From Polyangiaceae bacterium (GTDB taxonomy: Bacteria; Myxococcota_A; Polyangia; Polyangiales; Polyangiaceae), in assembly GCA_013214025.1 (NCBI GenBank), contig JABSRN010000164.1:62001-126000 (forward strand): a stretch of 64,000 nt of DNA. Reading direction: 5' to 3'. The notes below the pieces were generated by a model. That model searched no databases, was not told where the DNA came from, and saw nothing but the letters and a program-made list of their open reading frames with translations. Shown piece by piece: positions 1 to 64,000 of the stretch. The first letter of the stretch is position 1, and every line of letters starts with the position of its first letter. A program made the translations under genes and the position numbers.

Positions 1-1
1 C

Positions 2-976
2 TACCTTATGGATCGCATCATGCGAAGTTGCGGACTGCATGGTCGCGCCTTTGTTCCCATGTTCTCCGGCTTCGCGTGTGCCGTGCCGGCGATTTTGGCA
101 ACCCGGACCATGGAACGTCAACGGGATCGACTGCTCACCATGATGGTCGTGCCCCTCATGAGTTGTTCGGCGCGACTCCCCGTTTACACACTGATAATCG
201 CCGCTCTGTTCCCTCCCGCCAGCGTTTACGGCATCTCCATTCAGAGTTGGTTGATGGTGGGCATGTATCTATTTTCCACGGCAACAGCCCTGGTGGCTGC
301 CGCCGTACTGGGGCGAACTGCCGTCAAAGGCCGCCATGTGCCCCTGCTCATGGAGCTGCCTCCTTACCGCACGCCGGATCTCTGGTCCACAGTGCACATG
401 GTCTGGCAACGTTCCCGGAGCTTTCTGAAAGAAGCGGGCACTGTCATTCTCGCGTGCACCATCCTTCTCTGGGCTCTGTTGTCGTTTCCTAAGCCAGCGC
501 CAATCGCGCTCGATGCCGCTTCAGCGAAATCCAATACCGAGATGTCCCAGCCCAGCGCGCTCGAACAAAGTTACGCCGGTCAGCTAGGGAAAACACTGGA
601 GCCTGCGATCGAGCCGTTGGGATTCGATTGGAAAATCGGCGTGGGATTGATCGGTGCCTTTGCTGCCCGCGAGGTGTTCGTCTCCACCATGGGCCTGGTG
701 TACGGCATCGGTGACGAGGACGTAGAGTCGCCACTCCGAGAACGCCTCCGGGCGGAATCCACAGCCGATGGCAAGCCCCGCTACACCCCGTTGGTGGGGC
801 TCTCGCTGATGATCTTCTTTGCCCTGGCGTGCCAATGCATGAGCACCCTGGCCGTGGTCAAACGCGAGACACGTACTTGGCGCTGGCCGGCCTTCATGTT
901 CGCCTACATGACGGCCCTAGCCTGGGTATGCAGCTTCGTCGTTTACCAGGGCGGAGTCTGGCTCGGTTACGGATAG
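2..976 (+). CDS. feoB: Ferrous iron transport protein B, C-terminal part (cut by window start)
   Basis: FeoB is the inner-membrane Fe2+ permease; its N-terminal G domain lies outside the window. The frame is open from base 2, and the first ATG at 8 is internal to the protein. About 322 residues of the permease core are present. The conserved-cysteine segments read FACAVPAILATRT and PLMSCSARLPVYTLI near residues 22-60, followed by GAFAAREVFVSTMG near residue 215 and ACQCMSTLAVV near residue 275. These are hallmarks of FeoB Gate domains. The tail ends with a final hydrophobic helix, a normal FeoB end. The next gene is convergent, so feoB is the last gene of its unit. Confidence is high; only the 5' boundary is unknown. 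Confidence 0.95.
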   Translation, partial: YLMDRIMRSCGLHGRAFVPMFSGFACAVPAILATRTMERQRDRLLTMMVVPLMSCSARLPVYTLIIAALFPPASVYGISIQSWLMVGMYLFSTATALVAAAVLGRTAVKGRHVPLLMELPPYRTPDLWSTVHMVWQRSRSFLKEAGTVILACTILLWALLSFPKPAPIALDAASAKSNTEMSQPSALEQSYAGQLGKTLEPAIEPLGFDWKIGVGLIGAFAAREVFVSTMGLVYGIGDEDVESPLRERLRAESTADGKPRYTPLVGLSLMIFFALACQCMSTLAVVKRETRTWRWPAFMFAYMTALAWVCSFVVYQGGVWLGYG

Positions 977-1087
977 TGCCGTCGCACTGCCGGTCGCCCC
1001 TTGACCTTCCCAGACGATGAACCGGTCCCAGTGGCTGCGGGAACGACCGCGCGTAAAGCACAAAGAACGGTTTCGAAAACTCTGCTC

Positions 1088-1999
1088 TTAGAAGGCTCCG
1101 CCGAACATGGCGAAGCCGCGGCTCTCGCCGAGGGCAACGTTGAAGCGCATGTTTTTCACCATCGCGTCGTCCGATGTCTCGTCGCCGTCATCGGAACCGC
1201 CGGTAAAAAATAGGTAGGCGCCGACCCCGATACCGACAACTCCGACACCCATGGTTATGTCCGCGATCAGTAGTTCTTGTGCCACGCCATCGACGGCGGA
1301 ATCGGAACAACCGGCTAAGGTCGCTCCACATGTGTCTTTTAGATCCGTCTTGTTGCCATTGGCACTGAAGCCCAAAAAGGCGCCGACTCCGAGGATCACG
1401 AGACCCGAGCTACCAACGATGTATGCCACGGTGTGGTCGGACCCAGCGTCGTCGTCCTCTGCCCCGGTCTCGCCTTTGTCTGATGCGGCATGCTTCGCAT
1501 CCTCTTCATCAGCACCGAACTTGACGGAGATGTCTCGGTTTTGCTTGCCCTGGCGGACCAGTAGCTGACGCTCAACGACTTCGCCGTTGTAGGTAAACTT
1601 GAACTTATGGCGACCCGGATCCACGTCGATAGGCTTGCCGTCGAGTTCCTCAGCGAGGACCTCACCGTCCATTTCGACTTTGACCTCGAACAGTTCTTCG
1701 GCACCTGAGGTCGCCGCGAACACCAAGGAAGGCATCTCCTCTTTCACTTCGTCCAACCAAGCGGCGCAGTCGGTCTGGATGAAACTCGGACAGAGGGAGC
1801 GAGCACAAACCAGCAGGTGCTCCCGAGCCTCACTCAAACGAGAGTCAGCTCGAGTCTCCTGAGCGCCCTCGTAGGCAATGGCACACTTGGCTTTTTCGCT
1901 CGGCGCGGCTCTCGCCGCAGTCGAAACGGAGAGAATGGGAGCGACGGCAAACACCGCCAACAGAGCTGCGCGACACGGTAAGCTTCGGAAAAGAAACAT
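1088..1999 (-). CDS. Secreted/membrane protein with PEGA-like domain
   Basis: No assigned function. The chosen start (1999) gives an N-terminal signal sequence rich in Ala/Val ending near ARAAPSEK; a longer start at 2038 adds 13 residues that look non-coding. Next comes a Cys-containing helical segment (about residues 30-95) that resembles the short TPR-like modules of myxobacterial envelope proteins. A PEGA-like beta domain follows (DGEVLAEELDGKPIDVDPG then HKFKF). After an Asp/Glu-rich linker there are two hydrophobic helices (about residues 195-215 and 245-265). The protein probably sits in the cell envelope with its N-terminal part outside the cytoplasm. Its start faces the end of the kinase gene at 2162-4639, on the same strand, so co-expression is plausible. 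It shares its layout with the gene at 18657-19685. Confidence 0.75.
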   Translation of the reverse strand: MFLFRSLPCRAALLAVFAVAPILSVSTAARAAPSEKAKCAIAYEGAQETRADSRLSEAREHLLVCARSLCPSFIQTDCAAWLDEVKEEMPSLVFAATSGAEELFEVKVEMDGEVLAEELDGKPIDVDPGRHKFKFTYNGEVVERQLLVRQGKQNRDISVKFGADEEDAKHAASDKGETGAEDDDAGSDHTVAYIVGSSGLVILGVGAFLGFSANGNKTDLKDTCGATLAGCSDSAVDGVAQELLIADITMGVGVVGIGVGAYLFFTGGSDDGDETSDDAMVKNMRFNVALGESRGFAMFGGAF

Positions 2000-2161
2000 C
2001 GGGCGGCATGGTAGCCCAAGCTCCTCCGCAAGTCCCAATAGTCGAATAATCCAGCGCGGAGGGGCCGCCCGGGCCGGTCCAAGGTCCGCTGCAGACAGTG
2101 ATGATCGCCTTGTAGTTAGCGATGATCGCTACGCACCTACATCACCCCACTCAACCCGGGG

Positions 2162-4639
2162 TTACAGGCACTCCACCTTGGCCCGGCGGATCCCGTCCTT
2201 ACCGATACGCCACGGGATCGCACAATCGGCGGACTTCTTGCTGGTTTTGGTCTTCTTCTTGGTCGAAGTTCGGCTCGCTGCCTTCTTCGCTCGCCACTTC
2301 TTATACTTGCGCAGCTGGCTGCGTTTCTTCGCTGCTTCGGCGGCAGCAACTTCGGCGACGGCCTCCTCAACAGCTTTCGCCTCTTCGTCGGAAATCGGCT
2401 CTTCCGAAGTGGGCTCTTCCGCCTTCACTTCAGTAACCTCAGCCTTGTCCTCGTTATCAAAAGTCTCGGCAGACTCACCTTCGGCCATTGGTTCGGCTGT
2501 TGCAGGAGGCTTGATCGTGTTCGTCGCGGATACAGGCCCACCAGCGGCAGCGCCAACACCCGGCACAGCGGGCTGGTTCATCTGCGAAACCCAATAACCT
2601 CCACCGCCCACTAGTAGCGCCATGGCAGCAGCAAAGAGCGCCGCACCCATCACGCCGTTAGAAGCGGACTTGCCGACATTCACGTCCGGCACAGTCACGC
2701 TGGCAGCGTGAGGGGTCGCCATGCTCGGAGGCGGGGCCGATGGCAAGACGGGATGACCTTCAGAGTTTTTTAGCCCCGGCAGCGCCAATTGCTGCACGGA
2801 GTCGAGATCCGTCGGCACGCTTTCGAGCAACGCAACACGCGCCGCTCGGTCTGCCAGCGCCTGTCCTGCAGCTTCTTCTACCCAGGTTCCGACCTCGTGA
2901 GACGGGGCGAGTTGCATGGATTCTTCAATCGCGATTGCGAACTCCCGGGCGGTATCGAAACGTTCTTCTGGTGTGCCCTTGAGGGCTTTGGCAACAGCAT
3001 CGCTGAGGGCGTCGGGGATCCCCTCGACGATGTCCTTGAGAGGCTCTGGTTCCCGCGTGAGGATCTGAGCCAGGATTTGACCGGCATTGTCCCCCGCGTA
3101 GAGTCGTCTGCCGGACAGCGATTCCCAAGTGACGATACCCGCCGCGAAGATGTCGCTCCGGCGATCGATCTCATCGCCATTCAGTTGCTCCGGCGACATG
3201 TAGCTGAGCTTGCCTTGAGTATTGCCGCCTTCGTCGGCGGCGCTACCGACCTGAGCCACACCAAAATCAATCACTCGCGTCGCACCATCGACGCCGACCA
3301 AAATATTCTGGGGAGAGATATCTCGGTGAACGATGTTTAGCGGAACTCGATGTTCGCTCTTGGCTTCGTGAGCCGCGTGCAAGCCGTGCAGCATGCCGGC
3401 CGCAATGTTCACGATCACTCCGGGCGAGGGGATCTTGCCGGCGCTGACAGTGGACTTCAGTAGACCGTCTAAGATTTCACCGTGAACGTACTCCATCACG
3501 AGGAAGGCTTCGTTCTCAGTGGCAGCGACATCCAAGGTAGTGGCTACGTTCGGATGCTGAATACGGGACACCAGACGCGCTTCGTTGATGAAGTCTTCGA
3601 CAAAATCCGCGTCGGCCGCCAACTGCGGATGAAGCTTCTTGATGGCGACTGTTCGGGAGAAACCTACCGGACCGATCAATCGCGCCAGGTGAACGGTCGC
3701 CATACCGCCGGCGGCGATCTCATCGAACACCGCGTAGCGGCCGATGACTACAGGTACGGGTACGCCGTCGACGTCAGCAGGCATCTCTACGGGAGAGAGG
3801 GCCGCGTTCGGGCCGGACGGGGCCGGGGCCGCGTAGGGACTGCTAGCTGCGGGAGCCGCGTAGGGTGTGGACGCTGGCGGCGCCGCCAGTGGACTAGACG
3901 CGGCAGGACTAGACGCTGCCGGTGCCGCATAGGGCGTGGAGGGCGGCGGCGCGACCTGGGCGCTGGGTGCCGGAGCTGGCGCCACTGGCTCGGATGGCGA
4001 GGACGCAGGCGCCGCCGCATCCGCAGAGCTTGCGGGTTCGTCCTGCTCCCTGAGCGTGGCCAGAAGCTCGTCGTGTTCCGCGGAGCCCTGGCTCCAAGCA
4101 AGCGTCTCTCCGTCGAAATCATCACCACCGCTGTCCGCAGCTTCTCCGGTGACCGTCGGACGATCCTCAGACGACGCGGCTTCTCCTGCCATCGTAGGGC
4201 GACTGTCCTGATCTTTATCAGGCGCCGGGGGCGGTTCCGAGTCCATCAGATCTTCGGGACGAATCGGGTCCATCTTGAGCGGTGCCTCCGCGCTCGGTGA
4301 CGACGCGGGCGGTGATGAAGCCGACGTGGCAGGAGGTGCCGACGAAGGAAGCGAAGCGAGTCCGATGGGGCGTCCTGATTTTTTGGAGGCGCGCGTCGAC
4401 ACCTTCTCGGCCGGAGGTAACTTGGCTCGCGACGCCATGGGACTCGAAGACAACTTGGGGACCGAGGGCAGCTTGGGCCTCGACGCCATCGGACTCGATT
4501 TACCTTTTGCCCCTGCTGAGGCCTTGGGCCTCGACGGCAAAGCACCGGGTAACTTCACCTTCTTCGCTCCAGTTTTCCCGCCGATTGTCGGCAGCACCGG
4601 CTTCGAGGGAGAACGGGGGGGATTATCGGATGAAGACAT
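2162..4639 (-). CDS. Membrane-anchored Ser/Thr protein kinase
   Basis: Hanks-type kinase of about 825 residues; it phosphorylates Ser/Thr on unknown partners. The order is unusual for the family. A Lys/Pro/Ala/Ser-rich disordered N-terminus (1-290) contains repeated SSP, KLP and YAAP units. The kinase domain follows (about 300-575), with GRYAVFDEIAAGGMATVHLA (P-loop), VAIKKLH (catalytic Lys), HRDISPQNILV (HRD loop, Ser where Lys is more usual), VIDFGVAQ (DFG) and MSPEQLNG (APE-like). One hydrophobic helix lies near 690-715, then an acidic and a Lys-rich tail. The ATG at 4639 is preferred over the adjacent TTG. Kinases with an N-terminal disordered arm and C-terminal anchor are common in Polyangia. 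The substrate is unknown. Confidence 0.9.
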   Translation of the reverse strand: MSSSDNPPRSPSKPVLPTIGGKTGAKKVKLPGALPSRPKASAGAKGKSSPMASRPKLPSVPKLSSSPMASRAKLPPAEKVSTRASKKSGRPIGLASLPSSAPPATSASSPPASSPSAEAPLKMDPIRPEDLMDSEPPPAPDKDQDSRPTMAGEAASSEDRPTVTGEAADSGGDDFDGETLAWSQGSAEHDELLATLREQDEPASSADAAAPASSPSEPVAPAPAPSAQVAPPPSTPYAAPAASSPAASSPLAAPPASTPYAAPAASSPYAAPAPSGPNAALSPVEMPADVDGVPVPVVIGRYAVFDEIAAGGMATVHLARLIGPVGFSRTVAIKKLHPQLAADADFVEDFINEARLVSRIQHPNVATTLDVAATENEAFLVMEYVHGEILDGLLKSTVSAGKIPSPGVIVNIAAGMLHGLHAAHEAKSEHRVPLNIVHRDISPQNILVGVDGATRVIDFGVAQVGSAADEGGNTQGKLSYMSPEQLNGDEIDRRSDIFAAGIVTWESLSGRRLYAGDNAGQILAQILTREPEPLKDIVEGIPDALSDAVAKALKGTPEERFDTAREFAIAIEESMQLAPSHEVGTWVEEAAGQALADRAARVALLESVPTDLDSVQQLALPGLKNSEGHPVLPSAPPPSMATPHAASVTVPDVNVGKSASNGVMGAALFAAAMALLVGGGGYWVSQMNQPAVPGVGAAAGGPVSATNTIKPPATAEPMAEGESAETFDNEDKAEVTEVKAEEPTSEEPISDEEAKAVEEAVAEVAAAEAAKKRSQLRKYKKWRAKKAASRTSTKKKTKTSKKSADCAIPWRIGKDGIRRAKVECL

Positions 4640-4910
4640 CAATCAGGGGGAGCAGTGGGTCGGGGACAATCAGAGAAAATCCCCCGGCCCGCGGTGCGGC
4701 GTTAGATCGCGGCAACAGAATGCGACAGGAGACGAGGCAGAGATCGCCCCACCCCAACCCTCAAAGCATAAGACAAAAGTGACGGGATTGCGGCAATCCC
4801 GACGTTGGAGACAGAAAATAGAAGCACCTACATTGGCAACCTGCACGGTTTACGGACCAAGGGAGCGATTCCCTCCCGCGATGGTGACGATTCCAGCAGA
4901 CTAGTGACGC

Positions 4911-5591
4911 ATGAGTTCTTTCGGAGTTTCGATCTCGCCGGGCGTTGCCCGCGCGCGGACAAGGGCGCTACCTCGCTCTTTCTACGCCCGACCGGTGCTA
5001 CAGGTCGCTCGGGACTGCCTGGGAAAAGTGTTAAATGTTAGGCGCCAAGGCATAGAAATTACAGGGAGAATCGTAGAGACAGAGGCATACCGCGGGCCTC
5101 AGGACTTGGCCGCGCATACAGCGGGCAACGTTCGAACGGCGCGCAATGAGGCGATGTACGGCCCCGCTGGCCACGCCTACATATTCCTGATCTACGGGAT
5201 GCACATTCACTTCAATTTGGTTACAGGCCAGGAAGGCCAAGGGCACGCGGTGTTGATCCGCGCACTAGAGCCGTTGCAGGGAATTGACCGCATGCTGCGG
5301 TACCGGAGGCGCACGCTTCGCTCGGTCACGAGCGACAGCCCTGCCCTGACGAACGGCCCCGGCAAGCTGTGTCAGGCCTTCGATATCAGCCGGGAGGACA
5401 ACCTTCGAGATCTCTGTGGCCAGCCCGCCCCGGAGATATTCCTGAGCGAAGGGCCCCGCGCCCGATGCCGCCGCACCCCGCGAATCGGCATCGACTACGC
5501 GGGAAGCTGGCGCCTCAAACCGTGGAGGTTTATCGAACCCGGAAATCGTTACGTGTCTCGGTCCCCCCGGACTACCCTTACTGGGCCATGA
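4911..5591 (+). CDS. 3-methyladenine DNA glycosylase (AAG/MPG family)
   Basis: Base-excision repair enzyme that removes alkylated purines such as 3-methyladenine and hypoxanthine. At 226 residues it is slightly longer than the usual 190-210, with an extra Arg-rich start. The family signature is clear: FYARPVLQVARDCLGK near residue 25, the catalytic glutamate in GRIVETEAYRGPQD, AMYGPAGHAYIFLIYGMH, and the Asn/Gly-rich TNGPGKLCQAF. Its stop overlaps the coaBC start by four bases (ATGA at 5588-5591), so the two are translationally coupled. The start at 4911 lacks a strong ribosome binding site; a later start is possible, but no good alternative Met precedes the conserved core. Confidence 0.93.
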   Translation: MSSFGVSISPGVARARTRALPRSFYARPVLQVARDCLGKVLNVRRQGIEITGRIVETEAYRGPQDLAAHTAGNVRTARNEAMYGPAGHAYIFLIYGMHIHFNLVTGQEGQGHAVLIRALEPLQGIDRMLRYRRRTLRSVTSDSPALTNGPGKLCQAFDISREDNLRDLCGQPAPEIFLSEGPRARCRRTPRIGIDYAGSWRLKPWRFIEPGNRYVSRSPRTTLTGP

Positions 5592-6859
5592 TCCCTCAAT
5601 TCGACTCAGCCGCAGCGGGAGAATTTGACGCGCTCTCGGGCACCCGAGTGACTCTGTGTGTCACCGGTAGCATCGCCGCCTACAAAACAGTGATGCTCAC
5701 TCGTCTGCTGCTAAAGGCCGGGGCGAGCGTCCAGGTCGTTCTAACGAAGTCCGCAGAAAAATTCGTCGGGGCCGCGACATTCGCCGGCCTGACAGGTTCG
5801 CCCGTTCTCCGAACCATGTTCGACGACGAAATAGGCGGAGAGCTTCACGTCGAGCTGGGAGCGCAGAGTGATCTGATCGCCATCGTTCCCACCACCGCCG
5901 ATTGTCTCGCCCGACTCGCGATGGGCCGAGCCGACGATCTCGTCACGGCGACGGCCCTGAGTGCCCGTTGCCCCATCGTGCTCGCGCCGGCGATGCACCC
6001 GACCATGTGGGGGCACCCCGCCACCGAACGCAACGTCGCTACCCTGATTCGCGACGATCGCGTGATCTTCGCCGGACCCACAAGCGGCGAAGTCGCGTCA
6101 GGCGACGTGGGCGACGGACGCATGCTAGAACCCGAGCAAATTGCGTCAGTCATGACTCGGGCTCTCACGGACAAGGACTTGGAGGGGCAACATCTGGTGG
6201 TGACCGCCGGACCCACAGTCGAAGACATTGATCCGGTGCGCTTCTTGACCAATCGCTCCACCGGCAAGATGGGATTCGCCATCGCCATTCGCGCTCGCCA
6301 GCGAGGCGCGCAAGTCACGCTGATCAGCGGCCCCGTAGAGCTCGCCACCCCCGACAACGTGAAACGCATCGACGTTCGCTCAGCAGTGGAGATGCAAAGC
6401 GCTCTCGACGACGCCCTGGGACCGAAATTGGAGCGGGCCGATGTCTTGATCATGAGTGCAGCCGTGGGCGACTACCGCAGCGCGCGCACTCATTCAGAGA
6501 AGGTGAAACGATCGGACGAATTCGTCAGTCTCCCCTTGGTCCAAAATCCGGACCTGCTCGCCGAGCTCGGGGCGCGTCGAACTGAGGGCGGCCCGCTACT
6601 CGTCGGCTTCGCCGTCGAAACTGGCTCGGATGAGCAAATCGTCAGCTACGCGCGCGGCAAGCTCGACAAGAAGAAGGTTGATCTTGTGGTCGCCAATCAT
6701 GCTTCCGACGGCTTTGGAGGCAATAGCAACCGCGTGTTGTTCGTCAATTCCCAGAGCCACACGCTCATCGAACACGCCCCGAAGAGCGCCATCGCAGAAG
6801 AACTTCTCGATTGGTGCGCCGGTCGTCTGAACTCGCGCCCCGCCTCCCAGAAAGCCTAG
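5588..6859 (+). CDS. coaBC: Bifunctional phosphopantothenoylcysteine decarboxylase/synthase
   Basis: Two consecutive steps of coenzyme A synthesis: CTP-dependent coupling of phosphopantothenate to cysteine (CoaB) and FMN-dependent decarboxylation (CoaC). The ATG at 5588 was chosen because it overlaps the glycosylase stop and starts just before the conserved core; an open frame extends further upstream but lies inside the glycosylase. The N-terminal CoaC half has CVTGSIAAYK and the PxM motif as PAMHPTMW; His replaces Asn there, a variant known from actinobacterial CoaBC. The CoaB half has TAGPTVEDIDPVRFLTN, RSTGKMG and the Lys-rich active-site region KLDKKKVDLVVANH. The length of 423 residues is normal. 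CPBP gene 6869 follows after nine bases. Confidence 0.96.
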   Translation: MIPQFDSAAAGEFDALSGTRVTLCVTGSIAAYKTVMLTRLLLKAGASVQVVLTKSAEKFVGAATFAGLTGSPVLRTMFDDEIGGELHVELGAQSDLIAIVPTTADCLARLAMGRADDLVTATALSARCPIVLAPAMHPTMWGHPATERNVATLIRDDRVIFAGPTSGEVASGDVGDGRMLEPEQIASVMTRALTDKDLEGQHLVVTAGPTVEDIDPVRFLTNRSTGKMGFAIAIRARQRGAQVTLISGPVELATPDNVKRIDVRSAVEMQSALDDALGPKLERADVLIMSAAVGDYRSARTHSEKVKRSDEFVSLPLVQNPDLLAELGARRTEGGPLLVGFAVETGSDEQIVSYARGKLDKKKVDLVVANHASDGFGGNSNRVLFVNSQSHTLIEHAPKSAIAEELLDWCAGRLNSRPASQKA

Positions 6860-6868
6860 TCGCCGATC

Positions 6869-7624
6869 ATGCCCTACGTTGCGATCGTCGTCGTCGCGGT
6901 TTCCGCAGCCAATTACTATGCGCTGAGTCCCGATCGGGCGCGCTCCGACGAAATGTGGCTCATTCTCGGGCTGTCTTACCTGGCGCTCACACTCCTCGCG
7001 TTGGTCCGACTCGCACGCCGACCGATATTGGCGACACCGGAAATCATCGGCGTTGACCCGGCGGGCGATAGCGCCACTGAGGGCGACGAGGACAAGGACA
7101 ACGACCGGTCTGCCTCCGCTTCGAGCTCTGAACTTCGAATGCTGCTTCAGCTGCGTGGGGGAGATCTCAGCGTCGGCATGCTGACGGCCCTAGTCTTAGT
7201 AGGCGCGGCCTTTGTCGCCCGATCCAGCTCCGACGAAAGTTCCCCCCTCCTGGCCTGGCTATTCCAGCTGTACTTGCGGACCGGCGACCTGCTCGCCAAC
7301 TCCCCGTGGCTCTGTGCATTGATTGTCATCGCCGTGCTCGAAGAGATCGTGTGGCGGGGCCTCGTACAGAGCGAGCTAGAGCGTCTTGTCGGAGGGCGAT
7401 GGTCCTGGCCGCTGTCTGCCGTTTGCTACGCCATCGCGATGTTACCCACCGCCTGGCAATTGGCGGATCCCGGCGTGGGGCTGAACCCGCTGCTCCCCGT
7501 GACAGCCTTAGGCTGCGGCATATTCTGGGGCTTCATGACAGCCCACTTTCGCCGATTGTTGCCGGCGATCGTATCCCACGCGACGTTCTCCTACTTTGCG
7601 GCCAGCATGGTGCTGAGTTTCTAG
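6869..7624 (+). CDS. CPBP family intramembrane metalloprotease-like protein
   Basis: Integral membrane protein of 251 residues from the CPBP (type II CAAX prenyl endopeptidase-like/bacteriocin-processing) family. The expected motif 1 is present as EEIVWRGLVQSELE near residue 157. Motif 2 is GIFWGFMTAHFR and motif 3 is SHATFSYF, supplying the Glu-Glu, Phe/Asn-type and His residues seen in the family. About six to seven hydrophobic segments are visible, plus an acidic Asp/Glu/Ser loop near residues 68-88. It follows coaBC by nine bases and is probably in the same transcript. Substrate unknown; many bacterial CPBP proteins have no demonstrated protease activity. The 3' end carries tandem stops TAGTAA and converges with yebC. 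Confidence 0.85.
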   Translation: MPYVAIVVVAVSAANYYALSPDRARSDEMWLILGLSYLALTLLALVRLARRPILATPEIIGVDPAGDSATEGDEDKDNDRSASASSSELRMLLQLRGGDLSVGMLTALVLVGAAFVARSSSDESSPLLAWLFQLYLRTGDLLANSPWLCALIVIAVLEEIVWRGLVQSELERLVGGRWSWPLSAVCYAIAMLPTAWQLADPGVGLNPLLPVTALGCGIFWGFMTAHFRRLLPAIVSHATFSYFAASMVLSF

Positions 7625-7642
7625 TAACCGCACTGGAGCGTT

Positions 7643-8395
7643 TTACAATTCGGAGATGCGCGCTATCTCTTCGTCAGAGATATCGAAATCTGCGTACACG
7701 TTCTGGGCGTCGTCCTGGTCTTCTAGAGCGTCCAGCAGTTGCAGGCACACTTCGGCGTCCCGGCCAGTCACTGACTTCCGGATCTTCGGAACGTAGGCAA
7801 CTTTGCTGCTCTGAACCGGCAGCTTGGCTGTCTCCAGTGCGCTGGTCACCGTGTCGAGTTCGTCGAAAGGCATGTACACCCCCCAGACGTCTCCTTCATC
7901 ACGATAATCTTCGGCGCCAGCTTCAAGAACGGCTTCCATTAATTGGTCCTCGCCGACCGCGTCTTTCTCAAGCTGAATCGTGCCGAGTCGGTCGAAGGCC
8001 CACGCCGCGGTCCCGCTGCTGCCCAGCGTGCCGTTGTTTTTGTCGAAGACCTTGCGCAGCTCAGCCACAGTGCGATTCCGATTGTCCGTCGCGCCTTCCA
8101 CTAGAAAGAGCGTGCCGCCCGGGCCAGTGCCCTCGTACAACACTTCCTCGTAGCTCACGCCCTCGAGTTCGCCGGTACCGCGCTTGATGGCACGCTGAAT
8201 GGTCTCCGCGGGCATCGCGTTGCTCTTACCGTCGGAGACGGCCTTTCGGAGCCGGGGATTGGCCCCCACATCGCCACCACCCATCTTCGCGGAGATGACA
8301 ATTTCTTTGATCAGCTTGGTGAAGAGTTTGCCGCGGGCCGCGTCGGTTGCGCCCTTCTTCCTCTTGATCGTTGCCCACTTGGAATGGCCGCTCAT
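7643..8395 (-). CDS. YebC/PmpR family protein
   Basis: Cytoplasmic protein of 250 residues. The family was long described as transcriptional regulators, and members have more recently been linked to translation through difficult peptide motifs. The diagnostic start MSGHSKWATIKRKKGATDA fixes the initiation codon at 8395. The rest has the three-domain YebC pattern: KLFTKLIKEI, NPRLRKAV, AIKRGTG, EEVLYEGTGPGG, and the end ADFDISDEEIARI. The reading frame stays open upstream to beyond 9007, but that extension is the remnant of cheB and not part of this gene; an automatic caller could produce a false 454-residue fusion. The stop lies close to the convergent CPBP gene with 18 bases between. Confidence 0.95.
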   Translation of the reverse strand: MSGHSKWATIKRKKGATDAARGKLFTKLIKEIVISAKMGGGDVGANPRLRKAVSDGKSNAMPAETIQRAIKRGTGELEGVSYEEVLYEGTGPGGTLFLVEGATDNRNRTVAELRKVFDKNNGTLGSSGTAAWAFDRLGTIQLEKDAVGEDQLMEAVLEAGAEDYRDEGDVWGVYMPFDELDTVTSALETAKLPVQSSKVAYVPKIRKSVTGRDAEVCLQLLDALEDQDDAQNVYADFDISDEEIARISEL

Positions 8396-8578
8396 ACGCT
8401 GAATCTCCGTGCGCCCGCTCCACTTGCAGCGCGGCCCGGTGCTACCACGGCTCTCCGCACTTCGGTAGACGGGATCGGCCAGCCCAGTGATTTCCCAACA
8501 ACGCCCCGCCAGCTTGGGCCCCGCGGCCCACCTCGCCGATACTCGCAGACCCTCCCACCAGCCAGCGCTGCAGAGCAC

Positions 8579-9568
8579 TAGTTGGCCTTCTGAGCCGGCC
8601 GGCGTTGAAGATAGGAGAGCGCAACGTCTGCCATCACATCGATGGCTCACCTGCCTCCCCATAGCGCCGAGTCGTCCCGCGGCCCGCGGCATGCCGTACA
8701 CGACACAACTATCTTCGTCCTGAGCGAGGGTGTGGGCACCTTCGTCTTTGAGGCTAAGCAGTCCTTCGGCCCCATCGGAGCCGCTCCCCGTCGGAATCAT
8801 GCCCACTGACACCTTGGCCGCGATACGCGCCGCCGACTGAAACAACATGGTTGCCCACTGACACTGACCATTCACGCGTTGATTTCCCGTCAAGGCTGCG
8901 AAGTAACCCCGCTCATCTCTCTCAACCACCATGTGAACACCAACCGAGCCTATGGACACTTGCCCCCTCTCCAGTCGCGCGCCATCCCAAGCCATCACCA
9001 CTTCCATCTCGCTTTCCTCGGCTAAGGGTGGAGCGAAAATCGGAGTGAAGGAACCCGGCAGATGTTGAACAACTAGAACCGGAAGCGCATCATGCCCTTG
9101 TCCGCAGCTGAGGCAAACTCCGGGATGCGGCGGCTACCGCGCCGAATGGGGAGCCTTCTTCCCCGACGGCAAACGAACTTTGGCCCTCGCAGCAGCCCGC
9201 ACCTTGAAGACCAACTCTTTGGACATACGAGTAAAATCTCGGCCCTTGGGTTTGGCGATAAAATCCCCCGCTCCGGCATGCAGGGCGTACAAGGTCGCAC
9301 GCTGGACACGCTCCGCCAGGGAGCTACACATCACCACCGGGATCGGGTGCTGGGGGATGAGCTACCGTAGGAACTCAATCCCGCTCATTTTTGGCATCTC
9401 CACGTCCAGGGTGCTCACGTCAGGCTGCAATTCCGAGATTGGCTCCGCCGCTACGAAGGCATCTTCCACCTCCCTCACCACCTCAATGTCGGTATCAACC
9501 GACAACGCGCGCCGCACTACCCCGCGAAACATGGGGGAGTCGTCAACGATGAGGACTCGAATCGGCAT
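8579..9568 (-). pseudogene. cheB: Decayed chemotaxis methylesterase gene (cheB remnant)
   Basis: CheB removes methyl groups from chemoreceptors and is a receiver-controlled enzyme. From an ATG at 9568 the frame gives a good receiver domain: MPIRVLIVDDSPMFR, then TLDVEMPKMSGIEFLR. An in-frame TAG at 9362-9364 interrupts it where Lys/Arg/Gln is normal, and the frame then continues with HPIPVVMCSSLAE and GAGDFIAKPKG. A second in-frame TAG lies at 9134-9136. The methylesterase domain resumes as VLVVQHLPGSFTPIF (catalytic His), later TGSGSDGAEGL (catalytic Asp) and DEDSCVVYGMPRAA. About 60 residues around the catalytic serine (GASTGG region) are missing. Near the 3' end the similarity switches frame (ADVALSYLQ). 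No other che gene is nearby. The gene is clearly dead. Confidence 0.88.
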
Positions 9569-9716
9569 CAGCTCCAGATTATTGCGTGGGAGCCAGAACG
9601 CCTCGACACACCGTCCCCTCCGCCAGCAAGAACGGTCGCTTGCTGGCAGTTCCTTAGGCCCGTACAGATCCGGAGCGCTTGCCGGCAGCTCAAATTTGCG
9701 GCACGAGCGTGGCTGA

Positions 9717-11570
9717 GTGGAGCCCCTACTGACCACAGCGATCGCGGTGCTTTCCGTGGTTTTCGGGACTTGTCTCGCCCTTGTCCCGGGGGCCGGATCC
9801 CTTCTTGGAGCGATTCGAAGCTTCGCCCTGACCGCGTCCCTTGCCGTAGTTTTTTTTCACCTGCTACCTGAAGCCTGGAACGCCCTAGGTTTTCTCGCCC
9901 CCATGGCGACGGCAGCCGCATTTGGTATTCCCCACATTGTCGGTCAGTTTTTTGCAGGCGGCGGCCACAGCCACGGCGCACCCGCCGAGGGGGGCCACGG
10001 CCACGCGCAGCACGGCGCTATCGAATCAACGCTGCCTGAGCCTCGTGATGTCGGGCCGATCAGCGGCGAGCAACGCATGGCTTTGGAACTGGGCTTCGTC
10101 GGGCTTATGGTCCACCGCGCTGCCGACGGGGTCGCACTGGCTGCCTACTCTGGCGACCATGGCCATAGTTCCGACATCGACGTGGTGCTCGCCATCGCCG
10201 CCCACTCCGTGCCCGTGGTGGCGGTGGTGGTTCTCGCGTTCTCAGCCGCCCTCGGCAAGCGCAGTGCTCTGCTGCGAGCGGTAGCCCTGGCAGCGGCGAG
10301 CGTTGCGGGTATCGCTCTGACGGGATTGGTCCCGCCCGAATGGCTGGACGCCCTCATGCCCTGGGTCAATGCCGTGTTCGCCGGGCTGCTCTTACATGTG
10401 GTCGGGCACGATTTGACTGCCAACGCGCCACGTTCGGCGAGTGACCGCACCCTCGATCTCTTCGCAGGCGCACTCGGCTTCTCGGTCGCCCTGCTCGGCG
10501 ACCACGCTCACCATGACGTCATCGGCGCCTCCCAGGAAGCCGAGCACGCCCTCCGCGACGTGTTCGCCGGCCTGTTCATGGACACAGCGCCGATGCTGCT
10601 GTTGGGCCTGCTGGTGGGTGCCACCCTGCAAAGCTTCGAGTCCGCGATTCCTGCCCGGTGGCTGAGAGAAACCAAACCGCTGAAGGACGCCACCCGAGGG
10701 GCTCTCGTGGGCATTCCCCTGCCCCTCTGCTCCTGCAGTGTGCTTCCTGTCAGCGCTGCATTGCAGAAGCGCGCAGCCGCCCCGGCGATGGTCGTCGCCT
10801 TCCTCATCGCTACGCCAGAGCTCGGCGTAGAGACCCTAACCCTCAGCGGACAATTCTTAGGCTGGCCCTTCGCCATCATGCGATTGGTCGGCGCATTTTG
10901 CGTTGCTATCGCGGCGGGCATCGCCGTTTCGATGGTGAGCTCGAATGTCAAGGCGTCGGGAGAGGCATCCAATATCGATGTCGAGGTGGCCCCTCAGCGA
11001 TCACGAGTCTGGAAGGTCATCCTCTCCTTCGACGAGCTGCTCGCCCATATTGGCGCCTGGATGGTGCTGGGCATGCTGATAGCGGCGTTTACCGCTGTGT
11101 TCATTCCTAACGATGCCTTCGCCTCCTTCGACAATCAGTGGCTGGAATTGCTGGCGGTGACAGCCGTTGCCGTTCCCAGCTATGTTTGCGCCCCCGCAGC
11201 CACCCCGCTGGCGGCCATCCTCATTGCCAAAGGTTTGTCACCGGGAGCGGTTCTCGTCGGCCTATTGCTCGGCCCTGCGACGAACCTCGCCACCCTGGGT
11301 TTCCTTCGCAGTTCCTTTGGCTTCTCGGGCGCCTTTGCCTGCATCGCCGCTGTGATCGGAACCTCTTGGGGCCTCGGCATCGCCGCCAACGATTGGCTCG
11401 CGACGAGTCAAGGTACCGTGTCAGCCGTGCACGCCCACGCGGAGCACGGAGTGCTCTCCTTCGTCGCAGCGTCGCTCTTATTCGTGCTGTTGCTTCGAAG
11501 CCTCTGGCTGATGGGAACCCGTGCTTGGATTGCGTCTCTGGGCACGACCCATACTCATGGGCACGCCTGA
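9717..11570 (+). CDS. ZIP-like metal transporter fused to SO_0444/ArsP-like permease
   Basis: A 617-residue polytopic membrane protein starting with GTG. The N-terminal half (about 1-250) looks like a ZIP divalent-metal transporter: VVFFHLLPEAWN, then a His-rich loop (GGGHSHG, GGHGHAQHG), MVHRAADGVALAAY and AIAAHSVPVVAV. These match ZIP helices 4 and 5, but the usual HEIPHE site is reduced to HSVPVV. The C-terminal half (about 280-600) is a permease of the SO_0444 Cu/Zn efflux / ArsP-type group, with GIPLPLCSCSVLPVSAALQK, YVCAPAATPLAAIL and LLGPATNLATLGF, and a Cys-Ser-Cys core. It ends in another His-rich tail (THTHGHA). The role is probably Zn/Cu or other soft-metal transport. Direction and metal cannot be told from sequence. 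Confidence 0.85.
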   Translation: MEPLLTTAIAVLSVVFGTCLALVPGAGSLLGAIRSFALTASLAVVFFHLLPEAWNALGFLAPMATAAAFGIPHIVGQFFAGGGHSHGAPAEGGHGHAQHGAIESTLPEPRDVGPISGEQRMALELGFVGLMVHRAADGVALAAYSGDHGHSSDIDVVLAIAAHSVPVVAVVVLAFSAALGKRSALLRAVALAAASVAGIALTGLVPPEWLDALMPWVNAVFAGLLLHVVGHDLTANAPRSASDRTLDLFAGALGFSVALLGDHAHHDVIGASQEAEHALRDVFAGLFMDTAPMLLLGLLVGATLQSFESAIPARWLRETKPLKDATRGALVGIPLPLCSCSVLPVSAALQKRAAAPAMVVAFLIATPELGVETLTLSGQFLGWPFAIMRLVGAFCVAIAAGIAVSMVSSNVKASGEASNIDVEVAPQRSRVWKVILSFDELLAHIGAWMVLGMLIAAFTAVFIPNDAFASFDNQWLELLAVTAVAVPSYVCAPAATPLAAILIAKGLSPGAVLVGLLLGPATNLATLGFLRSSFGFSGAFACIAAVIGTSWGLGIAANDWLATSQGTVSAVHAHAEHGVLSFVAASLLFVLLLRSLWLMGTRAWIASLGTTHTHGHA

Positions 11571-11599
11571 GTCACTGTCACGACCGGCGCTCAGGCGTG
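11562..11599. terminator. Inverted repeat spanning two convergent stop codons
   Basis: Perfect 10-base arms, CACGCCTGAG at 11562-11571 and CTCAGGCGTG at 11590-11599, are separated by 18 bases. The left arm contains the last codons and stop of the metal transporter; the right arm contains the last codons and stop of the radical SAM gene. Both proteins end in His-Ala-stop. It can fold in both transcripts and may act as a shared terminator, although no T-run follows on either side. Confidence 0.5.
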
Positions 11600-12433
11600 T
11601 ACGCTCACATCCAGCCCGAGCCGCCGGAATGGTTCAGCGCGAACTTCGAGTTCTGCCTGGCTCAATGCCCGTAGCTTGGGAGCTTCGGGCTGCTGGGATG
11701 GTCGCGCCAAGCTGTACATCAACATGCCTCGTAACGGCACTCCGTCGGCCAACAGTGTCCGGACCACGGATAGGTACTCAGCTTCATCGTCAGACGCCGT
11801 CCCTTCGAAGCCGAAGACACATCGTTGAATCCATGTAGGGCACAAGCGGGCAGTAGCCTCCAAGCGGTCGAGGTGGTCTTCCGCAGCCAAGGGAGTGGAG
11901 TTGATGCGGTCAAAGCCCGCGCGAGTGACAGCGTCAAGCTTGAACCAAATCCGGCCTTTGTGGGCGCCCAAGCGTTTGAACGCCGATTGCACCGCCGGCT
12001 GGCTCGCCAATGTACCGTTGGTGATGACGACCAAAGGCAGAGGCTGAGTCTCCACACGCTTGGCTGCCACCCGGATCACGCAATCCACCACGTCACCAAA
12101 ATTCGGAGCGCTTGTCGGCTCTCCATCCCCGGAAAACGCGAAGTCCTTCAGCTGTTGGGATCCCACCGGTACACGCTTGGCGAAAAAATCACCCTGGCAA
12201 ATGACCGACAACATCTGCCCGAGCTCAGCTTCGAGCTGCGGGATATCCACCTCGGCGCTCTTGCCGCGACTGAGCCCTGGCACCTGACAGTAGACGCAGC
12301 GGAAGTTACAGCTCGCCTCCGGACTCAGATTGATACCGATAGACACGCCGCCCGCCCGCCGAGAAACCACGGGATAGACGTATTTGAGTCCTGCGTTGTC
12401 CCGGCTGTGATCGGATATCTCTAGGCGGCGCAC
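11591..12433 (-). CDS. Radical SAM protein
   Basis: 280 residues with a GTG start at 12433. The iron-sulfur motif CNFRCVYC (CxxxCxxC) near residue 40 binds the [4Fe-4S] cluster that cleaves S-adenosylmethionine. A SAM-contact segment follows (FAFSGDGEPTSAPNF), matching the Gly-Glu-Pro motif of the family, then LVVITNGTL and WFKLDA, as in MoaA/NirJ-like and wybutosine-type radical SAM enzymes. No C-terminal SPASM cysteine cluster is visible. The reaction is unknown; no partner peptide or cofactor gene lies next to it. It is convergent with the metal transporter and separate from the sdh operon. Confidence 0.85.
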   Translation of the reverse strand: MRRLEISDHSRDNAGLKYVYPVVSRRAGGVSIGINLSPEASCNFRCVYCQVPGLSRGKSAEVDIPQLEAELGQMLSVICQGDFFAKRVPVGSQQLKDFAFSGDGEPTSAPNFGDVVDCVIRVAAKRVETQPLPLVVITNGTLASQPAVQSAFKRLGAHKGRIWFKLDAVTRAGFDRINSTPLAAEDHLDRLEATARLCPTWIQRCVFGFEGTASDDEAEYLSVVRTLLADGVPLRGMLMYSLARPSQQPEAPKLRALSQAELEVRAEPFRRLGLDVSVHA

Positions 12434-12562
12434 GCCAAACCATAGCGCGCGGGCTCGCTGAGCGCACGCCGTTCGGCCTGCCCTTCATCGCTGTAGGCGT
12501 GTCAGCCACGAGCGCGCGTCTCAAACCGCAGCGTCTCAAACGCCCGCGTTACAAACGAACCA

Positions 12563-12584
12563 ACGGCACCCCGAGGGGCACCGT
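12563..12584 (-). terminator. Hairpin after the sdh operon
   Basis: On the minus strand, 25 bases after the sdhB stop, ACGGTGCCCC pairs with GGGGTGCCGT (ten pairs, two of them G-U, two-base gap). It is followed by a T/G-rich stretch (TTGGTTCGTTTG). This is consistent with a factor-independent or Rho-assisted end of the sdhCAB transcript. Confidence 0.5.
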
Positions 12585-12608
12585 CGTTTCGAGTTCGCAG
12601 GTAGCGAA

Positions 12609-13367
12609 TCAGGTACCGGCAGACACCATCTTGCGGCGCAGGTACGCGATGCGGTTCTGGTGAGGCAAGTCCTTCGGGCAGTTGTCTTCACAACCCATGA
12701 GACTCATACAGCCGAACACGCCGTCATCGTCGCCGATGAGATCGTACCAGTCTTCGTCGGTTCGTTTATCCCGCGGGTCCATCTCGAAACGAGCCACGTG
12801 CATGAAACCGACTGCGCCTAGGAAGTCCTTGCGCATGCGAGCGGTGCCACAGGCGGAAACGCAACAGCCGCACTCGATGCAGCGGTCTAGCTCGTAGATC
12901 TCGGTGGCCACATCCGGGTCCATCTTCTCTTCGAGAACTGTCAGCTTGCGAGGCTCGGCGTCCGGCTCCTCGTGGATCCAGTTTTCCATGCGCTCGCTCA
13001 TGTTGCGCATGAACTTGCCAGTGTCGACGCTCAGGTCGCCGATGAGCTCGAAGGCGGGCAGCGGCAGCAAGGTGATCTCGCCGTCAGGAAAGGTGTTCGT
13101 CAGCGTGCGGCAAGCCAAGTCGGGACGGCCGTTGATGACCATACCGCAACTGCCGCAGATGCCAGCTCGACACACGAAGTCGAACTGCAAAGAGGCATCG
13201 TACTTCTTCCGGATCTCATTGAGACCGATGAAGATGGTCATGCTGTCTTGCTCTTCGATTTCGAAGGTCTCCATCCGCGGCTTGTCGCCCTTGAGTTGGG
13301 GGTCGAAGCGAAGGATGTGAAACTTGAGCGTGCGCCCCTTTTGGGCTGTACCGTTAGATTGACTCAT
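12609..13367 (-). CDS. sdhB: Succinate dehydrogenase/fumarate reductase iron-sulfur subunit
   Basis: Electron-transfer subunit of complex II, carrying three iron-sulfur clusters between the flavin of SdhA and the membrane subunit. The start at 13367 was chosen because GAGGAA sits just upstream and MSQSNG begins there; the frame is open 10 codons further but overlaps sdhA. Cluster motifs are CRAGICGSCGMVINGRPDLAC-type [2Fe-2S] ligands near residues 62-82, CIECGCCVSAC near residue 165, and GCMSLMGCEDNCPKD near residue 220. The length of 252 residues is typical of the non-classical (type B) family. It is the last gene of sdhC-sdhA-sdhB, with an eleven-base gap from sdhA. Confidence 0.96.
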   Translation of the reverse strand: MSQSNGTAQKGRTLKFHILRFDPQLKGDKPRMETFEIEEQDSMTIFIGLNEIRKKYDASLQFDFVCRAGICGSCGMVINGRPDLACRTLTNTFPDGEITLLPLPAFELIGDLSVDTGKFMRNMSERMENWIHEEPDAEPRKLTVLEEKMDPDVATEIYELDRCIECGCCVSACGTARMRKDFLGAVGFMHVARFEMDPRDKRTDEDWYDLIGDDDGVFGCMSLMGCEDNCPKDLPHQNRIAYLRRKMVSAGT

Positions 13368-13377
13368 TGTCTGTTCC

Positions 13378-15348
13378 TCACTCGTAGCCGATGCCAACCC
13401 GCTCGTTCAAGCCCCGCAAACGCTCGGGCAAGTCGATGGGATTCAATAGTTCGGAGAGCTCATGGCGGTTAACGTCAGGGTTCGCCTCCTTGAGTTTCTC
13501 AACTTCCGCGACCCGTTTCTCGGTATCGGGATGGTGGATGGTGAGATCCTTGCCGTAGCCACGGGAGCCGGGGGGCATCTCCATGCGCATGATATCGAGA
13601 TCCTCGTATTCCAGCGTCGGGGTCGGATCGTCTTCGTTTTTCCAGTACGCCAAGGTGCGCTTCAGCCACTCTTTGTCGTTGCGCTCCGGGTAATCCTCGC
13701 GAGCGTGCGCGCCGCGGCTCTCTTTACGGGCCTGGGCCCCCATGGCCGTACACAGCGCAATCTTGATCATGCGCGGGACACGCATAGCCTCGACTAGCTC
13801 TGGGTTAGACGAACGCGTCTTGGTCTTGATGGCGATATTTTTGGCCCGCTGATGAAGTTCCGTGAGCTCGGACACCGCGGCGACCAAATCCTCTTCCGTG
13901 CGGAAGATGCCGACCTTGTCCATCATGATGTTCTGCATCGTCTCTTTGAGATCGTAAACATTTTCGCCGCTGTCGCGGGCACAGAGCTTCTCGATCTTCG
14001 CTTGCTCGCGCTCGATGAAGTCATTCACAATCGACGTCTTGATGTCGACGCTATTGTCGTCGCAGTAGTCGGCGATGTACTCACCGACAATCATGCCCGC
14101 TACCACGGTCTCGGCGACGGAGTTGCCACCGAGTCGGTTGAATCCATGCATATCCCAGCAGGAGGCTTCGCCCACGGAGAACAGGCCCTTGAGACCGGGA
14201 GTCTCGCCGGTCGGCTTGGTGCGCACGCCGCCCATCGAATAATGCTGCGTGGGCTGCACGGGGATTAGATCAGTTACTGGATCGATGCCGAGGAAGTACT
14301 GGCAGATCTCTTTGACCTCTCGCAGGTTCTTGTCGATGTGCTCTTTGCCGAGCAGTCGAATGTCGAGCCACAAGTGGTCTCCGTAGGGCGAAGGCACGCC
14401 CTTACCTTTACGAATGTGCTCGGTCATGCGGCGCGACACCACGTCCCGCGAGGCGAGTTCCTTCTTGTCGGGCTCGTAGTCCGGCATGAAGCGGTAGTGG
14501 TCCTTGTCCAGCAAGAGACCACCGTCGCCTCGGCAACCCTCGGTGGTGAGGATGCCCGCGGGAACGATAGCGGTCGGATGAAACTGAACGGCTTCCATAT
14601 TGCCGAGCGGGGTGACCCCGGTCTCCAGCGCGATAGCCGCGCCCATGCCCTCACAGATGATGGCGTTGGTGGAGATCTTGTAGAGACGGCCGTATCCGCC
14701 AGTTGCAACGACAGTCGCCTTAGCCACGTAAGCCGTCAGTTCACCAGTGATAAGATCTCGAACGACGGCGCCGTTGCAGATGCCATCGCTGTGGATGAGC
14801 GCGAGGGCTTCTTTGCGCTCGTGGATGTCGATGCCCAGCTCGATGGCCTTGTTGTCCATGGCGTAGAGCATGGTGTGGCCCGTGCCGTCGGCAGTGAAGC
14901 AGGTGCGCCACTTCTTGGTGCCGCCGAAGTTACGCGAAGTGATCAAGCCTTCGGCTTGTTTCTCTTCGGTGATCGTTACCTTCTTAGCGTTGACGACGAC
15001 CTCGCGCTCCCCGGCTTTGATTCTACTCCAGGGAACGCCCCAGGTCGCTAGCTCGCGAATCGCCTTGGGAGCGGTGTTCGCGAACATGCGCGCGACATCT
15101 TGGTCGGCACCCCAGTCGCTACCCTTGATGGTATCGGAGAAGTGCACGTCCTCGTTGTCACCACGACTCGCACTGGCAGCCGCGAGGCTCGCCTGCATGC
15201 CTCCCTGGGCAGCTGCGGAGTGAGAGCGTTTGGCGGGGACCAGTGAGATCACCACCGTCGAGTGCCCGCGCTTACTGGAAGCCACTGCTGCGCGGAGTCC
15301 CGAGAGACCGCCGCCGATAACCAATACGTCGCTGTATACGATTTTCAT
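13378..15348 (-). CDS. sdhA: Succinate dehydrogenase/fumarate reductase flavoprotein subunit
   Basis: Catalytic FAD subunit that oxidises succinate to fumarate, or the reverse. At 656 residues it has the larger size typical of Bacteroidetes/epsilon/delta type-B enzymes. FAD-binding [15 protein letters not shown] is near residue 10 and [13 protein letters not shown] holds the region of the flavin-linked His. Substrate-site segments include [20 protein letters not shown] near residue 260 and the C-terminal helical domain. A GGCGGAG ribosome binding site precedes the ATG, fourteen bases after the sdhC stop. Whether it runs as SQR or QFR in vivo cannot be told from sequence. Confidence 0.97.
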
Positions 15349-15362
15349 GATTGAACTCCGCC

Positions 15363-16133
15363 TCAGCCTTCTTGGCCGGCTACGTAACGCTCGCCGACTC
15401 GGTTATTCTCAACGTTTTCGATACCGATTTTGACGTAGGCAGCGAGGGACGCGAGTCCGAGGGAGAGGAAAAACACGGTGACCAAGGTCTTGAGCACCTT
15501 GAGTCGTTTACGAGTGGCTCGGGGATCCTTGCCGTCAAAGACGCCCCACTTGATGGCTAGCCGGTACATGCCGATGGCGCCGTGCATCTCGACTGCGAAG
15601 AGCAGGATGAGATAGAGCGGCCACATGCCGTAGGTCCACATTCGGTCGGCAGACAGCTGCGGTCCGATTTTATCGGCCTGAGTCGCCATGATGTAGAGGT
15701 GAACAGACCCCAAGAAGAACATGATGAAGCCAGTGACCACCTGGGTGTACCAACCATTGGTATCCGAGTGATTCATCATCGCCATCTGCGAGCGGAAGGT
15801 CTTGTGAGCTTTCCAATCGCTGGGGAACTTCCGCATGGCCAAACAGGCATGCACAATGAACAAGCCGAATACGCCAACTGCGGTCAGCGCCGGGATGAGG
15901 GTGTAGCCGCCCGCCTCATCCGGGGTCAGGAAGCTCGCCTCCATGACGTGGGTGATCGCGAGCATCGCGTCCTTGCCGAACAGGATGCTCGACACCAAGA
16001 TCAGGTGTGTCCACATGAACAACCCGAGGCCCAAGCCCGAGAGACTCTGGGCTAGATCTAATCTCGCTGGCCACTTGCTCTTAACAACGCGGTCTTCGAG
16101 AAGACTTTTCATACCTTCTGCAGTGCTTGCCAT
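15363..16133 (-). CDS. sdhC: Succinate dehydrogenase/fumarate reductase cytochrome b subunit
   Basis: Di-heme membrane anchor of type-B complex II (single large subunit, no SdhD), about 256 residues with five hydrophobic helices. Conserved histidines are visible in [45 protein letters not shown] and [19 protein letters not shown], matching the Wolinella FrdC/Bacillus SdhC pattern. AAGGA lies a few bases before the ATG. It is the first gene of the operon; the promoter should lie in 16134-16300. The residues MxTHL and EMHG suggest quinone and heme sites, but quinone type is not deducible here. Confidence 0.93.
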
Positions 16134-16556
16134 CTTCTATCCTTGAATGGAGTCGCGGCGTACTTACCTCGTGTTCGCCCAACCAGGGAAGCCAAAACCA
16201 CGGGAATCGCCATGAAAGCGAAGCCTTGGAAAAGCTAGTTTGAGCACGAAGTCCGATTGTTTCGCGACGCGCGTCTATTAACACCGCCAGCGCTCGTGAA
16301 CCCGAGCCTCAGCGGCGGTGAGACACCCACTAGAAACACCAAGAGAAACGACCATTGTCGCGTTCAGCCAAACGGCGGTTTAGTTTTCGCTCAAGTGCGA
16401 GCCTGCTGGCCCCGGTCGGCCCTACGGCCGACCGGGGCTGTCGGAACCGCGGCTCCCACCAACATCGCAATCGCCAGAACAATTCCGACAGCTTAGCGCC
16501 ACCCTCCCTCACTCCACTGGCGCTGACATGTGCAGCGACGCCACCGGGCTGCCCAG
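16134..16556. other. Spacer upstream of sdhC with strong hairpin
   Basis: 423 bases without a convincing gene. It holds the presumed sdhC promoter region (no clear -35/-10 pair recognised) and the strong hairpin listed separately. Short open frames here have no family resemblance. Confidence 0.5.
16409..16438 (-). terminator. Perfect 13-bp GC-rich hairpin
   Basis: GCCCCGGTCGGCC at 16409-16421 pairs perfectly with GGCCGACCGGGGC at 16426-16438 across a four-base loop (CTAC). It lies about 120 bases beyond the stop of the outer-membrane protein gene at 16557 on the minus strand and could end that transcript before sdhC. No T-run follows, so a protein-binding dyad is an alternative. Confidence 0.5.
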
Positions 16557-18392
16557 CTACTCGACCGGAGCTGCCGGGATGTCGATGACTAGCAGCGCAG
16601 TGCCGTCCTTGTTGCCGACCAGCTTGTGCTTGGGCTTCACCTTGGAGCGGAGAGTCAACTTGAACTCGGTGTTGCCCCCGACGTGCTTGATCTCGATCTT
16701 GGACAGCGCAGAAGTGAAGAAGCTCGTGTCCAGCAGATGCCGGTTATTCTTCAGGGGTACCCGGGTGTCGATCAGTGTGTACACGACGGCGAGGTCTTGA
16801 CGGCTCACCAGGGTCTCTGGCTTGTTCGTGAGTCGGATGCTCACCCGAGCTCGGCCGTCAGCGTACTGATGGTAGGCCGTGAACGTGGCGTTACTCTTGC
16901 CACCGCCGTCCAGTCGTTCTGGACAGCCCTTGTTCGCCGTTAATCCGGGAACACTCCCGCAAGCGTCTTTGAAGTCCGGCACGCCGTCGCCATCCGAATC
17001 GAGATTCGCATCCCTCTTCGGTTCGGGCTTCGGTTTGGGCTTGTCCACCGGGACCTTACCCTTCGTATTCTTGGGACAGCCGTTTTCGGCAGCAGTGTCG
17101 CTGAAGATCCCCGGCTCATCGATACAGGCGTCCTCGTCATCGAGAATGCCGTCTGAATCCTTGTCGGCGGGCGGAGCGAAGGTTTCCGGACAACCGTTCT
17201 CTTCGGGACTCTCGGAAGGCTCGCCGAGCAACTCTGGGCAGGCGTCGTCCTTGTCCGGAACGTCGTCTCCGTCGCTATCGAGCGTGTCTGACTTCTTGGT
17301 CTCGACCTTCTCCGCGGGGCAGCCGTTCTTGGCTGGCTCCTTATACTCGTCGCCGGCGACTTTCGGACAGGCGTCCTCCTTGTCGAAGATGCCATCCTGA
17401 TCTTCGTCGCCCATCGCCTCTTCTGGCGTGGCAGGCGCTGCCACTATCTTTACTTGTACCTCTGGGGCCAGGGCCAAACTCACGAGGACTCGGGGTGCAC
17501 TGCCCGGCGCTTCGCCGAGAGGGGGGCCAGCAGCAGCTCCTGCGACCCAATCACCGAAGCGATAGTGCCCACCGAAGGCAAATCCACCGACTGTGGTGGC
17601 CATGGTCATAGGCTCCGGGGCTGCCGTGCGGCGGGAATCCGTCATCAAGGTAGCGCCGTAGAGTTCGGGGCCGATCTGAAGTTTGCCATCCAGTAAGTCG
17701 TAGCCTGCCGCCAGGCCATAGGTCATCGAATCGCCCACTCGGGTGGAGCCATTGTCCGCCTCGTTGCGGAAGAGCCAACCGAAGTTGCCGGCGTAGCTCA
17801 CTTTGCCGAAACGCCCGCCGACCAGCGCGCTACCGCCACCGCGCACCGCCTCGTCACCTAAGAACTGGGTATCGTCACCGGTCGGCAACCAAAAGCGACC
17901 GTTCACCGCCAACTGAAAAGCTGACTGGGAATCACCGAGGATACCGACGCGCAAACCCAGGCGGGTGTCGGCCAAGGCCATTCCGCTCGGACTCGCGGCA
18001 GTGTCGCCTGATTGGGCAACAGCGAAGGGTTGGTTCAGACCAATCTCCCAGCGCCCCATCGTGTAGCTCGCGCCAGCGTGCAACAATACCTGGGTCGCTA
18101 CGACATCACTCTCCGCGCCGGTCACATTGTCGGTGCGCGTGAGGATGGGGGCCAATGCGTAGTCGCCAACGATCTTGAGGCGAATTGGATTCTCGGGTTC
18201 GGCCACGTAGGCATCCGGGACCGCCCAAAAGTGATCGCCCGGCATGGTGGGCTCGAAGCCTTGCAGCGACACCCCCGTGCCGAAACTTTGGTCCAAACTC
18301 GCCTGGGCGTGGGCCGAAGCCGTACCGCACAGCACGCCGCCTGCTACCGCCAGAGCTGTAATCCGTCTTGCAATTCCCATGGTCTGACGCAT
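16557..18392 (-). CDS. Outer-membrane barrel protein with thrombospondin-3 repeats and AMIN-like tail
   Basis: 611 residues. Signal peptide 1-30 ends near SAHAQA. Residues about 31-330 alternate like a beta-barrel resembling the OmpA-family barrels of myxobacteria. Four to five calcium-binding type-3 repeats follow (about 335-495) with the pattern DxDxDGxxDxxDACP, each closed by NGCP. The C-terminus is not the usual OmpA peptidoglycan domain. It is a roughly 100-residue beta domain with ARVSIRLTNKPET and AVVYTLIDTRVPLKNNRH, which resembles AMIN domains, another class of cell-wall-binding module. Likely role: a surface protein linking outer membrane to cell wall. No neighbour gives a specific function. 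Confidence 0.75.
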   Translation of the reverse strand: MRQTMGIARRITALAVAGGVLCGTASAHAQASLDQSFGTGVSLQGFEPTMPGDHFWAVPDAYVAEPENPIRLKIVGDYALAPILTRTDNVTGAESDVVATQVLLHAGASYTMGRWEIGLNQPFAVAQSGDTAASPSGMALADTRLGLRVGILGDSQSAFQLAVNGRFWLPTGDDTQFLGDEAVRGGGSALVGGRFGKVSYAGNFGWLFRNEADNGSTRVGDSMTYGLAAGYDLLDGKLQIGPELYGATLMTDSRRTAAPEPMTMATTVGGFAFGGHYRFGDWVAGAAAGPPLGEAPGSAPRVLVSLALAPEVQVKIVAAPATPEEAMGDEDQDGIFDKEDACPKVAGDEYKEPAKNGCPAEKVETKKSDTLDSDGDDVPDKDDACPELLGEPSESPEENGCPETFAPPADKDSDGILDDEDACIDEPGIFSDTAAENGCPKNTKGKVPVDKPKPKPEPKRDANLDSDGDGVPDFKDACGSVPGLTANKGCPERLDGGGKSNATFTAYHQYADGRARVSIRLTNKPETLVSRQDLAVVYTLIDTRVPLKNNRHLLDTSFFTSALSKIEIKHVGGNTEFKLTLRSKVKPKHKLVGNKDGTALLVIDIPAAPVE

Positions 18393-18656
18393 TTAATAAC
18401 AGCTCTCGAAGGAGCCGACGCCGGATCATCTCCGGAATCGGCTCGAATGAGAAACTCTTCGGGTCTTATCGGGCTTCTTTTTTTTCTCGGCGTCCCCAAC
18501 AGGCATGGCCGACCCTCCACGAGTCAGCCGAGGCCTATCGGGATCCGCCCCAAACCATCGACTCAGGAGCAACCAACGGGACTCAAGCAGCCCCCCTGGG
18601 CGACGACGATTTTACCCCCGGATCCCCCAGGAACACGCTAATGTTGATGGATCATC

Positions 18657-19685
18657 ATGCGTCTACAGCGACTCTACACCGCCTCCGCCGTCCTTGCCCT
18701 CTGCACTCTGTCGGGGCTCGCATCCGCTGACGAGGTCGAGATCACCGAATCCGCCCGAGCGCACTTTCGCGCCGGCGTCAACATGCTGCAGGATCCCGAC
18801 GGCGCCCAGTACGAACTGGCTTACCAAGAGTTCCAGGCCGCCTATCGCGACTCGCCTTCCTGGAAAATCCTCGGGAACTTGGGCATCGCTGCGATGAAAC
18901 TGGAGCGCTACGGCGATGCTACCGAAGCCTTCGAGAAGTACTTAAGCGGCGGAGGCATGGCTCTCGATCCCGTGGACCGCGCTCAGTATCAACGCGATCT
19001 GCAGACTCTGAAGACAAGCGTCGTTACCGTAACTCTCACCGTAGTCCCTCCGGGAGCGCGCATCCTCGACGAACGGATCCCCAGCCGAGGGGCGGCGATC
19101 TTGAACCGATACAAGCTGCAAGATGACGGCACCAAAACGCTCGGCATTCGGCCGGGACATCACCGACTCACCATTCGTTCCGCGGGCTACAACGCCCACG
19201 TTTGGGAATTCGACGCCACGAGCGGCGACAAGCTCAGTCACGAAGTCGTGCTGAAGAGTGAAGACGCCGGCGCTGCAGCCACGGCCCCCGTAGCTGCAGC
19301 GCCGGAAGCTGCCACTCCTGCGCCAGCTCCGGTCGCCACTGAGCGACCCGTTCCCACTAGCGTGTTCATCGGACTGGCCGCAACCGGCGTCTTCGCCGTG
19401 GGCGGCGGAATCGTTGGCGTTATGGCCATGGGAAAAAACAGCGACTTTCAGGACGCCAACTCAGGCGACGACCCGGCCGCCGCCGAAGAGCTGCGAGACA
19501 GCGGAACCATGCTCAACCTCATCGCAGACGGAATGCTCGCCGGCGCTGTGATTGCGGGCGCTGTGACCACGTATCTCTACATGGACCGTCCGGAGGTCTC
19601 CGTGCCGAAAGACAGCGCCAAATTCCGGGTGCTGCCGAGCGTGACTGCCGGCGGCGCCGGACTCTGGCTCAACGCGCAGTTTTAG
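18657..19685 (+). CDS. Exported TPR and PEGA-domain membrane protein
   Basis: 342 residues; a family expanded in myxobacteria and without known function. Signal peptide MRLQRLYTASAVLALCTLSG. A tetratricopeptide-like segment (about 30-110) includes LAYQEFQAAYRDSPSWKILG and YGDATEAFEKYLSGG. A PEGA domain (about 125-205) has VVPPGARILDERIPSRG, RPGHHRLTIRSAGY and a beta strand after it. An Ala/Pro linker is followed by two hydrophobic helices (about 235-255 and 285-310) and a short tail ending in Phe, typical of envelope proteins. Divergent from the barrel gene at 18392. The 3' end reads TTTTAG then TAAAG within a near-duplicated stop context. Confidence 0.78.
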   Translation: MRLQRLYTASAVLALCTLSGLASADEVEITESARAHFRAGVNMLQDPDGAQYELAYQEFQAAYRDSPSWKILGNLGIAAMKLERYGDATEAFEKYLSGGGMALDPVDRAQYQRDLQTLKTSVVTVTLTVVPPGARILDERIPSRGAAILNRYKLQDDGTKTLGIRPGHHRLTIRSAGYNAHVWEFDATSGDKLSHEVVLKSEDAGAAATAPVAAAPEAATPAPAPVATERPVPTSVFIGLAATGVFAVGGGIVGVMAMGKNSDFQDANSGDDPAAAEELRDSGTMLNLIADGMLAGAVIAGAVTTYLYMDRPEVSVPKDSAKFRVLPSVTAGGAGLWLNAQF

Positions 19686-19749
19686 ACGCTAAAGCGACGC
19701 TGCGGACCAGCGCAGGCGAAGACACACGCTCCGACTGACACGATCTAGT

Positions 19750-19945
19750 CTCGAGTACTCGACTCCCTCACATGCAGTCGTTTCAAGTGCCCCGCTTTCT
19801 GACACACCGTTGTTTCGAGCACGCGAGTGCCTACGGGAACACGCTGCTAACGCACAGTGGACTTGAACACGCGAGTGCCTAGGGGCACTCGTCGTTACAG
19901 ACACGCGCTGCTAACGTGTCGTCGCTACGAACACGCTGCCGATAC
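19750..19945. repeat. Imperfect repeats with stem-loop between convergent genes
   Basis: Several copies of CACGCGAGTGCCTA, GAACACG and CGCTGCTAACG are interleaved in tandem. Within them CGAGTGCC TAGG GGCACTCG (19872-19891) is a perfect 8-bp hairpin with a 4-base loop. The region separates two convergent genes and may serve as a bidirectional terminator. Confidence 0.55.
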
Positions 19946-19958
19946 AAACTAGCCGTTA

Positions 19959-21425
19959 CTAAAAACACAGTGCGCCACTTGAACGTGTCGCCAGGGCGCG
20001 GAATCTGTCGATCCCTAGACCATTCAATGAGCCGATGACGGAGACATTGGGCGACGTGGGGTTGTCGTTGTACTCATACGCAAACACACCGGCCAAAGTG
20101 GTTCTAAAGATTCGTTTGGTATATTCCTCGTACACCAGCACACCCGCGGGATCGTTGATGCACTGCCGTCCGACCGTGTCGGAGGCAGTGCCTCCGAGGG
20201 GAATCGAGGTGATAGCCTGGTCGGAAGCAATGCTGTTGACGAACACCACATTGTCACAGCGAGAGAGCGTGACGCTAGATATCCGATTCGCTTGAATGGG
20301 AAAGTCGAAGGCTGGCTGCCCGTTTGGCATGTTGTCTCGACCGAATTCCTGAAGGCTACCGGTGCCCGTCAGATTGGCTCCCGTCGCGCAATTCGCGGGC
20401 TGCACCTCAGAGAATTCTGGCGGTAAGGCAATGAGATAACTGCGGTCGCGCTCGACGTAGCCCACTCCCCCAATCGACCCCAATCGACCGATGACGTCGC
20501 TGACCCCTCTGGACTGAAACGTCAGGTTGCTCGCCAGTGTATAACGCATGAGCCGAGCCTCGCAGTCCTGCACTCCACCGTCCGGAGTGACGCAATTGCC
20601 CTTTAGCAACATGGAAACATCGCCGCCCTGGATGCCCGCCGCCGCTGGTTTGAGGCCTAGCAACCCGAGGGAAGTGAAGCCATCGAGGATGCGCTCAGTG
20701 GTGATCGCCGTGACCTCAACCGGATCGGTGATATCCAAAAACGTCGTCGCGACTGCAGGAGGGCCGGCTTCGCCCAATAGATAGGACACATAGGCCAGCG
20801 CCCCCCGAAGAACGACGATTTGGCCATCCAGCGTCGTCGCCGGGACCTTGGTCGTGGAGATGGTCTCCCAAGCTCCCGTGTGGGTGTTCAGCGTGCGGCG
20901 ATGAAGAAAGAACGGATCCTGCGGACCGGCATTCACGTCTTCCTCGAAGAGATACCACTCGTCGGCGGACGCTTCGTGGGCGATGCCATAGATTTCGCCG
21001 TTAAACTCTTCGGTATCTAAGGGCACCGTCGGGTTAGCGGGATCCAACACCACGATTGCCGGCACGTCGTCAGGAGTACGGCCCGAAAGCACGATGGCGC
21101 CTTCATTGGGTCCCGTATTCACTTCGCCACCGGTTCCGCCGTTGCCCGCGTCGGGGGCGCCACTGCCAGCGCTGCCACCAGTCGCCGCCGCCCCGCCGCC
21201 GCCGGAACTCGCATCTGCGGTGCCACCCGCGCCGCCTGTCGTGCCGCTGCCGCCACTTGAAGAACCGCCGGCGCCAGAAGCATCAAACCCTTCTTGGACG
21301 TCGTCGAAACTGTTGACGAGACTGCAACCAGCGAGCAGGGCCGTCAGACCCGCCCAGGAGCTAAGCCGGAGCGTTGGATTCATAAAGCGCTGTGTCATCT
21401 TATTCATCTGTAAAAAGCTGTTCAT
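19959..21425 (-). CDS. Large lipoprotein, possibly beta-propeller, last gene of peroxidase operon
   Basis: 488 residues with lipobox LLAGC near residue 35 and a long Gly/Ser/Ala-rich linker (about 45-100), then a compact beta-rich domain of about 380 residues. Repeated beta-strand patterns (GAIVLSGRTPDDVPAIVVLD, YGIAHEASADEWYLF, VFAYEYNDNPTSPNVSVIG) suggest a propeller-like fold, but I do not recognise the family. The N-terminus is uncertain: four Met codons lie close together and an imperfect tandem copy of ATGAA/TTTTTACAG surrounds the first two. It follows the fibronectin/cytochrome gene by 27 bases and is probably co-transcribed. Likely anchored to the outer membrane. Confidence 0.72.
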   Translation of the reverse strand: MNSFLQMNKMTQRFMNPTLRLSSWAGLTALLAGCSLVNSFDDVQEGFDASGAGGSSSGGSGTTGGAGGTADASSGGGGAAATGGSAGSGAPDAGNGGTGGEVNTGPNEGAIVLSGRTPDDVPAIVVLDPANPTVPLDTEEFNGEIYGIAHEASADEWYLFEEDVNAGPQDPFFLHRRTLNTHTGAWETISTTKVPATTLDGQIVVLRGALAYVSYLLGEAGPPAVATTFLDITDPVEVTAITTERILDGFTSLGLLGLKPAAAGIQGGDVSMLLKGNCVTPDGGVQDCEARLMRYTLASNLTFQSRGVSDVIGRLGSIGGVGYVERDRSYLIALPPEFSEVQPANCATGANLTGTGSLQEFGRDNMPNGQPAFDFPIQANRISSVTLSRCDNVVFVNSIASDQAITSIPLGGTASDTVGRQCINDPAGVLVYEEYTKRIFRTTLAGVFAYEYNDNPTSPNVSVIGSLNGLGIDRFRALATRSSGALCF

Positions 21426-21452
21426 CTGTAGAAAGCTAGTCTGCCTTGGAAG

Positions 21453-23303
21453 CTAGTTGTTCTGGGCGCCTTGGGATATCCAGCGGCCGATCAAGTCGAT
21501 ATCTTCCTGCAGCAACGGTGTCTGACCTCGCGGCATGCGAAGGCCAACAGGGGGGATATCCAGCGAAATTTTGCGATAGAGCAGGCTGTCCTCTGGGGTA
21601 CTACTGCTGGAGTCGATACGTTTGTAGAACGAGCCCACCGGGAAATTCGGGTCGATCTCTGTGACCACCGACTGGGCGGCAACGACGTCGACAATGCTGA
21701 AGTAAGCAAAACCACGCGACAGGTTCTGGCCGAGCACGGGATCAGCGCCTGAGTGGCAGCCGACGAGGGTGCAACGCTGGGTGAAGATGGATTGCACGTC
21801 CTGCTCGAAACTAACGTCCGTGACACCACCGAGTTCCGTCGTGTTATCATCCTCGTTGCCCGCTTGATCCACCGCATGCACAACGAAATACTGCGAAGTA
21901 TCAGACTCGATACCGGTGAGCGTGACCGACGTTTCTCCGGGCGCCGACTCCATCGTGGGTGGCGATTCGAAGTCATGACCCGCTGACGTTTCTGAAACGT
22001 AAATCCGGTATCGAATGTTCTGCGAGGCAGTTCGGTCGTCAGTTGCAGCGTCCCAACCCAAATCCGCAAAAGTAGAGCTGAGCTCCATTCCGGTGATACC
22101 GCTAAAGACGGGAGCCGCCCCGTCGTCCACTGTCGTGAACTCGCGGGCAGAGAGATTGCTATCTTCGTTGCCTACGGCGTCCGCTGCACGGCACACGAGA
22201 TAGTAGTGGGTCGCCGGTAGAATGCCCTGCACGGTGGCAGAGGTTCCGCCCACGAAGGACCCGACCGGCTCGCCTAGATCTAGCGAGCCACCGTCACCGT
22301 TCTCATCAATAAAGAGCGGAACATCGGAGGCGTACACATTGTACGTGATCTCGTCTGCAGGAGTCACGTCGTCCGCCGCCGGTTGCCAAGTAACAAACAC
22401 ATTGCTCGCACCCGGATCCGTAGCGTTCTCGCAGCCGCCGAACACCGGCGGCGTTGTATCCGGCAAAGTTGTAGCGGGCACCTCGATGGCATTGGAATCA
22501 GCGTTGTTGCTGGCATCGACAGCGCGAACCGCGAAGAAATAGTCCGTCTCCGCCAATGGCAAGAGATCGAAGGAGAGCTCCGTAACGCCTGGAGGCGTGA
22601 CCGCGGAAATATCCGAGCTGGCAGCCAAGGTCTCCGTCTCAGAGAATGAGATTAGGTAGCGAATGGCGTCGCCCGGAGTCTGATCGTCCGTGGCAGCCGT
22701 CCACGTCAAGCGAACCGAGGTCGCCCCATCACCAACCGCCGTTTCCAGGCCAGCGAACTCTGGCGGAACGATATCCGCCACGGGAATGGCGCTCACTTCT
22801 ACCGAATTGGCGTCTTCTTCCCCTGCACTATTCACGGCACGGACGACGAAAAACACCTCTACGCCGGGCTCGAGATTTTGCACAACCAGCGATGAGGCCC
22901 CAGGCGGCGTGACCATCGGGTCCCCAAAGTTTTGGCCGCCAGCGGCAAGCGAGCTGTAGACGTTGTACAGAATTCGCGAACCCTGAGTATCTTCATCGGA
23001 CGCAGGGCCCCAGGTCACCATCAGACTCGTGGCGGAAGCCGTTGCCGCGGCGGTAGCGCCATCGAAGCTGGGCCCGACTGCCTCGCCGGGATTGCCGCCG
23101 CTGTCGGAGGTCACCCCCGAATCCGGGTCCGTGCCCGATAGCGTGGGGGCCACGATGCAGGTCAAGCCCGTTTTCAGCGTGCCCGGGCCACACGAAACCT
23201 GCTCTTCTTCGCTACATGCCGCAGCCACTGTCAACGCCGTCGCGCCCGTGGCGAGCAGTAGCCCGATAAAACTGCGAGAGTTGCGGTGTATTGGATTCTG
23301 CAT
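21453..23303 (-). CDS. Lipoprotein with fibronectin-III repeats and C-terminal cytochrome domain
   Basis: 616 residues from the ATG at 23303, five bases after the upstream gene's stop; the longer open frame overlaps that gene and is not used. A signal sequence with lipobox (VAAAC near residue 30) is followed by four fibronectin-III-like repeats (about 75-500), each with a VTW or LTW strand and a YF/YLVxRAxDxxGNEDxN strand. The C-terminal 110 residues resemble planctomycete-type cytochrome c (PSCyt1) domains: SIFTQRCTLVGCHSGA carries a CX4CH heme-type motif. It then has RMPRGQTPLLQ and ends IGRWISQGAQNN. Haem attachment by CX4CH is inferred, not proven. Likely surface-exposed electron carrier. 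Confidence 0.82.
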   Translation of the reverse strand: MQNPIHRNSRSFIGLLLATGATALTVAAACSEEEQVSCGPGTLKTGLTCIVAPTLSGTDPDSGVTSDSGGNPGEAVGPSFDGATAAATASATSLMVTWGPASDEDTQGSRILYNVYSSLAAGGQNFGDPMVTPPGASSLVVQNLEPGVEVFFVVRAVNSAGEEDANSVEVSAIPVADIVPPEFAGLETAVGDGATSVRLTWTAATDDQTPGDAIRYLISFSETETLAASSDISAVTPPGVTELSFDLLPLAETDYFFAVRAVDASNNADSNAIEVPATTLPDTTPPVFGGCENATDPGASNVFVTWQPAADDVTPADEITYNVYASDVPLFIDENGDGGSLDLGEPVGSFVGGTSATVQGILPATHYYLVCRAADAVGNEDSNLSAREFTTVDDGAAPVFSGITGMELSSTFADLGWDAATDDRTASQNIRYRIYVSETSAGHDFESPPTMESAPGETSVTLTGIESDTSQYFVVHAVDQAGNEDDNTTELGGVTDVSFEQDVQSIFTQRCTLVGCHSGADPVLGQNLSRGFAYFSIVDVVAAQSVVTEIDPNFPVGSFYKRIDSSSSTPEDSLLYRKISLDIPPVGLRMPRGQTPLLQEDIDLIGRWISQGAQNN

Positions 23304-23307
23304 CGCC

Positions 23308-25572
23308 CTAATTCCCGTTCGCACCTTGCTCAATCCATGAGCGCAATATGTCGTCTTCGTCACCCGTGAAGGCGGAGTCATTCCGCGGCTCTTGGGGCCC
23401 CACGTAGGTGTTGGGCAGGCCTGCCGAGAACGGCGCACCTTCGAAACCTAGCGGGTTAATTCTGCGGTAAATCAAGCTCATCTCTGGCCTGCCGTTTTGA
23501 TCGATGAAGGGCAAACGCTCCGTACCGACGCTTTCGTCTGCATAGGAGCTGACCCGAACCAATGAGTTGATGTTGCCGAAATCTGGGCGTTCTGCGGCGC
23601 CGCCATCAACCCCCGCATCCAAATCGACATCCGGGTGGATGCCTCCGGAATGACAGGCCACGCATCGCGATTCCAGCAGGGGTTTGACATTGGCTGTCCA
23701 GCTGGTGGCGGTACGAGCGATCACGAAGTTCGCGTCAGTCAGGATGTTGCCTGCGGCGTCTTCCGGACGGATGTACACGTAGTGATCCGTTCGCGGAGCT
23801 AGGCCGTCCAGATTGATAGCGAGCGTCCCGGCGGTCGTCGTTGAGTGGATGTGTCGATAAAATTCGTTACCGACACACTCTGACTGGCTCCCCTGTTCGG
23901 CGACGCACAGGTGATAGAGCATCGTCCCCTCGCCGCTTCCCACGCCAGGCGCCGATGCATCGCCGCCGTCCGCGCCACCGTCTACGCTGCCGGCCGACAC
24001 CTCTTCGAAAGCCGGCGACCACGTGGCGGCCAAGCGAAAACTGAGCCCGACGTCCATCTCAGCGCTCACGTCGCTAGACGACCATAGAGGCAAGGTGACG
24101 TCGTTGGTGGGCGCAGTAAGCGTGCTCTGACTGCGCTCCAAGTTGTTGTTGTCCAGATTTCCTGCTCGGTCTCGCGCCCGCACGACCGCGTAAACCAACT
24201 GACCGGGGGCGAGCCCGCTATAGGTGACCGAGGTCTCTCCCGGTCGAGTCACGATGGTCGCCTCAGTGAGCGGCGGGTTCGGTGAATCGCTAACGTAAAC
24301 CTCGTAACTGATCTGCAAGGCCGAATCCGTAGCGTCCACGGCGGCCACCCAGCGAAATTCGACCGTCGCCGGGCTGAGCGCGACCATAGTGCTGATGCCA
24401 CCGAACACAGGACTGATGATGTCGGGAACGCCGTCAGTCTTCGCACTGTGTTCGACGATGTTGCTATCGCTGTTGCCGGAGGGGTCACGAGCTCGGACCA
24501 CGTAGAAATACCGGGTACCAGCGGCCAATCCCGTCACCGTATGGCGGTGGGTGCCCGGTGATGACGTGTAACTGGGGCTCGAGTAGTCCTGGCCGTTCCG
24601 GGTAAGGGACTCGTAAATGTCGTAGACAATGTTCAGGCTGTCGCCTTGATTGTCCGTCGCGGGCGGCCAGTAGAGATGGACGCTGGTGCCGTCTTTTTCA
24701 GCGAGCACCAAGCCCTCGAATTCAGGCGGAATGCCTTCGGGAGTCGCGTCCGCCATTTGCCGAATGTTCGCGTCTTCGTTGCCGCTGGGATCCACAGCGC
24801 GCACGATGACGTGATAAACGGTGTTGGGGTCCCGGCCTTCCAGAATCACCGAGGTCTCCCCCGCTTCGCTGATGTAGGTGGGTGTCGAGAAGTCTTGGCC
24901 GCTGGCTTCGGTCGCCACGTAGACGCGATAAACCAGATCCCGGGGAGCGACGGCTCCATCGTAGGCGGCCCCCCACTCAATCAGCAGGCTGCGAGATGTG
25001 AGCGCATCAACATTTCGTACGCCGCCGAAGAACGGTGACGATTGATCCGGAGTAGAGGCCGAGACCTCAACGGTGTTGCCGTCCTCATTGCCGGCGCCAT
25101 CGACAGCGCGAACTACGAAGAAGTAGCCCAAGCCAGGCGTCAGCGTGTCGATGTACGCACTGGTGGCTCCAGCAGGCGCTCGGGCGGATATCTCAGTAAA
25201 ATCTTCCGCACCGGCGGCGTTCGCTGTGTACACCCGATAAGACAAACGCTCACTTTCGGAGACATCGTCTGTGGCAACTTCCCAGTGAACCCGCACGGTC
25301 GTTTCATCGATGACCTCAACACTGACCGCACCCGCGAAGGTCGGAGATGTTGTGTCGGCGGGAACCGCGCTGGTCCCACCGCTTCCGCCAGCCGCTGTGC
25401 CAGCTTCCGGCGGACCCGGACTGAGTTCTGGCTCTGCCTCGCCGACAGTCTGACAAGCCGACGCCATCAGCACCGCCATGCCGAACAATGCTGGGCTGAA
25501 CAAGGCTGGGCCCAGCCTAGCTCGGATTCGCTTCGGCACTCGATGCCGTGGCTGTGTTCCCCCAGCGGTCAC
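23308..25572 (-). CDS. Lipoprotein with fibronectin-III repeats and CxxCH cytochrome domain
   Basis: 754 residues; GTG start at 25572 overlaps the upstream peroxidase stop by one base (TAGTG), indicating translational coupling. Lipobox MASAC near residue 40, Gly/Ala linker, then four to five fibronectin-III-like repeats (from about residue 75), each beginning with a Pro-Phe-Gly type strand and ending VVRAxDxxGNxDxN. An Asp/Gly-rich insert lies near residues 520-545. The C-terminal domain has LLESRCVACHSGG (CxxCH, c-type haem) and an end LRSWIEQGANGN as in PSCyt1 domains. It is a paralogue of the next gene. Role inferred: extracellular electron transfer scaffold working with the peroxidase. 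Confidence 0.84.
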   Translation of the reverse strand: MTAGGTQPRHRVPKRIRARLGPALFSPALFGMAVLMASACQTVGEAEPELSPGPPEAGTAAGGSGGTSAVPADTTSPTFAGAVSVEVIDETTVRVHWEVATDDVSESERLSYRVYTANAAGAEDFTEISARAPAGATSAYIDTLTPGLGYFFVVRAVDGAGNEDGNTVEVSASTPDQSSPFFGGVRNVDALTSRSLLIEWGAAYDGAVAPRDLVYRVYVATEASGQDFSTPTYISEAGETSVILEGRDPNTVYHVIVRAVDPSGNEDANIRQMADATPEGIPPEFEGLVLAEKDGTSVHLYWPPATDNQGDSLNIVYDIYESLTRNGQDYSSPSYTSSPGTHRHTVTGLAAGTRYFYVVRARDPSGNSDSNIVEHSAKTDGVPDIISPVFGGISTMVALSPATVEFRWVAAVDATDSALQISYEVYVSDSPNPPLTEATIVTRPGETSVTYSGLAPGQLVYAVVRARDRAGNLDNNNLERSQSTLTAPTNDVTLPLWSSSDVSAEMDVGLSFRLAATWSPAFEEVSAGSVDGGADGGDASAPGVGSGEGTMLYHLCVAEQGSQSECVGNEFYRHIHSTTTAGTLAINLDGLAPRTDHYVYIRPEDAAGNILTDANFVIARTATSWTANVKPLLESRCVACHSGGIHPDVDLDAGVDGGAAERPDFGNINSLVRVSSYADESVGTERLPFIDQNGRPEMSLIYRRINPLGFEGAPFSAGLPNTYVGPQEPRNDSAFTGDEDDILRSWIEQGANGN

Positions 25573-27122
25573 TACTGGTTCTCGGTCTCACTCTTTACGA
25601 GAGTTGGGTGGTCGAAAGGCGCCAGTTCCGGGGTCGCGGCGACCCGCGGATCTGTCAGCGCATCCATGAACTTAATGATGTCCGTGATTTCTTCGTCCGT
25701 AAGATCGAGAGCAACAATGTCCGTGCTGACGATGGCCTGATCAGCAGGAATCAGATCTTCCAGGCCGCCCGTGTTGTAGACCGCCATGATCTCTTCGAGG
25801 CTGACTCCGGCTCCTGCGCCGCGAGAGAGCAACCCCCCCGCCACCCGCAGAGTCACGTTGCGAAGAGTCGGCGTCTTGAGCTTGCCGCGATCCGCCGGCA
25901 ATTCAGTCACGACTTCGCGACCGCTCATTCCGTTCGGAGCCTCGTCCCACGACGTGTGGTGGAAGCCGATGTAGTGGAAGAGGTTATCCGAGAACGTCGG
26001 GAGCGTGTGGCACGTGGTGCACTTGGCTTTGCCGCTGAAGAGCTCCCAGCCACGGACACGTTGGGCGTCCATGCCGCCCTCGTTGCTGGGCACGTCTATG
26101 CCGTCGACCCAGAGGTCGAACGGTGTTTGGTCCGATTTTAGTCGGCGTTCATGAGTCGCAATGGCCATCGCGATGCGCACGGCCGTGATCTCTCCTGCCC
26201 CGGCATCCCCGGCATCTGCCCCAGGCGTAACCTCGCCAAAAACTGCCGCGAACAAGGCTGGATAGCTGTTGCCGTAGTCCGCAATCAGCTGCTTGATATC
26301 GTCACCGGATCCGGAGGTGCCGTCCAACGGGATAACCGTGGCGAGCCTCGTCGTAATGGTGTCCCAGTCGTCGCCTTCGCAGGACATTTCGACAGGAGAC
26401 GTCGGCGGCCCCACCGCTTGGCTCTCAAGAGCAGCGAACTCGGTGAGAACAATCGAACCAGGATCTTCAGGGTCCATCGTTGGGTCCTTGAAGACGCTGG
26501 TCGCTCGCCCGTCCCAGAAGATGTTAGCTGCCCACATGGCGTCAATATAGGTCGGCGGTTTACGTCCGGTGACCTGTCGCAAGACCCCGGCATCCGCGAT
26601 GTTCTGCGTATCAATGCAGCGTCTGGTGCCGCGACCGCCGTGAATGTCGTCCTCCGTCCCAATCTCGTCGTCCGGGCCAGGCAAGAACGAGCGGTCGTCG
26701 CTGGCGCGCGGATCCGAACCGCCCGCGTTGCCCCGGTGACAACTCCCGCAAGCCACAGTGCCGTTGCCGCTCATGGCCTCTTCCCAAAACAGCATCTTGC
26801 CGAGGGTCGCCTTATCGTCCGTATGGGGGTTGCCAGTGGGATACGGCACCTCCAAATCGGCGTAGCGAGGAATCGGAGCAGCGTCAGCACCCGTATCGGG
26901 CAGCACGCCCGTTTCGGCCCCCGTCTGAGAGTCCGTCGACGAATCCCTACCGGCTTCGCCAGTAGCGCCACCTCCGCCCGCCGCAGATGACTCCATTGAT
27001 GTATCGGTTAACGCGCCACCGCTGTCCGGGGCGGGTTTCGATGTCGTCGAATCGTCACTGCAGGCGTACACGAGAGCCGACCCACAGACAGCGGCCCAGA
27101 ACCAAGAGGGAGTAGCGTTCAT
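25572..27122 (-). CDS. Di-heme cytochrome c peroxidase (MauG/CcpA family) lipoprotein
   Basis: 516 residues from MNATPSW at 27122; the frame opens three codons earlier. Lipobox ALVYAC near residue 20 and a Gly/Ser/Asp-rich linker put the enzyme on the envelope surface. The peroxidase fold carries two c-type haem sites: VACGSCHRGN near residue 125 and AKCTTCHTLP near residue 370. Other family marks are LGKMLFWEEAMSGNG and DGRATSVFKDP, with GKLKTPTLRNVTLR in the second half. Family members reduce H2O2 or act as MauG-type oxidases. Its fused linker and downstream fibronectin/cytochrome genes suggest a surface redox module. Gene order peroxidase, FN3-cytochrome, FN3-cytochrome, lipoprotein is tight throughout. 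Confidence 0.88.
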   Translation of the reverse strand: MNATPSWFWAAVCGSALVYACSDDSTTSKPAPDSGGALTDTSMESSAAGGGGATGEAGRDSSTDSQTGAETGVLPDTGADAAPIPRYADLEVPYPTGNPHTDDKATLGKMLFWEEAMSGNGTVACGSCHRGNAGGSDPRASDDRSFLPGPDDEIGTEDDIHGGRGTRRCIDTQNIADAGVLRQVTGRKPPTYIDAMWAANIFWDGRATSVFKDPTMDPEDPGSIVLTEFAALESQAVGPPTSPVEMSCEGDDWDTITTRLATVIPLDGTSGSGDDIKQLIADYGNSYPALFAAVFGEVTPGADAGDAGAGEITAVRIAMAIATHERRLKSDQTPFDLWVDGIDVPSNEGGMDAQRVRGWELFSGKAKCTTCHTLPTFSDNLFHYIGFHHTSWDEAPNGMSGREVVTELPADRGKLKTPTLRNVTLRVAGGLLSRGAGAGVSLEEIMAVYNTGGLEDLIPADQAIVSTDIVALDLTDEEITDIIKFMDALTDPRVAATPELAPFDHPTLVKSETENQ

Positions 27123-28004
27123 AGTAAGCAACCTAAAAGCGGTAACGTCGAAGCGACGAAAACAGCGTTAGGCTACTCCAGCCGAAGCCATCACTCCAGC
27201 CCTTTAGAGCCTCTCCAACCCCGAGCGTCCGGCTGGTCTCGCCATACAGACTGCCGATCCGCGGGTCATCTAGACAGACTGCCCAGACTCGCCGCGCGCT
27301 CCTTCTACAATCAGACCGGCCGGGTTCGCTCAATGACAGGCCATTTTCACATTCCCCCTCGCGAGAACCGCCCCGCGAAAGCGCCTGACGAGTTTAGCAG
27401 GCGAGATCGGCGGCAGTGACTGGCGGCCGAAGGACCCGCATGTCGGATTCAGCGAGGTCGGCTCTTCGGGTGAGCGTAGCTTCCCGAAAACTGGGCGTCC
27501 GCGATAAGCGGGTCCGATAACCACTGTACGAAACCCCGGCCACCGAAAATTCAGGCCCCCAGTAGCCCTCGGCCCGCATCCAGTCCGTCGCAGCGGTGCC
27601 CCCGTCCGGCACGATCCCGAAAGGTGGTACACCTGGCGGTACTCCCTCGCCTTCTCTATTTTAGTTGTGTCGTCGTCTGAAACCGGAAAGCTCGCCCGAC
27701 GGCGTAACACACATGTAGGTCATGCCCTCAGGGGAGCCTGCGCTAATCCCATCAGTAAACGGCAGCGGTGATTCGCCCTACTGGTAAAGGGGTCGCGCGC
27801 GCCCAGCCCTCTATCACCCCGGCAAATCTCATCGCGGGCGTGAACAACGGTCCTGGAAATCGCACGGCGGGTTTCCTCGCCCCTCCAGCGCAGACTGCCG
27901 GCCCTGAGCCCCGTCAGACTGCCCCGTAAACGCCGGCGTCCCGACCACTGTGCCCAATGCAGCTCCAGTCACGCCGCTTTTCACTCACACGGGAACCTCT
28001 GATC
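27123..28004. other. Long divergent spacer between peroxidase operon and kinase
   Basis: About 880 bases with no gene I can support. A minus-strand open frame at 27394-27612 reads smoothly (EGYWGPEFSVAGVSYSGYRT) but has no recognisable family or ribosome binding site. Both flanking genes must have promoters here. No clear -35/-10 boxes were identified. Confidence 0.45.
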
Positions 28005-29582
28005 ATGTCTCAGCTTCTCTGCATCGAGGATTCTGCTCATGCTACAGTTCCAGGCAGTAAACAAAAAATGGCACTGAACACCGGCGAAATAATCGAAGGC
28101 AAATACCGAATCATCCGCTTGCTCGGCGAGGGCGGCATGGGGGCGGTCTATGAGGGCGAGAACACACTGATCCACCGAAGGGTGGCCATCAAAGTGTTGC
28201 ACGCAGGCGTAGCCGAAAACAAAGTGACGGTTCAGCGCTTCGAGCGCGAAGCCCAGGCGGCCGGACGCATCGGCTCCGAACACATCGTGGAAGTGCTCGA
28301 CCTCGGTACCCTCGAAAGTGGCGACCGCTTCATGGTCATGGAGTTCATGGACGGCGACAGCCTCGCCGAACGCTTAGAAAATGTAGGGAAGATAAGTGCA
28401 GAGGACCTCTGTCCCTTGGCCGAACAAATGCTCGACGGGCTTCAGGCCGCCCATAACGCGGAGATCATCCACCGCGATCTAAAACCCGACAACGTCTTCT
28501 TGTTGAAGAGCCGCGGAGGCACCACCGACTTCGTTAAACTGCTCGACTTCGGAATTTCGAAGTTCAACGCCATGTCCAACGAAGAGGGCTTCAGCATGAC
28601 GAAGACCGGCGTGATGATGGGGACTCCCTATTACATGTCGCCGGAGCAGGCCAAGGGCAGCAAGGCCATGAACCACCGCGCCGATCTGTATTCGATCGGC
28701 GTGATTCTCTATGAATGTGTGACCGGCCAGGTCCCCTTCAACGCAGACACTTTCAACGAGCTGCTCTTCAAGATCGGCCTCGAGGACCCGCCCCCTATCC
28801 ACGACATCGCCCCGGAGGTTCCGTCATCCTTCGTGAGGTTGATCAGCAAGGCGATGACGCGAGATCCGAACGAACGCTTCCAGACTGCGAATGAATTCAA
28901 GGACGCGCTGTCCGCCTGGGCGGAGAATTCGGGCGTGCAGTCCGTGCGCCCCATGGCACCCAATATGGATCCGCCAACGGGCACCGGGCTGATGCCTTCA
29001 CCAGCAACGCCCCATACCTTAACGCCAGGCAGAGGCAGCCACGTTCCTGGCTCCGCTCTACCGGGCGCCAGTCTTTCACTCGGCACGGGTACCCCGGGCA
29101 ATTGGGCACAGTCAACGCCGGCCCCTTACATCGAAGGCGCGAGTGGCGGCAATAAGTCGACGTACATGGTGGCCACGCTCGCCGGTCTCGTTCTGCTGGC
29201 CGGCGGTGGTGCCGCGTTCACCACCATGAACTCGGCGGAACCCGAGGTGGCGCCCATCGCGACAGGTCCGACGCCGGCCGAACTGGCACAAAAGGCAGCC
29301 GAAGAAGCCCGCGAAGAGACACGACTCGCTCGGGCTAGGGCTGACGAAGAGAAAGAGGCTCGACACAAGGCGGAAGAGGCAGCTACCAAAGCCACCGAAT
29401 CCGCCGAGGCAACTCGCGCTGCTGCCGCGGAAGCGGAAGCCGAACGTAAGCTGAAGGCCGAAGAAGCCGAAGCGAAAACGAAAGCCGCTCGTGCCAGGCG
29501 CGCCGCGTCCAAACCGAAGGCTAAAGCGAAAGCCGCCCCCGCAGCTGCGCCGCACCGACGCAAAATCCGAACAGAACTGTAG
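28005..29582 (+). CDS. Ser/Thr protein kinase with membrane anchor and coiled-coil tail
   Basis: 525 residues from the ATG at 28005. Alternatives are the ATG at 27957 (16 residues longer) and the ATG at 28068, which sits just before the kinase domain and also reads well. The kinase domain is canonical: GKYRIIRLLGEGGMGAVYEG, VAIKVLH, HRDLKPDNVFLL, LLDFGISKF and MSPEQAKG. It ends near residue 310. A Pro/Gly/Thr linker and one hydrophobic helix (MVATLAGLVLLAGGGAAF) follow. The last 120 residues are a Glu/Ala/Lys/Arg heptad-rich coiled coil, possibly periplasmic, and the protein ends in a very Lys/Arg-rich patch. Single gene, convergent with relA. Substrates unknown. Confidence 0.92.
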   Translation: MSQLLCIEDSAHATVPGSKQKMALNTGEIIEGKYRIIRLLGEGGMGAVYEGENTLIHRRVAIKVLHAGVAENKVTVQRFEREAQAAGRIGSEHIVEVLDLGTLESGDRFMVMEFMDGDSLAERLENVGKISAEDLCPLAEQMLDGLQAAHNAEIIHRDLKPDNVFLLKSRGGTTDFVKLLDFGISKFNAMSNEEGFSMTKTGVMMGTPYYMSPEQAKGSKAMNHRADLYSIGVILYECVTGQVPFNADTFNELLFKIGLEDPPPIHDIAPEVPSSFVRLISKAMTRDPNERFQTANEFKDALSAWAENSGVQSVRPMAPNMDPPTGTGLMPSPATPHTLTPGRGSHVPGSALPGASLSLGTGTPGNWAQSTPAPYIEGASGGNKSTYMVATLAGLVLLAGGGAAFTTMNSAEPEVAPIATGPTPAELAQKAAEEAREETRLARARADEEKEARHKAEEAATKATESAEATRAAAAEAEAERKLKAEEAEAKTKAARARRAASKPKAKAKAAPAAAPHRRKIRTEL

Positions 29583-29596
29583 CCCCGCTGTTTTAT

Positions 29597-29623
29597 ACGC
29601 GACGCACTCTAAACGCGACGCAC
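29597..29623. repeat. Tandem duplication of relA stop context
   Basis: ACGCGACGCAC occurs at 29597-29607 and 29613-29623, period 16. On the minus strand the relA end GTGCGTCGCGTTTAG (VRRV, stop) is followed by GTGCGTCGCGTATAA, which spells VRRV and a stop again in its own frame. Confidence 0.75.
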
Positions 29624-31732
29624 ATCGATCAACCCGCGCACCCGCTGTAGACGCCCCAGCACGCGAAGCAATTGGGCGGTGTCCCGAACGCAAAGCTGGG
29701 TGACGATCAATACGCTGCCGTCACTATCCGAGGGCGATGCAGAAGTCCCGGTTAAGCTCACGCCTTCGAAAGTCGCGGCTTCCGCGATGTCTCTCAACAG
29801 CCCCGGGCGATCGTGCCCCTGCAGCCGGACCGGTACCGGGTGAGTGGTGGTGGCGCGGCCCCACTGCACCGGTACTATTCGCTCCGGCTCCGAATGAGCC
29901 AAGTTGCGACAGTCCTTTCTGTGCACTCGAATGCCCCGGCCCCGGGTGATATAACCCAACACTTGATCACCGGGCACGGGGTTACAGCAGGCAGCCGTTT
30001 GGCTGAGCACGTCATCGATGCCTTCCCAGGACACCGCCGAGCCCGAACGGGCGGGCTGCGGCACATCGATGGGCAAATCGACGGCTTCGGGTAATTGCTG
30101 TTCGAGCACTCGCGCAGAGAAGCGGTGCAAGGTCGTGTCCCCGAAGCCCAGCGCGGCGTACAGCTCCATGGCGTTGCGGTAGCTCAGCGCTGTAGCGATG
30201 CTCTCCGCCAGCCTGGCTTCGGCGCCCAAACGAACCAGCTCGGCCTCGACCATGAGACGCCCCTGCTCGGTCGCCGCTTCCTTGCCCTGTTGCCGAAACC
30301 AGTGACGGATGCGTTGCCGGGCGCCCGTTGTCGAGACGTACCGGGAACTCGGGTTCAGCCAATCTCGATTGGGCTTCGATTCTTTGCCGGTGATAATCTC
30401 AACTCGGTCGCCATTCTCCAGCACGCAATCTAAGGTGACGATTCTACCGTTCACCTTCGCGCCCCGACAACGGTGACCGACTTCCGAGTGAACCCGATAA
30501 GCGAAGTCGACGGGAGTCGCGCCGCGCGACAGTTGAAGTACATCCCCGCCTGGCGTGAACACGTAAACCTGCTCACCGAACACCTCCGTTTGAAGCGCAG
30601 TGCTAATTTCTTCCGGAGTGCGAGCGTGGGCGCGCTCGAGGGCTTGCCGCAGAGCGTCTACCTTCTCTTGAAGTTGCGCCCCCGCCTTGCCCGACTGTTT
30701 GTAAACCCAGTGGGCGGCGACGCCGTATTCAGCGAAGTGATGCATCTCCCGCGTCCGCAACTGGATCTCCACCGTCATGCCATCGGGACCGACGATGGCG
30801 GTGTGCAGCGACTGATACAAGTTGGGTTTGGGCTTCGCTACGTAGTCCGCGAATTGCCCCTGAACCGGCGACCACAGGCCGTGCATCGCTCCGAGGGCCG
30901 CATAGCAACTCGGTAAATCTTCAGTGATGATACGAATTGCCCGCGCGTCGTATATTTCTTCGAAGGACAGCCCCTTTCGCCGCATCTTCGAAAACAGGCT
31001 GTAAATGTGCTTGGGCCGACCTGTGACTTCTGCCTCTATGGCGTTCTTCGCCAACTCGTCTTGCGCTTGAGCTATGACGGAGTTTATGTAATCGGCACGA
31101 GCCTGGAGTTCGCCGCTAAGCTGTGACTGAATCTTGAGGTACTCTTCCGGCTCCAGCAAGAAGAGCGCAGCGTCTTCTAATTGGCTTTTGATTTGGGCGA
31201 TGCCCAATTGACTGGCGAGCGGTGCAAAGACGTCCAGTGCCGCCCGCGCGGCGCGTGCCAAGGCCAGGCTCAGGGGCAGCGGGTCAGACGACTCTCTCGC
31301 TGCCCTCGCCTGCTTTCGGGCAAGTTGTCGAAGCTCGTAAGACTTGTGAACCAGTACGATCAGCAAGACCCTCAGATCTGTCGCGATAGCCAAGAACATC
31401 TGCCGTAGGTTCTCGAGCGTATCCGGCTGCTCCGTATCCCATTGGAGCTCGCGAAGAGTGCGGACCGTCTCCAATAAGCCGAACACCTCGGATTCCACCA
31501 AGCTCTGCGGAAGTTCGGCCGGCGCGACCAGGTCGTGCTCGACCAGTTCGCTGAGTATCGCGGTCGCGATGGCTGCGCCGCCCATGCGCAGCTCCGCGAG
31601 CTCAATGGCGGGTCCGAGACAGGAATCGACGCGATCGCCGGGCACCAGCTCGCGCAGCAACTGGGGCAAGCGATCGTCGATGTCGGCGTCGAGCATGGCG
31701 CGCTCCAATTGCGCCCAATTCACTTCACTCAT
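29609..31732 (-). CDS. relA: RelA-type (p)ppGpp synthetase with degenerate hydrolase domain
   Basis: Stringent-response alarmone synthetase, about 707 residues from MSEVNW at 31732; an open frame to 31828 is less likely. The N-terminal HD domain has lost its metal site: where bifunctional Rel enzymes have the HDVVEDT motif, this protein reads LSELVEHD, so hydrolysis is probably absent. The synthetase domain is intact, with GRPKHIYSLFSKMRRKGL, YDARAIRII and NLYQSLHTAIVGP. A TGS domain (VYVFTPGGDVLQLSRGATPV), a Cys/His zinc-type helical domain (AACCNPVPGDQ, HRKDC) and a C-terminal ACT domain follow. A ppGpp hydrolase must therefore exist elsewhere. Divergent from tetR gene 32074. Confidence 0.93.
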   Translation of the reverse strand: MSEVNWAQLERAMLDADIDDRLPQLLRELVPGDRVDSCLGPAIELAELRMGGAAIATAILSELVEHDLVAPAELPQSLVESEVFGLLETVRTLRELQWDTEQPDTLENLRQMFLAIATDLRVLLIVLVHKSYELRQLARKQARAARESSDPLPLSLALARAARAALDVFAPLASQLGIAQIKSQLEDAALFLLEPEEYLKIQSQLSGELQARADYINSVIAQAQDELAKNAIEAEVTGRPKHIYSLFSKMRRKGLSFEEIYDARAIRIITEDLPSCYAALGAMHGLWSPVQGQFADYVAKPKPNLYQSLHTAIVGPDGMTVEIQLRTREMHHFAEYGVAAHWVYKQSGKAGAQLQEKVDALRQALERAHARTPEEISTALQTEVFGEQVYVFTPGGDVLQLSRGATPVDFAYRVHSEVGHRCRGAKVNGRIVTLDCVLENGDRVEIITGKESKPNRDWLNPSSRYVSTTGARQRIRHWFRQQGKEAATEQGRLMVEAELVRLGAEARLAESIATALSYRNAMELYAALGFGDTTLHRFSARVLEQQLPEAVDLPIDVPQPARSGSAVSWEGIDDVLSQTAACCNPVPGDQVLGYITRGRGIRVHRKDCRNLAHSEPERIVPVQWGRATTTHPVPVRLQGHDRPGLLRDIAEAATFEGVSLTGTSASPSDSDGSVLIVTQLCVRDTAQLLRVLGRLQRVRGLIDVRRV

Positions 31733-31907
31733 CACTACAGCACGACTGGTGTTGGGTACTGAGCTTGTGATTTTGGTCATCGGAGATCCGCGCGTTGCCG
31801 TGTTGGTGACGGAAAGAACAACCGACACCCGCCCCTATAATGCTCAACTCAGGAGCGAGAAGCCCGGTGCAATCGGACAGGGCGACCGAAGCAGCCTGCC
31901 CTTGGTA

Positions 31908-31925
31908 ATTGTCCGTTCTGACAAT
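31908..31925. promoter_or_regulatory. Candidate TetR operator (dyad 1)
   Basis: Perfect 6-base arms ATTGTC and GACAAT separated by CGTTCT; 18 bases long, the size of TetR-family operators. Confidence 0.45.
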
Positions 31926-32026
31926 ATATCTCACCCGCCGGCGGGTACAAACGACGGGCACCAGCTCAGAATGGCTGGCAAAGCTCCAGACTTGGGTAAA
32001 AATCGGCCAGATATTGGCTATCTTAA

Positions 32027-32042
32027 GTGTTTGTTTGAACAC
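32027..32042. promoter_or_regulatory. Candidate TetR operator (dyad 2)
   Basis: Perfect 5-base arms GTGTT and AACAC around TGTTTG, about 32 bases upstream of the TetR start, in a position that would block its promoter. Confidence 0.4.
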
Positions 32043-32073
32043 CGGTAGGCGAGTCAGCTAGCTTCGGGGCCAC

Positions 32074-32712
32074 ATGAATACAGGCCGCCGCCCAGGAAGA
32101 CGCACGCGCGAAGAAGCCGCGCAAACCCGCATCCGCATATTGGACGCCGCCGAAGAGCGATTCGGAGCGGCCGGATATGCAGCGGTCTCCGTGCGCGAAA
32201 TTGCGGAAGCCGCCGGGGTGCAGCCCTACACCGTTCAGCATCACTTCGATTCCAAGGCCCTGCTCTACTACGCCGTGATGAATCGCTGGAACGAAGTGGT
32301 CCAGGACGTCATTCGGGACGCCATGAAAGGCATCACGTCCTTCCCCGAGATGGTCGAGGCGGCCATTGATACGACATTCGATTTCTTCGTCGAGCATCGC
32401 TCCTGGGTTCGAATGGCCGCGAGGGTCGCCATCGGCGAGCGCCTCCCTGAAGGCATCGAAATTAAAGAGAATCGCTGGGCTCGTTTCACCGAAGCCGAGT
32501 ACCCCCTGGCGGGAGCCTCGGGTGTCGATCTTCGCATGGTCCTGATCACCGTCGAGGGCGTGCTCAATGTTCACACTCTGGCCTCCAAGCATTACAAACA
32601 GCTATACGGCAAGACCCTGGACGATCCGGAGTTGCGCGCGCAGGTGAAAGCCCACGTCAAAGCCGTGGTCGCTGGCATCGTGAACAACGCGGCGCTCCCG
32701 CCCAGCACTTAG
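32074..32712 (+). CDS. TetR/AcrR family transcriptional regulator
   Basis: 212 residues. The N-terminal helix-turn-helix is clear: RIRILDAAEERFGAAGYAAV, VREIAEAAGVQPYTVQHHF, then DSKALLYYAV. The C-terminal ligand domain is alpha-helical and unlike any specific subfamily I can name; Trp/Phe/His residues (FFVEHRSWVRM) may line the pocket. Divergent from relA; its stop overlaps that of the next minus-strand gene. No obvious transporter or enzyme target lies adjacent, so the ligand is unknown. Confidence 0.92.
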   Translation: MNTGRRPGRRTREEAAQTRIRILDAAEERFGAAGYAAVSVREIAEAAGVQPYTVQHHFDSKALLYYAVMNRWNEVVQDVIRDAMKGITSFPEMVEAAIDTTFDFFVEHRSWVRMAARVAIGERLPEGIEIKENRWARFTEAEYPLAGASGVDLRMVLITVEGVLNVHTLASKHYKQLYGKTLDDPELRAQVKAHVKAVVAGIVNNAALPPST

Positions 32713-33146
32713 CCGCCGAGTTTTGTTTCAGCGCTGAGCTGCGTTTGTGGCACAGCTGAACTCTTCTCATCACCGATTTCTAAGGCAAGCTGCTCGTCGA
32801 CCGGCTCGTCCGTGATCGGTGCCGTCTGAGCTTCCCCAGCCGGCGTGGACTCGTCGGCATCGGCTCGCTGCAGGCGCCACGGATTCGTCTTGGATCGAGC
32901 TACGCGATGGGAACGCAAGCGGGCCTTGTCGGGTCCGCCGGGCCGGTGCTGCAACGCAGACCCCACAACCGCCATCGCGACTCCCGCGCCCGCGACGACT
33001 TTGCTACCGGTGGATTTGAAGCCAGTTCCACCGCAATTGTTGCCGGCACAGCCTCGCGAGTTCAGCCGAACCGATCCATTAGCGAGCTCCGGAGTGGGAA
33101 CCGCACCGGACGCCGCCACGACCCCCGCAGCGCCCACGACCGCCAT
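32709..33146 (-). CDS. Small Ala/Gly-rich membrane protein, tentative
   Basis: 145 residues, family unknown. Two hydrophobic Ala/Val/Gly segments (MAVVGAAGVVAASGAV near residue 1 and VVAGAGVAMAVVGSAL near residue 50) flank a Cys-containing loop. A hydrophilic acidic tail of about 70 residues follows. AGGG lies upstream of the ATG. Its TAA overlaps the TetR TAG by two bases, as real convergent genes do elsewhere in this window. It could still be a chance frame, because a plus-strand frame also covers much of the interval. Confidence 0.4.
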   Translation of the reverse strand: MAVVGAAGVVAASGAVPTPELANGSVRLNSRGCAGNNCGGTGFKSTGSKVVAGAGVAMAVVGSALQHRPGGPDKARLRSHRVARSKTNPWRLQRADADESTPAGEAQTAPITDEPVDEQLALEIGDEKSSAVPQTQLSAETKLGG

Positions 33147-33186
33147 CGCCTGCCCTGTTTTCTATCGGGTCGAACACGCGCTCGTC

Positions 33187-33221
33187 CTCAGCACTATCAG
33201 GCTCAGCACTATCAGACTCAG
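33187..33221. repeat. 15-bp tandem repeat
   Basis: CTCAGCACTATCAG occurs twice in a row followed by a partial third CTCAG. The repeat lies in the spacer upstream of the beta-propeller lipoprotein; no coding role. Confidence 0.6.
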
Positions 33222-33377
33222 CGGGGTCGCGGGGTGAGAGCAACGCATGAACCTGGGATATCACGTCGCTGACGGATCGCTAGAGCCGTGCGGCACAACT
33301 AGGGAAGATCCACCGTCGGGCAAAATGATTCCGCCTCTTTCACCGCGATTTGCCAAATGGGCATTACTCTCTATGCC

Positions 33378-34526
33378 ATGCAGCGACTCCTGCTTAGCTT
33401 CTCGGCCGGACTCCTGTTCTCTACCGCCTGCGGCCCGGACGAGTCGCTCCTGCCCGAAGTATTGGGAGAGGAAAGCTCCGCAGTACCGTTGTTCGACGAA
33501 ATCAACGCTGTCCAGCTATTCGGGCGCAACCGCCTGACGCCGCCGCGGGCGACCGATCTTGCGTTTCACCCCACGAGGACGGGAGAGCTGTGGGTTACCT
33601 TGCGGCACGACGACGACGGAGTACCTTGTACGTCGAACTCAATCCGTGGCTGTTCGGACACGCCTGGCTCCATCGTGCTGTTTGAGGACGCCCGCGCGGC
33701 GGTACCCACATTTCAGATCCTTCGCGATCAAAACGCCCAACACTTCATGCGGCGCCCGCCGGCAATCGCCTTCGGTGACGACGACTACTTCGCGACCTGT
33801 GGCGAAGCCCGCACAGCCAATTCAGAAGACGACGACACAGATTTCATCGGGCCGACTTTATGGTCGGCGGCGAGGGACGTCTTCGCGGTGTCCCCCTCCC
33901 CCGGCGGCAACGGTTCGCACCTCGATATGTTGCACGGCACACCCTATTGCATGGGTATGGCTCACCTCGACGGGAATCGATACTTTGCGTTTAACGGACA
34001 GGCGGGCGCTATCGACTTGTACAATTTCGCGCAGCCCCACGAGCCCGGCGGAATGGATCACAGCGACGGAAGTTTGCGCCGCTACATGGACGGCGAGTTG
34101 CTACGCTCGACCGACATTCCCAGCCATCTCGATTACCACGCAGGTTCGAGCACGCTGTACATCGTCGACACAGGGCATTCTCGTATTTTACGGCTGTTTG
34201 TCGATAGCGGGCGGCTCGGCGACGCGATCCGTACGCCGGATGGCATCGCGGATGCCCGCTTCGTCGTCACCGCCGATTGGGACGTGCTGGTGCCGCCCGG
34301 CGAGTTGTCGCGTCCCAGCGGCATCGCCCTCGGCTCCGATGTGTTTTACGTAACCGACAACACCTTCGGGCTCATCTACCAGTACGACTTGAGCGGCCAG
34401 CTGCTGGCACAATTCGACACCGGACTCGGTCCCAACGCCCTCGCCGGCATAGCCCTGGGTCCGGACGACAAGCTGTACTGGGTGGATATGGTCAACGGCG
34501 CGGTTTGGCGCGGCGACAGTCCTTAG
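33378..34526 (+). CDS. Beta-propeller (NHL-like) lipoprotein
   Basis: 382 residues starting at the second Met (33378), which sits right at a signal peptide MQRLLLSFSAGLLFSTAC ending in a lipobox. The rest reads as repeated beta blades: LAFHPTRTGELWVTL, STLYIVDTGHSRILRL, GIALGSDVFYVTDN and YWVDMVNGAVWRG. These match the NHL/SMP-30 type propeller style. Conserved Asp/His in the middle (HLDYHAG) may bind metal. The function is not deducible; possibly a surface binding or lactonase-like protein. The neighbour downstream is a broken pirin gene on the opposite strand. Confidence 0.72.
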   Translation: MQRLLLSFSAGLLFSTACGPDESLLPEVLGEESSAVPLFDEINAVQLFGRNRLTPPRATDLAFHPTRTGELWVTLRHDDDGVPCTSNSIRGCSDTPGSIVLFEDARAAVPTFQILRDQNAQHFMRRPPAIAFGDDDYFATCGEARTANSEDDDTDFIGPTLWSAARDVFAVSPSPGGNGSHLDMLHGTPYCMGMAHLDGNRYFAFNGQAGAIDLYNFAQPHEPGGMDHSDGSLRRYMDGELLRSTDIPSHLDYHAGSSTLYIVDTGHSRILRLFVDSGRLGDAIRTPDGIADARFVVTADWDVLVPPGELSRPSGIALGSDVFYVTDNTFGLIYQYDLSGQLLAQFDTGLGPNALAGIALGPDDKLYWVDMVNGAVWRGDSP

Positions 34527-34555
34527 CAATATCACCGGAGCGTCGCGCATTTCGA

Positions 34556-35591
34556 CTACGGTTCTTCCACCCGTCCGTCAGCGTGGACAGCAAACCGTCC
34601 CCGCTCGCGGCCGTGCACCGGATCGTTCGATGCGAAGGGCCATCCACCGAATTGAGTCTGACGATAATCGCGCATCGCTTGATCGGGCTGCTCGCGAGTA
34701 TTCACCACAAATGGCCCGTAGTGAGCCACCAGTTCTTCCAGGGGTCTTCCCTGCAATATCAATACCTCGGTGGGGGTGTTGCCGGCCTCTACCAATAGCT
34801 CCCAATCGGCGACGACAATGGCACCGGCTTGCTCCCTCAGCTCGCGGTCGGCGAGCCGCACACTGTCGCCTTGATAAAAGTACAGCACCCGCTGCGACGC
34901 CACGTTGGCCGGAGGCAAAGTGAGCTGCGCTCCCGGCGCCATACTCAGGGTCCAAGTCTCGATGTCACTCTCGTCGTGAGCCGCCCACGAGTTGGGCGGT
35001 GGTGAAGGGGCCGCGGTGCCACAGTAGCTCCCGGCAACAATCCGCAGTTCGGATACTTTGCCGTTGGCGTCCTCAACGCTCAGTTGCGGAATCGAGTCAC
35101 TCCACAGCATGGTGAAGTACGGCTCGTACCATCTTGCCTTTGGCGGGCAAGTTGAGCCATATCTGAAAAAACTCTGTTGGGTTGGGAGCATTGCGCTGAA
35201 GCAACGGGAACATTTCCGAGTGCACAATTCCACGCCCCGCCGTCATCCACTGAACGTCGCCCTCCCCGAATCGCGCCTTGGCGCCCAGCGAATCCGAGTG
35301 ATCGATCAGTCCTTTGCGAGCCACCGTCACGGTCTCGAATCCACGATGGGGATGCTGCGGGAATCCCGGCACTCGCTCGCCGTGGCACATGCGCCAGCCG
35401 TCTTAGCCATCGAAGTCCATACCGATGCGCCGCCCACTCAGCGAGGCATCGGGACCCAACTCATCGTTGCCGGGGGAATAGTCATCGTCGTGGTGGACGC
35501 AAAACAAGAACGAATCGAGCGTGAACCACGGGAAACCCAGGGGGCGCAGCTCGCGGACAACGCTGTCGGTCGTTACTGGCCTGTCAGTCAT
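34556..35591 (-). pseudogene. Broken pirin family gene (nonsense plus frameshift)
   Basis: Pirins are cupin-fold iron proteins, some of which oxidise quercetin or act as regulators. The start is MTDRPVTTDSV at 35591. In frame, the sequence hits TAA at 35403-35405 inside MDFDG-stop-DGWRM, where pirins have Lys. It continues with [31 protein letters not shown] and [11 protein letters not shown], which hold the metal-binding histidines. At about 35126-35129 the frame shifts by one base, and [13 protein letters not shown] plus the C-terminal cupin domain read in the next frame to 34556. Both lesions interrupt an otherwise well-preserved protein, so loss looks recent, or the assembly is wrong here. 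Confidence 0.87.
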
Positions 35592-35923
35592 AGGAGAAAC
35601 TTCTATCGCCGGGGGCTGGGTCCCGGGCGATTTGGCAGCTCTCGTAGTGTAGTCACAACAGATTTGCCCCGCACTCGGACACTGGGGCTCCGATCGGGGT
35701 GCGCGTTCGCGAAACCCCTTCAGCTGTAGGCTCACGAGAGGCGCGCGCCTCACAACTAAGTTGTGACGCCAAGTTCACGAACCGCCGCCACAGCAATTTC
35801 TCCCACCGCTGCAAAGCTACGCGACCACGGACCTGCACGGACCCGCTGGTCCCAATTCAGACCGGATTGGGATTCTCCCAACCCGGTCGCCAAAAGCTCT
35901 CCAGCACCTAGCGGAAGCGCCCA
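35592..35923. other. Spacer with palindromic operator candidate
   Basis: 332 bases between the pirin pseudogene and the orphan protein at 35924. The main feature is the palindrome at 35750-35766; a half-copy TCACAAC sits near 35653. No gene seen. Confidence 0.5.
35750..35766. promoter_or_regulatory. 17-bp palindrome, candidate operator
   Basis: TCACAACT-A-AGTTGTGA: eight-base arms around one central A. This symmetry is typical of dimeric regulator sites. It lies about 160 bases from both flanking starts. Confidence 0.5.
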
Positions 35924-36400
35924 ATGGATGTGACTCTTGGACACCTCTACCCGATGTCCGAAATGAACCACGACGCCGCGTGCCCCCAAGCACACCCGGA
36001 TTCCAATCCCCCCCCCACCCTGATGGCGGTACCCGACGTGGGCACGTCCCACTCGTCGATGCCTGTATCCGCGCCGTCGTACACCCGCCTAATCGAAGCG
36101 GAACGGCGATTCGCCGACCAGCCAATTGTGCCGAGCCAGCGTTCTGAGGACGATCCTAACGCTTGGCGCGACCGCATCACCGAACCGGACTTGATCGCAC
36201 CCACGCGACCGTCGGGTATCGAGCACCTAGAGAACCTCGGTGATGCCTTCTCTGATTCCCACGTCACAGCGGCCGGGGGGCACAGCATCGTAAACTTTGA
36301 GCAACCTGCAATCGCCCCGCCAGCTGTCGAAGCCGCCAAACGAACAGGTTACGCTCGTCGAGCCCTCGGCGCGCTCAGTTCCTGGTTCGACGTCAAGTAG
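35924..36400 (+). CDS. Orphan protein, low-complexity and disordered
   Basis: 158 residues; Met at 35957 is an alternative start. Rich in Asp, Pro, Ser and His with no hydrophobic helix. Segments SAPSYTRLIEAERRF, WRDRITEPD and AAKRTGYARRALGALSSWF could form short helices. The last part weakly resembles that of the protein at 38081-38704 (FEQP, AKRxGxARRAL versus FETP, AKKGATRRAL). Function unknown. A 17-base tandem duplication lies just downstream. Confidence 0.5.
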   Translation: MDVTLGHLYPMSEMNHDAACPQAHPDSNPPPTLMAVPDVGTSHSSMPVSAPSYTRLIEAERRFADQPIVPSQRSEDDPNAWRDRITEPDLIAPTRPSGIEHLENLGDAFSDSHVTAAGGHSIVNFEQPAIAPPAVEAAKRTGYARRALGALSSWFDVK

Positions 36401-36449
36401 CCGCCTCAACGACGGCTCACGGTCGCTCTGTCGCCCCGCGTTGAATCTC

Positions 36450-36483
36450 GTGCCGACTAGAACAGAGTGCCGACTAGAACAGA
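36450..36483. repeat. 17-bp tandem duplication
   Basis: GTGCCGACTAGAACAGA occurs twice back to back (36450-36466 and 36467-36483) in the spacer after the orphan gene. Confidence 0.75.
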
Positions 36484-36527
36484 GTGTCCCCGCAGAGCAC
36501 TTCCGGATGGTCCGGCGATAGACCGTC

Positions 36528-37118
36528 TCAGGGATCGATGCAGCCCATGTCGAGAGCGACAAGACCCATTAGTGAGACATTGGCGGTGTCGGGCAGCGCC
36601 CCGAATAATCCGTTTGGCATACAGCAGCCGGGTAAATTCGACACCTTCACGGGAGCGTCAGAGCCCATGGCAACCGTTACGTCGGGACAGTCTAAATCTT
36701 GACCCCCTGTTCGTCGCGGCATGCACGACTGTCCGAAGCTCACCCCGAAGAGTCCAAAAAATTGCGTATCGTAACCGCACTCCCCCTCCGGTGCGCAACA
36801 GCCTTCGATCGGAAGGCCCTGGGGTGAACTCTCGCAAGCCTCCGCGCGACATTGCGCATCGACGACCGGCGGCGGCTCTGGGTCGGGGACAGGCCCCCGC
36901 ACAGCGGCACCCGCGCCGTCAGATACGGCAGGGCTACCGCCCGCCCCCGCGCCACCTGGATCGCCGGTGTTCGGTATCCGCAAATCGGTAGCTGCAACGG
37001 CAACAGCCATGGGCCCCGCATCGGCTCTCTCGTCCGCGAAAATCAAAGAACGCGAGCCACTGCCGCTGAACAAGAATTCCTTCGAATAGACGAGCGTAAC
37101 TGCGATGGGTTGTATCAT
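36528..37118 (-). CDS. Cys-rich surface protein, 5' end probably lost
   Basis: Up to 196 residues. The N-terminal 30 residues are an alternative reading of the merR sequence and lack a signal peptide or lipobox. From about residue 40 it becomes a typical myxobacterial exported protein: Gly/Ala/Ser linker, PxPxPPVV spacer and then a cysteine-rich domain with EACESSPQ, EGCCAPEGECGYDT and LPGCCMPNGLFG. Such domains occur after a lipobox in related proteins, which is missing here. It is therefore likely truncated, fused to the truncated merR by a deletion. Expression and export are doubtful. Confidence 0.6.
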   Translation of the reverse strand: MIQPIAVTLVYSKEFLFSGSGSRSLIFADERADAGPMAVAVAATDLRIPNTGDPGGAGAGGSPAVSDGAGAAVRGPVPDPEPPPVVDAQCRAEACESSPQGLPIEGCCAPEGECGYDTQFFGLFGVSFGQSCMPRRTGGQDLDCPDVTVAMGSDAPVKVSNLPGCCMPNGLFGALPDTANVSLMGLVALDMGCIDP

Positions 37119-37761
37119 ATGGCCCGCGATGAACGAGCGTCAGACATCGAACCTCCACCAAGCTATGAACGTCGATGCCACCCGCTGGTTTCTCTTTTTT
37201 TACCGGGAAGAATGACTCAAAATCTGCGCCCTCCTGCTTGTACTCGCTATCGTAAATTGAGTTATCGGGCTTTCCGGCGATGCCGAAACCGTAGGCTCGT
37301 CCCCGTTTCTTGAAGCGGAGCTCGCAGTCGGCATGTTCGCCCAGACCGCGAATCCCAGCGACCAATTGCGCTGCTATAAACTTGTCTTCGATGTTGTATT
37401 GAGAGTTCTGCATGATCGATCTGGCTTCCTTTTCTAAGGTGATGGTTCGCTCGAGGGCGTTGGAGATGTCCCGGTAGCGATTCAATTTGGCGCGAATTGA
37501 CCATCGGTGACGCTCGAGAAACTCCAGAGCGCCACCGTCGTCACCGCAATCCTCAAGGATCTGCCGGATGTCCTCCAATGAGAACTCCCGTTGCTTGAGC
37601 GCGGTGATGAGCCGCGCACGATCCAGAGCGGCCTTATCGTAGGACCGGTATCCTGACGCCGAATCCACCTGGGACGGCATCAGTAACCCTTTGTCGTGAT
37701 AGTGCCGAAGAGTCTTGACGGTGAGGGCCGTCAAAGTCGAAAATTCTCCTATACTGAACAT
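36934..37761 (-). pseudogene. MerR family regulator with truncated GyrI-like ligand domain
   Basis: The N-terminal DNA-binding domain is intact (MFSIGEFSTLTALTVKTLRH, YDKAALDRARLITALKQ), followed by the dimerisation helix. The GyrI-like drug-binding domain starts well (DVHSLVEVRCLTLVHRGPYD, SYARLFEGI) as in BltR/BmrR relatives. After roughly residue 230 the sequence changes to Arg/Cys/Gly-rich text (FRGRESRCGAHGCC) that is a shifted reading of the Cys-rich gene. The last 40-50 residues of the ligand domain are missing. Start at 37761 (MFSIGEF); the frame is open four codons earlier. Likely non-functional in ligand response; it may still bind DNA. Confidence 0.7.
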
Positions 37762-38080
37762 GGGCGGTTCCAACTCACTCGACCATTGGTTCCGAGCCCG
37801 CCAAAGCGGCGATCCCTACGGAACAGGCAAGAGGCTCAGCCCTCCCCCAGGGTCCGCCAGGGGGAGAGTCAAGAACTAGGCTCCCACCACGCGACAGGCG
37901 TCCCCAATTGGCGGTGTTGACAATGGACGACATCCGGGTGCACCGCCCCGCGACGACTGCAGAGGGCATGCGACACAAGCCGATGCGGATGCGAGAATCT
38001 TCCCGCGATCGACTCGCGATCCGCCGAAGGCTGTAGCGCGACCGTCTCTTCGGTGTGACGCTAAGAACATCGAGTCCCCT
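37762..38080. other. merR upstream spacer
   Basis: 319 bases; holds the dyad at 37842-37866 with a TTGACT at 37872-37867 (minus). Otherwise no gene seen. Confidence 0.45.
37842..37866 (-). promoter_or_regulatory. Candidate MerR operator
   Basis: On the minus strand CTCCCCC-N11-GGGGGAG lies directly after TTGACT, about 80 bases upstream of merR. MerR proteins bind such dyads in long-spaced promoters. No good -10 box is recognised, so this is tentative. Confidence 0.4.
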
Positions 38081-38704
38081 ATGAGCCCAAGCCCCCTACT
38101 CCGTCCCGACACTCACCGTCCCGACGCCCTGCGCCTGGCAGACGCTCAGCCCCGGGGCGACCTTAGCCATCCACCGAAGTACAGCTACACCCGCATCGTG
38201 CCAGGCAAACGGCAAGTCCCCGAATCCGACGAGCTGCCCGAAACTGTCCGCGACCGGCAACATCGCTGGGGCGGTTGGACATCTGATGTCGCTCCAGAAG
38301 ACAATGGCACGGACGACCCTAAGACAGACCACGCCGAGACAGACCACGCTGAGACAAACCACCTTCATGTGATGCACACTGACCACGCAGCTCTCCCCGA
38401 CGCTCCCGAAGATCGAGAAACCGTCATCAGCCATCCGGATTATTCCGAACTGGACGAGGACGCCGAGTTTGGGCGGTCCAACACTGATGTCGCTCACTTC
38501 TCGGCAATAGACTTCGAAACACCGCGGCCCAGCCAGGTGACTCTGGTAAACCTAGCGAAGAAGGGCGCGACGCGCCGAGCGCTCCAAGGACACGGCTACC
38601 GCCCGGACGATGCCAACGCCCTCACCCTGGGATTTCTGTTGCGTTGGTTCGCCGCCGGACTCAGTCTCGCGATAGTCATCCAGGCGATCATTCGCTGGCT
38701 GTGA
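38081..38704 (+). CDS. Orphan tail-anchored protein with Asp/His repeats
   Basis: 207 residues, function unknown. Polar and acidic for the first 165 residues, with a tandem TDHAE/TNHLH segment (near residues 88-108) encoded by 15-base repeats. A single C-terminal hydrophobic helix (LRWFAAGLSLAIVIQAII) follows, giving a tail-anchored topology with the large part in the cytoplasm. ETPRPSQVTLVNLAKKGATR resembles the end of the orphan at 35924. The stop is copied: CGCTGGCTGTGA at the end is followed 18 bases later by CGCTGGCTGTAA. His/Asp repeats may bind metal; this is speculation. Confidence 0.65.
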   Translation: MSPSPLLRPDTHRPDALRLADAQPRGDLSHPPKYSYTRIVPGKRQVPESDELPETVRDRQHRWGGWTSDVAPEDNGTDDPKTDHAETDHAETNHLHVMHTDHAALPDAPEDRETVISHPDYSELDEDAEFGRSNTDVAHFSAIDFETPRPSQVTLVNLAKKGATRRALQGHGYRPDDANALTLGFLLRWFAAGLSLAIVIQAIIRWL

Positions 38705-38722
38705 ATCAACCGCTGGCTGTAA
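38692..38722. repeat. Tandem duplication of stop context
   Basis: CGCTGGCTGTGA (Arg-Trp-Leu-stop) is followed after six bases by CGCTGGCTGTAA, which spells the same three codons and a stop. Period 18. Confidence 0.75.
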
Positions 38723-39302
38723 GGCCGCGTGCAACCGGTGAGGACTGGCCCCGTCTAAGACGACTCGTTAGAGTGTAGTCAGGGGTAGGCGGCGCACGAT
38801 AAATCCTCCGTCATCCAACTGGATCGGGAGACAACACTGGCAACACCCGCCCGGCTCCTCGCTCGTCGAGATAGATCAGCCACTGTCGACCAGAACCGAA
38901 ACCGATCGATTGCCGTCCCTCACGTCCTCGTGGATCGCGAATCATCCAAAGGGCTCGTTCCTTCACGCCGCACAATCATCGCAGTCCCTCAGCAACACGC
39001 TACGACTGAAAAGACTAGGCGACTTGGTTCATGTGTCATCGTTTTTGATCAGCCACTGACACAATGGGCTCGATGATCATAAACCGGCACGCTGGATCTC
39101 GGTCTGACAGCACGCCTCTATTTTCGAGACACCGATGTGCGCCGCTGCTCTGCGGGTGATCAGGAATCATCCAGGCGGATCCATCATTGGCCACCGCCGC
39201 ACTCCAGCGGTCATTCGCCCCAGATACTGCTCGGAGCGGCTTCCGCGAGCTCACTCGATAAAGTTCCTTTCCCAACGCAGCCAGTGATCAGAGACTACGC
39301 CG
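38705..39302. other. Spacer without supported gene
   Basis: About 600 bases. A minus-strand frame at 39036-39275 has no recognisable family. TGTGTCA at 39032-39038 and TGACACA at 39057-39063 form a loose inverted repeat, and TGATCA occurs several times. Nothing else seen. Confidence 0.4.
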
Positions 39303-40289
39303 ATGACCGACTCTCCCAGAATCGTTGTAGTGGACGGCTACACCCTGAGTCCCGGCCCCAGCGCCCGCGGGGATGTAGCTTGGGGAGAGCTCGCAGCGCT
39401 GGGAACGCTAGAGCTCCATGAGCGTTCGGGCGAACTACGAGTTGAAAGAGCAGCAGGCGCAAGCATCGTGCTCACCAACAAGGAAGTCTTTGACTCTGAA
39501 ACCATCCGAAAACTCCCCGCGCTCCGGTACATCGGTGTGCTAGCCACCGGCGTCGATGTGGTGGATCTAGACGCCGCCCGAGCCCAGGGCATTACGGTGA
39601 CCAACATTCCCGCTTACAGCACGCCATCGGTAGCGCAACATGTGTTCGCCTTACTGCTAGAGATTGTGAGCCACACCAGTTTGCACACGGGCGCTGTGAT
39701 GAAAGGCGAGTGGCAAGTGTCAGATGACTTCATGTTCACTCGCGCCACGCTGCGAGAACTCGCAGGAAAGAACTTCGGCATCGTCGGGCTCGGATCCATC
39801 GGAAGCGCTGTCGCACGAATCGCCGCCGCCTTTGGCATGAACGTGCTCGCGGCGGAATCGCCGAGCGGTCGGCGTCCGGCCATTGCCGGAGTCAGCGTGA
39901 AGTTCTTGCCACTAGATGAGCTATTCGTTGAGGCCGACATCGTCAGTCTGCACTGTCCGCTGAATCTCCAGACAGAAGGGCTCGTCAATGCCACTCGTCT
40001 GGCGTCCATGAGATCCGATGCCGTCTTGCTCAACACCGGCCGAGGCCCACTGATCGACGAGCGGGCGCTGCGAGAATCTCTTGACGCAGGGCACCTCGCA
40101 GGAGCGGGGCTCGACGTATTGAGTCAAGAAGCACCTCCGGCTGACCACCCTCTGCTGGGCGCTCCACGTTGCCACATCACTCCCCACTTGGCATGGGCGA
40201 CGTGGGAAGCCCGGCAGCGGCTGATGGCCATCGCCACTTCCAACGTCCGCCAATACTTGCTCGGCTCGTCGCAGAACGTCGTCACCTGA
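39303..40289 (+). CDS. D-2-hydroxyacid dehydrogenase (NAD-dependent)
   Basis: 328 residues, Rossmann-fold enzyme that reduces 2-oxo acids; closest in pattern to hydroxypyruvate/glycerate dehydrogenases. NAD site GIVGLGSIGSAVARI near residue 160, catalytic Arg in NTGRGPLIDE (about 245), Glu in SQEAPPADHPLL (about 275) and His in ITPHLAWAT (about 292). Full length. Stand-alone gene, so the physiological substrate is unknown. Confidence 0.92.
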   Translation: MTDSPRIVVVDGYTLSPGPSARGDVAWGELAALGTLELHERSGELRVERAAGASIVLTNKEVFDSETIRKLPALRYIGVLATGVDVVDLDAARAQGITVTNIPAYSTPSVAQHVFALLLEIVSHTSLHTGAVMKGEWQVSDDFMFTRATLRELAGKNFGIVGLGSIGSAVARIAAAFGMNVLAAESPSGRRPAIAGVSVKFLPLDELFVEADIVSLHCPLNLQTEGLVNATRLASMRSDAVLLNTGRGPLIDERALRESLDAGHLAGAGLDVLSQEAPPADHPLLGAPRCHITPHLAWATWEARQRLMAIATSNVRQYLLGSSQNVVT

Positions 40290-40704
40290 GCGGTGCGCAG
40301 ACAGCTGACCCAGACAGCGAGACCGCGAGAACTTTTGACCGTGCGTTCCGAATCGCTTGCTTCGTGTTGACGACGGACCGACAGAAAAGTTGTCTCTGAG
40401 CCAGGCAGCCAGAGGGTTTGCCGGGAAACCCTGCTCGCTGGCAGAGTTATTAAGACTTCGGGCGGTAATATTTCGACTTTGGAATAGCGGGCTCAGGTTT
40501 CGTGGAACGACCCATCCGACGCTCGAATATTTCGTCCCGGAAACCCAAGCACTGGAATTTGCCGGTGCGGAAACCGGGGGATACGTCAGCGAAACATTCG
40601 GCAACAATCTAAACTCCGGACCCCCGCTTAGTGCCTGAAATGTTTCCAGTTTTTCGGGGTCTGGGAAAACGGGTTGAAACCGACAGCACCGTATTAGTGA
40701 AGGC
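40290..40704. other. Spacer before narK with stem-loop
   Basis: 415 bases, no gene supported. The stem-loop at 40408-40442 is the main feature; TTGAAA near 40673 might be part of a promoter but no convincing partner box was found. Confidence 0.4.
40408..40442. terminator. Bulged stem-loop
   Basis: Inner arms AGGGTTT and AAACCCT around GCCGGG, extended by outer arms GCCAG and CTGGC with a five-base bulge. About 120 bases after the dehydrogenase gene; may end that transcript or act in the narK leader. Confidence 0.45.
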
Positions 40705-41970
40705 ATGACGACGTCGAGCTCCTCCGCTGCGGTCACCCCCCGACGCATTCTCGTCGCGAACACCGTCGCGTTCACGATGTGTTTTGCGGTGTGGATGATG
40801 TACGGCGCGTTGATCAAGTCCCTCGTGGAGAGCGGTCAGTACGATTGGGATGGCTCTGACATTGGACTGCTGCTCGCCACACCGATCCTGACGGGCTCCC
40901 TGTTGCGGCTACCGGTGGGCGTATTGACCGATCGATTCGGCGGACGCCCTGTGTTCACTGGCGTCCTGCTTGTGACGGCCGCCGGTGTGCTCTCGGTGTC
41001 CCAGGCCGATAGCCTCGCCGGCTTCCTCGCCGCGGGACTGTTCTTCGGCATTGCTGGCGCGTCTTTCGCCGTGGGCGTCGCCTTCACTTCGGTTTGGTTC
41101 GACAAGAAGAAACAGGGCACCGCTCTCGGGGTCTTCGGCATGGGCAACGCCGGCGCGTCGGTCACCTTGCTCGGCGCCCCCTCCTTGCTCGGATGGCTGA
41201 CGGACGGTGGCGCCAATCCCGAAGGCTGGCGCACCCTGCCCCTAGTCTACGCCGCGCTGACGACCCTCACCGCGCTTGGTTTCTGGCTGAGCACCGAGAA
41301 CAAGTTGGCGGGCGAGTCCGCAAAGAAGACCATCGGCGAGCGCCTCTCCGCTTTGAAGCGACTGCAGGTTTGGCGCTTCGGTATGTACTACTTTCTTGTC
41401 TTCGGTGGCTTCGTCGCGCTCAGCGGCTGGTTGGTCAGCTACTACGTCGATGTGTACGGGCTATCGCTCCCAACAGCCGGTACACTGGCGGCACTCTTCG
41501 CACTGCCGTCCGCGATCATTCGGGCCGCAGGCGGGGTGTTGAGCGACAAGTACGGGGCGCGCGCCGTCATGTACGCGGTGCTCGGGAGCTGCGTGTTTGG
41601 CTTTACGGCGCTCTGTGTGCCACTGGGGCTGCTGCCCTTCGCCATTGTCGTCACCGCACTTGGCGCCGTCATGGGCATCGGCATGGCCGCCGTGTACAAG
41701 CACATTCCTAGCTACTTCCCGGACGAGGTGGGCGTCGTCGGCGGCATCGTCGGCGTCGTCGGCGGACTCGGCGGTTTCGTCTGTCCCATCGTGTTTGGGG
41801 CCATGTTGTCAGCAAGTAAATCACCGAGCCTGCCGGTCGGTAATCCCCAAGGCTGCTTCCTGTTCCTCGCAGTGCTCTCCGGAGTCGCCCTCACTTGGAT
41901 GCACTTCGCAATCAGGCGAATGGAGCTCGGTCGCGCCACCCCAGTGCCCAAGGGCATCGCCATCCCCTGA
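40705..41970 (+). CDS. NarK-type nitrate/nitrite MFS transporter
   Basis: 421 residues, about twelve membrane helices. The major facilitator signature VGVLTDRFGGRPVF lies between helices 2 and 3. Nitrate-porter hallmarks are the Gly-rich segments GIAGASFAVGVAFTSVWF and GTALGVFGMGNAGAS. A second Gly-rich motif (GVVGGIVGVVGGLGGF) lies in helix 11 and a conserved ending with HFAIRRME. Likely takes up nitrate or exports nitrite. No nitrate reductase gene is adjacent. Confidence 0.86.
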   Translation: MTTSSSSAAVTPRRILVANTVAFTMCFAVWMMYGALIKSLVESGQYDWDGSDIGLLLATPILTGSLLRLPVGVLTDRFGGRPVFTGVLLVTAAGVLSVSQADSLAGFLAAGLFFGIAGASFAVGVAFTSVWFDKKKQGTALGVFGMGNAGASVTLLGAPSLLGWLTDGGANPEGWRTLPLVYAALTTLTALGFWLSTENKLAGESAKKTIGERLSALKRLQVWRFGMYYFLVFGGFVALSGWLVSYYVDVYGLSLPTAGTLAALFALPSAIIRAAGGVLSDKYGARAVMYAVLGSCVFGFTALCVPLGLLPFAIVVTALGAVMGIGMAAVYKHIPSYFPDEVGVVGGIVGVVGGLGGFVCPIVFGAMLSASKSPSLPVGNPQGCFLFLAVLSGVALTWMHFAIRRMELGRATPVPKGIAIP

Positions 41971-42155
41971 TACCCTCGACAGCTCGCTAGTCCTAGCCGA
42001 AGGACAGAGCCGACCGCCGTCACCCATCAGCAGACCGCGCGACAGGCCTCAGAGCCGAAGGCATTCTGCGGCCATTCTAGCGCCAAAGAGGCCGAGCATA
42101 TCCGGAGGGTACAAGCCCGCTTGCGGATCGGGTGGTCTTCGGAGACGCTCTCAGT

Positions 42156-43058
42156 ATGCGTCCTCTGCCATCCGGACTTCACGGGCACCGTTTCCGATCC
42201 TCGGTTGGCGAGAGTTACTACGTGGAAGGCGGCGACTCTATCGACGGCCCCCCCTTGGTGTTTCTCCACAGCGGCTCAACAGACGGACACATCTGGCACC
42301 GCATGCTTCGGCGCATGAAGGGCAGCCATCGCGTGTATGCCTTGGATTGGTTCGGCTTCGGACAATCCTTCAAGCCCCGGCGCGACTACGATCTCGCCTT
42401 GTACACGGAACAGCTGGGAAGTTTTCTGGCTCACAAGGATCTAAAAAACCCGATCTTGGTCGGCGTCAGCATCGGCGCCGCCGTCGCGCTGGAATATGCC
42501 CAACAGCATCCGGACAAGGTAGGCGGCATCGTACTGGTGAATCTCTGCGGAGGTCGCGCCATGCTTCGTGCGAGTCTTGGGCTGAGCTTTTCGTCGAGTC
42601 GTTGGCGTAAACTTCCGAGCATCGCCACATTCTTTCTGACAGGCCAGATCAGCCCGATTGCCCACCGAGTCGTCCGACGTGCCTTCGGGCAAGAGCCGCC
42701 GCCAGATCTCTTGTACCGCCATCTTCGGCAGCTCCAACGCCAAAGCTGGCACGCCCGTTCGCGTTGGCGGTTAATGAGCGGCCTGTCGAGTTTCGACAAA
42801 TTCATGCCACCGTTCAGCTCCCCCAAAAACCTGCCGCCCGTCTGGGTGATATGGGGAGCCAACAACCGTGTACTAGACGTCAGCTTTTCTCATCGAGTCG
42901 CCGGTAGCCTGCCGCAGTGTCAACCGGTGCTCTTCCCAAGCGGCGGGCACTTGCTCATGCATGAACAAGCCGCGCGCCTCGAACGCGAGCTACGCGACGC
43001 ACTGGAAACGCTCGATCGCCCAATTGAGCAGATCCGCGACCCGACCTCAGACAGCTAA
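42156..43058 (+). CDS. Alpha/beta-fold hydrolase
   Basis: 300 residues from MRPLPSG at 42156; the frame opens eight codons earlier. Oxyanion/early strand PPLVFLHSGSTDGHIWH, nucleophile elbow VGVSIGAAVAL (GxSxG, near residue 105) and the acid and His near the end (VIWGANNRVLD, PSGGHLLMHEQ). Looks like an epoxide-hydrolase/esterase type member, substrate unknown. Its stop overlaps that of the convergent P450 gene: TAA on plus and TAG on minus share two bases. Confidence 0.88.
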   Translation: MRPLPSGLHGHRFRSSVGESYYVEGGDSIDGPPLVFLHSGSTDGHIWHRMLRRMKGSHRVYALDWFGFGQSFKPRRDYDLALYTEQLGSFLAHKDLKNPILVGVSIGAAVALEYAQQHPDKVGGIVLVNLCGGRAMLRASLGLSFSSSRWRKLPSIATFFLTGQISPIAHRVVRRAFGQEPPPDLLYRHLRQLQRQSWHARSRWRLMSGLSSFDKFMPPFSSPKNLPPVWVIWGANNRVLDVSFSHRVAGSLPQCQPVLFPSGGHLLMHEQAARLERELRDALETLDRPIEQIRDPTSDS

Positions 43059-44398
43059 CGAACGATTCGAACGGTGGCGCTCTTAGGGACGGTTATGACC
43101 GGGTAGTAGCTGGGTTCCGGCACAGGTCCGGCCGGAGCCAAGTGCAGGCCGGCGGCGTGAAACCGACGAGCGAGAGAAACGATGAACTGCGTGCCTTCGG
43201 CTACAGCGAGATGATAGCCCAGGCAATAGTGCGGCCCTCCGCCGAACTGGCACGCCTCCGTCTTCGACGGCGCTCGCTTGCGTCCTTCGGTGCCCATCCA
43301 TCGGTCCGGTAGGAAGGCTCGCGGGCTTTCGTGAATACTCGCATCCAGAGAGGCGTTGACGATGCTGCAAGCCAATACGGCCCCCGGAGCGAAACGGTGA
43401 CCGTGAAAACTGACCTCCCGAATTACGGTTCGAGTCTCGATCGTCACCGGCGGATAGAGCCGCACCGCTTCGCGAAAGAGCGCTTCGGCAAACGGATACG
43501 ACGCCAATCCAGAAACAGTGACTAGCTGCTCCGGGAGCGATGCATGCGCCTCTTCAACGACGCGTTCCCACATCGCCGGGTTGTCCGCCAGATGAAGGAA
43601 CACCCAGCCTAAGGTGGACGCAGTCGTCTCGTGCCCGGCCAGCACGAGAAGACGCAGATTGTCGAGCAGAGCCGCGTCATCGACGGCTCGGGCGTCCTCG
43701 TCCTTGCCGTGCGCCATGGCCCCGAGCAAGCACGACTCATCGCCCTCTGCCCGAACGCGTTGAATTTCCGCCGCTAGGCGTTCGTCCAACCACGAACGGG
43801 CACGAACCGCGAACCAACCCGGCGAACCCGGAAGATTCGTAGGACTCCCCATGGAACCGAGCAGCAGCATTCGGAAGCGGCTACGCCATTGGCTGAGCTC
43901 TCCCGGAATGACACCGATAACGCGACAGATGGCGTCGAAAACCGCGTCACTGCACAGGTCTTTGAGATCCATGCTGTCGAGCTTCGACCACGCCTCGATA
44001 TGTTCATCAAATACGGCAGAGGTCGTCTTGAGAACCGCCGCGCGGTCCAAACCACCGGGGGTAAAGTTGGCACTGACCGCTCCACGAGATTTGCGGTGCG
44101 CCGGACCATCCAACACGATCATGGCGTTCTTCCCTAGAGTGCCGTGACATCGCTCGAGCAGATCGATGGAACTCGTATCCTTGTTGCCAATGATTTCCAG
44201 GGACTCTATGCCCTGAACGAACACGCCCACCGCGCCGAAGCCGAGGTTTCCGCGAAACAGCGGCCCAAATTTGGCGTGATTCTCGTCACACCAATCGGGA
44301 AGACGCTTTCGCATCTGCGGAAGATGACCAAAGAACGGGACTGCTCCCGGCACAAGCGGGATCGAGGAAGTGTCAGTAGGCGATTCAGATTGAGTCAT
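43055..44398 (-). CDS. Cytochrome P450
   Basis: Monooxygenase of about 447 residues from MTQSES at 44398. The I-helix oxygen motif AGHETTAS, K-helix EAVR and haem loop FGGGPHYCLGYHLAVAE with the Cys ligand are all present, plus the PERF-like DRWMGTE. A Pro-rich N-terminus (IPLVPGAVPFFGHL) resembles fatty-acid or terpene P450s. Divergent from the MMPL exporter and convergent with the hydrolase. The substrate is unknown. No redox partner gene lies next to it. Confidence 0.93.
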   Translation of the reverse strand: MTQSESPTDTSSIPLVPGAVPFFGHLPQMRKRLPDWCDENHAKFGPLFRGNLGFGAVGVFVQGIESLEIIGNKDTSSIDLLERCHGTLGKNAMIVLDGPAHRKSRGAVSANFTPGGLDRAAVLKTTSAVFDEHIEAWSKLDSMDLKDLCSDAVFDAICRVIGVIPGELSQWRSRFRMLLLGSMGSPTNLPGSPGWFAVRARSWLDERLAAEIQRVRAEGDESCLLGAMAHGKDEDARAVDDAALLDNLRLLVLAGHETTASTLGWVFLHLADNPAMWERVVEEAHASLPEQLVTVSGLASYPFAEALFREAVRLYPPVTIETRTVIREVSFHGHRFAPGAVLACSIVNASLDASIHESPRAFLPDRWMGTEGRKRAPSKTEACQFGGGPHYCLGYHLAVAEGTQFIVSLARRFHAAGLHLAPAGPVPEPSYYPVITVPKSATVRIVR

Positions 44399-44590
44399 CG
44401 ATGTCGCGGAGGAAGAAGGCTGCTGTCCTCGGTACTGCGCCCCACGCGCGCCGTCCAATTCTGAGCGTTCCCCCAGCCAAAGATGGCACTTTTTCGGTCA
44501 AAAGGTCGCTGGGATACCGCCCCCCATTGTGCGACGCGTCGCGGCTTTCCGATTTCCTGTCGCTGGGCTGGGCACTAGGGTGCGCCCACC

Positions 44591-47146
44591 ATGTCCCCCC
44601 CCAATGATATCAGCGCCGACCACGAGCCCGAGAATCGCTGGTTCCGTGCCTGGGGCGTCTGGGTCCTGAACCATCGTGCCATTGTGGTCCTGGTGAACCT
44701 GTTGATCACGGGAGGCCTATTAGCCGCCATTGTCACGTCCCTGCGAGGCGACTTCAGCAGCGAGCCGTTCTTGCCAAAGAACTCGTCCGCGGCGGTACTG
44801 AACGATCAATTCAAGAACGATTTTGGGCACGACACCTATTCGATGATTCTGGTCGAGGGCGACGTTTACTCCCTCGACTATCTGAAACGCCTCAAGGCAT
44901 TGCACGACGACATCCGGCGCATCAATGTCGAGATCAAGAGCCTCGGCTATCAACATTGGGACCCCACTACCCAAACGCCGCTGCCCGGACCCGAGGGTTC
45001 AGAGCCCACACTCTCTGCCGATACCAACCCAGACTTCGGCGACTTCGGCGACTTCGAAGCAACGGACGGTGACTGGGCGGCCGAATCCGGCGGCTCTGTT
45101 TTTCGCGAAGTGACCTCGCTCATCAACGCGCGCCAGACCCGCGGTACCGAGAACGGAATCGTCGTCGAGGGCCTACTCGACCAGTGGCCCCAAGAAAAGG
45201 ATCTAGCCGCTTTGCGACAGCGTGTGATCCACGACAAGAGCCTACTGGGCCGCGTCGTCGGCACCGGCGGCCAACACAGTCTGATCTTGGCCCGGACTGA
45301 CCACATGCACGACTCGGAATTCACCGTGCTCGCCGACGCCATCATGGCTACCGCAGAAAAGCATGACCGGGACGACTTTCGGGTCAGCGTCGGCGGCGTG
45401 CCCGCGCTGTTCGCGAGCCTTGAACGTATCCTAGTGGTCGATACTGGTGCCCTCTTTGCTGCCGCGTTGATCGTGATGATGCTCGTGCTCGCGTTCGTAT
45501 TTCGAAGCCCCGTCGGTTTGATTGGCCCCGCGGTAGCCGTCATATTCAGTGCGATCTGGAGCATGGGTTTCGCAGCATTGCTGGACCGCCCCGTCACTCA
45601 GGTCACCATGATTATCCCGGCCTTTCTGATCTGTGTCGGAGTCGGCGATGCCGTGCATATTCAAAGCGCCTATCGGGACAAGCTACGTGCTGGCGTGGAG
45701 CGGAAAGAAGCGGTGGTCGCAGCCATGGCGATTACGGGCATGCCGGTCCTGCTGACATCCATGACCACCGCCTTCGGCTTGTTGAGTTTCCTCTCTGCGG
45801 ACACCTCCGGCATCATGGATATGGGGCTGCTCGGTGCCCTCGGCGTCATGGCCGCCATGCTCCAATGCCTCACCGTCCTGCCAGTCTTCCTCAGCTGGAA
45901 CCGAGGCGGAACGTTTGGCGCCCTCAATCAGCGTCAAGGGGGCCCGATGGACCGGGCGCTGTCCCTCTGCAATTCCGTGTCCGGCACGCCACGGCGGGCC
46001 CGAATGGTACTAGCGATGGCGTCCGTGCTCGCTGTGGGCTCGGGACTATTCGCCTCGCAGATCTATGTCAGCCACGACGACATGCGCGTCTTCGACAAAG
46101 AGGCGCCCACACGTCGTGTACTCGAAACCGTTAACGAATTTATCGGCGGTGGTGGGGATTGCGCACTGTATATCCAAGCTCACGACGGTAAGACGGTCGC
46201 CGACAAAGAGCTCATGGACGCCCTGATGAAACTAGAGACTCACATCATGAGTTATCGGGATCCTAAGACGGACGTCGCCGTCATTCGTAACGTAAACGGC
46301 ATTCTCGACGTGGTCCGCGAAACAAATCGCGCTCTGCACGGTGGTAACCCGGCGTTTTACGCTGTGCCGAAGACCCAACGGGCGCTTTCGGATATTTTCA
46401 CGGTGTTCGAAAGCTCCGCGCCGGATCAACTCAAGAGCACCGCCACTGTCGACATGAGCCGAGCTGCCGTGTTGATTCGCACCAACTGGCTCGACTCCCG
46501 AAGTTACGAGCCGCTGCTTGAGCACATTCGGGAAGGCATTCGGATCCATATTGGCGGCATCGCCGACGTTCAGGTCAGCGGCACGGGTTCCCAGTGGGTG
46601 GAGATCACGAACAATACGATCATCAATCTATTGCGCAGTTTCTCGATCGCATTTGCGTCCATCACACTGTTCATGATCTTCCTGCTCAAGAGCGTCAAAT
46701 TGGGCACCATCGCCATGTTGCCCAACCTATTGCCCATCCTCGGGCTGTTGGGGATAATGGGAGCCGCAGGTATCTGGCTCGACTACAGCAACGCTCTCAT
46801 CGCCTCGATCACCCTGGGAATCGTGGTAGACGACACGATTCATTTTCTGCACCACTTCCGGATCAAAATGGAAGAATCTGGGAACGTTGATGCCGCCATT
46901 GCCCACGCCTATTCCTATAGTGGCCGCGCCATGGTCATCACGAGCATTGTGCTGGTAGGCGGCTTTTCGACCTTCCTACTGGGCGAGCTGAGCACGATTC
47001 GCCACTTCGGCGTGCTGGTGGCCTCCACCGTGTTCATGGCGCTGTTCGTCGATCTCGTGTTGACCCCCGCCCTCCTACGGGTCGTGTACGGCGGCGCCAC
47101 CTCCCCTTCTGTTTCGGCCGACGCCGACGCGTCCGCCCTCGCCTGA
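44591..47146 (+). CDS. MMPL/RND-superfamily exporter
   Basis: 851 residues with two homologous halves, each a first helix, a large periplasmic loop and five further helices, as in hopanoid/lipid exporters. The first loop holds an acidic Asp/Gly/Phe-rich insert (near residues 150-170). Membrane motifs include ICVGVGDAVHIQSAYRD in the first half and TLGIVVDDTIHFLHHFR in the second, which match the Gly-Asp-Asp-Xaa-His type of MMPL proteins. Probably moves a lipid or hydrophobic product by proton motive force. Divergent from P450, so a shared pathway is possible but unproven. Confidence 0.88.
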   Translation: MSPPNDISADHEPENRWFRAWGVWVLNHRAIVVLVNLLITGGLLAAIVTSLRGDFSSEPFLPKNSSAAVLNDQFKNDFGHDTYSMILVEGDVYSLDYLKRLKALHDDIRRINVEIKSLGYQHWDPTTQTPLPGPEGSEPTLSADTNPDFGDFGDFEATDGDWAAESGGSVFREVTSLINARQTRGTENGIVVEGLLDQWPQEKDLAALRQRVIHDKSLLGRVVGTGGQHSLILARTDHMHDSEFTVLADAIMATAEKHDRDDFRVSVGGVPALFASLERILVVDTGALFAAALIVMMLVLAFVFRSPVGLIGPAVAVIFSAIWSMGFAALLDRPVTQVTMIIPAFLICVGVGDAVHIQSAYRDKLRAGVERKEAVVAAMAITGMPVLLTSMTTAFGLLSFLSADTSGIMDMGLLGALGVMAAMLQCLTVLPVFLSWNRGGTFGALNQRQGGPMDRALSLCNSVSGTPRRARMVLAMASVLAVGSGLFASQIYVSHDDMRVFDKEAPTRRVLETVNEFIGGGGDCALYIQAHDGKTVADKELMDALMKLETHIMSYRDPKTDVAVIRNVNGILDVVRETNRALHGGNPAFYAVPKTQRALSDIFTVFESSAPDQLKSTATVDMSRAAVLIRTNWLDSRSYEPLLEHIREGIRIHIGGIADVQVSGTGSQWVEITNNTIINLLRSFSIAFASITLFMIFLLKSVKLGTIAMLPNLLPILGLLGIMGAAGIWLDYSNALIASITLGIVVDDTIHFLHHFRIKMEESGNVDAAIAHAYSYSGRAMVITSIVLVGGFSTFLLGELSTIRHFGVLVASTVFMALFVDLVLTPALLRVVYGGATSPSVSADADASALA

Positions 47147-47255
47147 GGGACCAAGGCGCCCAGTCACTTCGACGAGCCCCCTCGCCTACGCCAATCCCTC
47201 CCTTGAAACAGGAAGCTGACAGCGTGTTGAGTCTTGGCCTAAGCTAGCCGTCACC

Positions 47256-47591
47256 TTGTCGCCCCGTTTACGCTCTCTGTGCCAGTCATTGCTGGTACTC
47301 AATGTCAGCTATTGCAGCCTCGCCCTAATGGTGGATGAGCTCCCAGGCTGGAAGATGTTCGAGAGCGTGGAGAAGCTCGACTACGCCTTCGTCGATCGGG
47401 CGGGCCGGGCCATTGATCTGCATGAGGTGCTGCCTCAGCGCGCCCACCTAATTGACCACCGACAACTGCGGCGCATCGCCCACTGGTATTGCGGACGCTA
47501 CGCCGACCACGGCCCGTTCCACTACACCGAAGGGGACGCCCCACCTCAAGCTCTTGTCGCCCCTGAGTGCCAGATTCATGATTCTCGCTAG
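47256..47591 (+). CDS. Small protein paired with HTTM-like membrane protein
   Basis: 111 residues, TTG start at 47256; a short N-terminal hydrophobic segment, then GWKMFESVEKLDYAFVDRAG and LRRIAHWYCGRYADHG. The Trp-x-Met-Phe motif and a beta-hairpin recall the accessory proteins that accompany HTTM (vitamin K-carboxylase-like) membrane proteins in several phyla. Its end overlaps the next gene by 14 bases, so translation is coupled. Function unknown. Confidence 0.65.
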   Translation: MSPRLRSLCQSLLVLNVSYCSLALMVDELPGWKMFESVEKLDYAFVDRAGRAIDLHEVLPQRAHLIDHRQLRRIAHWYCGRYADHGPFHYTEGDAPPQALVAPECQIHDSR

Positions 47592-48357
47592 GCCCTTTCC
47601 GACGAATGGCCGGAGCGACCCACGTGCCGTCTCAGCCTGCTTGAAGCTGCTGGGTCTCGCCTTACTGGTGCGCGTGGTCAGCGATATCAGCGGGGGGCTG
47701 TTACTCGTGCACTCTGGGGACTACTTCCCGTGGCGACACCTCCCCGGAGTGCCGCTGTATTCAGCCACTTGGCTACAACTCGAGTGGACCCTCTCGGTGG
47801 CTTGCGCCCTCATGCTGTTGAGCGGGAGGTGGACGGCACTGGCGCTGCGGATGGGTATGGTGCTCGCGCTGGTCTCGCTATCCCAACGCTTCGCCAATCA
47901 CCGCGTGTTGCTTTTTCTGCTGTTCCTCTTCCTCAGCTTGGACCCGCCAACACTCAAGAGCTACTGGCCCACCGGGCCGGCCAGGGTCTCTCCCGCGCTA
48001 GGATTGGTGAGAGCCCAACTGGTGATCGTTTACTGGTTTTCGGCTGCTAACAAATGCGCGCATGGCTTCTTGGACGGGCAAAGTTTGGTGCACTTGCTCG
48101 GAACATCTCGAGACGTGGCTCTCTGTCTAGCCATCGCGGCTGTGGCCGTCGAGTTGGCACTCCCGCTGCTTCTCTGGCTCTGCCCCCGGCTCGGCATTGT
48201 GATCGCGCTCGGCTTGCACACCAGCTTTGCAGTGGCGCTGCCAGGGCTCTGGACATTCAGCGTACTGATGATGTCCATGGCTGTGCTTTTTTATCCGCCC
48301 CGCACCCACTCTGTCGGGGCGAAGTCAATTGATAGCGATGACTTAGAGCCGGACTGA
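47578..48357 (+). CDS. HTTM-like (vitamin K carboxylase-related) integral membrane protein
   Basis: 259 residues from the ATG at 47578. Seven to eight hydrophobic helices; LLVHSGDYFPW, SQRFANHRVLLFLLF and LVIVYWFSAANKCAHGFLDG are the recognisable parts. The Lys-containing helix and His residues resemble HTTM proteins and DoxX-like relatives. Catalysis is unproven for bacterial members. Tightly paired with the small protein before it. Confidence 0.72.
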   Translation: MILARPFPTNGRSDPRAVSACLKLLGLALLVRVVSDISGGLLLVHSGDYFPWRHLPGVPLYSATWLQLEWTLSVACALMLLSGRWTALALRMGMVLALVSLSQRFANHRVLLFLLFLFLSLDPPTLKSYWPTGPARVSPALGLVRAQLVIVYWFSAANKCAHGFLDGQSLVHLLGTSRDVALCLAIAAVAVELALPLLLWLCPRLGIVIALGLHTSFAVALPGLWTFSVLMMSMAVLFYPPRTHSVGAKSIDSDDLEPD

Positions 48358-48400
48358 AGCGTGCATTGACGTCTGCCAAACGATGCGTCATTCCAGATTC

Positions 48401-49042
48401 ATGAAAACCCTTCACCTGCTTGGCGTGCTCGGAATCGTTTCCTGCTCGGCAGGTGAAGACGGCAGCGGCAGCCCGGCCCGGGATGCCAGCAGCGATACGT
48501 CAGCGAATGCCAGCAGCGGCGGTGTCACGTTAGGCTCAGGAGACGTAGCCGCGACATCTGGAGGGACTGCTTCCAGTGGCGGCGGCACCAATTCTGGCAC
48601 TGGTGGCGCGAACAACCCTGCCGGCGGTGCCGGCGGGCAGAATTCGGGCAAGCCCGCTGATGCCGGAGGGAAAACCGATTCTGGAAAGTCCGACGTCGCC
48701 AAGCCAGACGGCGGAAAACCCGACTTCGGCGAGGAATGCAAAGTCGCCGCCGACTGTAGGCTGGTCAGCGACTGCTGCGGTCTCTGCATCGGCATTCCGA
48801 AGGACGACCTCGCGTTGTCGTGTTTGCTTCCCTGTAGCGAGTTGAGCCGTGACGGCTGCGCGGAACGGGGTATCGAGACGGCTCAGTGCATCAACGGAAA
48901 CTGCTCCGCTCAAGTCGATTGTGAGCAGAGCCCAGTCATGTGCGACATGATCATGAATTGCCCCGACGGACTGGTGCCCACCGTTATCGGCGATTGTTTC
49001 GGGCGTCTGTGTGTGGAGCCCGTTCAATGCGCCGAAGACTGA
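48401..49042 (+). CDS. Cys-rich lipoprotein, tandem copy 1
   Basis: 213 residues from MKTLHLLG (frame opens at 48383). Lipobox GIVSC near residue 14, then a Gly/Ser/Thr/Asp/Lys linker (20-110) and a compact domain of about 90 residues with twelve or more cysteines: VSDCCGLC, CAERGIETAQCINGNC and MCDMIMNCPDGLVP. The same cysteine pattern appears in the next gene; the pair is a tandem duplication. Disulfide-rich surface domain with unknown partner. Confidence 0.8.
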   Translation: MKTLHLLGVLGIVSCSAGEDGSGSPARDASSDTSANASSGGVTLGSGDVAATSGGTASSGGGTNSGTGGANNPAGGAGGQNSGKPADAGGKTDSGKSDVAKPDGGKPDFGEECKVAADCRLVSDCCGLCIGIPKDDLALSCLLPCSELSRDGCAERGIETAQCINGNCSAQVDCEQSPVMCDMIMNCPDGLVPTVIGDCFGRLCVEPVQCAED

Positions 49043-49104
49043 TTTCATCCGAAACGAAGCCGGGGCATGTTGACACCGAGCGCCCCCCACAGCACACCCG
49101 ACCT

Positions 49105-49671
49105 ATGAAACGCATCTGCCTCATTCTCGCCATTGGTTGCAGCTTTTTGGCGTGCACCGAGAGCGATTCGAACAGCCACTCTGAGGGGGGCGCCGACGGT
49201 AGCGCCACTGACGGCGGCGGGCAGAACGAGTCAGGCAGCGGCGCCACCGGCTCTGGCGGCAGTTCGGCTGGCGGCAGAGCCGGTGGCGGCACGTCCTCTG
49301 GTACTGCCGGGTCGGGCACCGCGGGCAACCCATCGGGCAATACCGGCGGTACTTCGAATAACACTGGCAGCGATTGCGAACGCTCCGCCGACTGCGACCT
49401 CATCAGCGATTGCTGCGGGACTTGCGAAAGCTTCCCTGAAGGCGAAGGCGTGGCCGTCTGCATGATGGCCTGCGATGCCGGATCCGACGGCTGCGTACAG
49501 CAGGGCGTAGTGGGCGCCGTCTGCATCAATGGTTCCTGCGACACCCAAGTCAACTGTGATGAAAGCGACGTCACGTGCGACATGATGATTAGCTGCATTG
49601 CTGGACTCGTCCCCAGCGTCGTCGGCAACTGCTACGGCGATTGCGTCGTTCCGGACCGCTGCGCTCCGTGA
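49105..49671 (+). CDS. Cys-rich lipoprotein, tandem copy 2
   Basis: 188 residues from MKRICLIL at 49105, with lipobox SFLAC. The linker is again Gly/Ser/Thr/Ala-rich, and the C-terminal domain repeats the copy-1 spacing: ISDCCGTC, GAVCINGSCDTQVNC, TCDMMISC and GLVPSVVGNCYGDC. Its linker sequence differs strongly from copy 1, while the cysteine domain is conserved, so the domain is under selection. The stop context TGAGCCGTC is repeated 17 bases downstream. Confidence 0.82.
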   Translation: MKRICLILAIGCSFLACTESDSNSHSEGGADGSATDGGGQNESGSGATGSGGSSAGGRAGGGTSSGTAGSGTAGNPSGNTGGTSNNTGSDCERSADCDLISDCCGTCESFPEGEGVAVCMMACDAGSDGCVQQGVVGAVCINGSCDTQVNCDESDVTCDMMISCIAGLVPSVVGNCYGDCVVPDRCAP

Positions 49672-49694
49672 GCCGTCAAGTCCTCTGAGCCGTC
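49669..49694. repeat. Repeat of stop context
   Basis: TGAGCCGTC at the gene end recurs at 49686-49694, period 17. Confidence 0.6.
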
Positions 49695-49757
49695 GGGCCC
49701 GCGCCACGCCTCGCGAGCACGACCCAGCTCCCTCGATCTAAGCTAAAATACAGCTCC

Positions 49758-50375
49758 GTGGAAGACTTCCTCAGCATTTGTCTTGGGCTCGGCCTCGCTG
49801 CGGCAGCGGGGTTCCGCCTGTTCGTTCCTGCGTTGCTCATCGGCCTCGGGATCCGCTTTGGCCCGGAGGGCCTGAGCTCGTTAGAGAGCTTTCCGGCATG
49901 GGTCGGGAGTACACCTGCGCTGATCGCTCTCGGTGCTGCCACCAGCTTCGAAGTCGGCGCTTACTATTTTCCGTGGCTGGACAACGTTCTCGATACGATC
50001 ATGAGCCCGCTCGCAGTACTGGCGGGCATATTACTGTTCGCCGGAGCGACGACGGAGATGCCGCCGATGTGGCGTTGGTCCCTCGCTATATTGGCAGGAG
50101 GCACTGCTGCCGGCTTGACCCAGAGCGCCACCGTTATCGCCCGTACGGCGAGTAGCGTCGGGACCGGTGGTCTCGCCAATTTTATTCTTGCCACGGTCGA
50201 ACTCATCGCATCCATCGTATTTTCTGCCGTGGCCGCGATACTGGCCCCCACCATCCCGATACTGCTAGCGCTCGGCCTAGCCTTCGTTATCTACCAGCGA
50301 GAGCGCGCGCCCGCGCACGGCTCTACTGGGGCCGACGCAGCTCGCGGTACGGGCAACGACATGAGGACTGAGTGA
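49758..50375 (+). CDS. DUF4126 family membrane protein
   Basis: 205 residues, GTG start. Five to six hydrophobic helices. Pattern LGLAAAAGFRLFVPALLIG, TSFEVGAYYFPWLDNVLDTI and AGGTAAGLTQSATVI fits DUF4126. Unknown function. GTGA at its end overlaps the start of the EamA gene, so both are translated together. Confidence 0.85.
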   Translation: MEDFLSICLGLGLAAAAGFRLFVPALLIGLGIRFGPEGLSSLESFPAWVGSTPALIALGAATSFEVGAYYFPWLDNVLDTIMSPLAVLAGILLFAGATTEMPPMWRWSLAILAGGTAAGLTQSATVIARTASSVGTGGLANFILATVELIASIVFSAVAAILAPTIPILLALGLAFVIYQRERAPAHGSTGADAARGTGNDMRTE

Positions 50376-51268
50376 GCGACTCTGCCGCCACGTCAACGAA
50401 CTCCAGCTCCAACAAGAATCCCGACACCCAGCGAGCGCTAGTTTCGATTCACCTCGCCTCGGTGTTATTCGGCGGAACGGCGCTGTTCTCCAAAATCCTG
50501 CCGCTGGCTGCGGTGGATATCATATTCTTCCGATGCTGGGTGGCGAGTGCCACGCTGGCGGTCATCCTTCAGCTGCGAGGCGAGACCTTCGCGCTGACCC
50601 AACGTAGAGACTATGGCATCGCTCTCGCTCTCGGCTGCCTCGTCGGCTTGCACTGGGTCACCTATTTCTTGTCCATGCAGGTGTCGACCGTTGCGATTGG
50701 TATGGTCTCGCTATTCTCATATCCCGTAATCACCGTCCTGCTCGAGCCGCTCAGTGAGGGTCGCAAACCGCCTGGGTCGGATCTGGCTATGGGCCTGGTG
50801 GTACTCGCGGGAGTGGCTCTCATGGTTCCGGAACTGAACCTCGGACACAACACGACCCTCGGCGTCGCGCTCGGCATCATTTCAGCCTTCTTCTTCGCTA
50901 TTCGAAACATATTATACCGACACAGCTTCAGCCGCTACTCGGGCAGCAAGACGATGCTGTATCAGTGCCTAGTCACCGGCCTGTTGCTCATTCCCTTCGT
51001 CGGATCGTGGCACCCGTCGCAGACAATACACCTGTGGCCGCAACTCCTCCTGCTTGGCACCCTTTTCACCGCCGTTCCGCACAGCCTTTTGGTCCGCGCA
51101 CTCCGGGCAATTAGCGCAAAGACAGTCTCCCTGATCAGCTGCTTGCAGCCCGTTTACGGCGCGCTGGCAGCCGCGATACTGCTCTCTGAAGTCCCCTCGG
51201 TCGCGACCTACTGCGGCGGTTCCCTGGTGCTCGGAGCCGCGATTTTCGAGACCGTCAAAAGTCGCTAG
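50372..51268 (+). CDS. EamA/DMT family transporter
   Basis: 298 residues, GTG start at 50372 overlapping the previous stop by four bases. Ten helices in two EamA halves with GGTALFSKILPLAAVDIIF and FRCWVASATLA near the start, and SLISCLQPVYGALAAAILLSE in the second half. Probable exporter of amino acids or other small metabolites; substrate unknown. Confidence 0.88.
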   Translation: MSDSAATSTNSSSNKNPDTQRALVSIHLASVLFGGTALFSKILPLAAVDIIFFRCWVASATLAVILQLRGETFALTQRRDYGIALALGCLVGLHWVTYFLSMQVSTVAIGMVSLFSYPVITVLLEPLSEGRKPPGSDLAMGLVVLAGVALMVPELNLGHNTTLGVALGIISAFFFAIRNILYRHSFSRYSGSKTMLYQCLVTGLLLIPFVGSWHPSQTIHLWPQLLLLGTLFTAVPHSLLVRALRAISAKTVSLISCLQPVYGALAAAILLSEVPSVATYCGGSLVLGAAIFETVKSR

Positions 51269-51377
51269 AAAACTTCCTCAAACCGGGACGCTCGGGACGT
51301 TCCCAGGCCCCCGCCATATTCCCAGGTCGTGATAGGGTCGCCGCGTTCCCAGCTCGAACCGGCCTGCCGGTAGCATC

Positions 51378-52334
51378 ATGAAAATTCACGCATTATTGCT
51401 CATTGGGCTCGCGACGGTCTTCTTCGGAGCGCCTTCCCACGCCCAGCATGCGCCACCACCCGAACCATGGGATCCTCCCGTCGTTTCTCCTGAACCAGCG
51501 TCCGCTGCGCCAGTGATCGAGACGCCGACAGCGCCCGCAGCTCCAGCACCAGAACCGAAGCCAACGAAGGCACCGGTTGAGTCGGTACCCTCCGAGCCCG
51601 AGATCGAACAGCTTCTGTCAGACGACCCCCACCCCGACTACGTGCCACCTCCTGGTTATGGCCTAGGCACTCGTTTGCAAGAGCGCCCTCGTGCCGATAT
51701 CCCTGAAAATGCTGCCGATTCAGAAAGCGCCGAAAGCTTCGAGCCGGAGGAAGCAGAGTCAGAGGAAGTAGTGGCTGAACGGCACGACGGCTTTTATCTA
51801 CGGATGACGGCGGGAGGTGGAACCGGTCGCATACTGCACAGACTTCAAATCACGACAAGCGCAAAAACCGAAGCTCATTCAGGTGAGTACATCGGAACCT
51901 ACGTCGGCATGAACCTCATGGCCGGTGTCACCGTGGGCTCCGGTTTGGTCCTGGGCGCGCTCGTCTCTCAGTTCCGAATGTCCGACGCAGACAAAAAGGA
52001 CACCGACCAAACGATCGAACATCCGGACGGGGCTGAGTACGGCAACATCAGCTTCGGACAGCTCGCGTTCATGGCTGACTGGTTTCCCACCGAAGACGGC
52101 GGCACTCACCTCGGCGGCTTGTTCGGCATCGGAGCAACCGGCATGCAGCGAACGGACGGCGAAGAAATTTACGGGATGACGTTTGGGCTGTTCGGCGGCT
52201 ATGACTTTTGGGTGTCCGATCAATGGTCTGTGGGACCCATGCTGGAAATGACGGGCACGAGCGTCGATGAAGGAGACGACAGCCTCGTCGACGCGCGAAT
52301 GCTGACGGTTTCTCTCAGCGGTCTGTATCACTGA
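51378..52334 (+). CDS. Pro-rich outer-membrane beta-barrel protein
   Basis: 318 residues. Signal peptide ends at SHAQ; residues 25-140 are Pro/Ala/Glu-rich and disordered. The rest alternates like a small beta-barrel of eight to ten strands (FYLRMTAGGGTGRI, GMNLMAGVTVGSGLVLGALV, FGLFGGYDFWVSDQWSVG) and ends in a strand with Tyr-His. Similar barrels with disordered N-terminal arms are frequent in myxobacteria. Function unknown. A hairpin follows its stop. Confidence 0.75.
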   Translation: MKIHALLLIGLATVFFGAPSHAQHAPPPEPWDPPVVSPEPASAAPVIETPTAPAAPAPEPKPTKAPVESVPSEPEIEQLLSDDPHPDYVPPPGYGLGTRLQERPRADIPENAADSESAESFEPEEAESEEVVAERHDGFYLRMTAGGGTGRILHRLQITTSAKTEAHSGEYIGTYVGMNLMAGVTVGSGLVLGALVSQFRMSDADKKDTDQTIEHPDGAEYGNISFGQLAFMADWFPTEDGGTHLGGLFGIGATGMQRTDGEEIYGMTFGLFGGYDFWVSDQWSVGPMLEMTGTSVDEGDDSLVDARMLTVSLSGLYH

Positions 52335-52361
52335 AGCCAGCCGTGCCACGCAGCTGGCTTC
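52333..52361. terminator. Bidirectional terminator
   Basis: GAAGCCAGC at 52333-52341 and GCTGGCTTC at 52353-52361 are perfect arms with an 11-base loop, followed by a T-run (AATTTTTG). Lies between two convergent genes. Confidence 0.7.
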
Positions 52362-52364
52362 GTC

Positions 52365-52823
52365 TCAATTTTTGCTCGGTGCGGCTTCCAGACGCCGCTT
52401 CAGGCAATCGAGATCGAGCAAGTTGGCGCGGCGCATCGACCACGACAACAGCGGGGCGGTGAAAGCCTGTAGCCCCTTGGCTTCCCCTCGGTTCCGAAGT
52501 GTCATTCGAGTACTGAGCACATCCCCCGGAAGCTCAAACCACTCGTAGGTGGTTTCCATCGGCATGGGTCCCTCATCGGTGCGCATAACCAAGCGCCGCC
52601 CGGGCTCAAGCTCCACTACCTCGTAGGTGTAAGCGAGCTCCTTGCCCAAGAAGCTCGCGACATAAGAGACTCGACTTCCCAAGACCAACGGGGGGGATGT
52701 TTCCCAACGCACACTCTTGATGTTGACGTACCAGTCACAGGCCTTGGATGGATCGCCGGCGAAAGCCGACACTTCGTCTATGGGGCGTTGAATTACGATT
52801 TCGGTCTGAACGTCGACTGCCAC
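52365..52823 (-). CDS. SRPBCC family lipid-binding-like protein
   Basis: 152 residues with the polyketide cyclase/START fold pattern: EIVIQRPIDEVSAFAGDPS at the start, SYVASFLGKELAYTYEVVEL in the middle and a long C-terminal helix (LLSWSMRRANLLDLDCLKRR). Cytoplasmic, binds a hydrophobic ligand. Single gene, convergent with the barrel protein. Confidence 0.85.
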   Translation of the reverse strand: MAVDVQTEIVIQRPIDEVSAFAGDPSKACDWYVNIKSVRWETSPPLVLGSRVSYVASFLGKELAYTYEVVELEPGRRLVMRTDEGPMPMETTYEWFELPGDVLSTRMTLRNRGEAKGLQAFTAPLLSWSMRRANLLDLDCLKRRLEAAPSKN

Positions 52824-53044
52824 GGCGGTGCTCCTCTAACTGCCGCGAAACTGTAGTCCAGTCCCCCCGTCCCCCGACAGCACGGAGTTCAAGAACGAGC
52901 AAAAAGGGGATTCACCGTCGCTTTTCTCGGACTTTTTCCCCATACGCGAGGGGCTGGGAATTCTCCCGTCAGCCGCCCGTGACAACGGCCCGATCGACGC
53001 GGCGATGCTACAGTTGTGCTCACTACTTTCTTGGAGGGAGCGAC

Positions 53045-53737
53045 ATGCTCACAACGCGACGGCGATTTTTGGCGGGCGTCAGTACGGGACTCGGCGGGTT
53101 AGTCGTTGGCTGCGGGACCACCCAGACCGCGGACAATCCTGGCGGCCGTGGCGTTGGTGCAGCCAGCGCTGGCGGCTCAGGTGGGACGACGACCGGCGGC
53201 GGCTCAGGCAGCACAAGTGCCACGGACTCCGGCCTCCTCCTCGACTCAGGGGGCTGCATTGCGACAAATTCAGATGCTCAGGGCCCGTTCTATCGGCTCG
53301 GCACCCCAGTGCGCAGCAATCTAGATCTGTACGGTGAACAGGGAGACCGCCTGCAGCTGAGCGGCGTCGTCCGCGACGGGTCCTGTCAGGCCCTCGCCAA
53401 CGCGGTAGTCGAAATCTGGGCAGCTGACTCAGACGGCGTCTATGACAGCGATTCAGACGAACAGCGCTACTACGGGCAAGTGGCCACTGACGGGGACGGC
53501 CGCTATTCCTTCACCACTATCTCCCCCGGTCGATACCTCAACGGGAGCACCTTCCGACCCGCCCATATCCACATGAAAGTTTGGCTGGGTGACACCAACT
53601 TGCTCATTACCCAAATATATTTTGCGGGGGATCCCTATCTTGACGTTGATCCTTTGGCGGAGCCGTCCCGCACCATCGTTTTGGCGCAATCGTCGGGTCT
53701 GGTTCAGGGCGTGTTCGACGTAAATACGAACGCATGA
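53045..53737 (+). CDS. Tat-exported intradiol ring-cleavage dioxygenase-like lipoprotein
   Basis: 230 residues from the ATG at 53045, with GGAGGGAG just upstream. TTRRRFLAGVSTG is a twin-arginine signal and VVGCG a lipobox. A Gly/Ser/Thr linker follows. The catalytic domain resembles protocatechuate/catechol intradiol dioxygenases: VVEIWAADSDGVYDS, DGDGRYSFTTISPGRY and RPAHIHMKVW, which supply two Tyr and two His iron ligands. Envelope-exported members of this family exist in several phyla; substrate may be extracellular aromatics. The length is on the small side but complete. Confidence 0.85.
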   Translation: MLTTRRRFLAGVSTGLGGLVVGCGTTQTADNPGGRGVGAASAGGSGGTTTGGGSGSTSATDSGLLLDSGGCIATNSDAQGPFYRLGTPVRSNLDLYGEQGDRLQLSGVVRDGSCQALANAVVEIWAADSDGVYDSDSDEQRYYGQVATDGDGRYSFTTISPGRYLNGSTFRPAHIHMKVWLGDTNLLITQIYFAGDPYLDVDPLAEPSRTIVLAQSSGLVQGVFDVNTNA

Positions 53738-53775
53738 GGGGCTAGGTCCCCGAGGCTCCGCGGCTCGTCGAAAGC

Positions 53776-54816
53776 CTACTTGCCAGCGCTGCTACCAAGC
53801 GCCTCGCAACTTGATTCGACGGTTGCGATGGCCTTTTCGACATCGCCCATCTTGGCTTTCCAGGCCCGACTCCAACGGCTCAACCCCTGAAGAGCCCCCC
53901 TGTCAAACGACGTAACGTTCTCGATCGGGTGTCGTTCCACCACCTCGATCAACGCGGCAGCCGCGTCCGAAACTTTCCAGAACGCGCAGTGCAGTTGGTT
54001 CTGCAGTGATTCTTCCCCCTTCGTCAGGCGATGGTGCTTCACGTCTCCGGCCAAGTCCTTCATTTCATGGGAGAGGCGCTTGGACAATTTGCGCTGCTGA
54101 GAATACGCGTCTAGCCGGTGGCTCAATTCCGTTGTTGAGTCACCCGCGTCGATACCGGCAATCACAGATAACAGGCGAGCCAATTCCGTGCGCAATCTCG
54201 GAAGAAATCCGTCCAAGTCCTTGCATAGCGATCGAGAACGCTCCACCAACAGAACCGCCTTCTTTGCTTCGGCAGAGTCAGGAAATTTATCGATTAGTGC
54301 CTCCCAGTGATGCAGCGCACGACTGGCCAGCAGTTCCTTGCGCCATTTAAGATCCCGCGCGGCCTCCATATCTCGGAGGGCGTTTTTTGCGATCACCAAT
54401 CGGTCGTTGGGCACATCTTGTTTGTTCTTCAACCGCTCATCAAGACACTCTCGAAGCGCTTTGGCATCCTTCTTAGCCAGCAATATCTCGCACAACTTCA
54501 ACGAGGCTTCTCCGTCGTCCGGGCGAAACTTCAGTGCGCGCTCTAGACGAGCCTTCTTTTCATGTAAATCCGAAGAGCCGTCCGCGGCGGCGATCAGCCA
54601 CGTCGCACCGAGCTGGCGCGCCGTCGATGCCTGCTCGGAACCAGGTGCTTGAATGGCCACCAACTCGAGGGTCGCCAATGCCTCTTCGAATTTCCCGGCG
54701 GCTCGCTGCTCCTCGGCTTCGCTGAGCAGCTTCTGCTCGGCGTTACAGGCGCCCATCACAAGGAACAGAGCACCAAGTGCGAATTGCCGACCAGTAGAAC
54801 TTCGCATTTTTCCCAT
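53776..54816 (-). CDS. TPR-like helical lipoprotein
   Basis: 346 residues from MGKMRSS at 54816 (longer frame to 54861). Lipobox VMGAC near residue 23, then helical repeats with TPR character: EEQRAAGKFEEALATLELVA, ARLERALKFRPDDGEASLKL. Later helices include many Lys/Glu/Leu heptads. No catalytic motif. Likely an outer-membrane scaffold protein facing the periplasm. Confidence 0.7.
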   Translation of the reverse strand: MGKMRSSTGRQFALGALFLVMGACNAEQKLLSEAEEQRAAGKFEEALATLELVAIQAPGSEQASTARQLGATWLIAAADGSSDLHEKKARLERALKFRPDDGEASLKLCEILLAKKDAKALRECLDERLKNKQDVPNDRLVIAKNALRDMEAARDLKWRKELLASRALHHWEALIDKFPDSAEAKKAVLLVERSRSLCKDLDGFLPRLRTELARLLSVIAGIDAGDSTTELSHRLDAYSQQRKLSKRLSHEMKDLAGDVKHHRLTKGEESLQNQLHCAFWKVSDAAAALIEVVERHPIENVTSFDRGALQGLSRWSRAWKAKMGDVEKAIATVESSCEALGSSAGK

Positions 54817-55440
54817 TTCGTCCCTGCGGTCTAGAGTTTCGGGATCCAGCGACGCCGTCAAGTCGGTGCTGAGAGTATTCCGTCACGGGTGTTCGATTCC
54901 GCGAAACACAGTGCAACGGCGGGCAACAGACCATCCGAATCGCCAGCAACGTCGAACTACGTCGACCTACGTGACCAACGCGACCAACGACGAGCCACCT
55001 GGACCCAACCCGGAGTAGTGCGTTCGATTGGCGAGTGTTGCCAGGTAGACAGCACGTAGTGGCGTCCACTACGCCGATCGAAATAGCGGTACCCGGGAAT
55101 TGAATTGAGCGGTTCACTTCAGAGCCCATCAGCCGCTGAACAGAGTCGGCTCTGGAGCGCCCGAAGGACGCAGCGATGCCGCAGCGGCTCCGCAGTCTCT
55201 CCTCGAACCCAGCAACGAGGAACCCCAAGGCGCCGCCTGTACGGCATGCCGTCGGCTCGTGGTCGGTAGGAGTACTTCCATTCCGTTGACTCAATACGTA
55301 GGAGAACTTACGCCACCAACGCCAGTGAAGAGCTTCGCAACGGACACGGCGTTGGATATTCGCCTCCGTCGGCCACCATATCACTCTGTGATCCTCAAAA
55401 CGCGTAGCGCGGAGGATCTAGCGCAGGATATATGGCGTGC
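54817..55440. other. Spacer with degenerate 10-bp repeats
   Basis: About 620 bases without a supported gene. From about 54949 to 54990 it has tandem ACGTCGAACT/ACGTCGACCT/ACGTGACCAA units. Open frames here show no family. Confidence 0.45.
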
Positions 55441-55745
55441 ATGCACAGCCGATTTCGATTGCTGATGGTAGCGGCGGCCATTGGCACCAGCACGGATCTC
55501 GCCTGCCCGCTCGCGCTCGGAGCGCCCACCGCATCCGAACATGGGGTAGCGAGCTGTTGTTCAACGAGGCCACCGACAAGATGGAGGCCGGCGACTACGA
55601 TCAAGCCTGCCGAGCTCTTGAGGAGAGCCAGCGTCTCGACCCGGGCGTAGGGACATTACGGTATTTGGCTCAGTGTTATGAGGAGCAAAGACGCACCGCA
55701 AGCGCATGGGGCATCTTCCGAGAGGCCTCCGCGCTGCGGGCTTAG
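55441..55745 (+). pseudogene. TPR protein remnant
   Basis: The first 30 codons give a signal-like start (MHSRFRLLMVAAAIG). At about 55540 the frame shifts to LLFNEATDKMEAGDYDQACR and LEESQRLDPGVGTLRYLAQC, then TASAWGIFREASA, which is the tetratricopeptide signature of an exported protein family common in Polyangia. It stops at 55743-55745, long before the normal PEGA/helix C-terminus. The sequence beyond merges with the DUF2071 remnant on the other strand. Broken. Confidence 0.75.
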
Positions 55746-55877
55746 GCGTCGTCGGCTTCGTGCCCTCCCCTGGTGCGAGTTCGTCCGGCCCCGTGAGTGC
55801 ATCCAAGAGGGACGAAGCGCCGGCCCCGTTGGAGGCTTTGACCGTGGGCGCCACGGCGTCGACCGCCTCGGCCCCCT

Positions 55878-56034
55878 GAACGCGTAGGGTCTTCGGAACG
55901 TAGGGCCTGATGACCTCAACCGGTACACGCCAGTGCGCGAAAAGAAGATCCACCCAGGATTCGCGCCACATCCACGGCCCCTGGGGCAACTCCCAAGGCC
56001 GGTGCTCCGTCTGTGCCAAGGCCGGGTGTGCCAT
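55878..56034 (-). pseudogene. DUF2071 (YqjF-like) gene fragment
   Basis: About 50 residues: EHRPWELPQGPWMWRESWVD and LLFAHWRVPVEVIRPYVPKT match the N-terminus of DUF2071 proteins. After LRV the similarity ends abruptly at about 55878 and the frame runs on as unrelated Ala/Pro text antisense to the TPR remnant. The rest of the roughly 240-residue protein is absent. A deletion joining the two remnants is the likely cause. Confidence 0.75.
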
Positions 56035-56067
56035 GAGAGGAGCCGTCGTGCCACCGCTGCGCGGCTA

Positions 56068-59000
56068 CTACAGCAGATTTTCGAACGCGTGAGCGAACTC
56101 CATCGGCTGCGGCCGGTCTTTTGGATCCAGCGTCGTGGCCGCCCGCATGAGCTTGATCAGTCCCTCCGGGTAGCCATTCAACAAGCTCGGATCCTCAAGA
56201 GGCTCGCGCTTCATATGAGCGAAGATTCGCTCTCTCGCGTTGCCGATCTCGTCGAAAAAGGTGCGACCTGTCGTGACGTTGTAGATACACGCTGCCAATC
56301 CGTAAACGTCTGCGCGGCCATCCAGATCTACGGGATCGAGCACTTGGTCAGGAGCAATGTAACCAGGAGTACCCGCAACGAATCGCCCGCCTACCTCGGC
56401 TGATACCTTCATCGCCCGCACCATTCCAAAGTCAATGACCACAGCCGATAACGGGCGGGTATGAGCAGGGTCGCGATGTTTCTGTGGATCGAACCGCTCT
56501 CCGCTGTCCAGTGGTAATCGTAGCCAGATGTTCGCCGGCTTGACGTCACGGTGCACGAGGCCCGCGCCATGCAGAGACGAAAGCCCCGCGCAGGAATCGA
56601 GCACAATTTGGCGAAGCTCAAATAGCGTCAACAGTTTCGCCGCCGAGTAATCCGCCAAGTCGGCACCGATCAGCAGCTCCAGCACCATAAAGGGCGCATC
56701 GTCTACGACGCCACGGTCAATAATATTGAGCACGTTGGGATGGTAGAGAGCGGCGAGCGCCCGCGCCTCATCGACGAAAGAAGCGAGAATTCCAGCCCGC
56801 TCGGTTTCGCTGGCCCCAGCTAATGCGTCCATTTTTGGAGTCTTGAGGACGAACAAGCGATCCGCACCAGGTTTGCGTACCAGCCAGATTTTCCCGATAC
56901 CGCCTTCGCCCAAGGGGCGAACCAACTCGTAGCCCTCGATACTCTCGGGCTTCTGCTTCTTCTTGGCAGGCCGAGGCGGAGGCGTACGGGCAGCCGCGCC
57001 GCTAACTGCCGTTTCCAACAACGATGAAGTCACGGGGCCCAGAGACGCGAACCAGACGTCCAAGACTCCGAGCTCTCGCGAACGGATCGCCCGGGCAATC
57101 AAGTTGGCAACGCGTGAGCCGTTGTCGGATGCCGCCGGCGGAAGAGACGATAGCGGCCCATCGGAGGCCTCATGAAGGGCCTTTACTGGATCCGCAAGTG
57201 TGGCTTGGAGACGCTCCGCAGAAAGCACTAAGTCGAGGCACATCGCCTCGAGCTCCGACTTCGGCCCGGCGGCGCTGGCAAATCGCCGTAGCGATGCCGC
57301 TAGGCCGGTGAGCGACTTTGCCAGTTCCGTGTCGGCAGCGTGTAACTCTGAAAGTGCCGCCTCGGCTTCCTCACCCCACTGACCATCCGGGGCGCCCTGC
57401 GCCACCACAGCGCGAGTCGCGTCTGCCAATTCACAACAGCGTTCCAGTACGCCTTCTCGAATCATCGGCAGGGCAGTTCCCAGCTGCCGCAGCATCGCCG
57501 GGCGATCGATGACCAACGCCCACCATGCCGCAAACGGTCCGAGCCATTCGACATCGTCCACAGCGCCTAAAGACGTGCCGCGGGTGGTGTCAACCAACCG
57601 CCAGAATGTGGCGCTCAGTGCATCCTGCAATTCCGCTGACATCTGGCGGGAGCCGTCAGCGACGCCTTCCAGCTGACTGAGCCATACGCAAGTATCAAAG
57701 GCGGTGGGGCCCCGACCGGGTCCGAGGTCGCTCTCGCCACCGGCCGCATCCAGTGCGTATCCACCGAGACGCACTGCAATGACTTCCAAGGCCGTTTCGG
57801 CGGCGGCGGCCTCTTCGTTCGCGTCGCCGGCTTCACGAAACTCAGCTCGATGCTGCTTCACGATCTCCAAAAACTCAGTCGGCGCACGAGCTACGACGTC
57901 CCACGCTCCCGAAAGATCCGGCTCCTCTACTTGTTCCCCACGAGGGTGAGTGGCCAGCTGGGGCCTCCACAAGCCTAGCGCCATCGACCGCGCACAGCCT
58001 TCCAGGGCGTTCATGCCCGCCGCTCGATGTCGCAAACTGCCCTGCTCGAGCACCACCTGGCGCGCCTCGCAAAACGTGCGCTCAAGCCCTAACGCAAATC
58101 GCGCGGCACGCGCGTCTGCTTCTTCGTCGTCGTACTGGGCAGCCAAGTGTACCAAGTTTTCTAGACCCAGCTCAAGATCCAAAGGGGCGCGTTCCGCACC
58201 GTCCACTGGATCAGTCGCCGAAATCACGCCTAGCCAGTGCCGCCACTCTTCGACAGAGTCCGAGCGGGACCGTCGGGCTAGCTCACGCAAGTCCGCTAGC
58301 GGCCCTCGAACGTCTTCGGGGTGACTGCCGCGACGCCAGAGCGTCGCCAAGCCTCGCGCCAGCTCGTGAGCCGCCTTCGCCCCGCCCATGCCCCGCATGA
58401 TCCGAGACGCGAGGTCGTTCCACAAGTCACGGGACTGATGGAATAGGTAGGGGGTGCCCGCAGCGGCCGCAGGCAGCGCCCACGCTTCGTTCTCGGGATC
58501 GTCCAGAACAGCCTTTAGCTGATGACCGAGGACCCGCAATCTGCCGGCGGGCAGCGATGTAAACGCGGTGAGCGCCCGCTGACGAAGCACCAAGGAGTCT
58601 CCCAAGAGCCAATCCAACAAGGTGCCCTCCAGATGCTCCACTTGGCCAGCGAAGAGTCCGAACGCGCGAGCGGCATGGGTGGAGACCAGTGGCTCGGGAT
58701 GCAGGAGGAGCGGCTGCAAAATTTGCAGCGTGCGACCGATCATTTGCGGATCGGTCTGGTCGTTTAGCCCACCGGCACATATTTCGAGACAGCGCGCGGC
58801 CAGCACCCGACCGCGCAATGAGCCGTGCGCCGGCTGTGCGATCATGGCCTCGAACGTGACCTCGGATTCCCACACCCACTTAGCCAGCTCAGGAGAGTGC
58901 AGTGCGCTTGCTCCTGCCTCCCAAATCAGTATTTCAATTCGAGCGCTCGCTTCGACATTCTCGGTCAGGCCAAGATAGTCACCAGTCCCGAGCAGCGGAA

Positions 59001-59403
59001 CGCACGCCAAAGCGTCGACGAGCGGCCCCTCCACAATGCGTGCTCTGGCGACATCCGGAACCTCGGCCCCAAAACGCGGAACCTTGGCGGCATCTCGGAG
59101 CAGGCTAGCCATGCGTATTTGGCCGCGTGCGACGCTGGCACGACACCAGGCAAACAGAATCGGTCCGGCGGACTCGCTTAGAGTTCGCTGGAGATCCACC
59201 ACCGAATTCTTGCTGCGCGTCATCGCCGGTAGCCCTTTGTCCAGAGCCTCCGCCGCCGTCTCTATGCTCTGCTCGAGAACAACCACCGGGGGGCCGAATC
59301 CACCCGCCCGCCAGTGCCCATCCAACGCTCGGAGCACCGCGGGGTCGGCGGCCACCGCTGCTTCAAGAGTTGTAAACGCTTCGCCAATCCGCTTCGGAAT
59401 CAT
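56068..59403 (-). CDS. Large Ser/Thr kinase with N-terminal helical-repeat domain
   Basis: 1111 residues. Unlike the usual order, the kinase domain is at the C-terminus (about 820-1111): VRPLGEGGIGKIWLVRKPG (P-loop), FVLKTPK (Lys), VHRDVKPANIWL (HRD), VVIDFGMVRAM (DFG) and GYIAPDQ (APE, with Asp). The first 780 residues are helix-rich without transmembrane segments, with HEAT-like stretches (LLHPEPLVSTHAARAFGLFA, LVLRQRALTAFTS) and many Leu/Ala/Glu repeats. A basic Pro/Lys linker (PPPRPAKKKQKPES) separates the two. The N-terminal region may bind a partner that controls the kinase. Start ATG at 59403. Confidence 0.87.
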   Translation of the reverse strand: MIPKRIGEAFTTLEAAVAADPAVLRALDGHWRAGGFGPPVVVLEQSIETAAEALDKGLPAMTRSKNSVVDLQRTLSESAGPILFAWCRASVARGQIRMASLLRDAAKVPRFGAEVPDVARARIVEGPLVDALACVPLLGTGDYLGLTENVEASARIEILIWEAGASALHSPELAKWVWESEVTFEAMIAQPAHGSLRGRVLAARCLEICAGGLNDQTDPQMIGRTLQILQPLLLHPEPLVSTHAARAFGLFAGQVEHLEGTLLDWLLGDSLVLRQRALTAFTSLPAGRLRVLGHQLKAVLDDPENEAWALPAAAAGTPYLFHQSRDLWNDLASRIMRGMGGAKAAHELARGLATLWRRGSHPEDVRGPLADLRELARRSRSDSVEEWRHWLGVISATDPVDGAERAPLDLELGLENLVHLAAQYDDEEADARAARFALGLERTFCEARQVVLEQGSLRHRAAGMNALEGCARSMALGLWRPQLATHPRGEQVEEPDLSGAWDVVARAPTEFLEIVKQHRAEFREAGDANEEAAAAETALEVIAVRLGGYALDAAGGESDLGPGRGPTAFDTCVWLSQLEGVADGSRQMSAELQDALSATFWRLVDTTRGTSLGAVDDVEWLGPFAAWWALVIDRPAMLRQLGTALPMIREGVLERCCELADATRAVVAQGAPDGQWGEEAEAALSELHAADTELAKSLTGLAASLRRFASAAGPKSELEAMCLDLVLSAERLQATLADPVKALHEASDGPLSSLPPAASDNGSRVANLIARAIRSRELGVLDVWFASLGPVTSSLLETAVSGAAARTPPPRPAKKKQKPESIEGYELVRPLGEGGIGKIWLVRKPGADRLFVLKTPKMDALAGASETERAGILASFVDEARALAALYHPNVLNIIDRGVVDDAPFMVLELLIGADLADYSAAKLLTLFELRQIVLDSCAGLSSLHGAGLVHRDVKPANIWLRLPLDSGERFDPQKHRDPAHTRPLSAVVIDFGMVRAMKVSAEVGGRFVAGTPGYIAPDQVLDPVDLDGRADVYGLAACIYNVTTGRTFFDEIGNARERIFAHMKREPLEDPSLLNGYPEGLIKLMRAATTLDPKDRPQPMEFAHAFENLL

Positions 59404-59660
59404 AACAGCCCTGAGAATACACTTTTTGCTACGGGTTAGAACCGCTACCCGTAGACTTCGCTATGTGCCGAAGTCGCGAAAAACCAGCGTCTTCGGCCTC
59501 CCCCCACTGGCACCTTCGCCGAACTCCCGGCTAGACGAGCCGCGTCCACGCGCTCCACCGGTGCCGTCAGCAGGGGCCGTTTCCCCCCGCTACACGTTGA
59601 GTGCGTCATACAGCGCTGGATGTGCGGGTAGGATCGCGGCTACGATTCTTCGAGTCTGGG

Positions 59661-60293
59661 ATGAACAGCATGAATCAGCCACTCTGGCGCCTGTTTTTGG
59701 CGTTCCCGTACACTCTAGCCCTGGCGGCAGTATCAGCCCTTAGTTTCGGAGCGCTAAGCTGCGTTGATTCGACGGAGGGGACTCGCTGTACTCCCCTGCA
59801 CCAGCAGAGCTGCGCCTGCGACGGCGCCCTGGGAACTCAAAGCTGCCGCGTCGACGGCAGCGGCTGGGACACCTGTGTCTGCACCCCAGATCCTGTGGAA
59901 TCCGGCCGCTTCTCTACGGAGCGGATTCTATTGCTCGATGGCGATGCCGACAGCTATTGCGGCTCCAGTTTGACCCTCACCATCCAGGAAGCCCGTTCCG
60001 CGATCGGAGACGACGACATTGCGTCGTTGTGCAGCTGCCTGGCGGACGTTCAGGTGTCGGCTGGGCTCTTTGATTGCGCCAACGTGGAAAGCGACAGTGC
60101 ACAATTCGCCGCGGACTGCGTCCAGAGCGCCGATACGCTGCAGACGCCCACAGAATGCACGGCTCCCCTGGCGCTCGTCGAGCAGTGCGAAGTAACCGTC
60201 GCCCTGTATATCGGAACTGACTGCAGCAGCGCACTGCCGCGACTGGCCCCGTGCGAAGAGCTCCGAGCGCTCCCCGGCTGTGACAACTTCTAG
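59661..60293 (+). CDS. Cys-rich lipoprotein
   Basis: 210 residues from MNSMNQ at 59661. Signal with lipobox GALSC near residue 34. The mature part has about sixteen cysteines: CTPLHQQSCACDGALGTQSC, then CSCLADVQVSAGLFDC, and ends in LPGCDNF. A Gly-rich linker is short here. The first part (CACDGALGTQSC, GWDTCVCTP) is a motif seen in many myxobacterial surface proteins. Secreted or surface-anchored, function unknown. Confidence 0.78.
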   Translation: MNSMNQPLWRLFLAFPYTLALAAVSALSFGALSCVDSTEGTRCTPLHQQSCACDGALGTQSCRVDGSGWDTCVCTPDPVESGRFSTERILLLDGDADSYCGSSLTLTIQEARSAIGDDDIASLCSCLADVQVSAGLFDCANVESDSAQFAADCVQSADTLQTPTECTAPLALVEQCEVTVALYIGTDCSSALPRLAPCEELRALPGCDNF

Positions 60294-60313
60294 TCGTAGC
60301 TAGGGGCCCGGCG

Positions 60314-60801
60314 GTGCGAGCCGAAGCCCAGTACCGACAGGCGGTTTCACTTGCCCGAGCCGATCAGCTGAAGGAAGCGCTTCGCTTGCTCAAAACAATC
60401 GCCCCGGAGTCGGCACGCCGCAGCGTGGCGCTCGATACCATCGTGGTACTGCAGTGGGCGGATCGCAACATTGATGCCATCGCGCTGTACGAGGCGGAAC
60501 GAAAGAATGCGGTTCTACCGGAGGGAAGAAGCCAATTTCCTAGCTACGTGCGAGCGCGAGCAGCGGCGGCATACCGGGAAAACGCCGAACTCTCTTTGAG
60601 CTGCCGCCAGACGACATCCAGCAGCTCCATTGGGACCAGCAAAACGACGTGTACTTCGATGACGAAAAGCCTCGATTCGAATCGCCGCGCCCTCCTGTCA
60701 TCCCGATGAATCTCACCGCTGAGCCCATCGACACCGCCATCAATTCACTACTCCGCGAACTGCCTCCGGCCTCGGCCCGACCCAGCTCACGAATCCCCTA
60801 G
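60314..60801 (+). pseudogene. TPR gene remnant, PgaA-like
   Basis: GTG at 60314 begins YRQAVSLARADQLKEALRLL and VVLQWADRNIDAIALYEAE, a TPR pair resembling the N-terminus of PgaA-type polysaccharide exporters. At about 60585-60598 the frame shifts; the continuation FELPPDDIQQLHWDQQND in another frame reads on to a stop at 60801. No beta-barrel follows. So the gene is frameshifted and truncated. Identity as PgaA-like is a guess; TPR content is clear. Confidence 0.6.
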
Positions 60802-60844
60802 TCTCAGCGCCACTCCCAGACTTAGACCGAACGACGCCGGAGCC

Positions 60845-61258
60845 CTACGCGCCCCCATCTGACTCGTCGCTGTCGGCTGGAAACTCGCCGGGCTCCACTC
60901 CATCCAGTTCGGATCCACCCAGTTCGGATCCATCCAATTCGGCGCCATCGGATGTGTCGCTGCTGTCTGCGCTATCTTGCTCCGCCCGATAAGCGCGTTG
61001 ACAGGCACGTCGTTTATTCCGCTTCTGATTTCGCTCACGCTCACGCTGGTCATCCAAGTACAGGCGTTCCACCTTGGCCCGCGCCCAATCGGTCTTTCGA
61101 AGAAATTTCAGACTGGAGGGAATGCTGGGGTCGTTTTCGAAACATCGCACGTGAATACGTGCTGCGAGATCCTCCCATCCACGATTCTCCACTAACTCCT
61201 CAAGGATGCTCTTCAGCGTGACTCCATGTAGAGGATTCTTCGGCTGCTCTTCGCTCAC
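60845..61258 (-). CDS. VF530/DUF2132 family protein with acidic repeat tail
   Basis: 137 residues from GTG at 61258. The core LVEEL-type helix is preceded by [20 protein letters not shown] and followed by [20 protein letters not shown], the VF530 signature; such proteins were proposed to bind DNA. A Lys/Arg linker leads to an acidic tail with DGSEL-type repeats (15-base tandem DNA repeats at about 60896-60942). It starts 25 bases after the dbpA stop and is probably in the same transcript. Confidence 0.88.
60896..60942. repeat. 15-bp coding tandem repeat
   Basis: Three near-identical units of about 15 bases (containing CCAGTTCGGATCCA) encode the [10 protein letters not shown] repeats of the VF530-family protein tail. 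Confidence 0.65.
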
Positions 61259-61283
61259 AAGGCTTCTTTCGGGTCGGCTTCGA

Positions 61284-62663
61284 TTACACGTGGGTGGCGC
61301 GGAAGCGTTTTTTCTTGATGCGCCCGGTGTTGATGCTCGAAACCGCCCTCGCGACAACGGCAGCGGACACCGCCACGTAAGTCAGACGCGGATGGATCTC
61401 GATCTTGCCGACATCATCCGCGCTCAGGCCTCCGGCTTCGCCTGTTAGGGCTCCGAGGATATCACCGGGGCGGATCTTGTCCTTCCGCCCGCCCGATATC
61501 AAGATGGTGGCAAACGCCGCGTCCCGCGCCAGCTCTTGCACGTCGACTTTCGTCCAGCTCTCGACTCGTTTCATGACCTTTCCGGAGAGCCGTTCGATGT
61601 TCGCTAGCTTCTCCTCGTCCCAGGGACAAACGATTGATACCGCCACTCCCGTTTGACCGGCACGGCCAGTGCGACCGATACGGTGCTGGTAGATTTCCCC
61701 TTGAGAGTGCAACTCGAAATTCACGACAAGGTCGAGATTTTCAATATCGATCCCGCGGGCCGCGACATCGGTTGCTATCAATAGGCGAACACTTCGGTTT
61801 CGAAACTTTGCCAATACCTGATCACGATCGAATTGCTCCAGATCGCCGTGGAGTGCGTCAACACTCAGGCCGGCGGCCGACAACCCGCGGCATAAATCCG
61901 AAATAGTCGCCTTTAAGTTACAGAAGATCAGAGCGGACTCGTGTTGGTGACGAGCGAGGGACCAACATAAGGCCTGAAACTTGTCCTCCACTTTGGCCTC
62001 TACGCAGAGTTCCTCAATCTCAGGCATCTCTGGCCCCGCGTCCACGATAATCCGCAGGGCATCCCGCTGATGGGAGCGACTGATGCCCGCGATAGCATCG
62101 GGGAAGGTGGCGGAGAAGAGCGCGGTTTGTCGAGTCGTCGGCATCGCCCGAAGAATTTTCTCCATGTCATCGGAAAAGCCCATGTCAAGCATGCGATCGG
62201 CTTCGTCCAGAACTGCGGTCCTCACAGCTTGTAGAGCCAGCGCGCCACGACCGAGCAAGTCCAGGATTCGACCTGGAGTGCCGACAACCACATGCACGCC
62301 ACGACTCAATGCCTCGCTCTGAGGCTGTATCGGCTCCCCACCGGCTAGCACTAGGACCTGTAAGCCCTTGTGATGCCGACCCAGCTTACGAAACTCCCGA
62401 GCGACCTGGGCGGAGAGCTCACGGGTCGGGCACAACACCACCGCCTGCAAGCCAACGTCAGAGAGGCTCAACTGTTCCAGGATCGGCAGCGCGAAGGCGA
62501 CGGTCTTACCGCTACCAGTCTGGGACTGTCCGATCACGTCCCGCCCCTGCATCAGCGCGGGAATGGCCTGAGCCTGGATCTGCGTGAGCGAGCGATAACC
62601 GAGCTGGGACATCACAGTCAGCTGGGCCTGGGAGATTCCCAATTCACCGAAGTCTGTCGACAT
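61284..62663 (-). CDS. dbpA: ATP-dependent RNA helicase DbpA
   Basis: DEAD-box helicase of 459 residues that assists 50S ribosome assembly by binding 23S rRNA. Motifs: [10 protein letters not shown] (I), PTRELSAQ (Ia), TPGRILD (Ib), [10 protein letters not shown] (II), SATF (III), then [11 protein letters not shown] and [10 protein letters not shown] (VI). The C-terminal RNA-binding domain characteristic of DbpA is present ([31 protein letters not shown]) and ends [13 protein letters not shown]. Full length. Followed by the VF530 gene. Confidence 0.95.
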
Positions 62664-62744
62664 CGCGGGACCCTAGCTCGGTCCCGTCGCAAGCATCAAG
62701 TCGTTCCGCTGGAGCGCGTCAGGGCGCCCTGGAATGCCTCGATT

Positions 62745-63434
62745 CTAAGGCGCTGCGCCAAAATCGTCGCTGTACGCATCCAAGCCGTGCAACGAAAACT
62801 CGCTAACCGGGACGAAGCGCAGTGCTGCCGAATTGATGCAGTATCGCAGCCCACCCTCGGCCGGGGGACCGTCGTTAAAGAGATGACCCAAATGGGAATC
62901 CGCGTGAAGCGAACGAACCTCAATGCGCACCATGTCGTAGGAAGTATCTGAAAGCTCAATGACGTTCTCTGCGACTAGAGGACGCGTGAACGAGGGCCAA
63001 CCGGTGTTCGAATCGTACTTGTCGAGGGAGCTGAAGAGCGGTTCATTGGAGACCACGTCGGTGTAGATGCCAGCCTCATGGTGGTCCCAAAACTCATTCT
63101 CAAATGAATACTCCGTCGCATCCTCCTGGGTCACGCTGAACTGCAGTGCGGTCAGAAACTCTCCGAGCTGAGCTTCGGTGGGTGGCGAGTAGGTATTGGC
63201 ATCAAATGGCGCGCCGAACTCCCACGGCACCGGCGCGGCGTCGACCGCCGCCCCTCCGGAATTGGCCCCGCTGGAGCCAACACTGCCGGAATCGACCTCG
63301 CCACTTGGGTTCCCCGTAGCGCTTCCGGAACCTGCGGGATCGGCGCCGTTCGTGTCGTCTGCGCAACCAGAAACGAGCCCGGCCAAGAGAAGAACGCTAC
63401 AAATGGTTGAGTGAGAGCTCATCTGTTGAGTCAT
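62745..63434 (-). CDS. msrB: Exported methionine-R-sulfoxide reductase (MsrB) lipoprotein
   Basis: 229 residues. Signal peptide with lipobox LVSGC near residue 23 and a Gly/Ser/Asp linker to about 70. The MsrB domain follows: [49 protein letters not shown] and catalytic [13 protein letters not shown]. The zinc-binding CxxC pairs of many MsrB proteins are absent. It repairs oxidised methionine on envelope proteins. Starts at 63434 or, less likely, 63422. Confidence 0.92.
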
Positions 63435-63611
63435 CGAATTCCCGTTGGTCGAATCAGTATGTGGCCTGAAGACGTATACGAAGCATAGGGCGCAAAGTTT
63501 CAGGCGTCACTGAGAACGCTCGATCGGTGAGTACAGAGTCTGTCCTCACCGGAATTTGCCCGCTCCGGTTGCCCGTTTGACACTCGTCGGACGGCGTCTA
63601 TAACGCCGGGT

Positions 63612-64000
63612 ATGGCGAATATGGCCCCAACGGCAGCGGCGGCCGACCCGGGGCATCCGCGCGGCAGGTGGGGACTACTCAGCGTCTTCTTCACCATCAT
63701 TTTGTACGGGTCGCTCGGCGCCATCGCATGGGGTCGCCAAAGTGGCTGGACCGCAGACGTCGCGGTCCCTCCCGCTGTGAACGCGCTGATCGAATCCGCT
63801 TGGGGCACGATGTTGCGAATGGCCCCGATACTTCAGGTGGCAGTCGTGGCTCAGGTCCTGATGCCAGCGGTTCGACGGCGTCCTAAACTTCTCTCTTACG
63901 AGATGTGTCTCGATGTTGCCTACGCGCTCCAAATCTCATTCATGTACCTGAGCTTTTTGGGAGTCATTGTCGGGTCTATCGTGTGGTTCCTCCAGGCTCG
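63612..64000 (+). CDS. Membrane protein of unknown family, cut by window end
   Basis: About 129 residues visible, open at the window end. ATG at 63612, then a polar start and two clear hydrophobic regions: WGLLSVFFTIILYGSLGAIA and a later pair (VAVVAQVLMPAV; LQISFMYLSFLGVIVGSIV). A short basic loop (RRRPKLLS) lies between. Not enough to name the family. Divergent from msrB. Confidence 0.6.
   Translation, partial: MANMAPTAAAADPGHPRGRWGLLSVFFTIILYGSLGAIAWGRQSGWTADVAVPPAVNALIESAWGTMLRMAPILQVAVVAQVLMPAVRRRPKLLSYEMCLDVAYALQISFMYLSFLGVIVGSIVWFLQA

Follow-up and report, generated by a model that had tools for sequence, protein, structure and literature searches.

MauG oxidizes pre-methylamine dehydrogenase and MbnH oxidizes MbnP, and to our knowledge the known partners of MauG-type chemistry are few. 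In bacterial CCPs, which belong to the same superfamily, the Met of the C-terminal-haem segment is a ligand of that haem. MauG carries a tyrosinate at its C-terminal haem (PMC6797691). Similar parts are found in two further systems, namely hydrazine synthase, which has an alpha subunit with a haem domain, a propeller beta subunit and a MauG/CCP-like gamma subunit (PMC12607021), and the operon of the iron oxidase FoxE, in which Met is the distal ligand of the haems and which is encoded together with the propeller quinoprotein FoxY (PMC10654088). Here, we compare these systems with a lipoprotein operon found in the window, that is, the whole stretch of 64,000 nucleotides that was analysed.

The operon consists of four co-directional genes, all open on the minus strand. 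They encode a MauG/MbnH-like di-haem lipoprotein (25572-27122, ATG to TAG, 516 aa), two FN3 lipoproteins, FN3-1 (23308-25572, GTG to TAG, 754 aa; fn3 4.9e-23) and FN3-2 (21453-23303, ATG to TAG, 616 aa; fn3 2e-21), and a fourth lipoprotein (19959-21425, ATG to TAG, 488 aa). The genes and their joints are as given in a preliminary description made from this DNA alone, with a 1-base overlap between the MauG-like gene and FN3-1 (25572) and gaps of 4 nt between FN3-1 and FN3-2 (23304-23307) and of 27 nt between FN3-2 and the fourth gene (21426-21452). Haem-type motifs are present in three of the four proteins, as that description had also noticed: the MauG-like protein has CxxCH at residues 125 and 368, FN3-1 has CVACH, and FN3-2 has CTLVGCH (Cx4CH). 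These three CxxCH motifs and one Cx4CH motif are the only ones in the called proteins of the window (19,445 aa), for which about 0.1 CxxCH would be expected from composition. A lipid-attachment Cys is probable in all four proteins, in agreement with the lipoboxes proposed earlier; the fourth protein has a textbook lipobox (LAGC), and the other three have loose ones (VYAC, ASAC and AAAC), at the same site of which the orthologues show a Cys after a hydrophobic segment (MFGC/ALAC/AVAC, ATGC/LMGC/GVGC and FSAC/LPGC/LPSC). A scan for sigma-70 promoters and terminators returned sites no more frequently than in shuffled sequences.

The enzyme is a member of the bCCP_MauG superfamily (PF03150, 104.9 bits against a cut-off of 25.6) and scores well below the cut-offs of both the MauG family (TIGR03791, 115.9 against 443.85 bits) and the MbnH family (TIGR04039, 103.3 against 362.85 bits). 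Its profile matches include classical CCPs (2.6e-43), MbnH 6e1c (3.4e-41) and hydrazine synthase gamma (1.4e-5). Invariant in seven homologues are the haem motifs at C125 and C368, Trp203 (within FWDGR) and the peroxide-site pair Gln235/Glu245, all of which also align with solved CCPs. The two-haem enzyme probably uses peroxide. At the column of the C-terminal-haem Met segment of the CCPs 1iqc, 1nml and 2c1u, however, it has Tyr449, and a Tyr is found there in all cassette homologues and, within an aligned YxxGG, in MbnH 6e1c. By alignment the enzyme thus carries the distal Tyr of MauG in place of the distal Met of a classical CcpA, and, on these sequence grounds, the protein called a peroxidase should be read as a MauG/MbnH-like rather than a CcpA-like enzyme. 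Electron uptake from small cytochromes, which the preliminary description had given as background on MauG/CcpA peroxidases, therefore need not apply to it. No mauA or mauB partner gene was recognised in the operon, and none of its four genes matched the MbnP family.

Both FN3 proteins end in a putative haem domain, at about 23311-23718 (minus strand) in FN3-1, as placed by C-terminal alignment, and at 21456-21827 (minus strand) in FN3-2, where it resembles both FoxE and hydrazine synthase alpha. The number of repeats ahead of this tip varies, with FN3-1 orthologues ranging from 682 to 1841 aa. Pfam recognises FN3 repeats and weak PSCyt1 only, whereas a profile of 18 tips, compared with solved structures, hits FoxE best (8.3e-9), followed by hydrazine synthase alpha through its C-terminal haem domain (1.6e-7). 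A model of the FN3-2 tip (pLDDT 81) shows modest structural similarity to both (Z 6.4-6.5). Near-invariant among the tips are the C and CH of the haem motif, a W and a C-terminal WIxxGA end, so that likeness in sequence and fold, the C-x(n)-CH motif and the WIxxGA helix together support the assignment of predicted class-I c-type haem domains of the FoxE/hydrazine synthase alpha type. The earlier label of PSCyt1-like haem domains is supported as to c-type haem but not as to the PSCyt1 family, since PSCyt1 (PF07635) reaches only sub-threshold matches in 5 of the 18 tips (best 7.2e-4) and none in the FN3-2 domain of the window, whose Cx4CH also differs from CxxCH.

What had been described simply as a large lipoprotein can be specified further. 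After a Gly/Ser linker, the fourth protein contains a predicted beta-propeller domain (19962-21107, minus strand), seven-bladed by its matches; it has no Pfam family match, and its AlphaFold2 model is all-beta (pLDDT 89, pTM 0.89). Structure comparison relates the model to seven-bladed propellers at Z 25-27 over ~310 residues with 7-11% identity, including 6-phosphogluconolactonase-like proteins, aromatic amine dehydrogenase (AADH) and the methylamine dehydrogenase (MADH) heavy chain, among them 3l4m_D, the heavy chain from the MauG complex (Z 25). The likeness to lactonase and amine dehydrogenase heavy-subunit propellers is therefore one of fold, with no sequence family behind it. Given how common such propellers are, a connection with MauG chemistry is no more than a lead. 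No small quinone-cofactor subunit of the MADH, AADH or QHNDH type was recognised in the operon, nor could one fit between genes that overlap by 1 base or lie 4 and 27 nt apart.

A first homologue search covered 59 relatives, and later searches covered 183 genomes of the order and a phylum sample of 377 genomes. Conservation of gene order, which the preliminary description had named as its own test, is borne out: among the 59 relatives, the MauG-like, FN3-1 and FN3-2 genes adjoin in two genomes, and all four genes occur in the same order in both, G006 (L054 4461-11545) and G027 (L055 5522-12497), the latter with one more lipoprotein gene behind them. These belong to two other genera, so that the arrangement is found in three genera of the family. 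In a further genome (G121, L145), the MauG-like gene, FN3-1 and the start of FN3-2 are followed by the end of the contig. A ModABC-type transporter lies just upstream of the MauG-like gene in G006 and G121. Orthologues of FN3-1 are present at L054, L055, L145, L060 and L062.

The conserved unit is larger than the four genes first described, as it takes in the flanking genes for a TPR/PEGA-like exported protein (18657-19685, plus strand) and a Ser/Thr protein kinase (27957-29582, plus strand; Pkinase 4.8e-47). Both also flank the operon in G027, where its orientation is opposite, which indicates an inversion of the operon, with its flanks retained, in either the lineage of the window or that of G027. 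When the G027 proteins are searched against the genome of the window, the window kinase is the best of 72 kinase matches (464 bits, with 384 for the next), and the window TPR protein is the single strong copy (280 bits, with 29 for the next). TPR/PEGA-like homologues occur near the operon at L055, L060, L062, L087-L090 and L092, and close kinase homologues at L060 and L064. The two genes are conserved neighbours, and a regulatory role for them would be a guess.

Looking beyond the MauG-like gene, we observe that FN3-2 and the fourth protein are the core of the system and that the MauG-like gene is exchangeable. In a profile search, the fourth-protein family was found in 17 of the 183 genomes of the order, and in the phylum sample in 7 of 377 genomes, all within the order and none outside it. 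FN3-2 adjoins the fourth gene in 12 of the 17, the genome of the window included, and the Cx4CH tip is present at all of these loci except in the second copy of G050. A MauG-like di-haem enzyme is found at the locus in four genomes (G000, G006, G027 and G121), whereas the loci of G020 and G035 have a five-haem cytochrome whose end is MYXO-CTERM-like, and their genes run FN3-2, lipoprotein, five-haem cytochrome, kinase. At the loci of five other genomes (G118, G119, G135, G141 and G050) no catalytic haem-protein gene was seen, and FN3-1 occurs without a MauG-like gene in G020 and G050. In a tree of FN3-2 and the lipoprotein, the three complete MauG loci group together with weak support (74), and they may descend from one event.

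The five-haem cytochrome shows weak similarity to MtrC/MtrF, just under the Pfam cut-off. It occurs widely across the order, in 51 of 183 genomes, and six other five-haem loci that were read (L146-L150 and L152) have no FN3 or propeller neighbour; its link to the cassette thus comes from G020 and G035 only. As a query against the genome contigs, the MauG-like enzyme retrieved one distant relative only. MauG-type relatives at L058, L059 and L151 (32-40% identity) were rejected as cassette members, as their neighbourhoods are unrelated. Of the contigs with MauG-like homologues in G045, one shows no FN3 partner and the other ends too soon, which suggests that a MauG-like enzyme can occur without an FN3 partner. 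Distant propeller homologues in G126, G130, G164 and G165, with no FN3 neighbour visible, were not counted.

The exchange of modules is accompanied by a change at the tip of FN3-1. An MP motif of the tips aligns with the RMP of FoxE and provides the presumed distal Met, which is kept in the aligned FN3-2 tips except for one divergent Cx3CH member (G029), and also in FN3-1 of G020 and G050, the two loci without a MauG-like gene. Glu replaces it in all four MauG-linked FN3-1 proteins, that of the window included, in a comparison of four related sequences with two. A scan of Trp, Tyr, His, Met, Cys and Lys residues returned, as specific to the MauG-linked group, one Tyr and one His of FN3-1 and one weak Cys of the propeller protein; FN3-2 has a Tyr in this group and a Phe in 6 of 9 others. 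No Trp specific to the MauG-linked partners was found in the comparison of FN3-1, FN3-2 and propeller. These alignments are suggestive of an FN3-1 haem site adapted to the MauG-like partner.

Our leading reading, held tentatively and at somewhat less than even confidence, is that the genes specify a redox assembly of lipoproteins anchored in the envelope, in which FN3-2 and the propeller form a constant core and the catalytic haem module can be exchanged. FN3-1 and FN3-2 would be FN3-domain rods with an N-terminal lipid anchor and, at the opposite tip, a class-I c-haem domain, and the fourth protein a lipid-anchored beta-propeller, probably the scaffold or dock of the assembly. In the lineage of the window, the module would be the MauG/MbnH-like enzyme, which would be driven by peroxide to a high-valent state and then oxidize a co-encoded partner, most likely the haem domain of FN3-1, whose Met-to-Glu site differs only in MauG loci. 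The sequences themselves show which genes are present, their order and recurrence, the exchange of modules, the active-site residues and the haem motifs, and they predict the propeller and cytochrome folds; complex formation, the direction of electron flow, peroxide as the oxidant and FN3-1 as the partner are what we infer beyond this. The preliminary description had proposed a surface redox complex; a lipoprotein redox operon with an order conserved in relatives and with c-type haem domains at the FN3 ends is retained from that proposal, and its reading of the enzyme and of the unit is replaced. Lipoproteins can sit on either face of the outer membrane. Several points count against the leading reading: FN3 rods and propellers are widespread parts whose role here could be adhesion or structure alone, the MauG-like enzyme of G045 seems able to do without an FN3 partner, the Met-to-Glu change is seen in four related sequences against two, and the MauG loci may go back to a single event.

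The same proteins could serve in maturation, with the MauG-like enzyme oxidizing residues (e.g., Trp) of the propeller or of an FN3 protein while the FN3 haems are bystanders. The MauG/MbnH-type Tyr without the CCP Met, the resemblance of the propeller to MADH and AADH heavy chains, which are partners of MauG-type chemistry, and the predicted lipid anchors throughout the operon would all suit this role, but the lack of a Trp conserved specifically among MauG-linked partners, the failure to find a MauA-like or MbnP-like substrate in the operon and the fact that at least eight genomes keep the propeller but have no MauG make it unlikely, if still deserving of serious weight. The Tyr bears in the opposite direction on peroxide detoxification, in which an envelope peroxidase would reduce H2O2 with electrons from the FN3 haem domains: all close homologues have it, rather than Met, at the C-terminal haem, and in MauG it is tied to protein oxidation. 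This function, which we also consider unlikely, would be in line with the conserved Gln/Glu acid-base pair and both haems, with E-values to classical CCPs as good as those to MbnH, and with the presumed His/Met haem that FN3-2 retains and that is suited to electron transfer, and a constant core that is found without the enzyme speaks against it.

Extracellular electron transfer would have the FN3 tips and propeller pass electrons to or from a mineral, a metal or a neighbour cell, fed by the MauG-like enzyme or the five-haem cytochrome. The relation of the tips to FoxE, whose operon has the propeller quinoprotein FoxY (PMC10654088), points this way, as do the MYXO-CTERM-like end and the MtrC/MtrF similarity of the alternative module; the latter, however, stays just under the Pfam cut-off, no porin-cytochrome conduit of the MtrAB/PioAB type was seen at the locus, and a single haem per long rod would be poor wiring, so that we judge this reading quite improbable. 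It is very improbable that the FN3 proteins are adhesins in accidental company with haem domains and neighbours. FN3 repeats often serve as adhesive modules, and their number is freely variable here, as the length range of FN3-1 illustrates, but every complete FN3-2 copy of the group apart from G050b retains a haem motif at its C-terminus while the repeats vary, and the gene order is kept as well.

We see the interest of the locus less in a peroxidase operon than in a modular cassette that has been conserved. It represents a conserved redox gene cluster in which a fixed core of FN3-haem and propeller proteins is coupled with different catalytic haem proteins, and it gives MauG-type chemistry a new protein setting. 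It further provides a natural test of how the distal ligand of a haem shifts with a change of partner enzyme, and a predicted fold for a lipoprotein family without annotation.

With respect to described systems, the parts are of known kinds and their combination is absent from the literature searched, where looking for FN3 together with MauG in myxobacteria turned up no account of the cassette locus. By the comparisons made here, the cassette is a member of none of hydrazine synthase, FoxEY and MauG with its amine dehydrogenases. Like MauG with pre-methylamine dehydrogenase, it combines a Tyr at the C-terminal haem with a seven-bladed propeller nearby, but it has no quinone-bearing light subunit and its partners are lipoproteins with FN3 rods. 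It shares with MbnH/MbnP the YxxGG Tyr, MbnH being among the best solved relatives of the enzyme, whereas no MbnP-like protein is present at the locus. From FoxEYZ, whose FoxE haem domains are the best match of the FN3 tips and whose FoxY is a propeller, it differs in having one haem per FN3 protein rather than two as in FoxE, in the FN3 fusion and in that no PQQ protein was detected. Hydrazine synthase has the same three kinds of part, a class-I c-haem domain, a propeller and a MauG/CCP-like protein, but in the cassette these are separate lipoproteins, the gamma match is weak and there is no anammox context. The alpha subunit of that enzyme has an alpha-I haem domain and an internal propeller fused to alpha-II, in place of which each FN3 protein of the cassette has its repeats and one haem motif at the C-terminus, and because the alpha-I domain is absent we rejected its assignment to hydrazine synthase. 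It is conceivable, though we would not count on it, that the cassette represents a kind of multi-subunit oxidoreductase of the envelope that is new to the literature. It would use the kinds of part found in hydrazine synthase and MauG-matured amine dehydrogenases but distribute them over separate lipoproteins with FN3 rods, and it would have a swappable module and a Met-to-Glu site that has co-evolved with the MauG-like one.

In two relatives, G006 and G121, we observe a ModABC-type ABC transporter immediately upstream of the MauG-like gene, at 1658-4291 of the G006 region L054 (SBP_bac_11, ABC_tran with TOBE) and at 5519-8209 of the G121 region L145 (SBP_bac_11, BPD_transp_1, ABC_tran with TOBE), the BPD_transp_1 component being reported for L145 of the two. 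Neither the window nor G027 has a ModABC-type transporter directly upstream of this gene.

The window also encodes two similar Cys-rich lipoproteins in tandem (48383-49671, forward strand) and, with translations read by eye, what look like an exported intradiol ring-cleavage dioxygenase (52748-53737, forward strand) and a lipoprotein methionine sulfoxide reductase B (62745-63434, reverse strand), the latter a possible repair enzyme for the compartment of the cassette proteins.

Distant propeller lipoprotein homologues in three further regions (L093, L094 and L085) have as their neighbour, in place of an FN3 protein, a shorter one that carries two CxxCH motifs; this pairing is perhaps a further variant of the cassette system. 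In two other relatives, a five-haem cytochrome stands in for MauG (L060, 17344-19239; L064, 2727-4568). Homologues occur in 51 of the 183 genomes of the order, with the remaining loci read differing in context from these two. The cytochrome has a MYXO-CTERM-like C-terminus and shows weak similarity to MtrC/MtrF.
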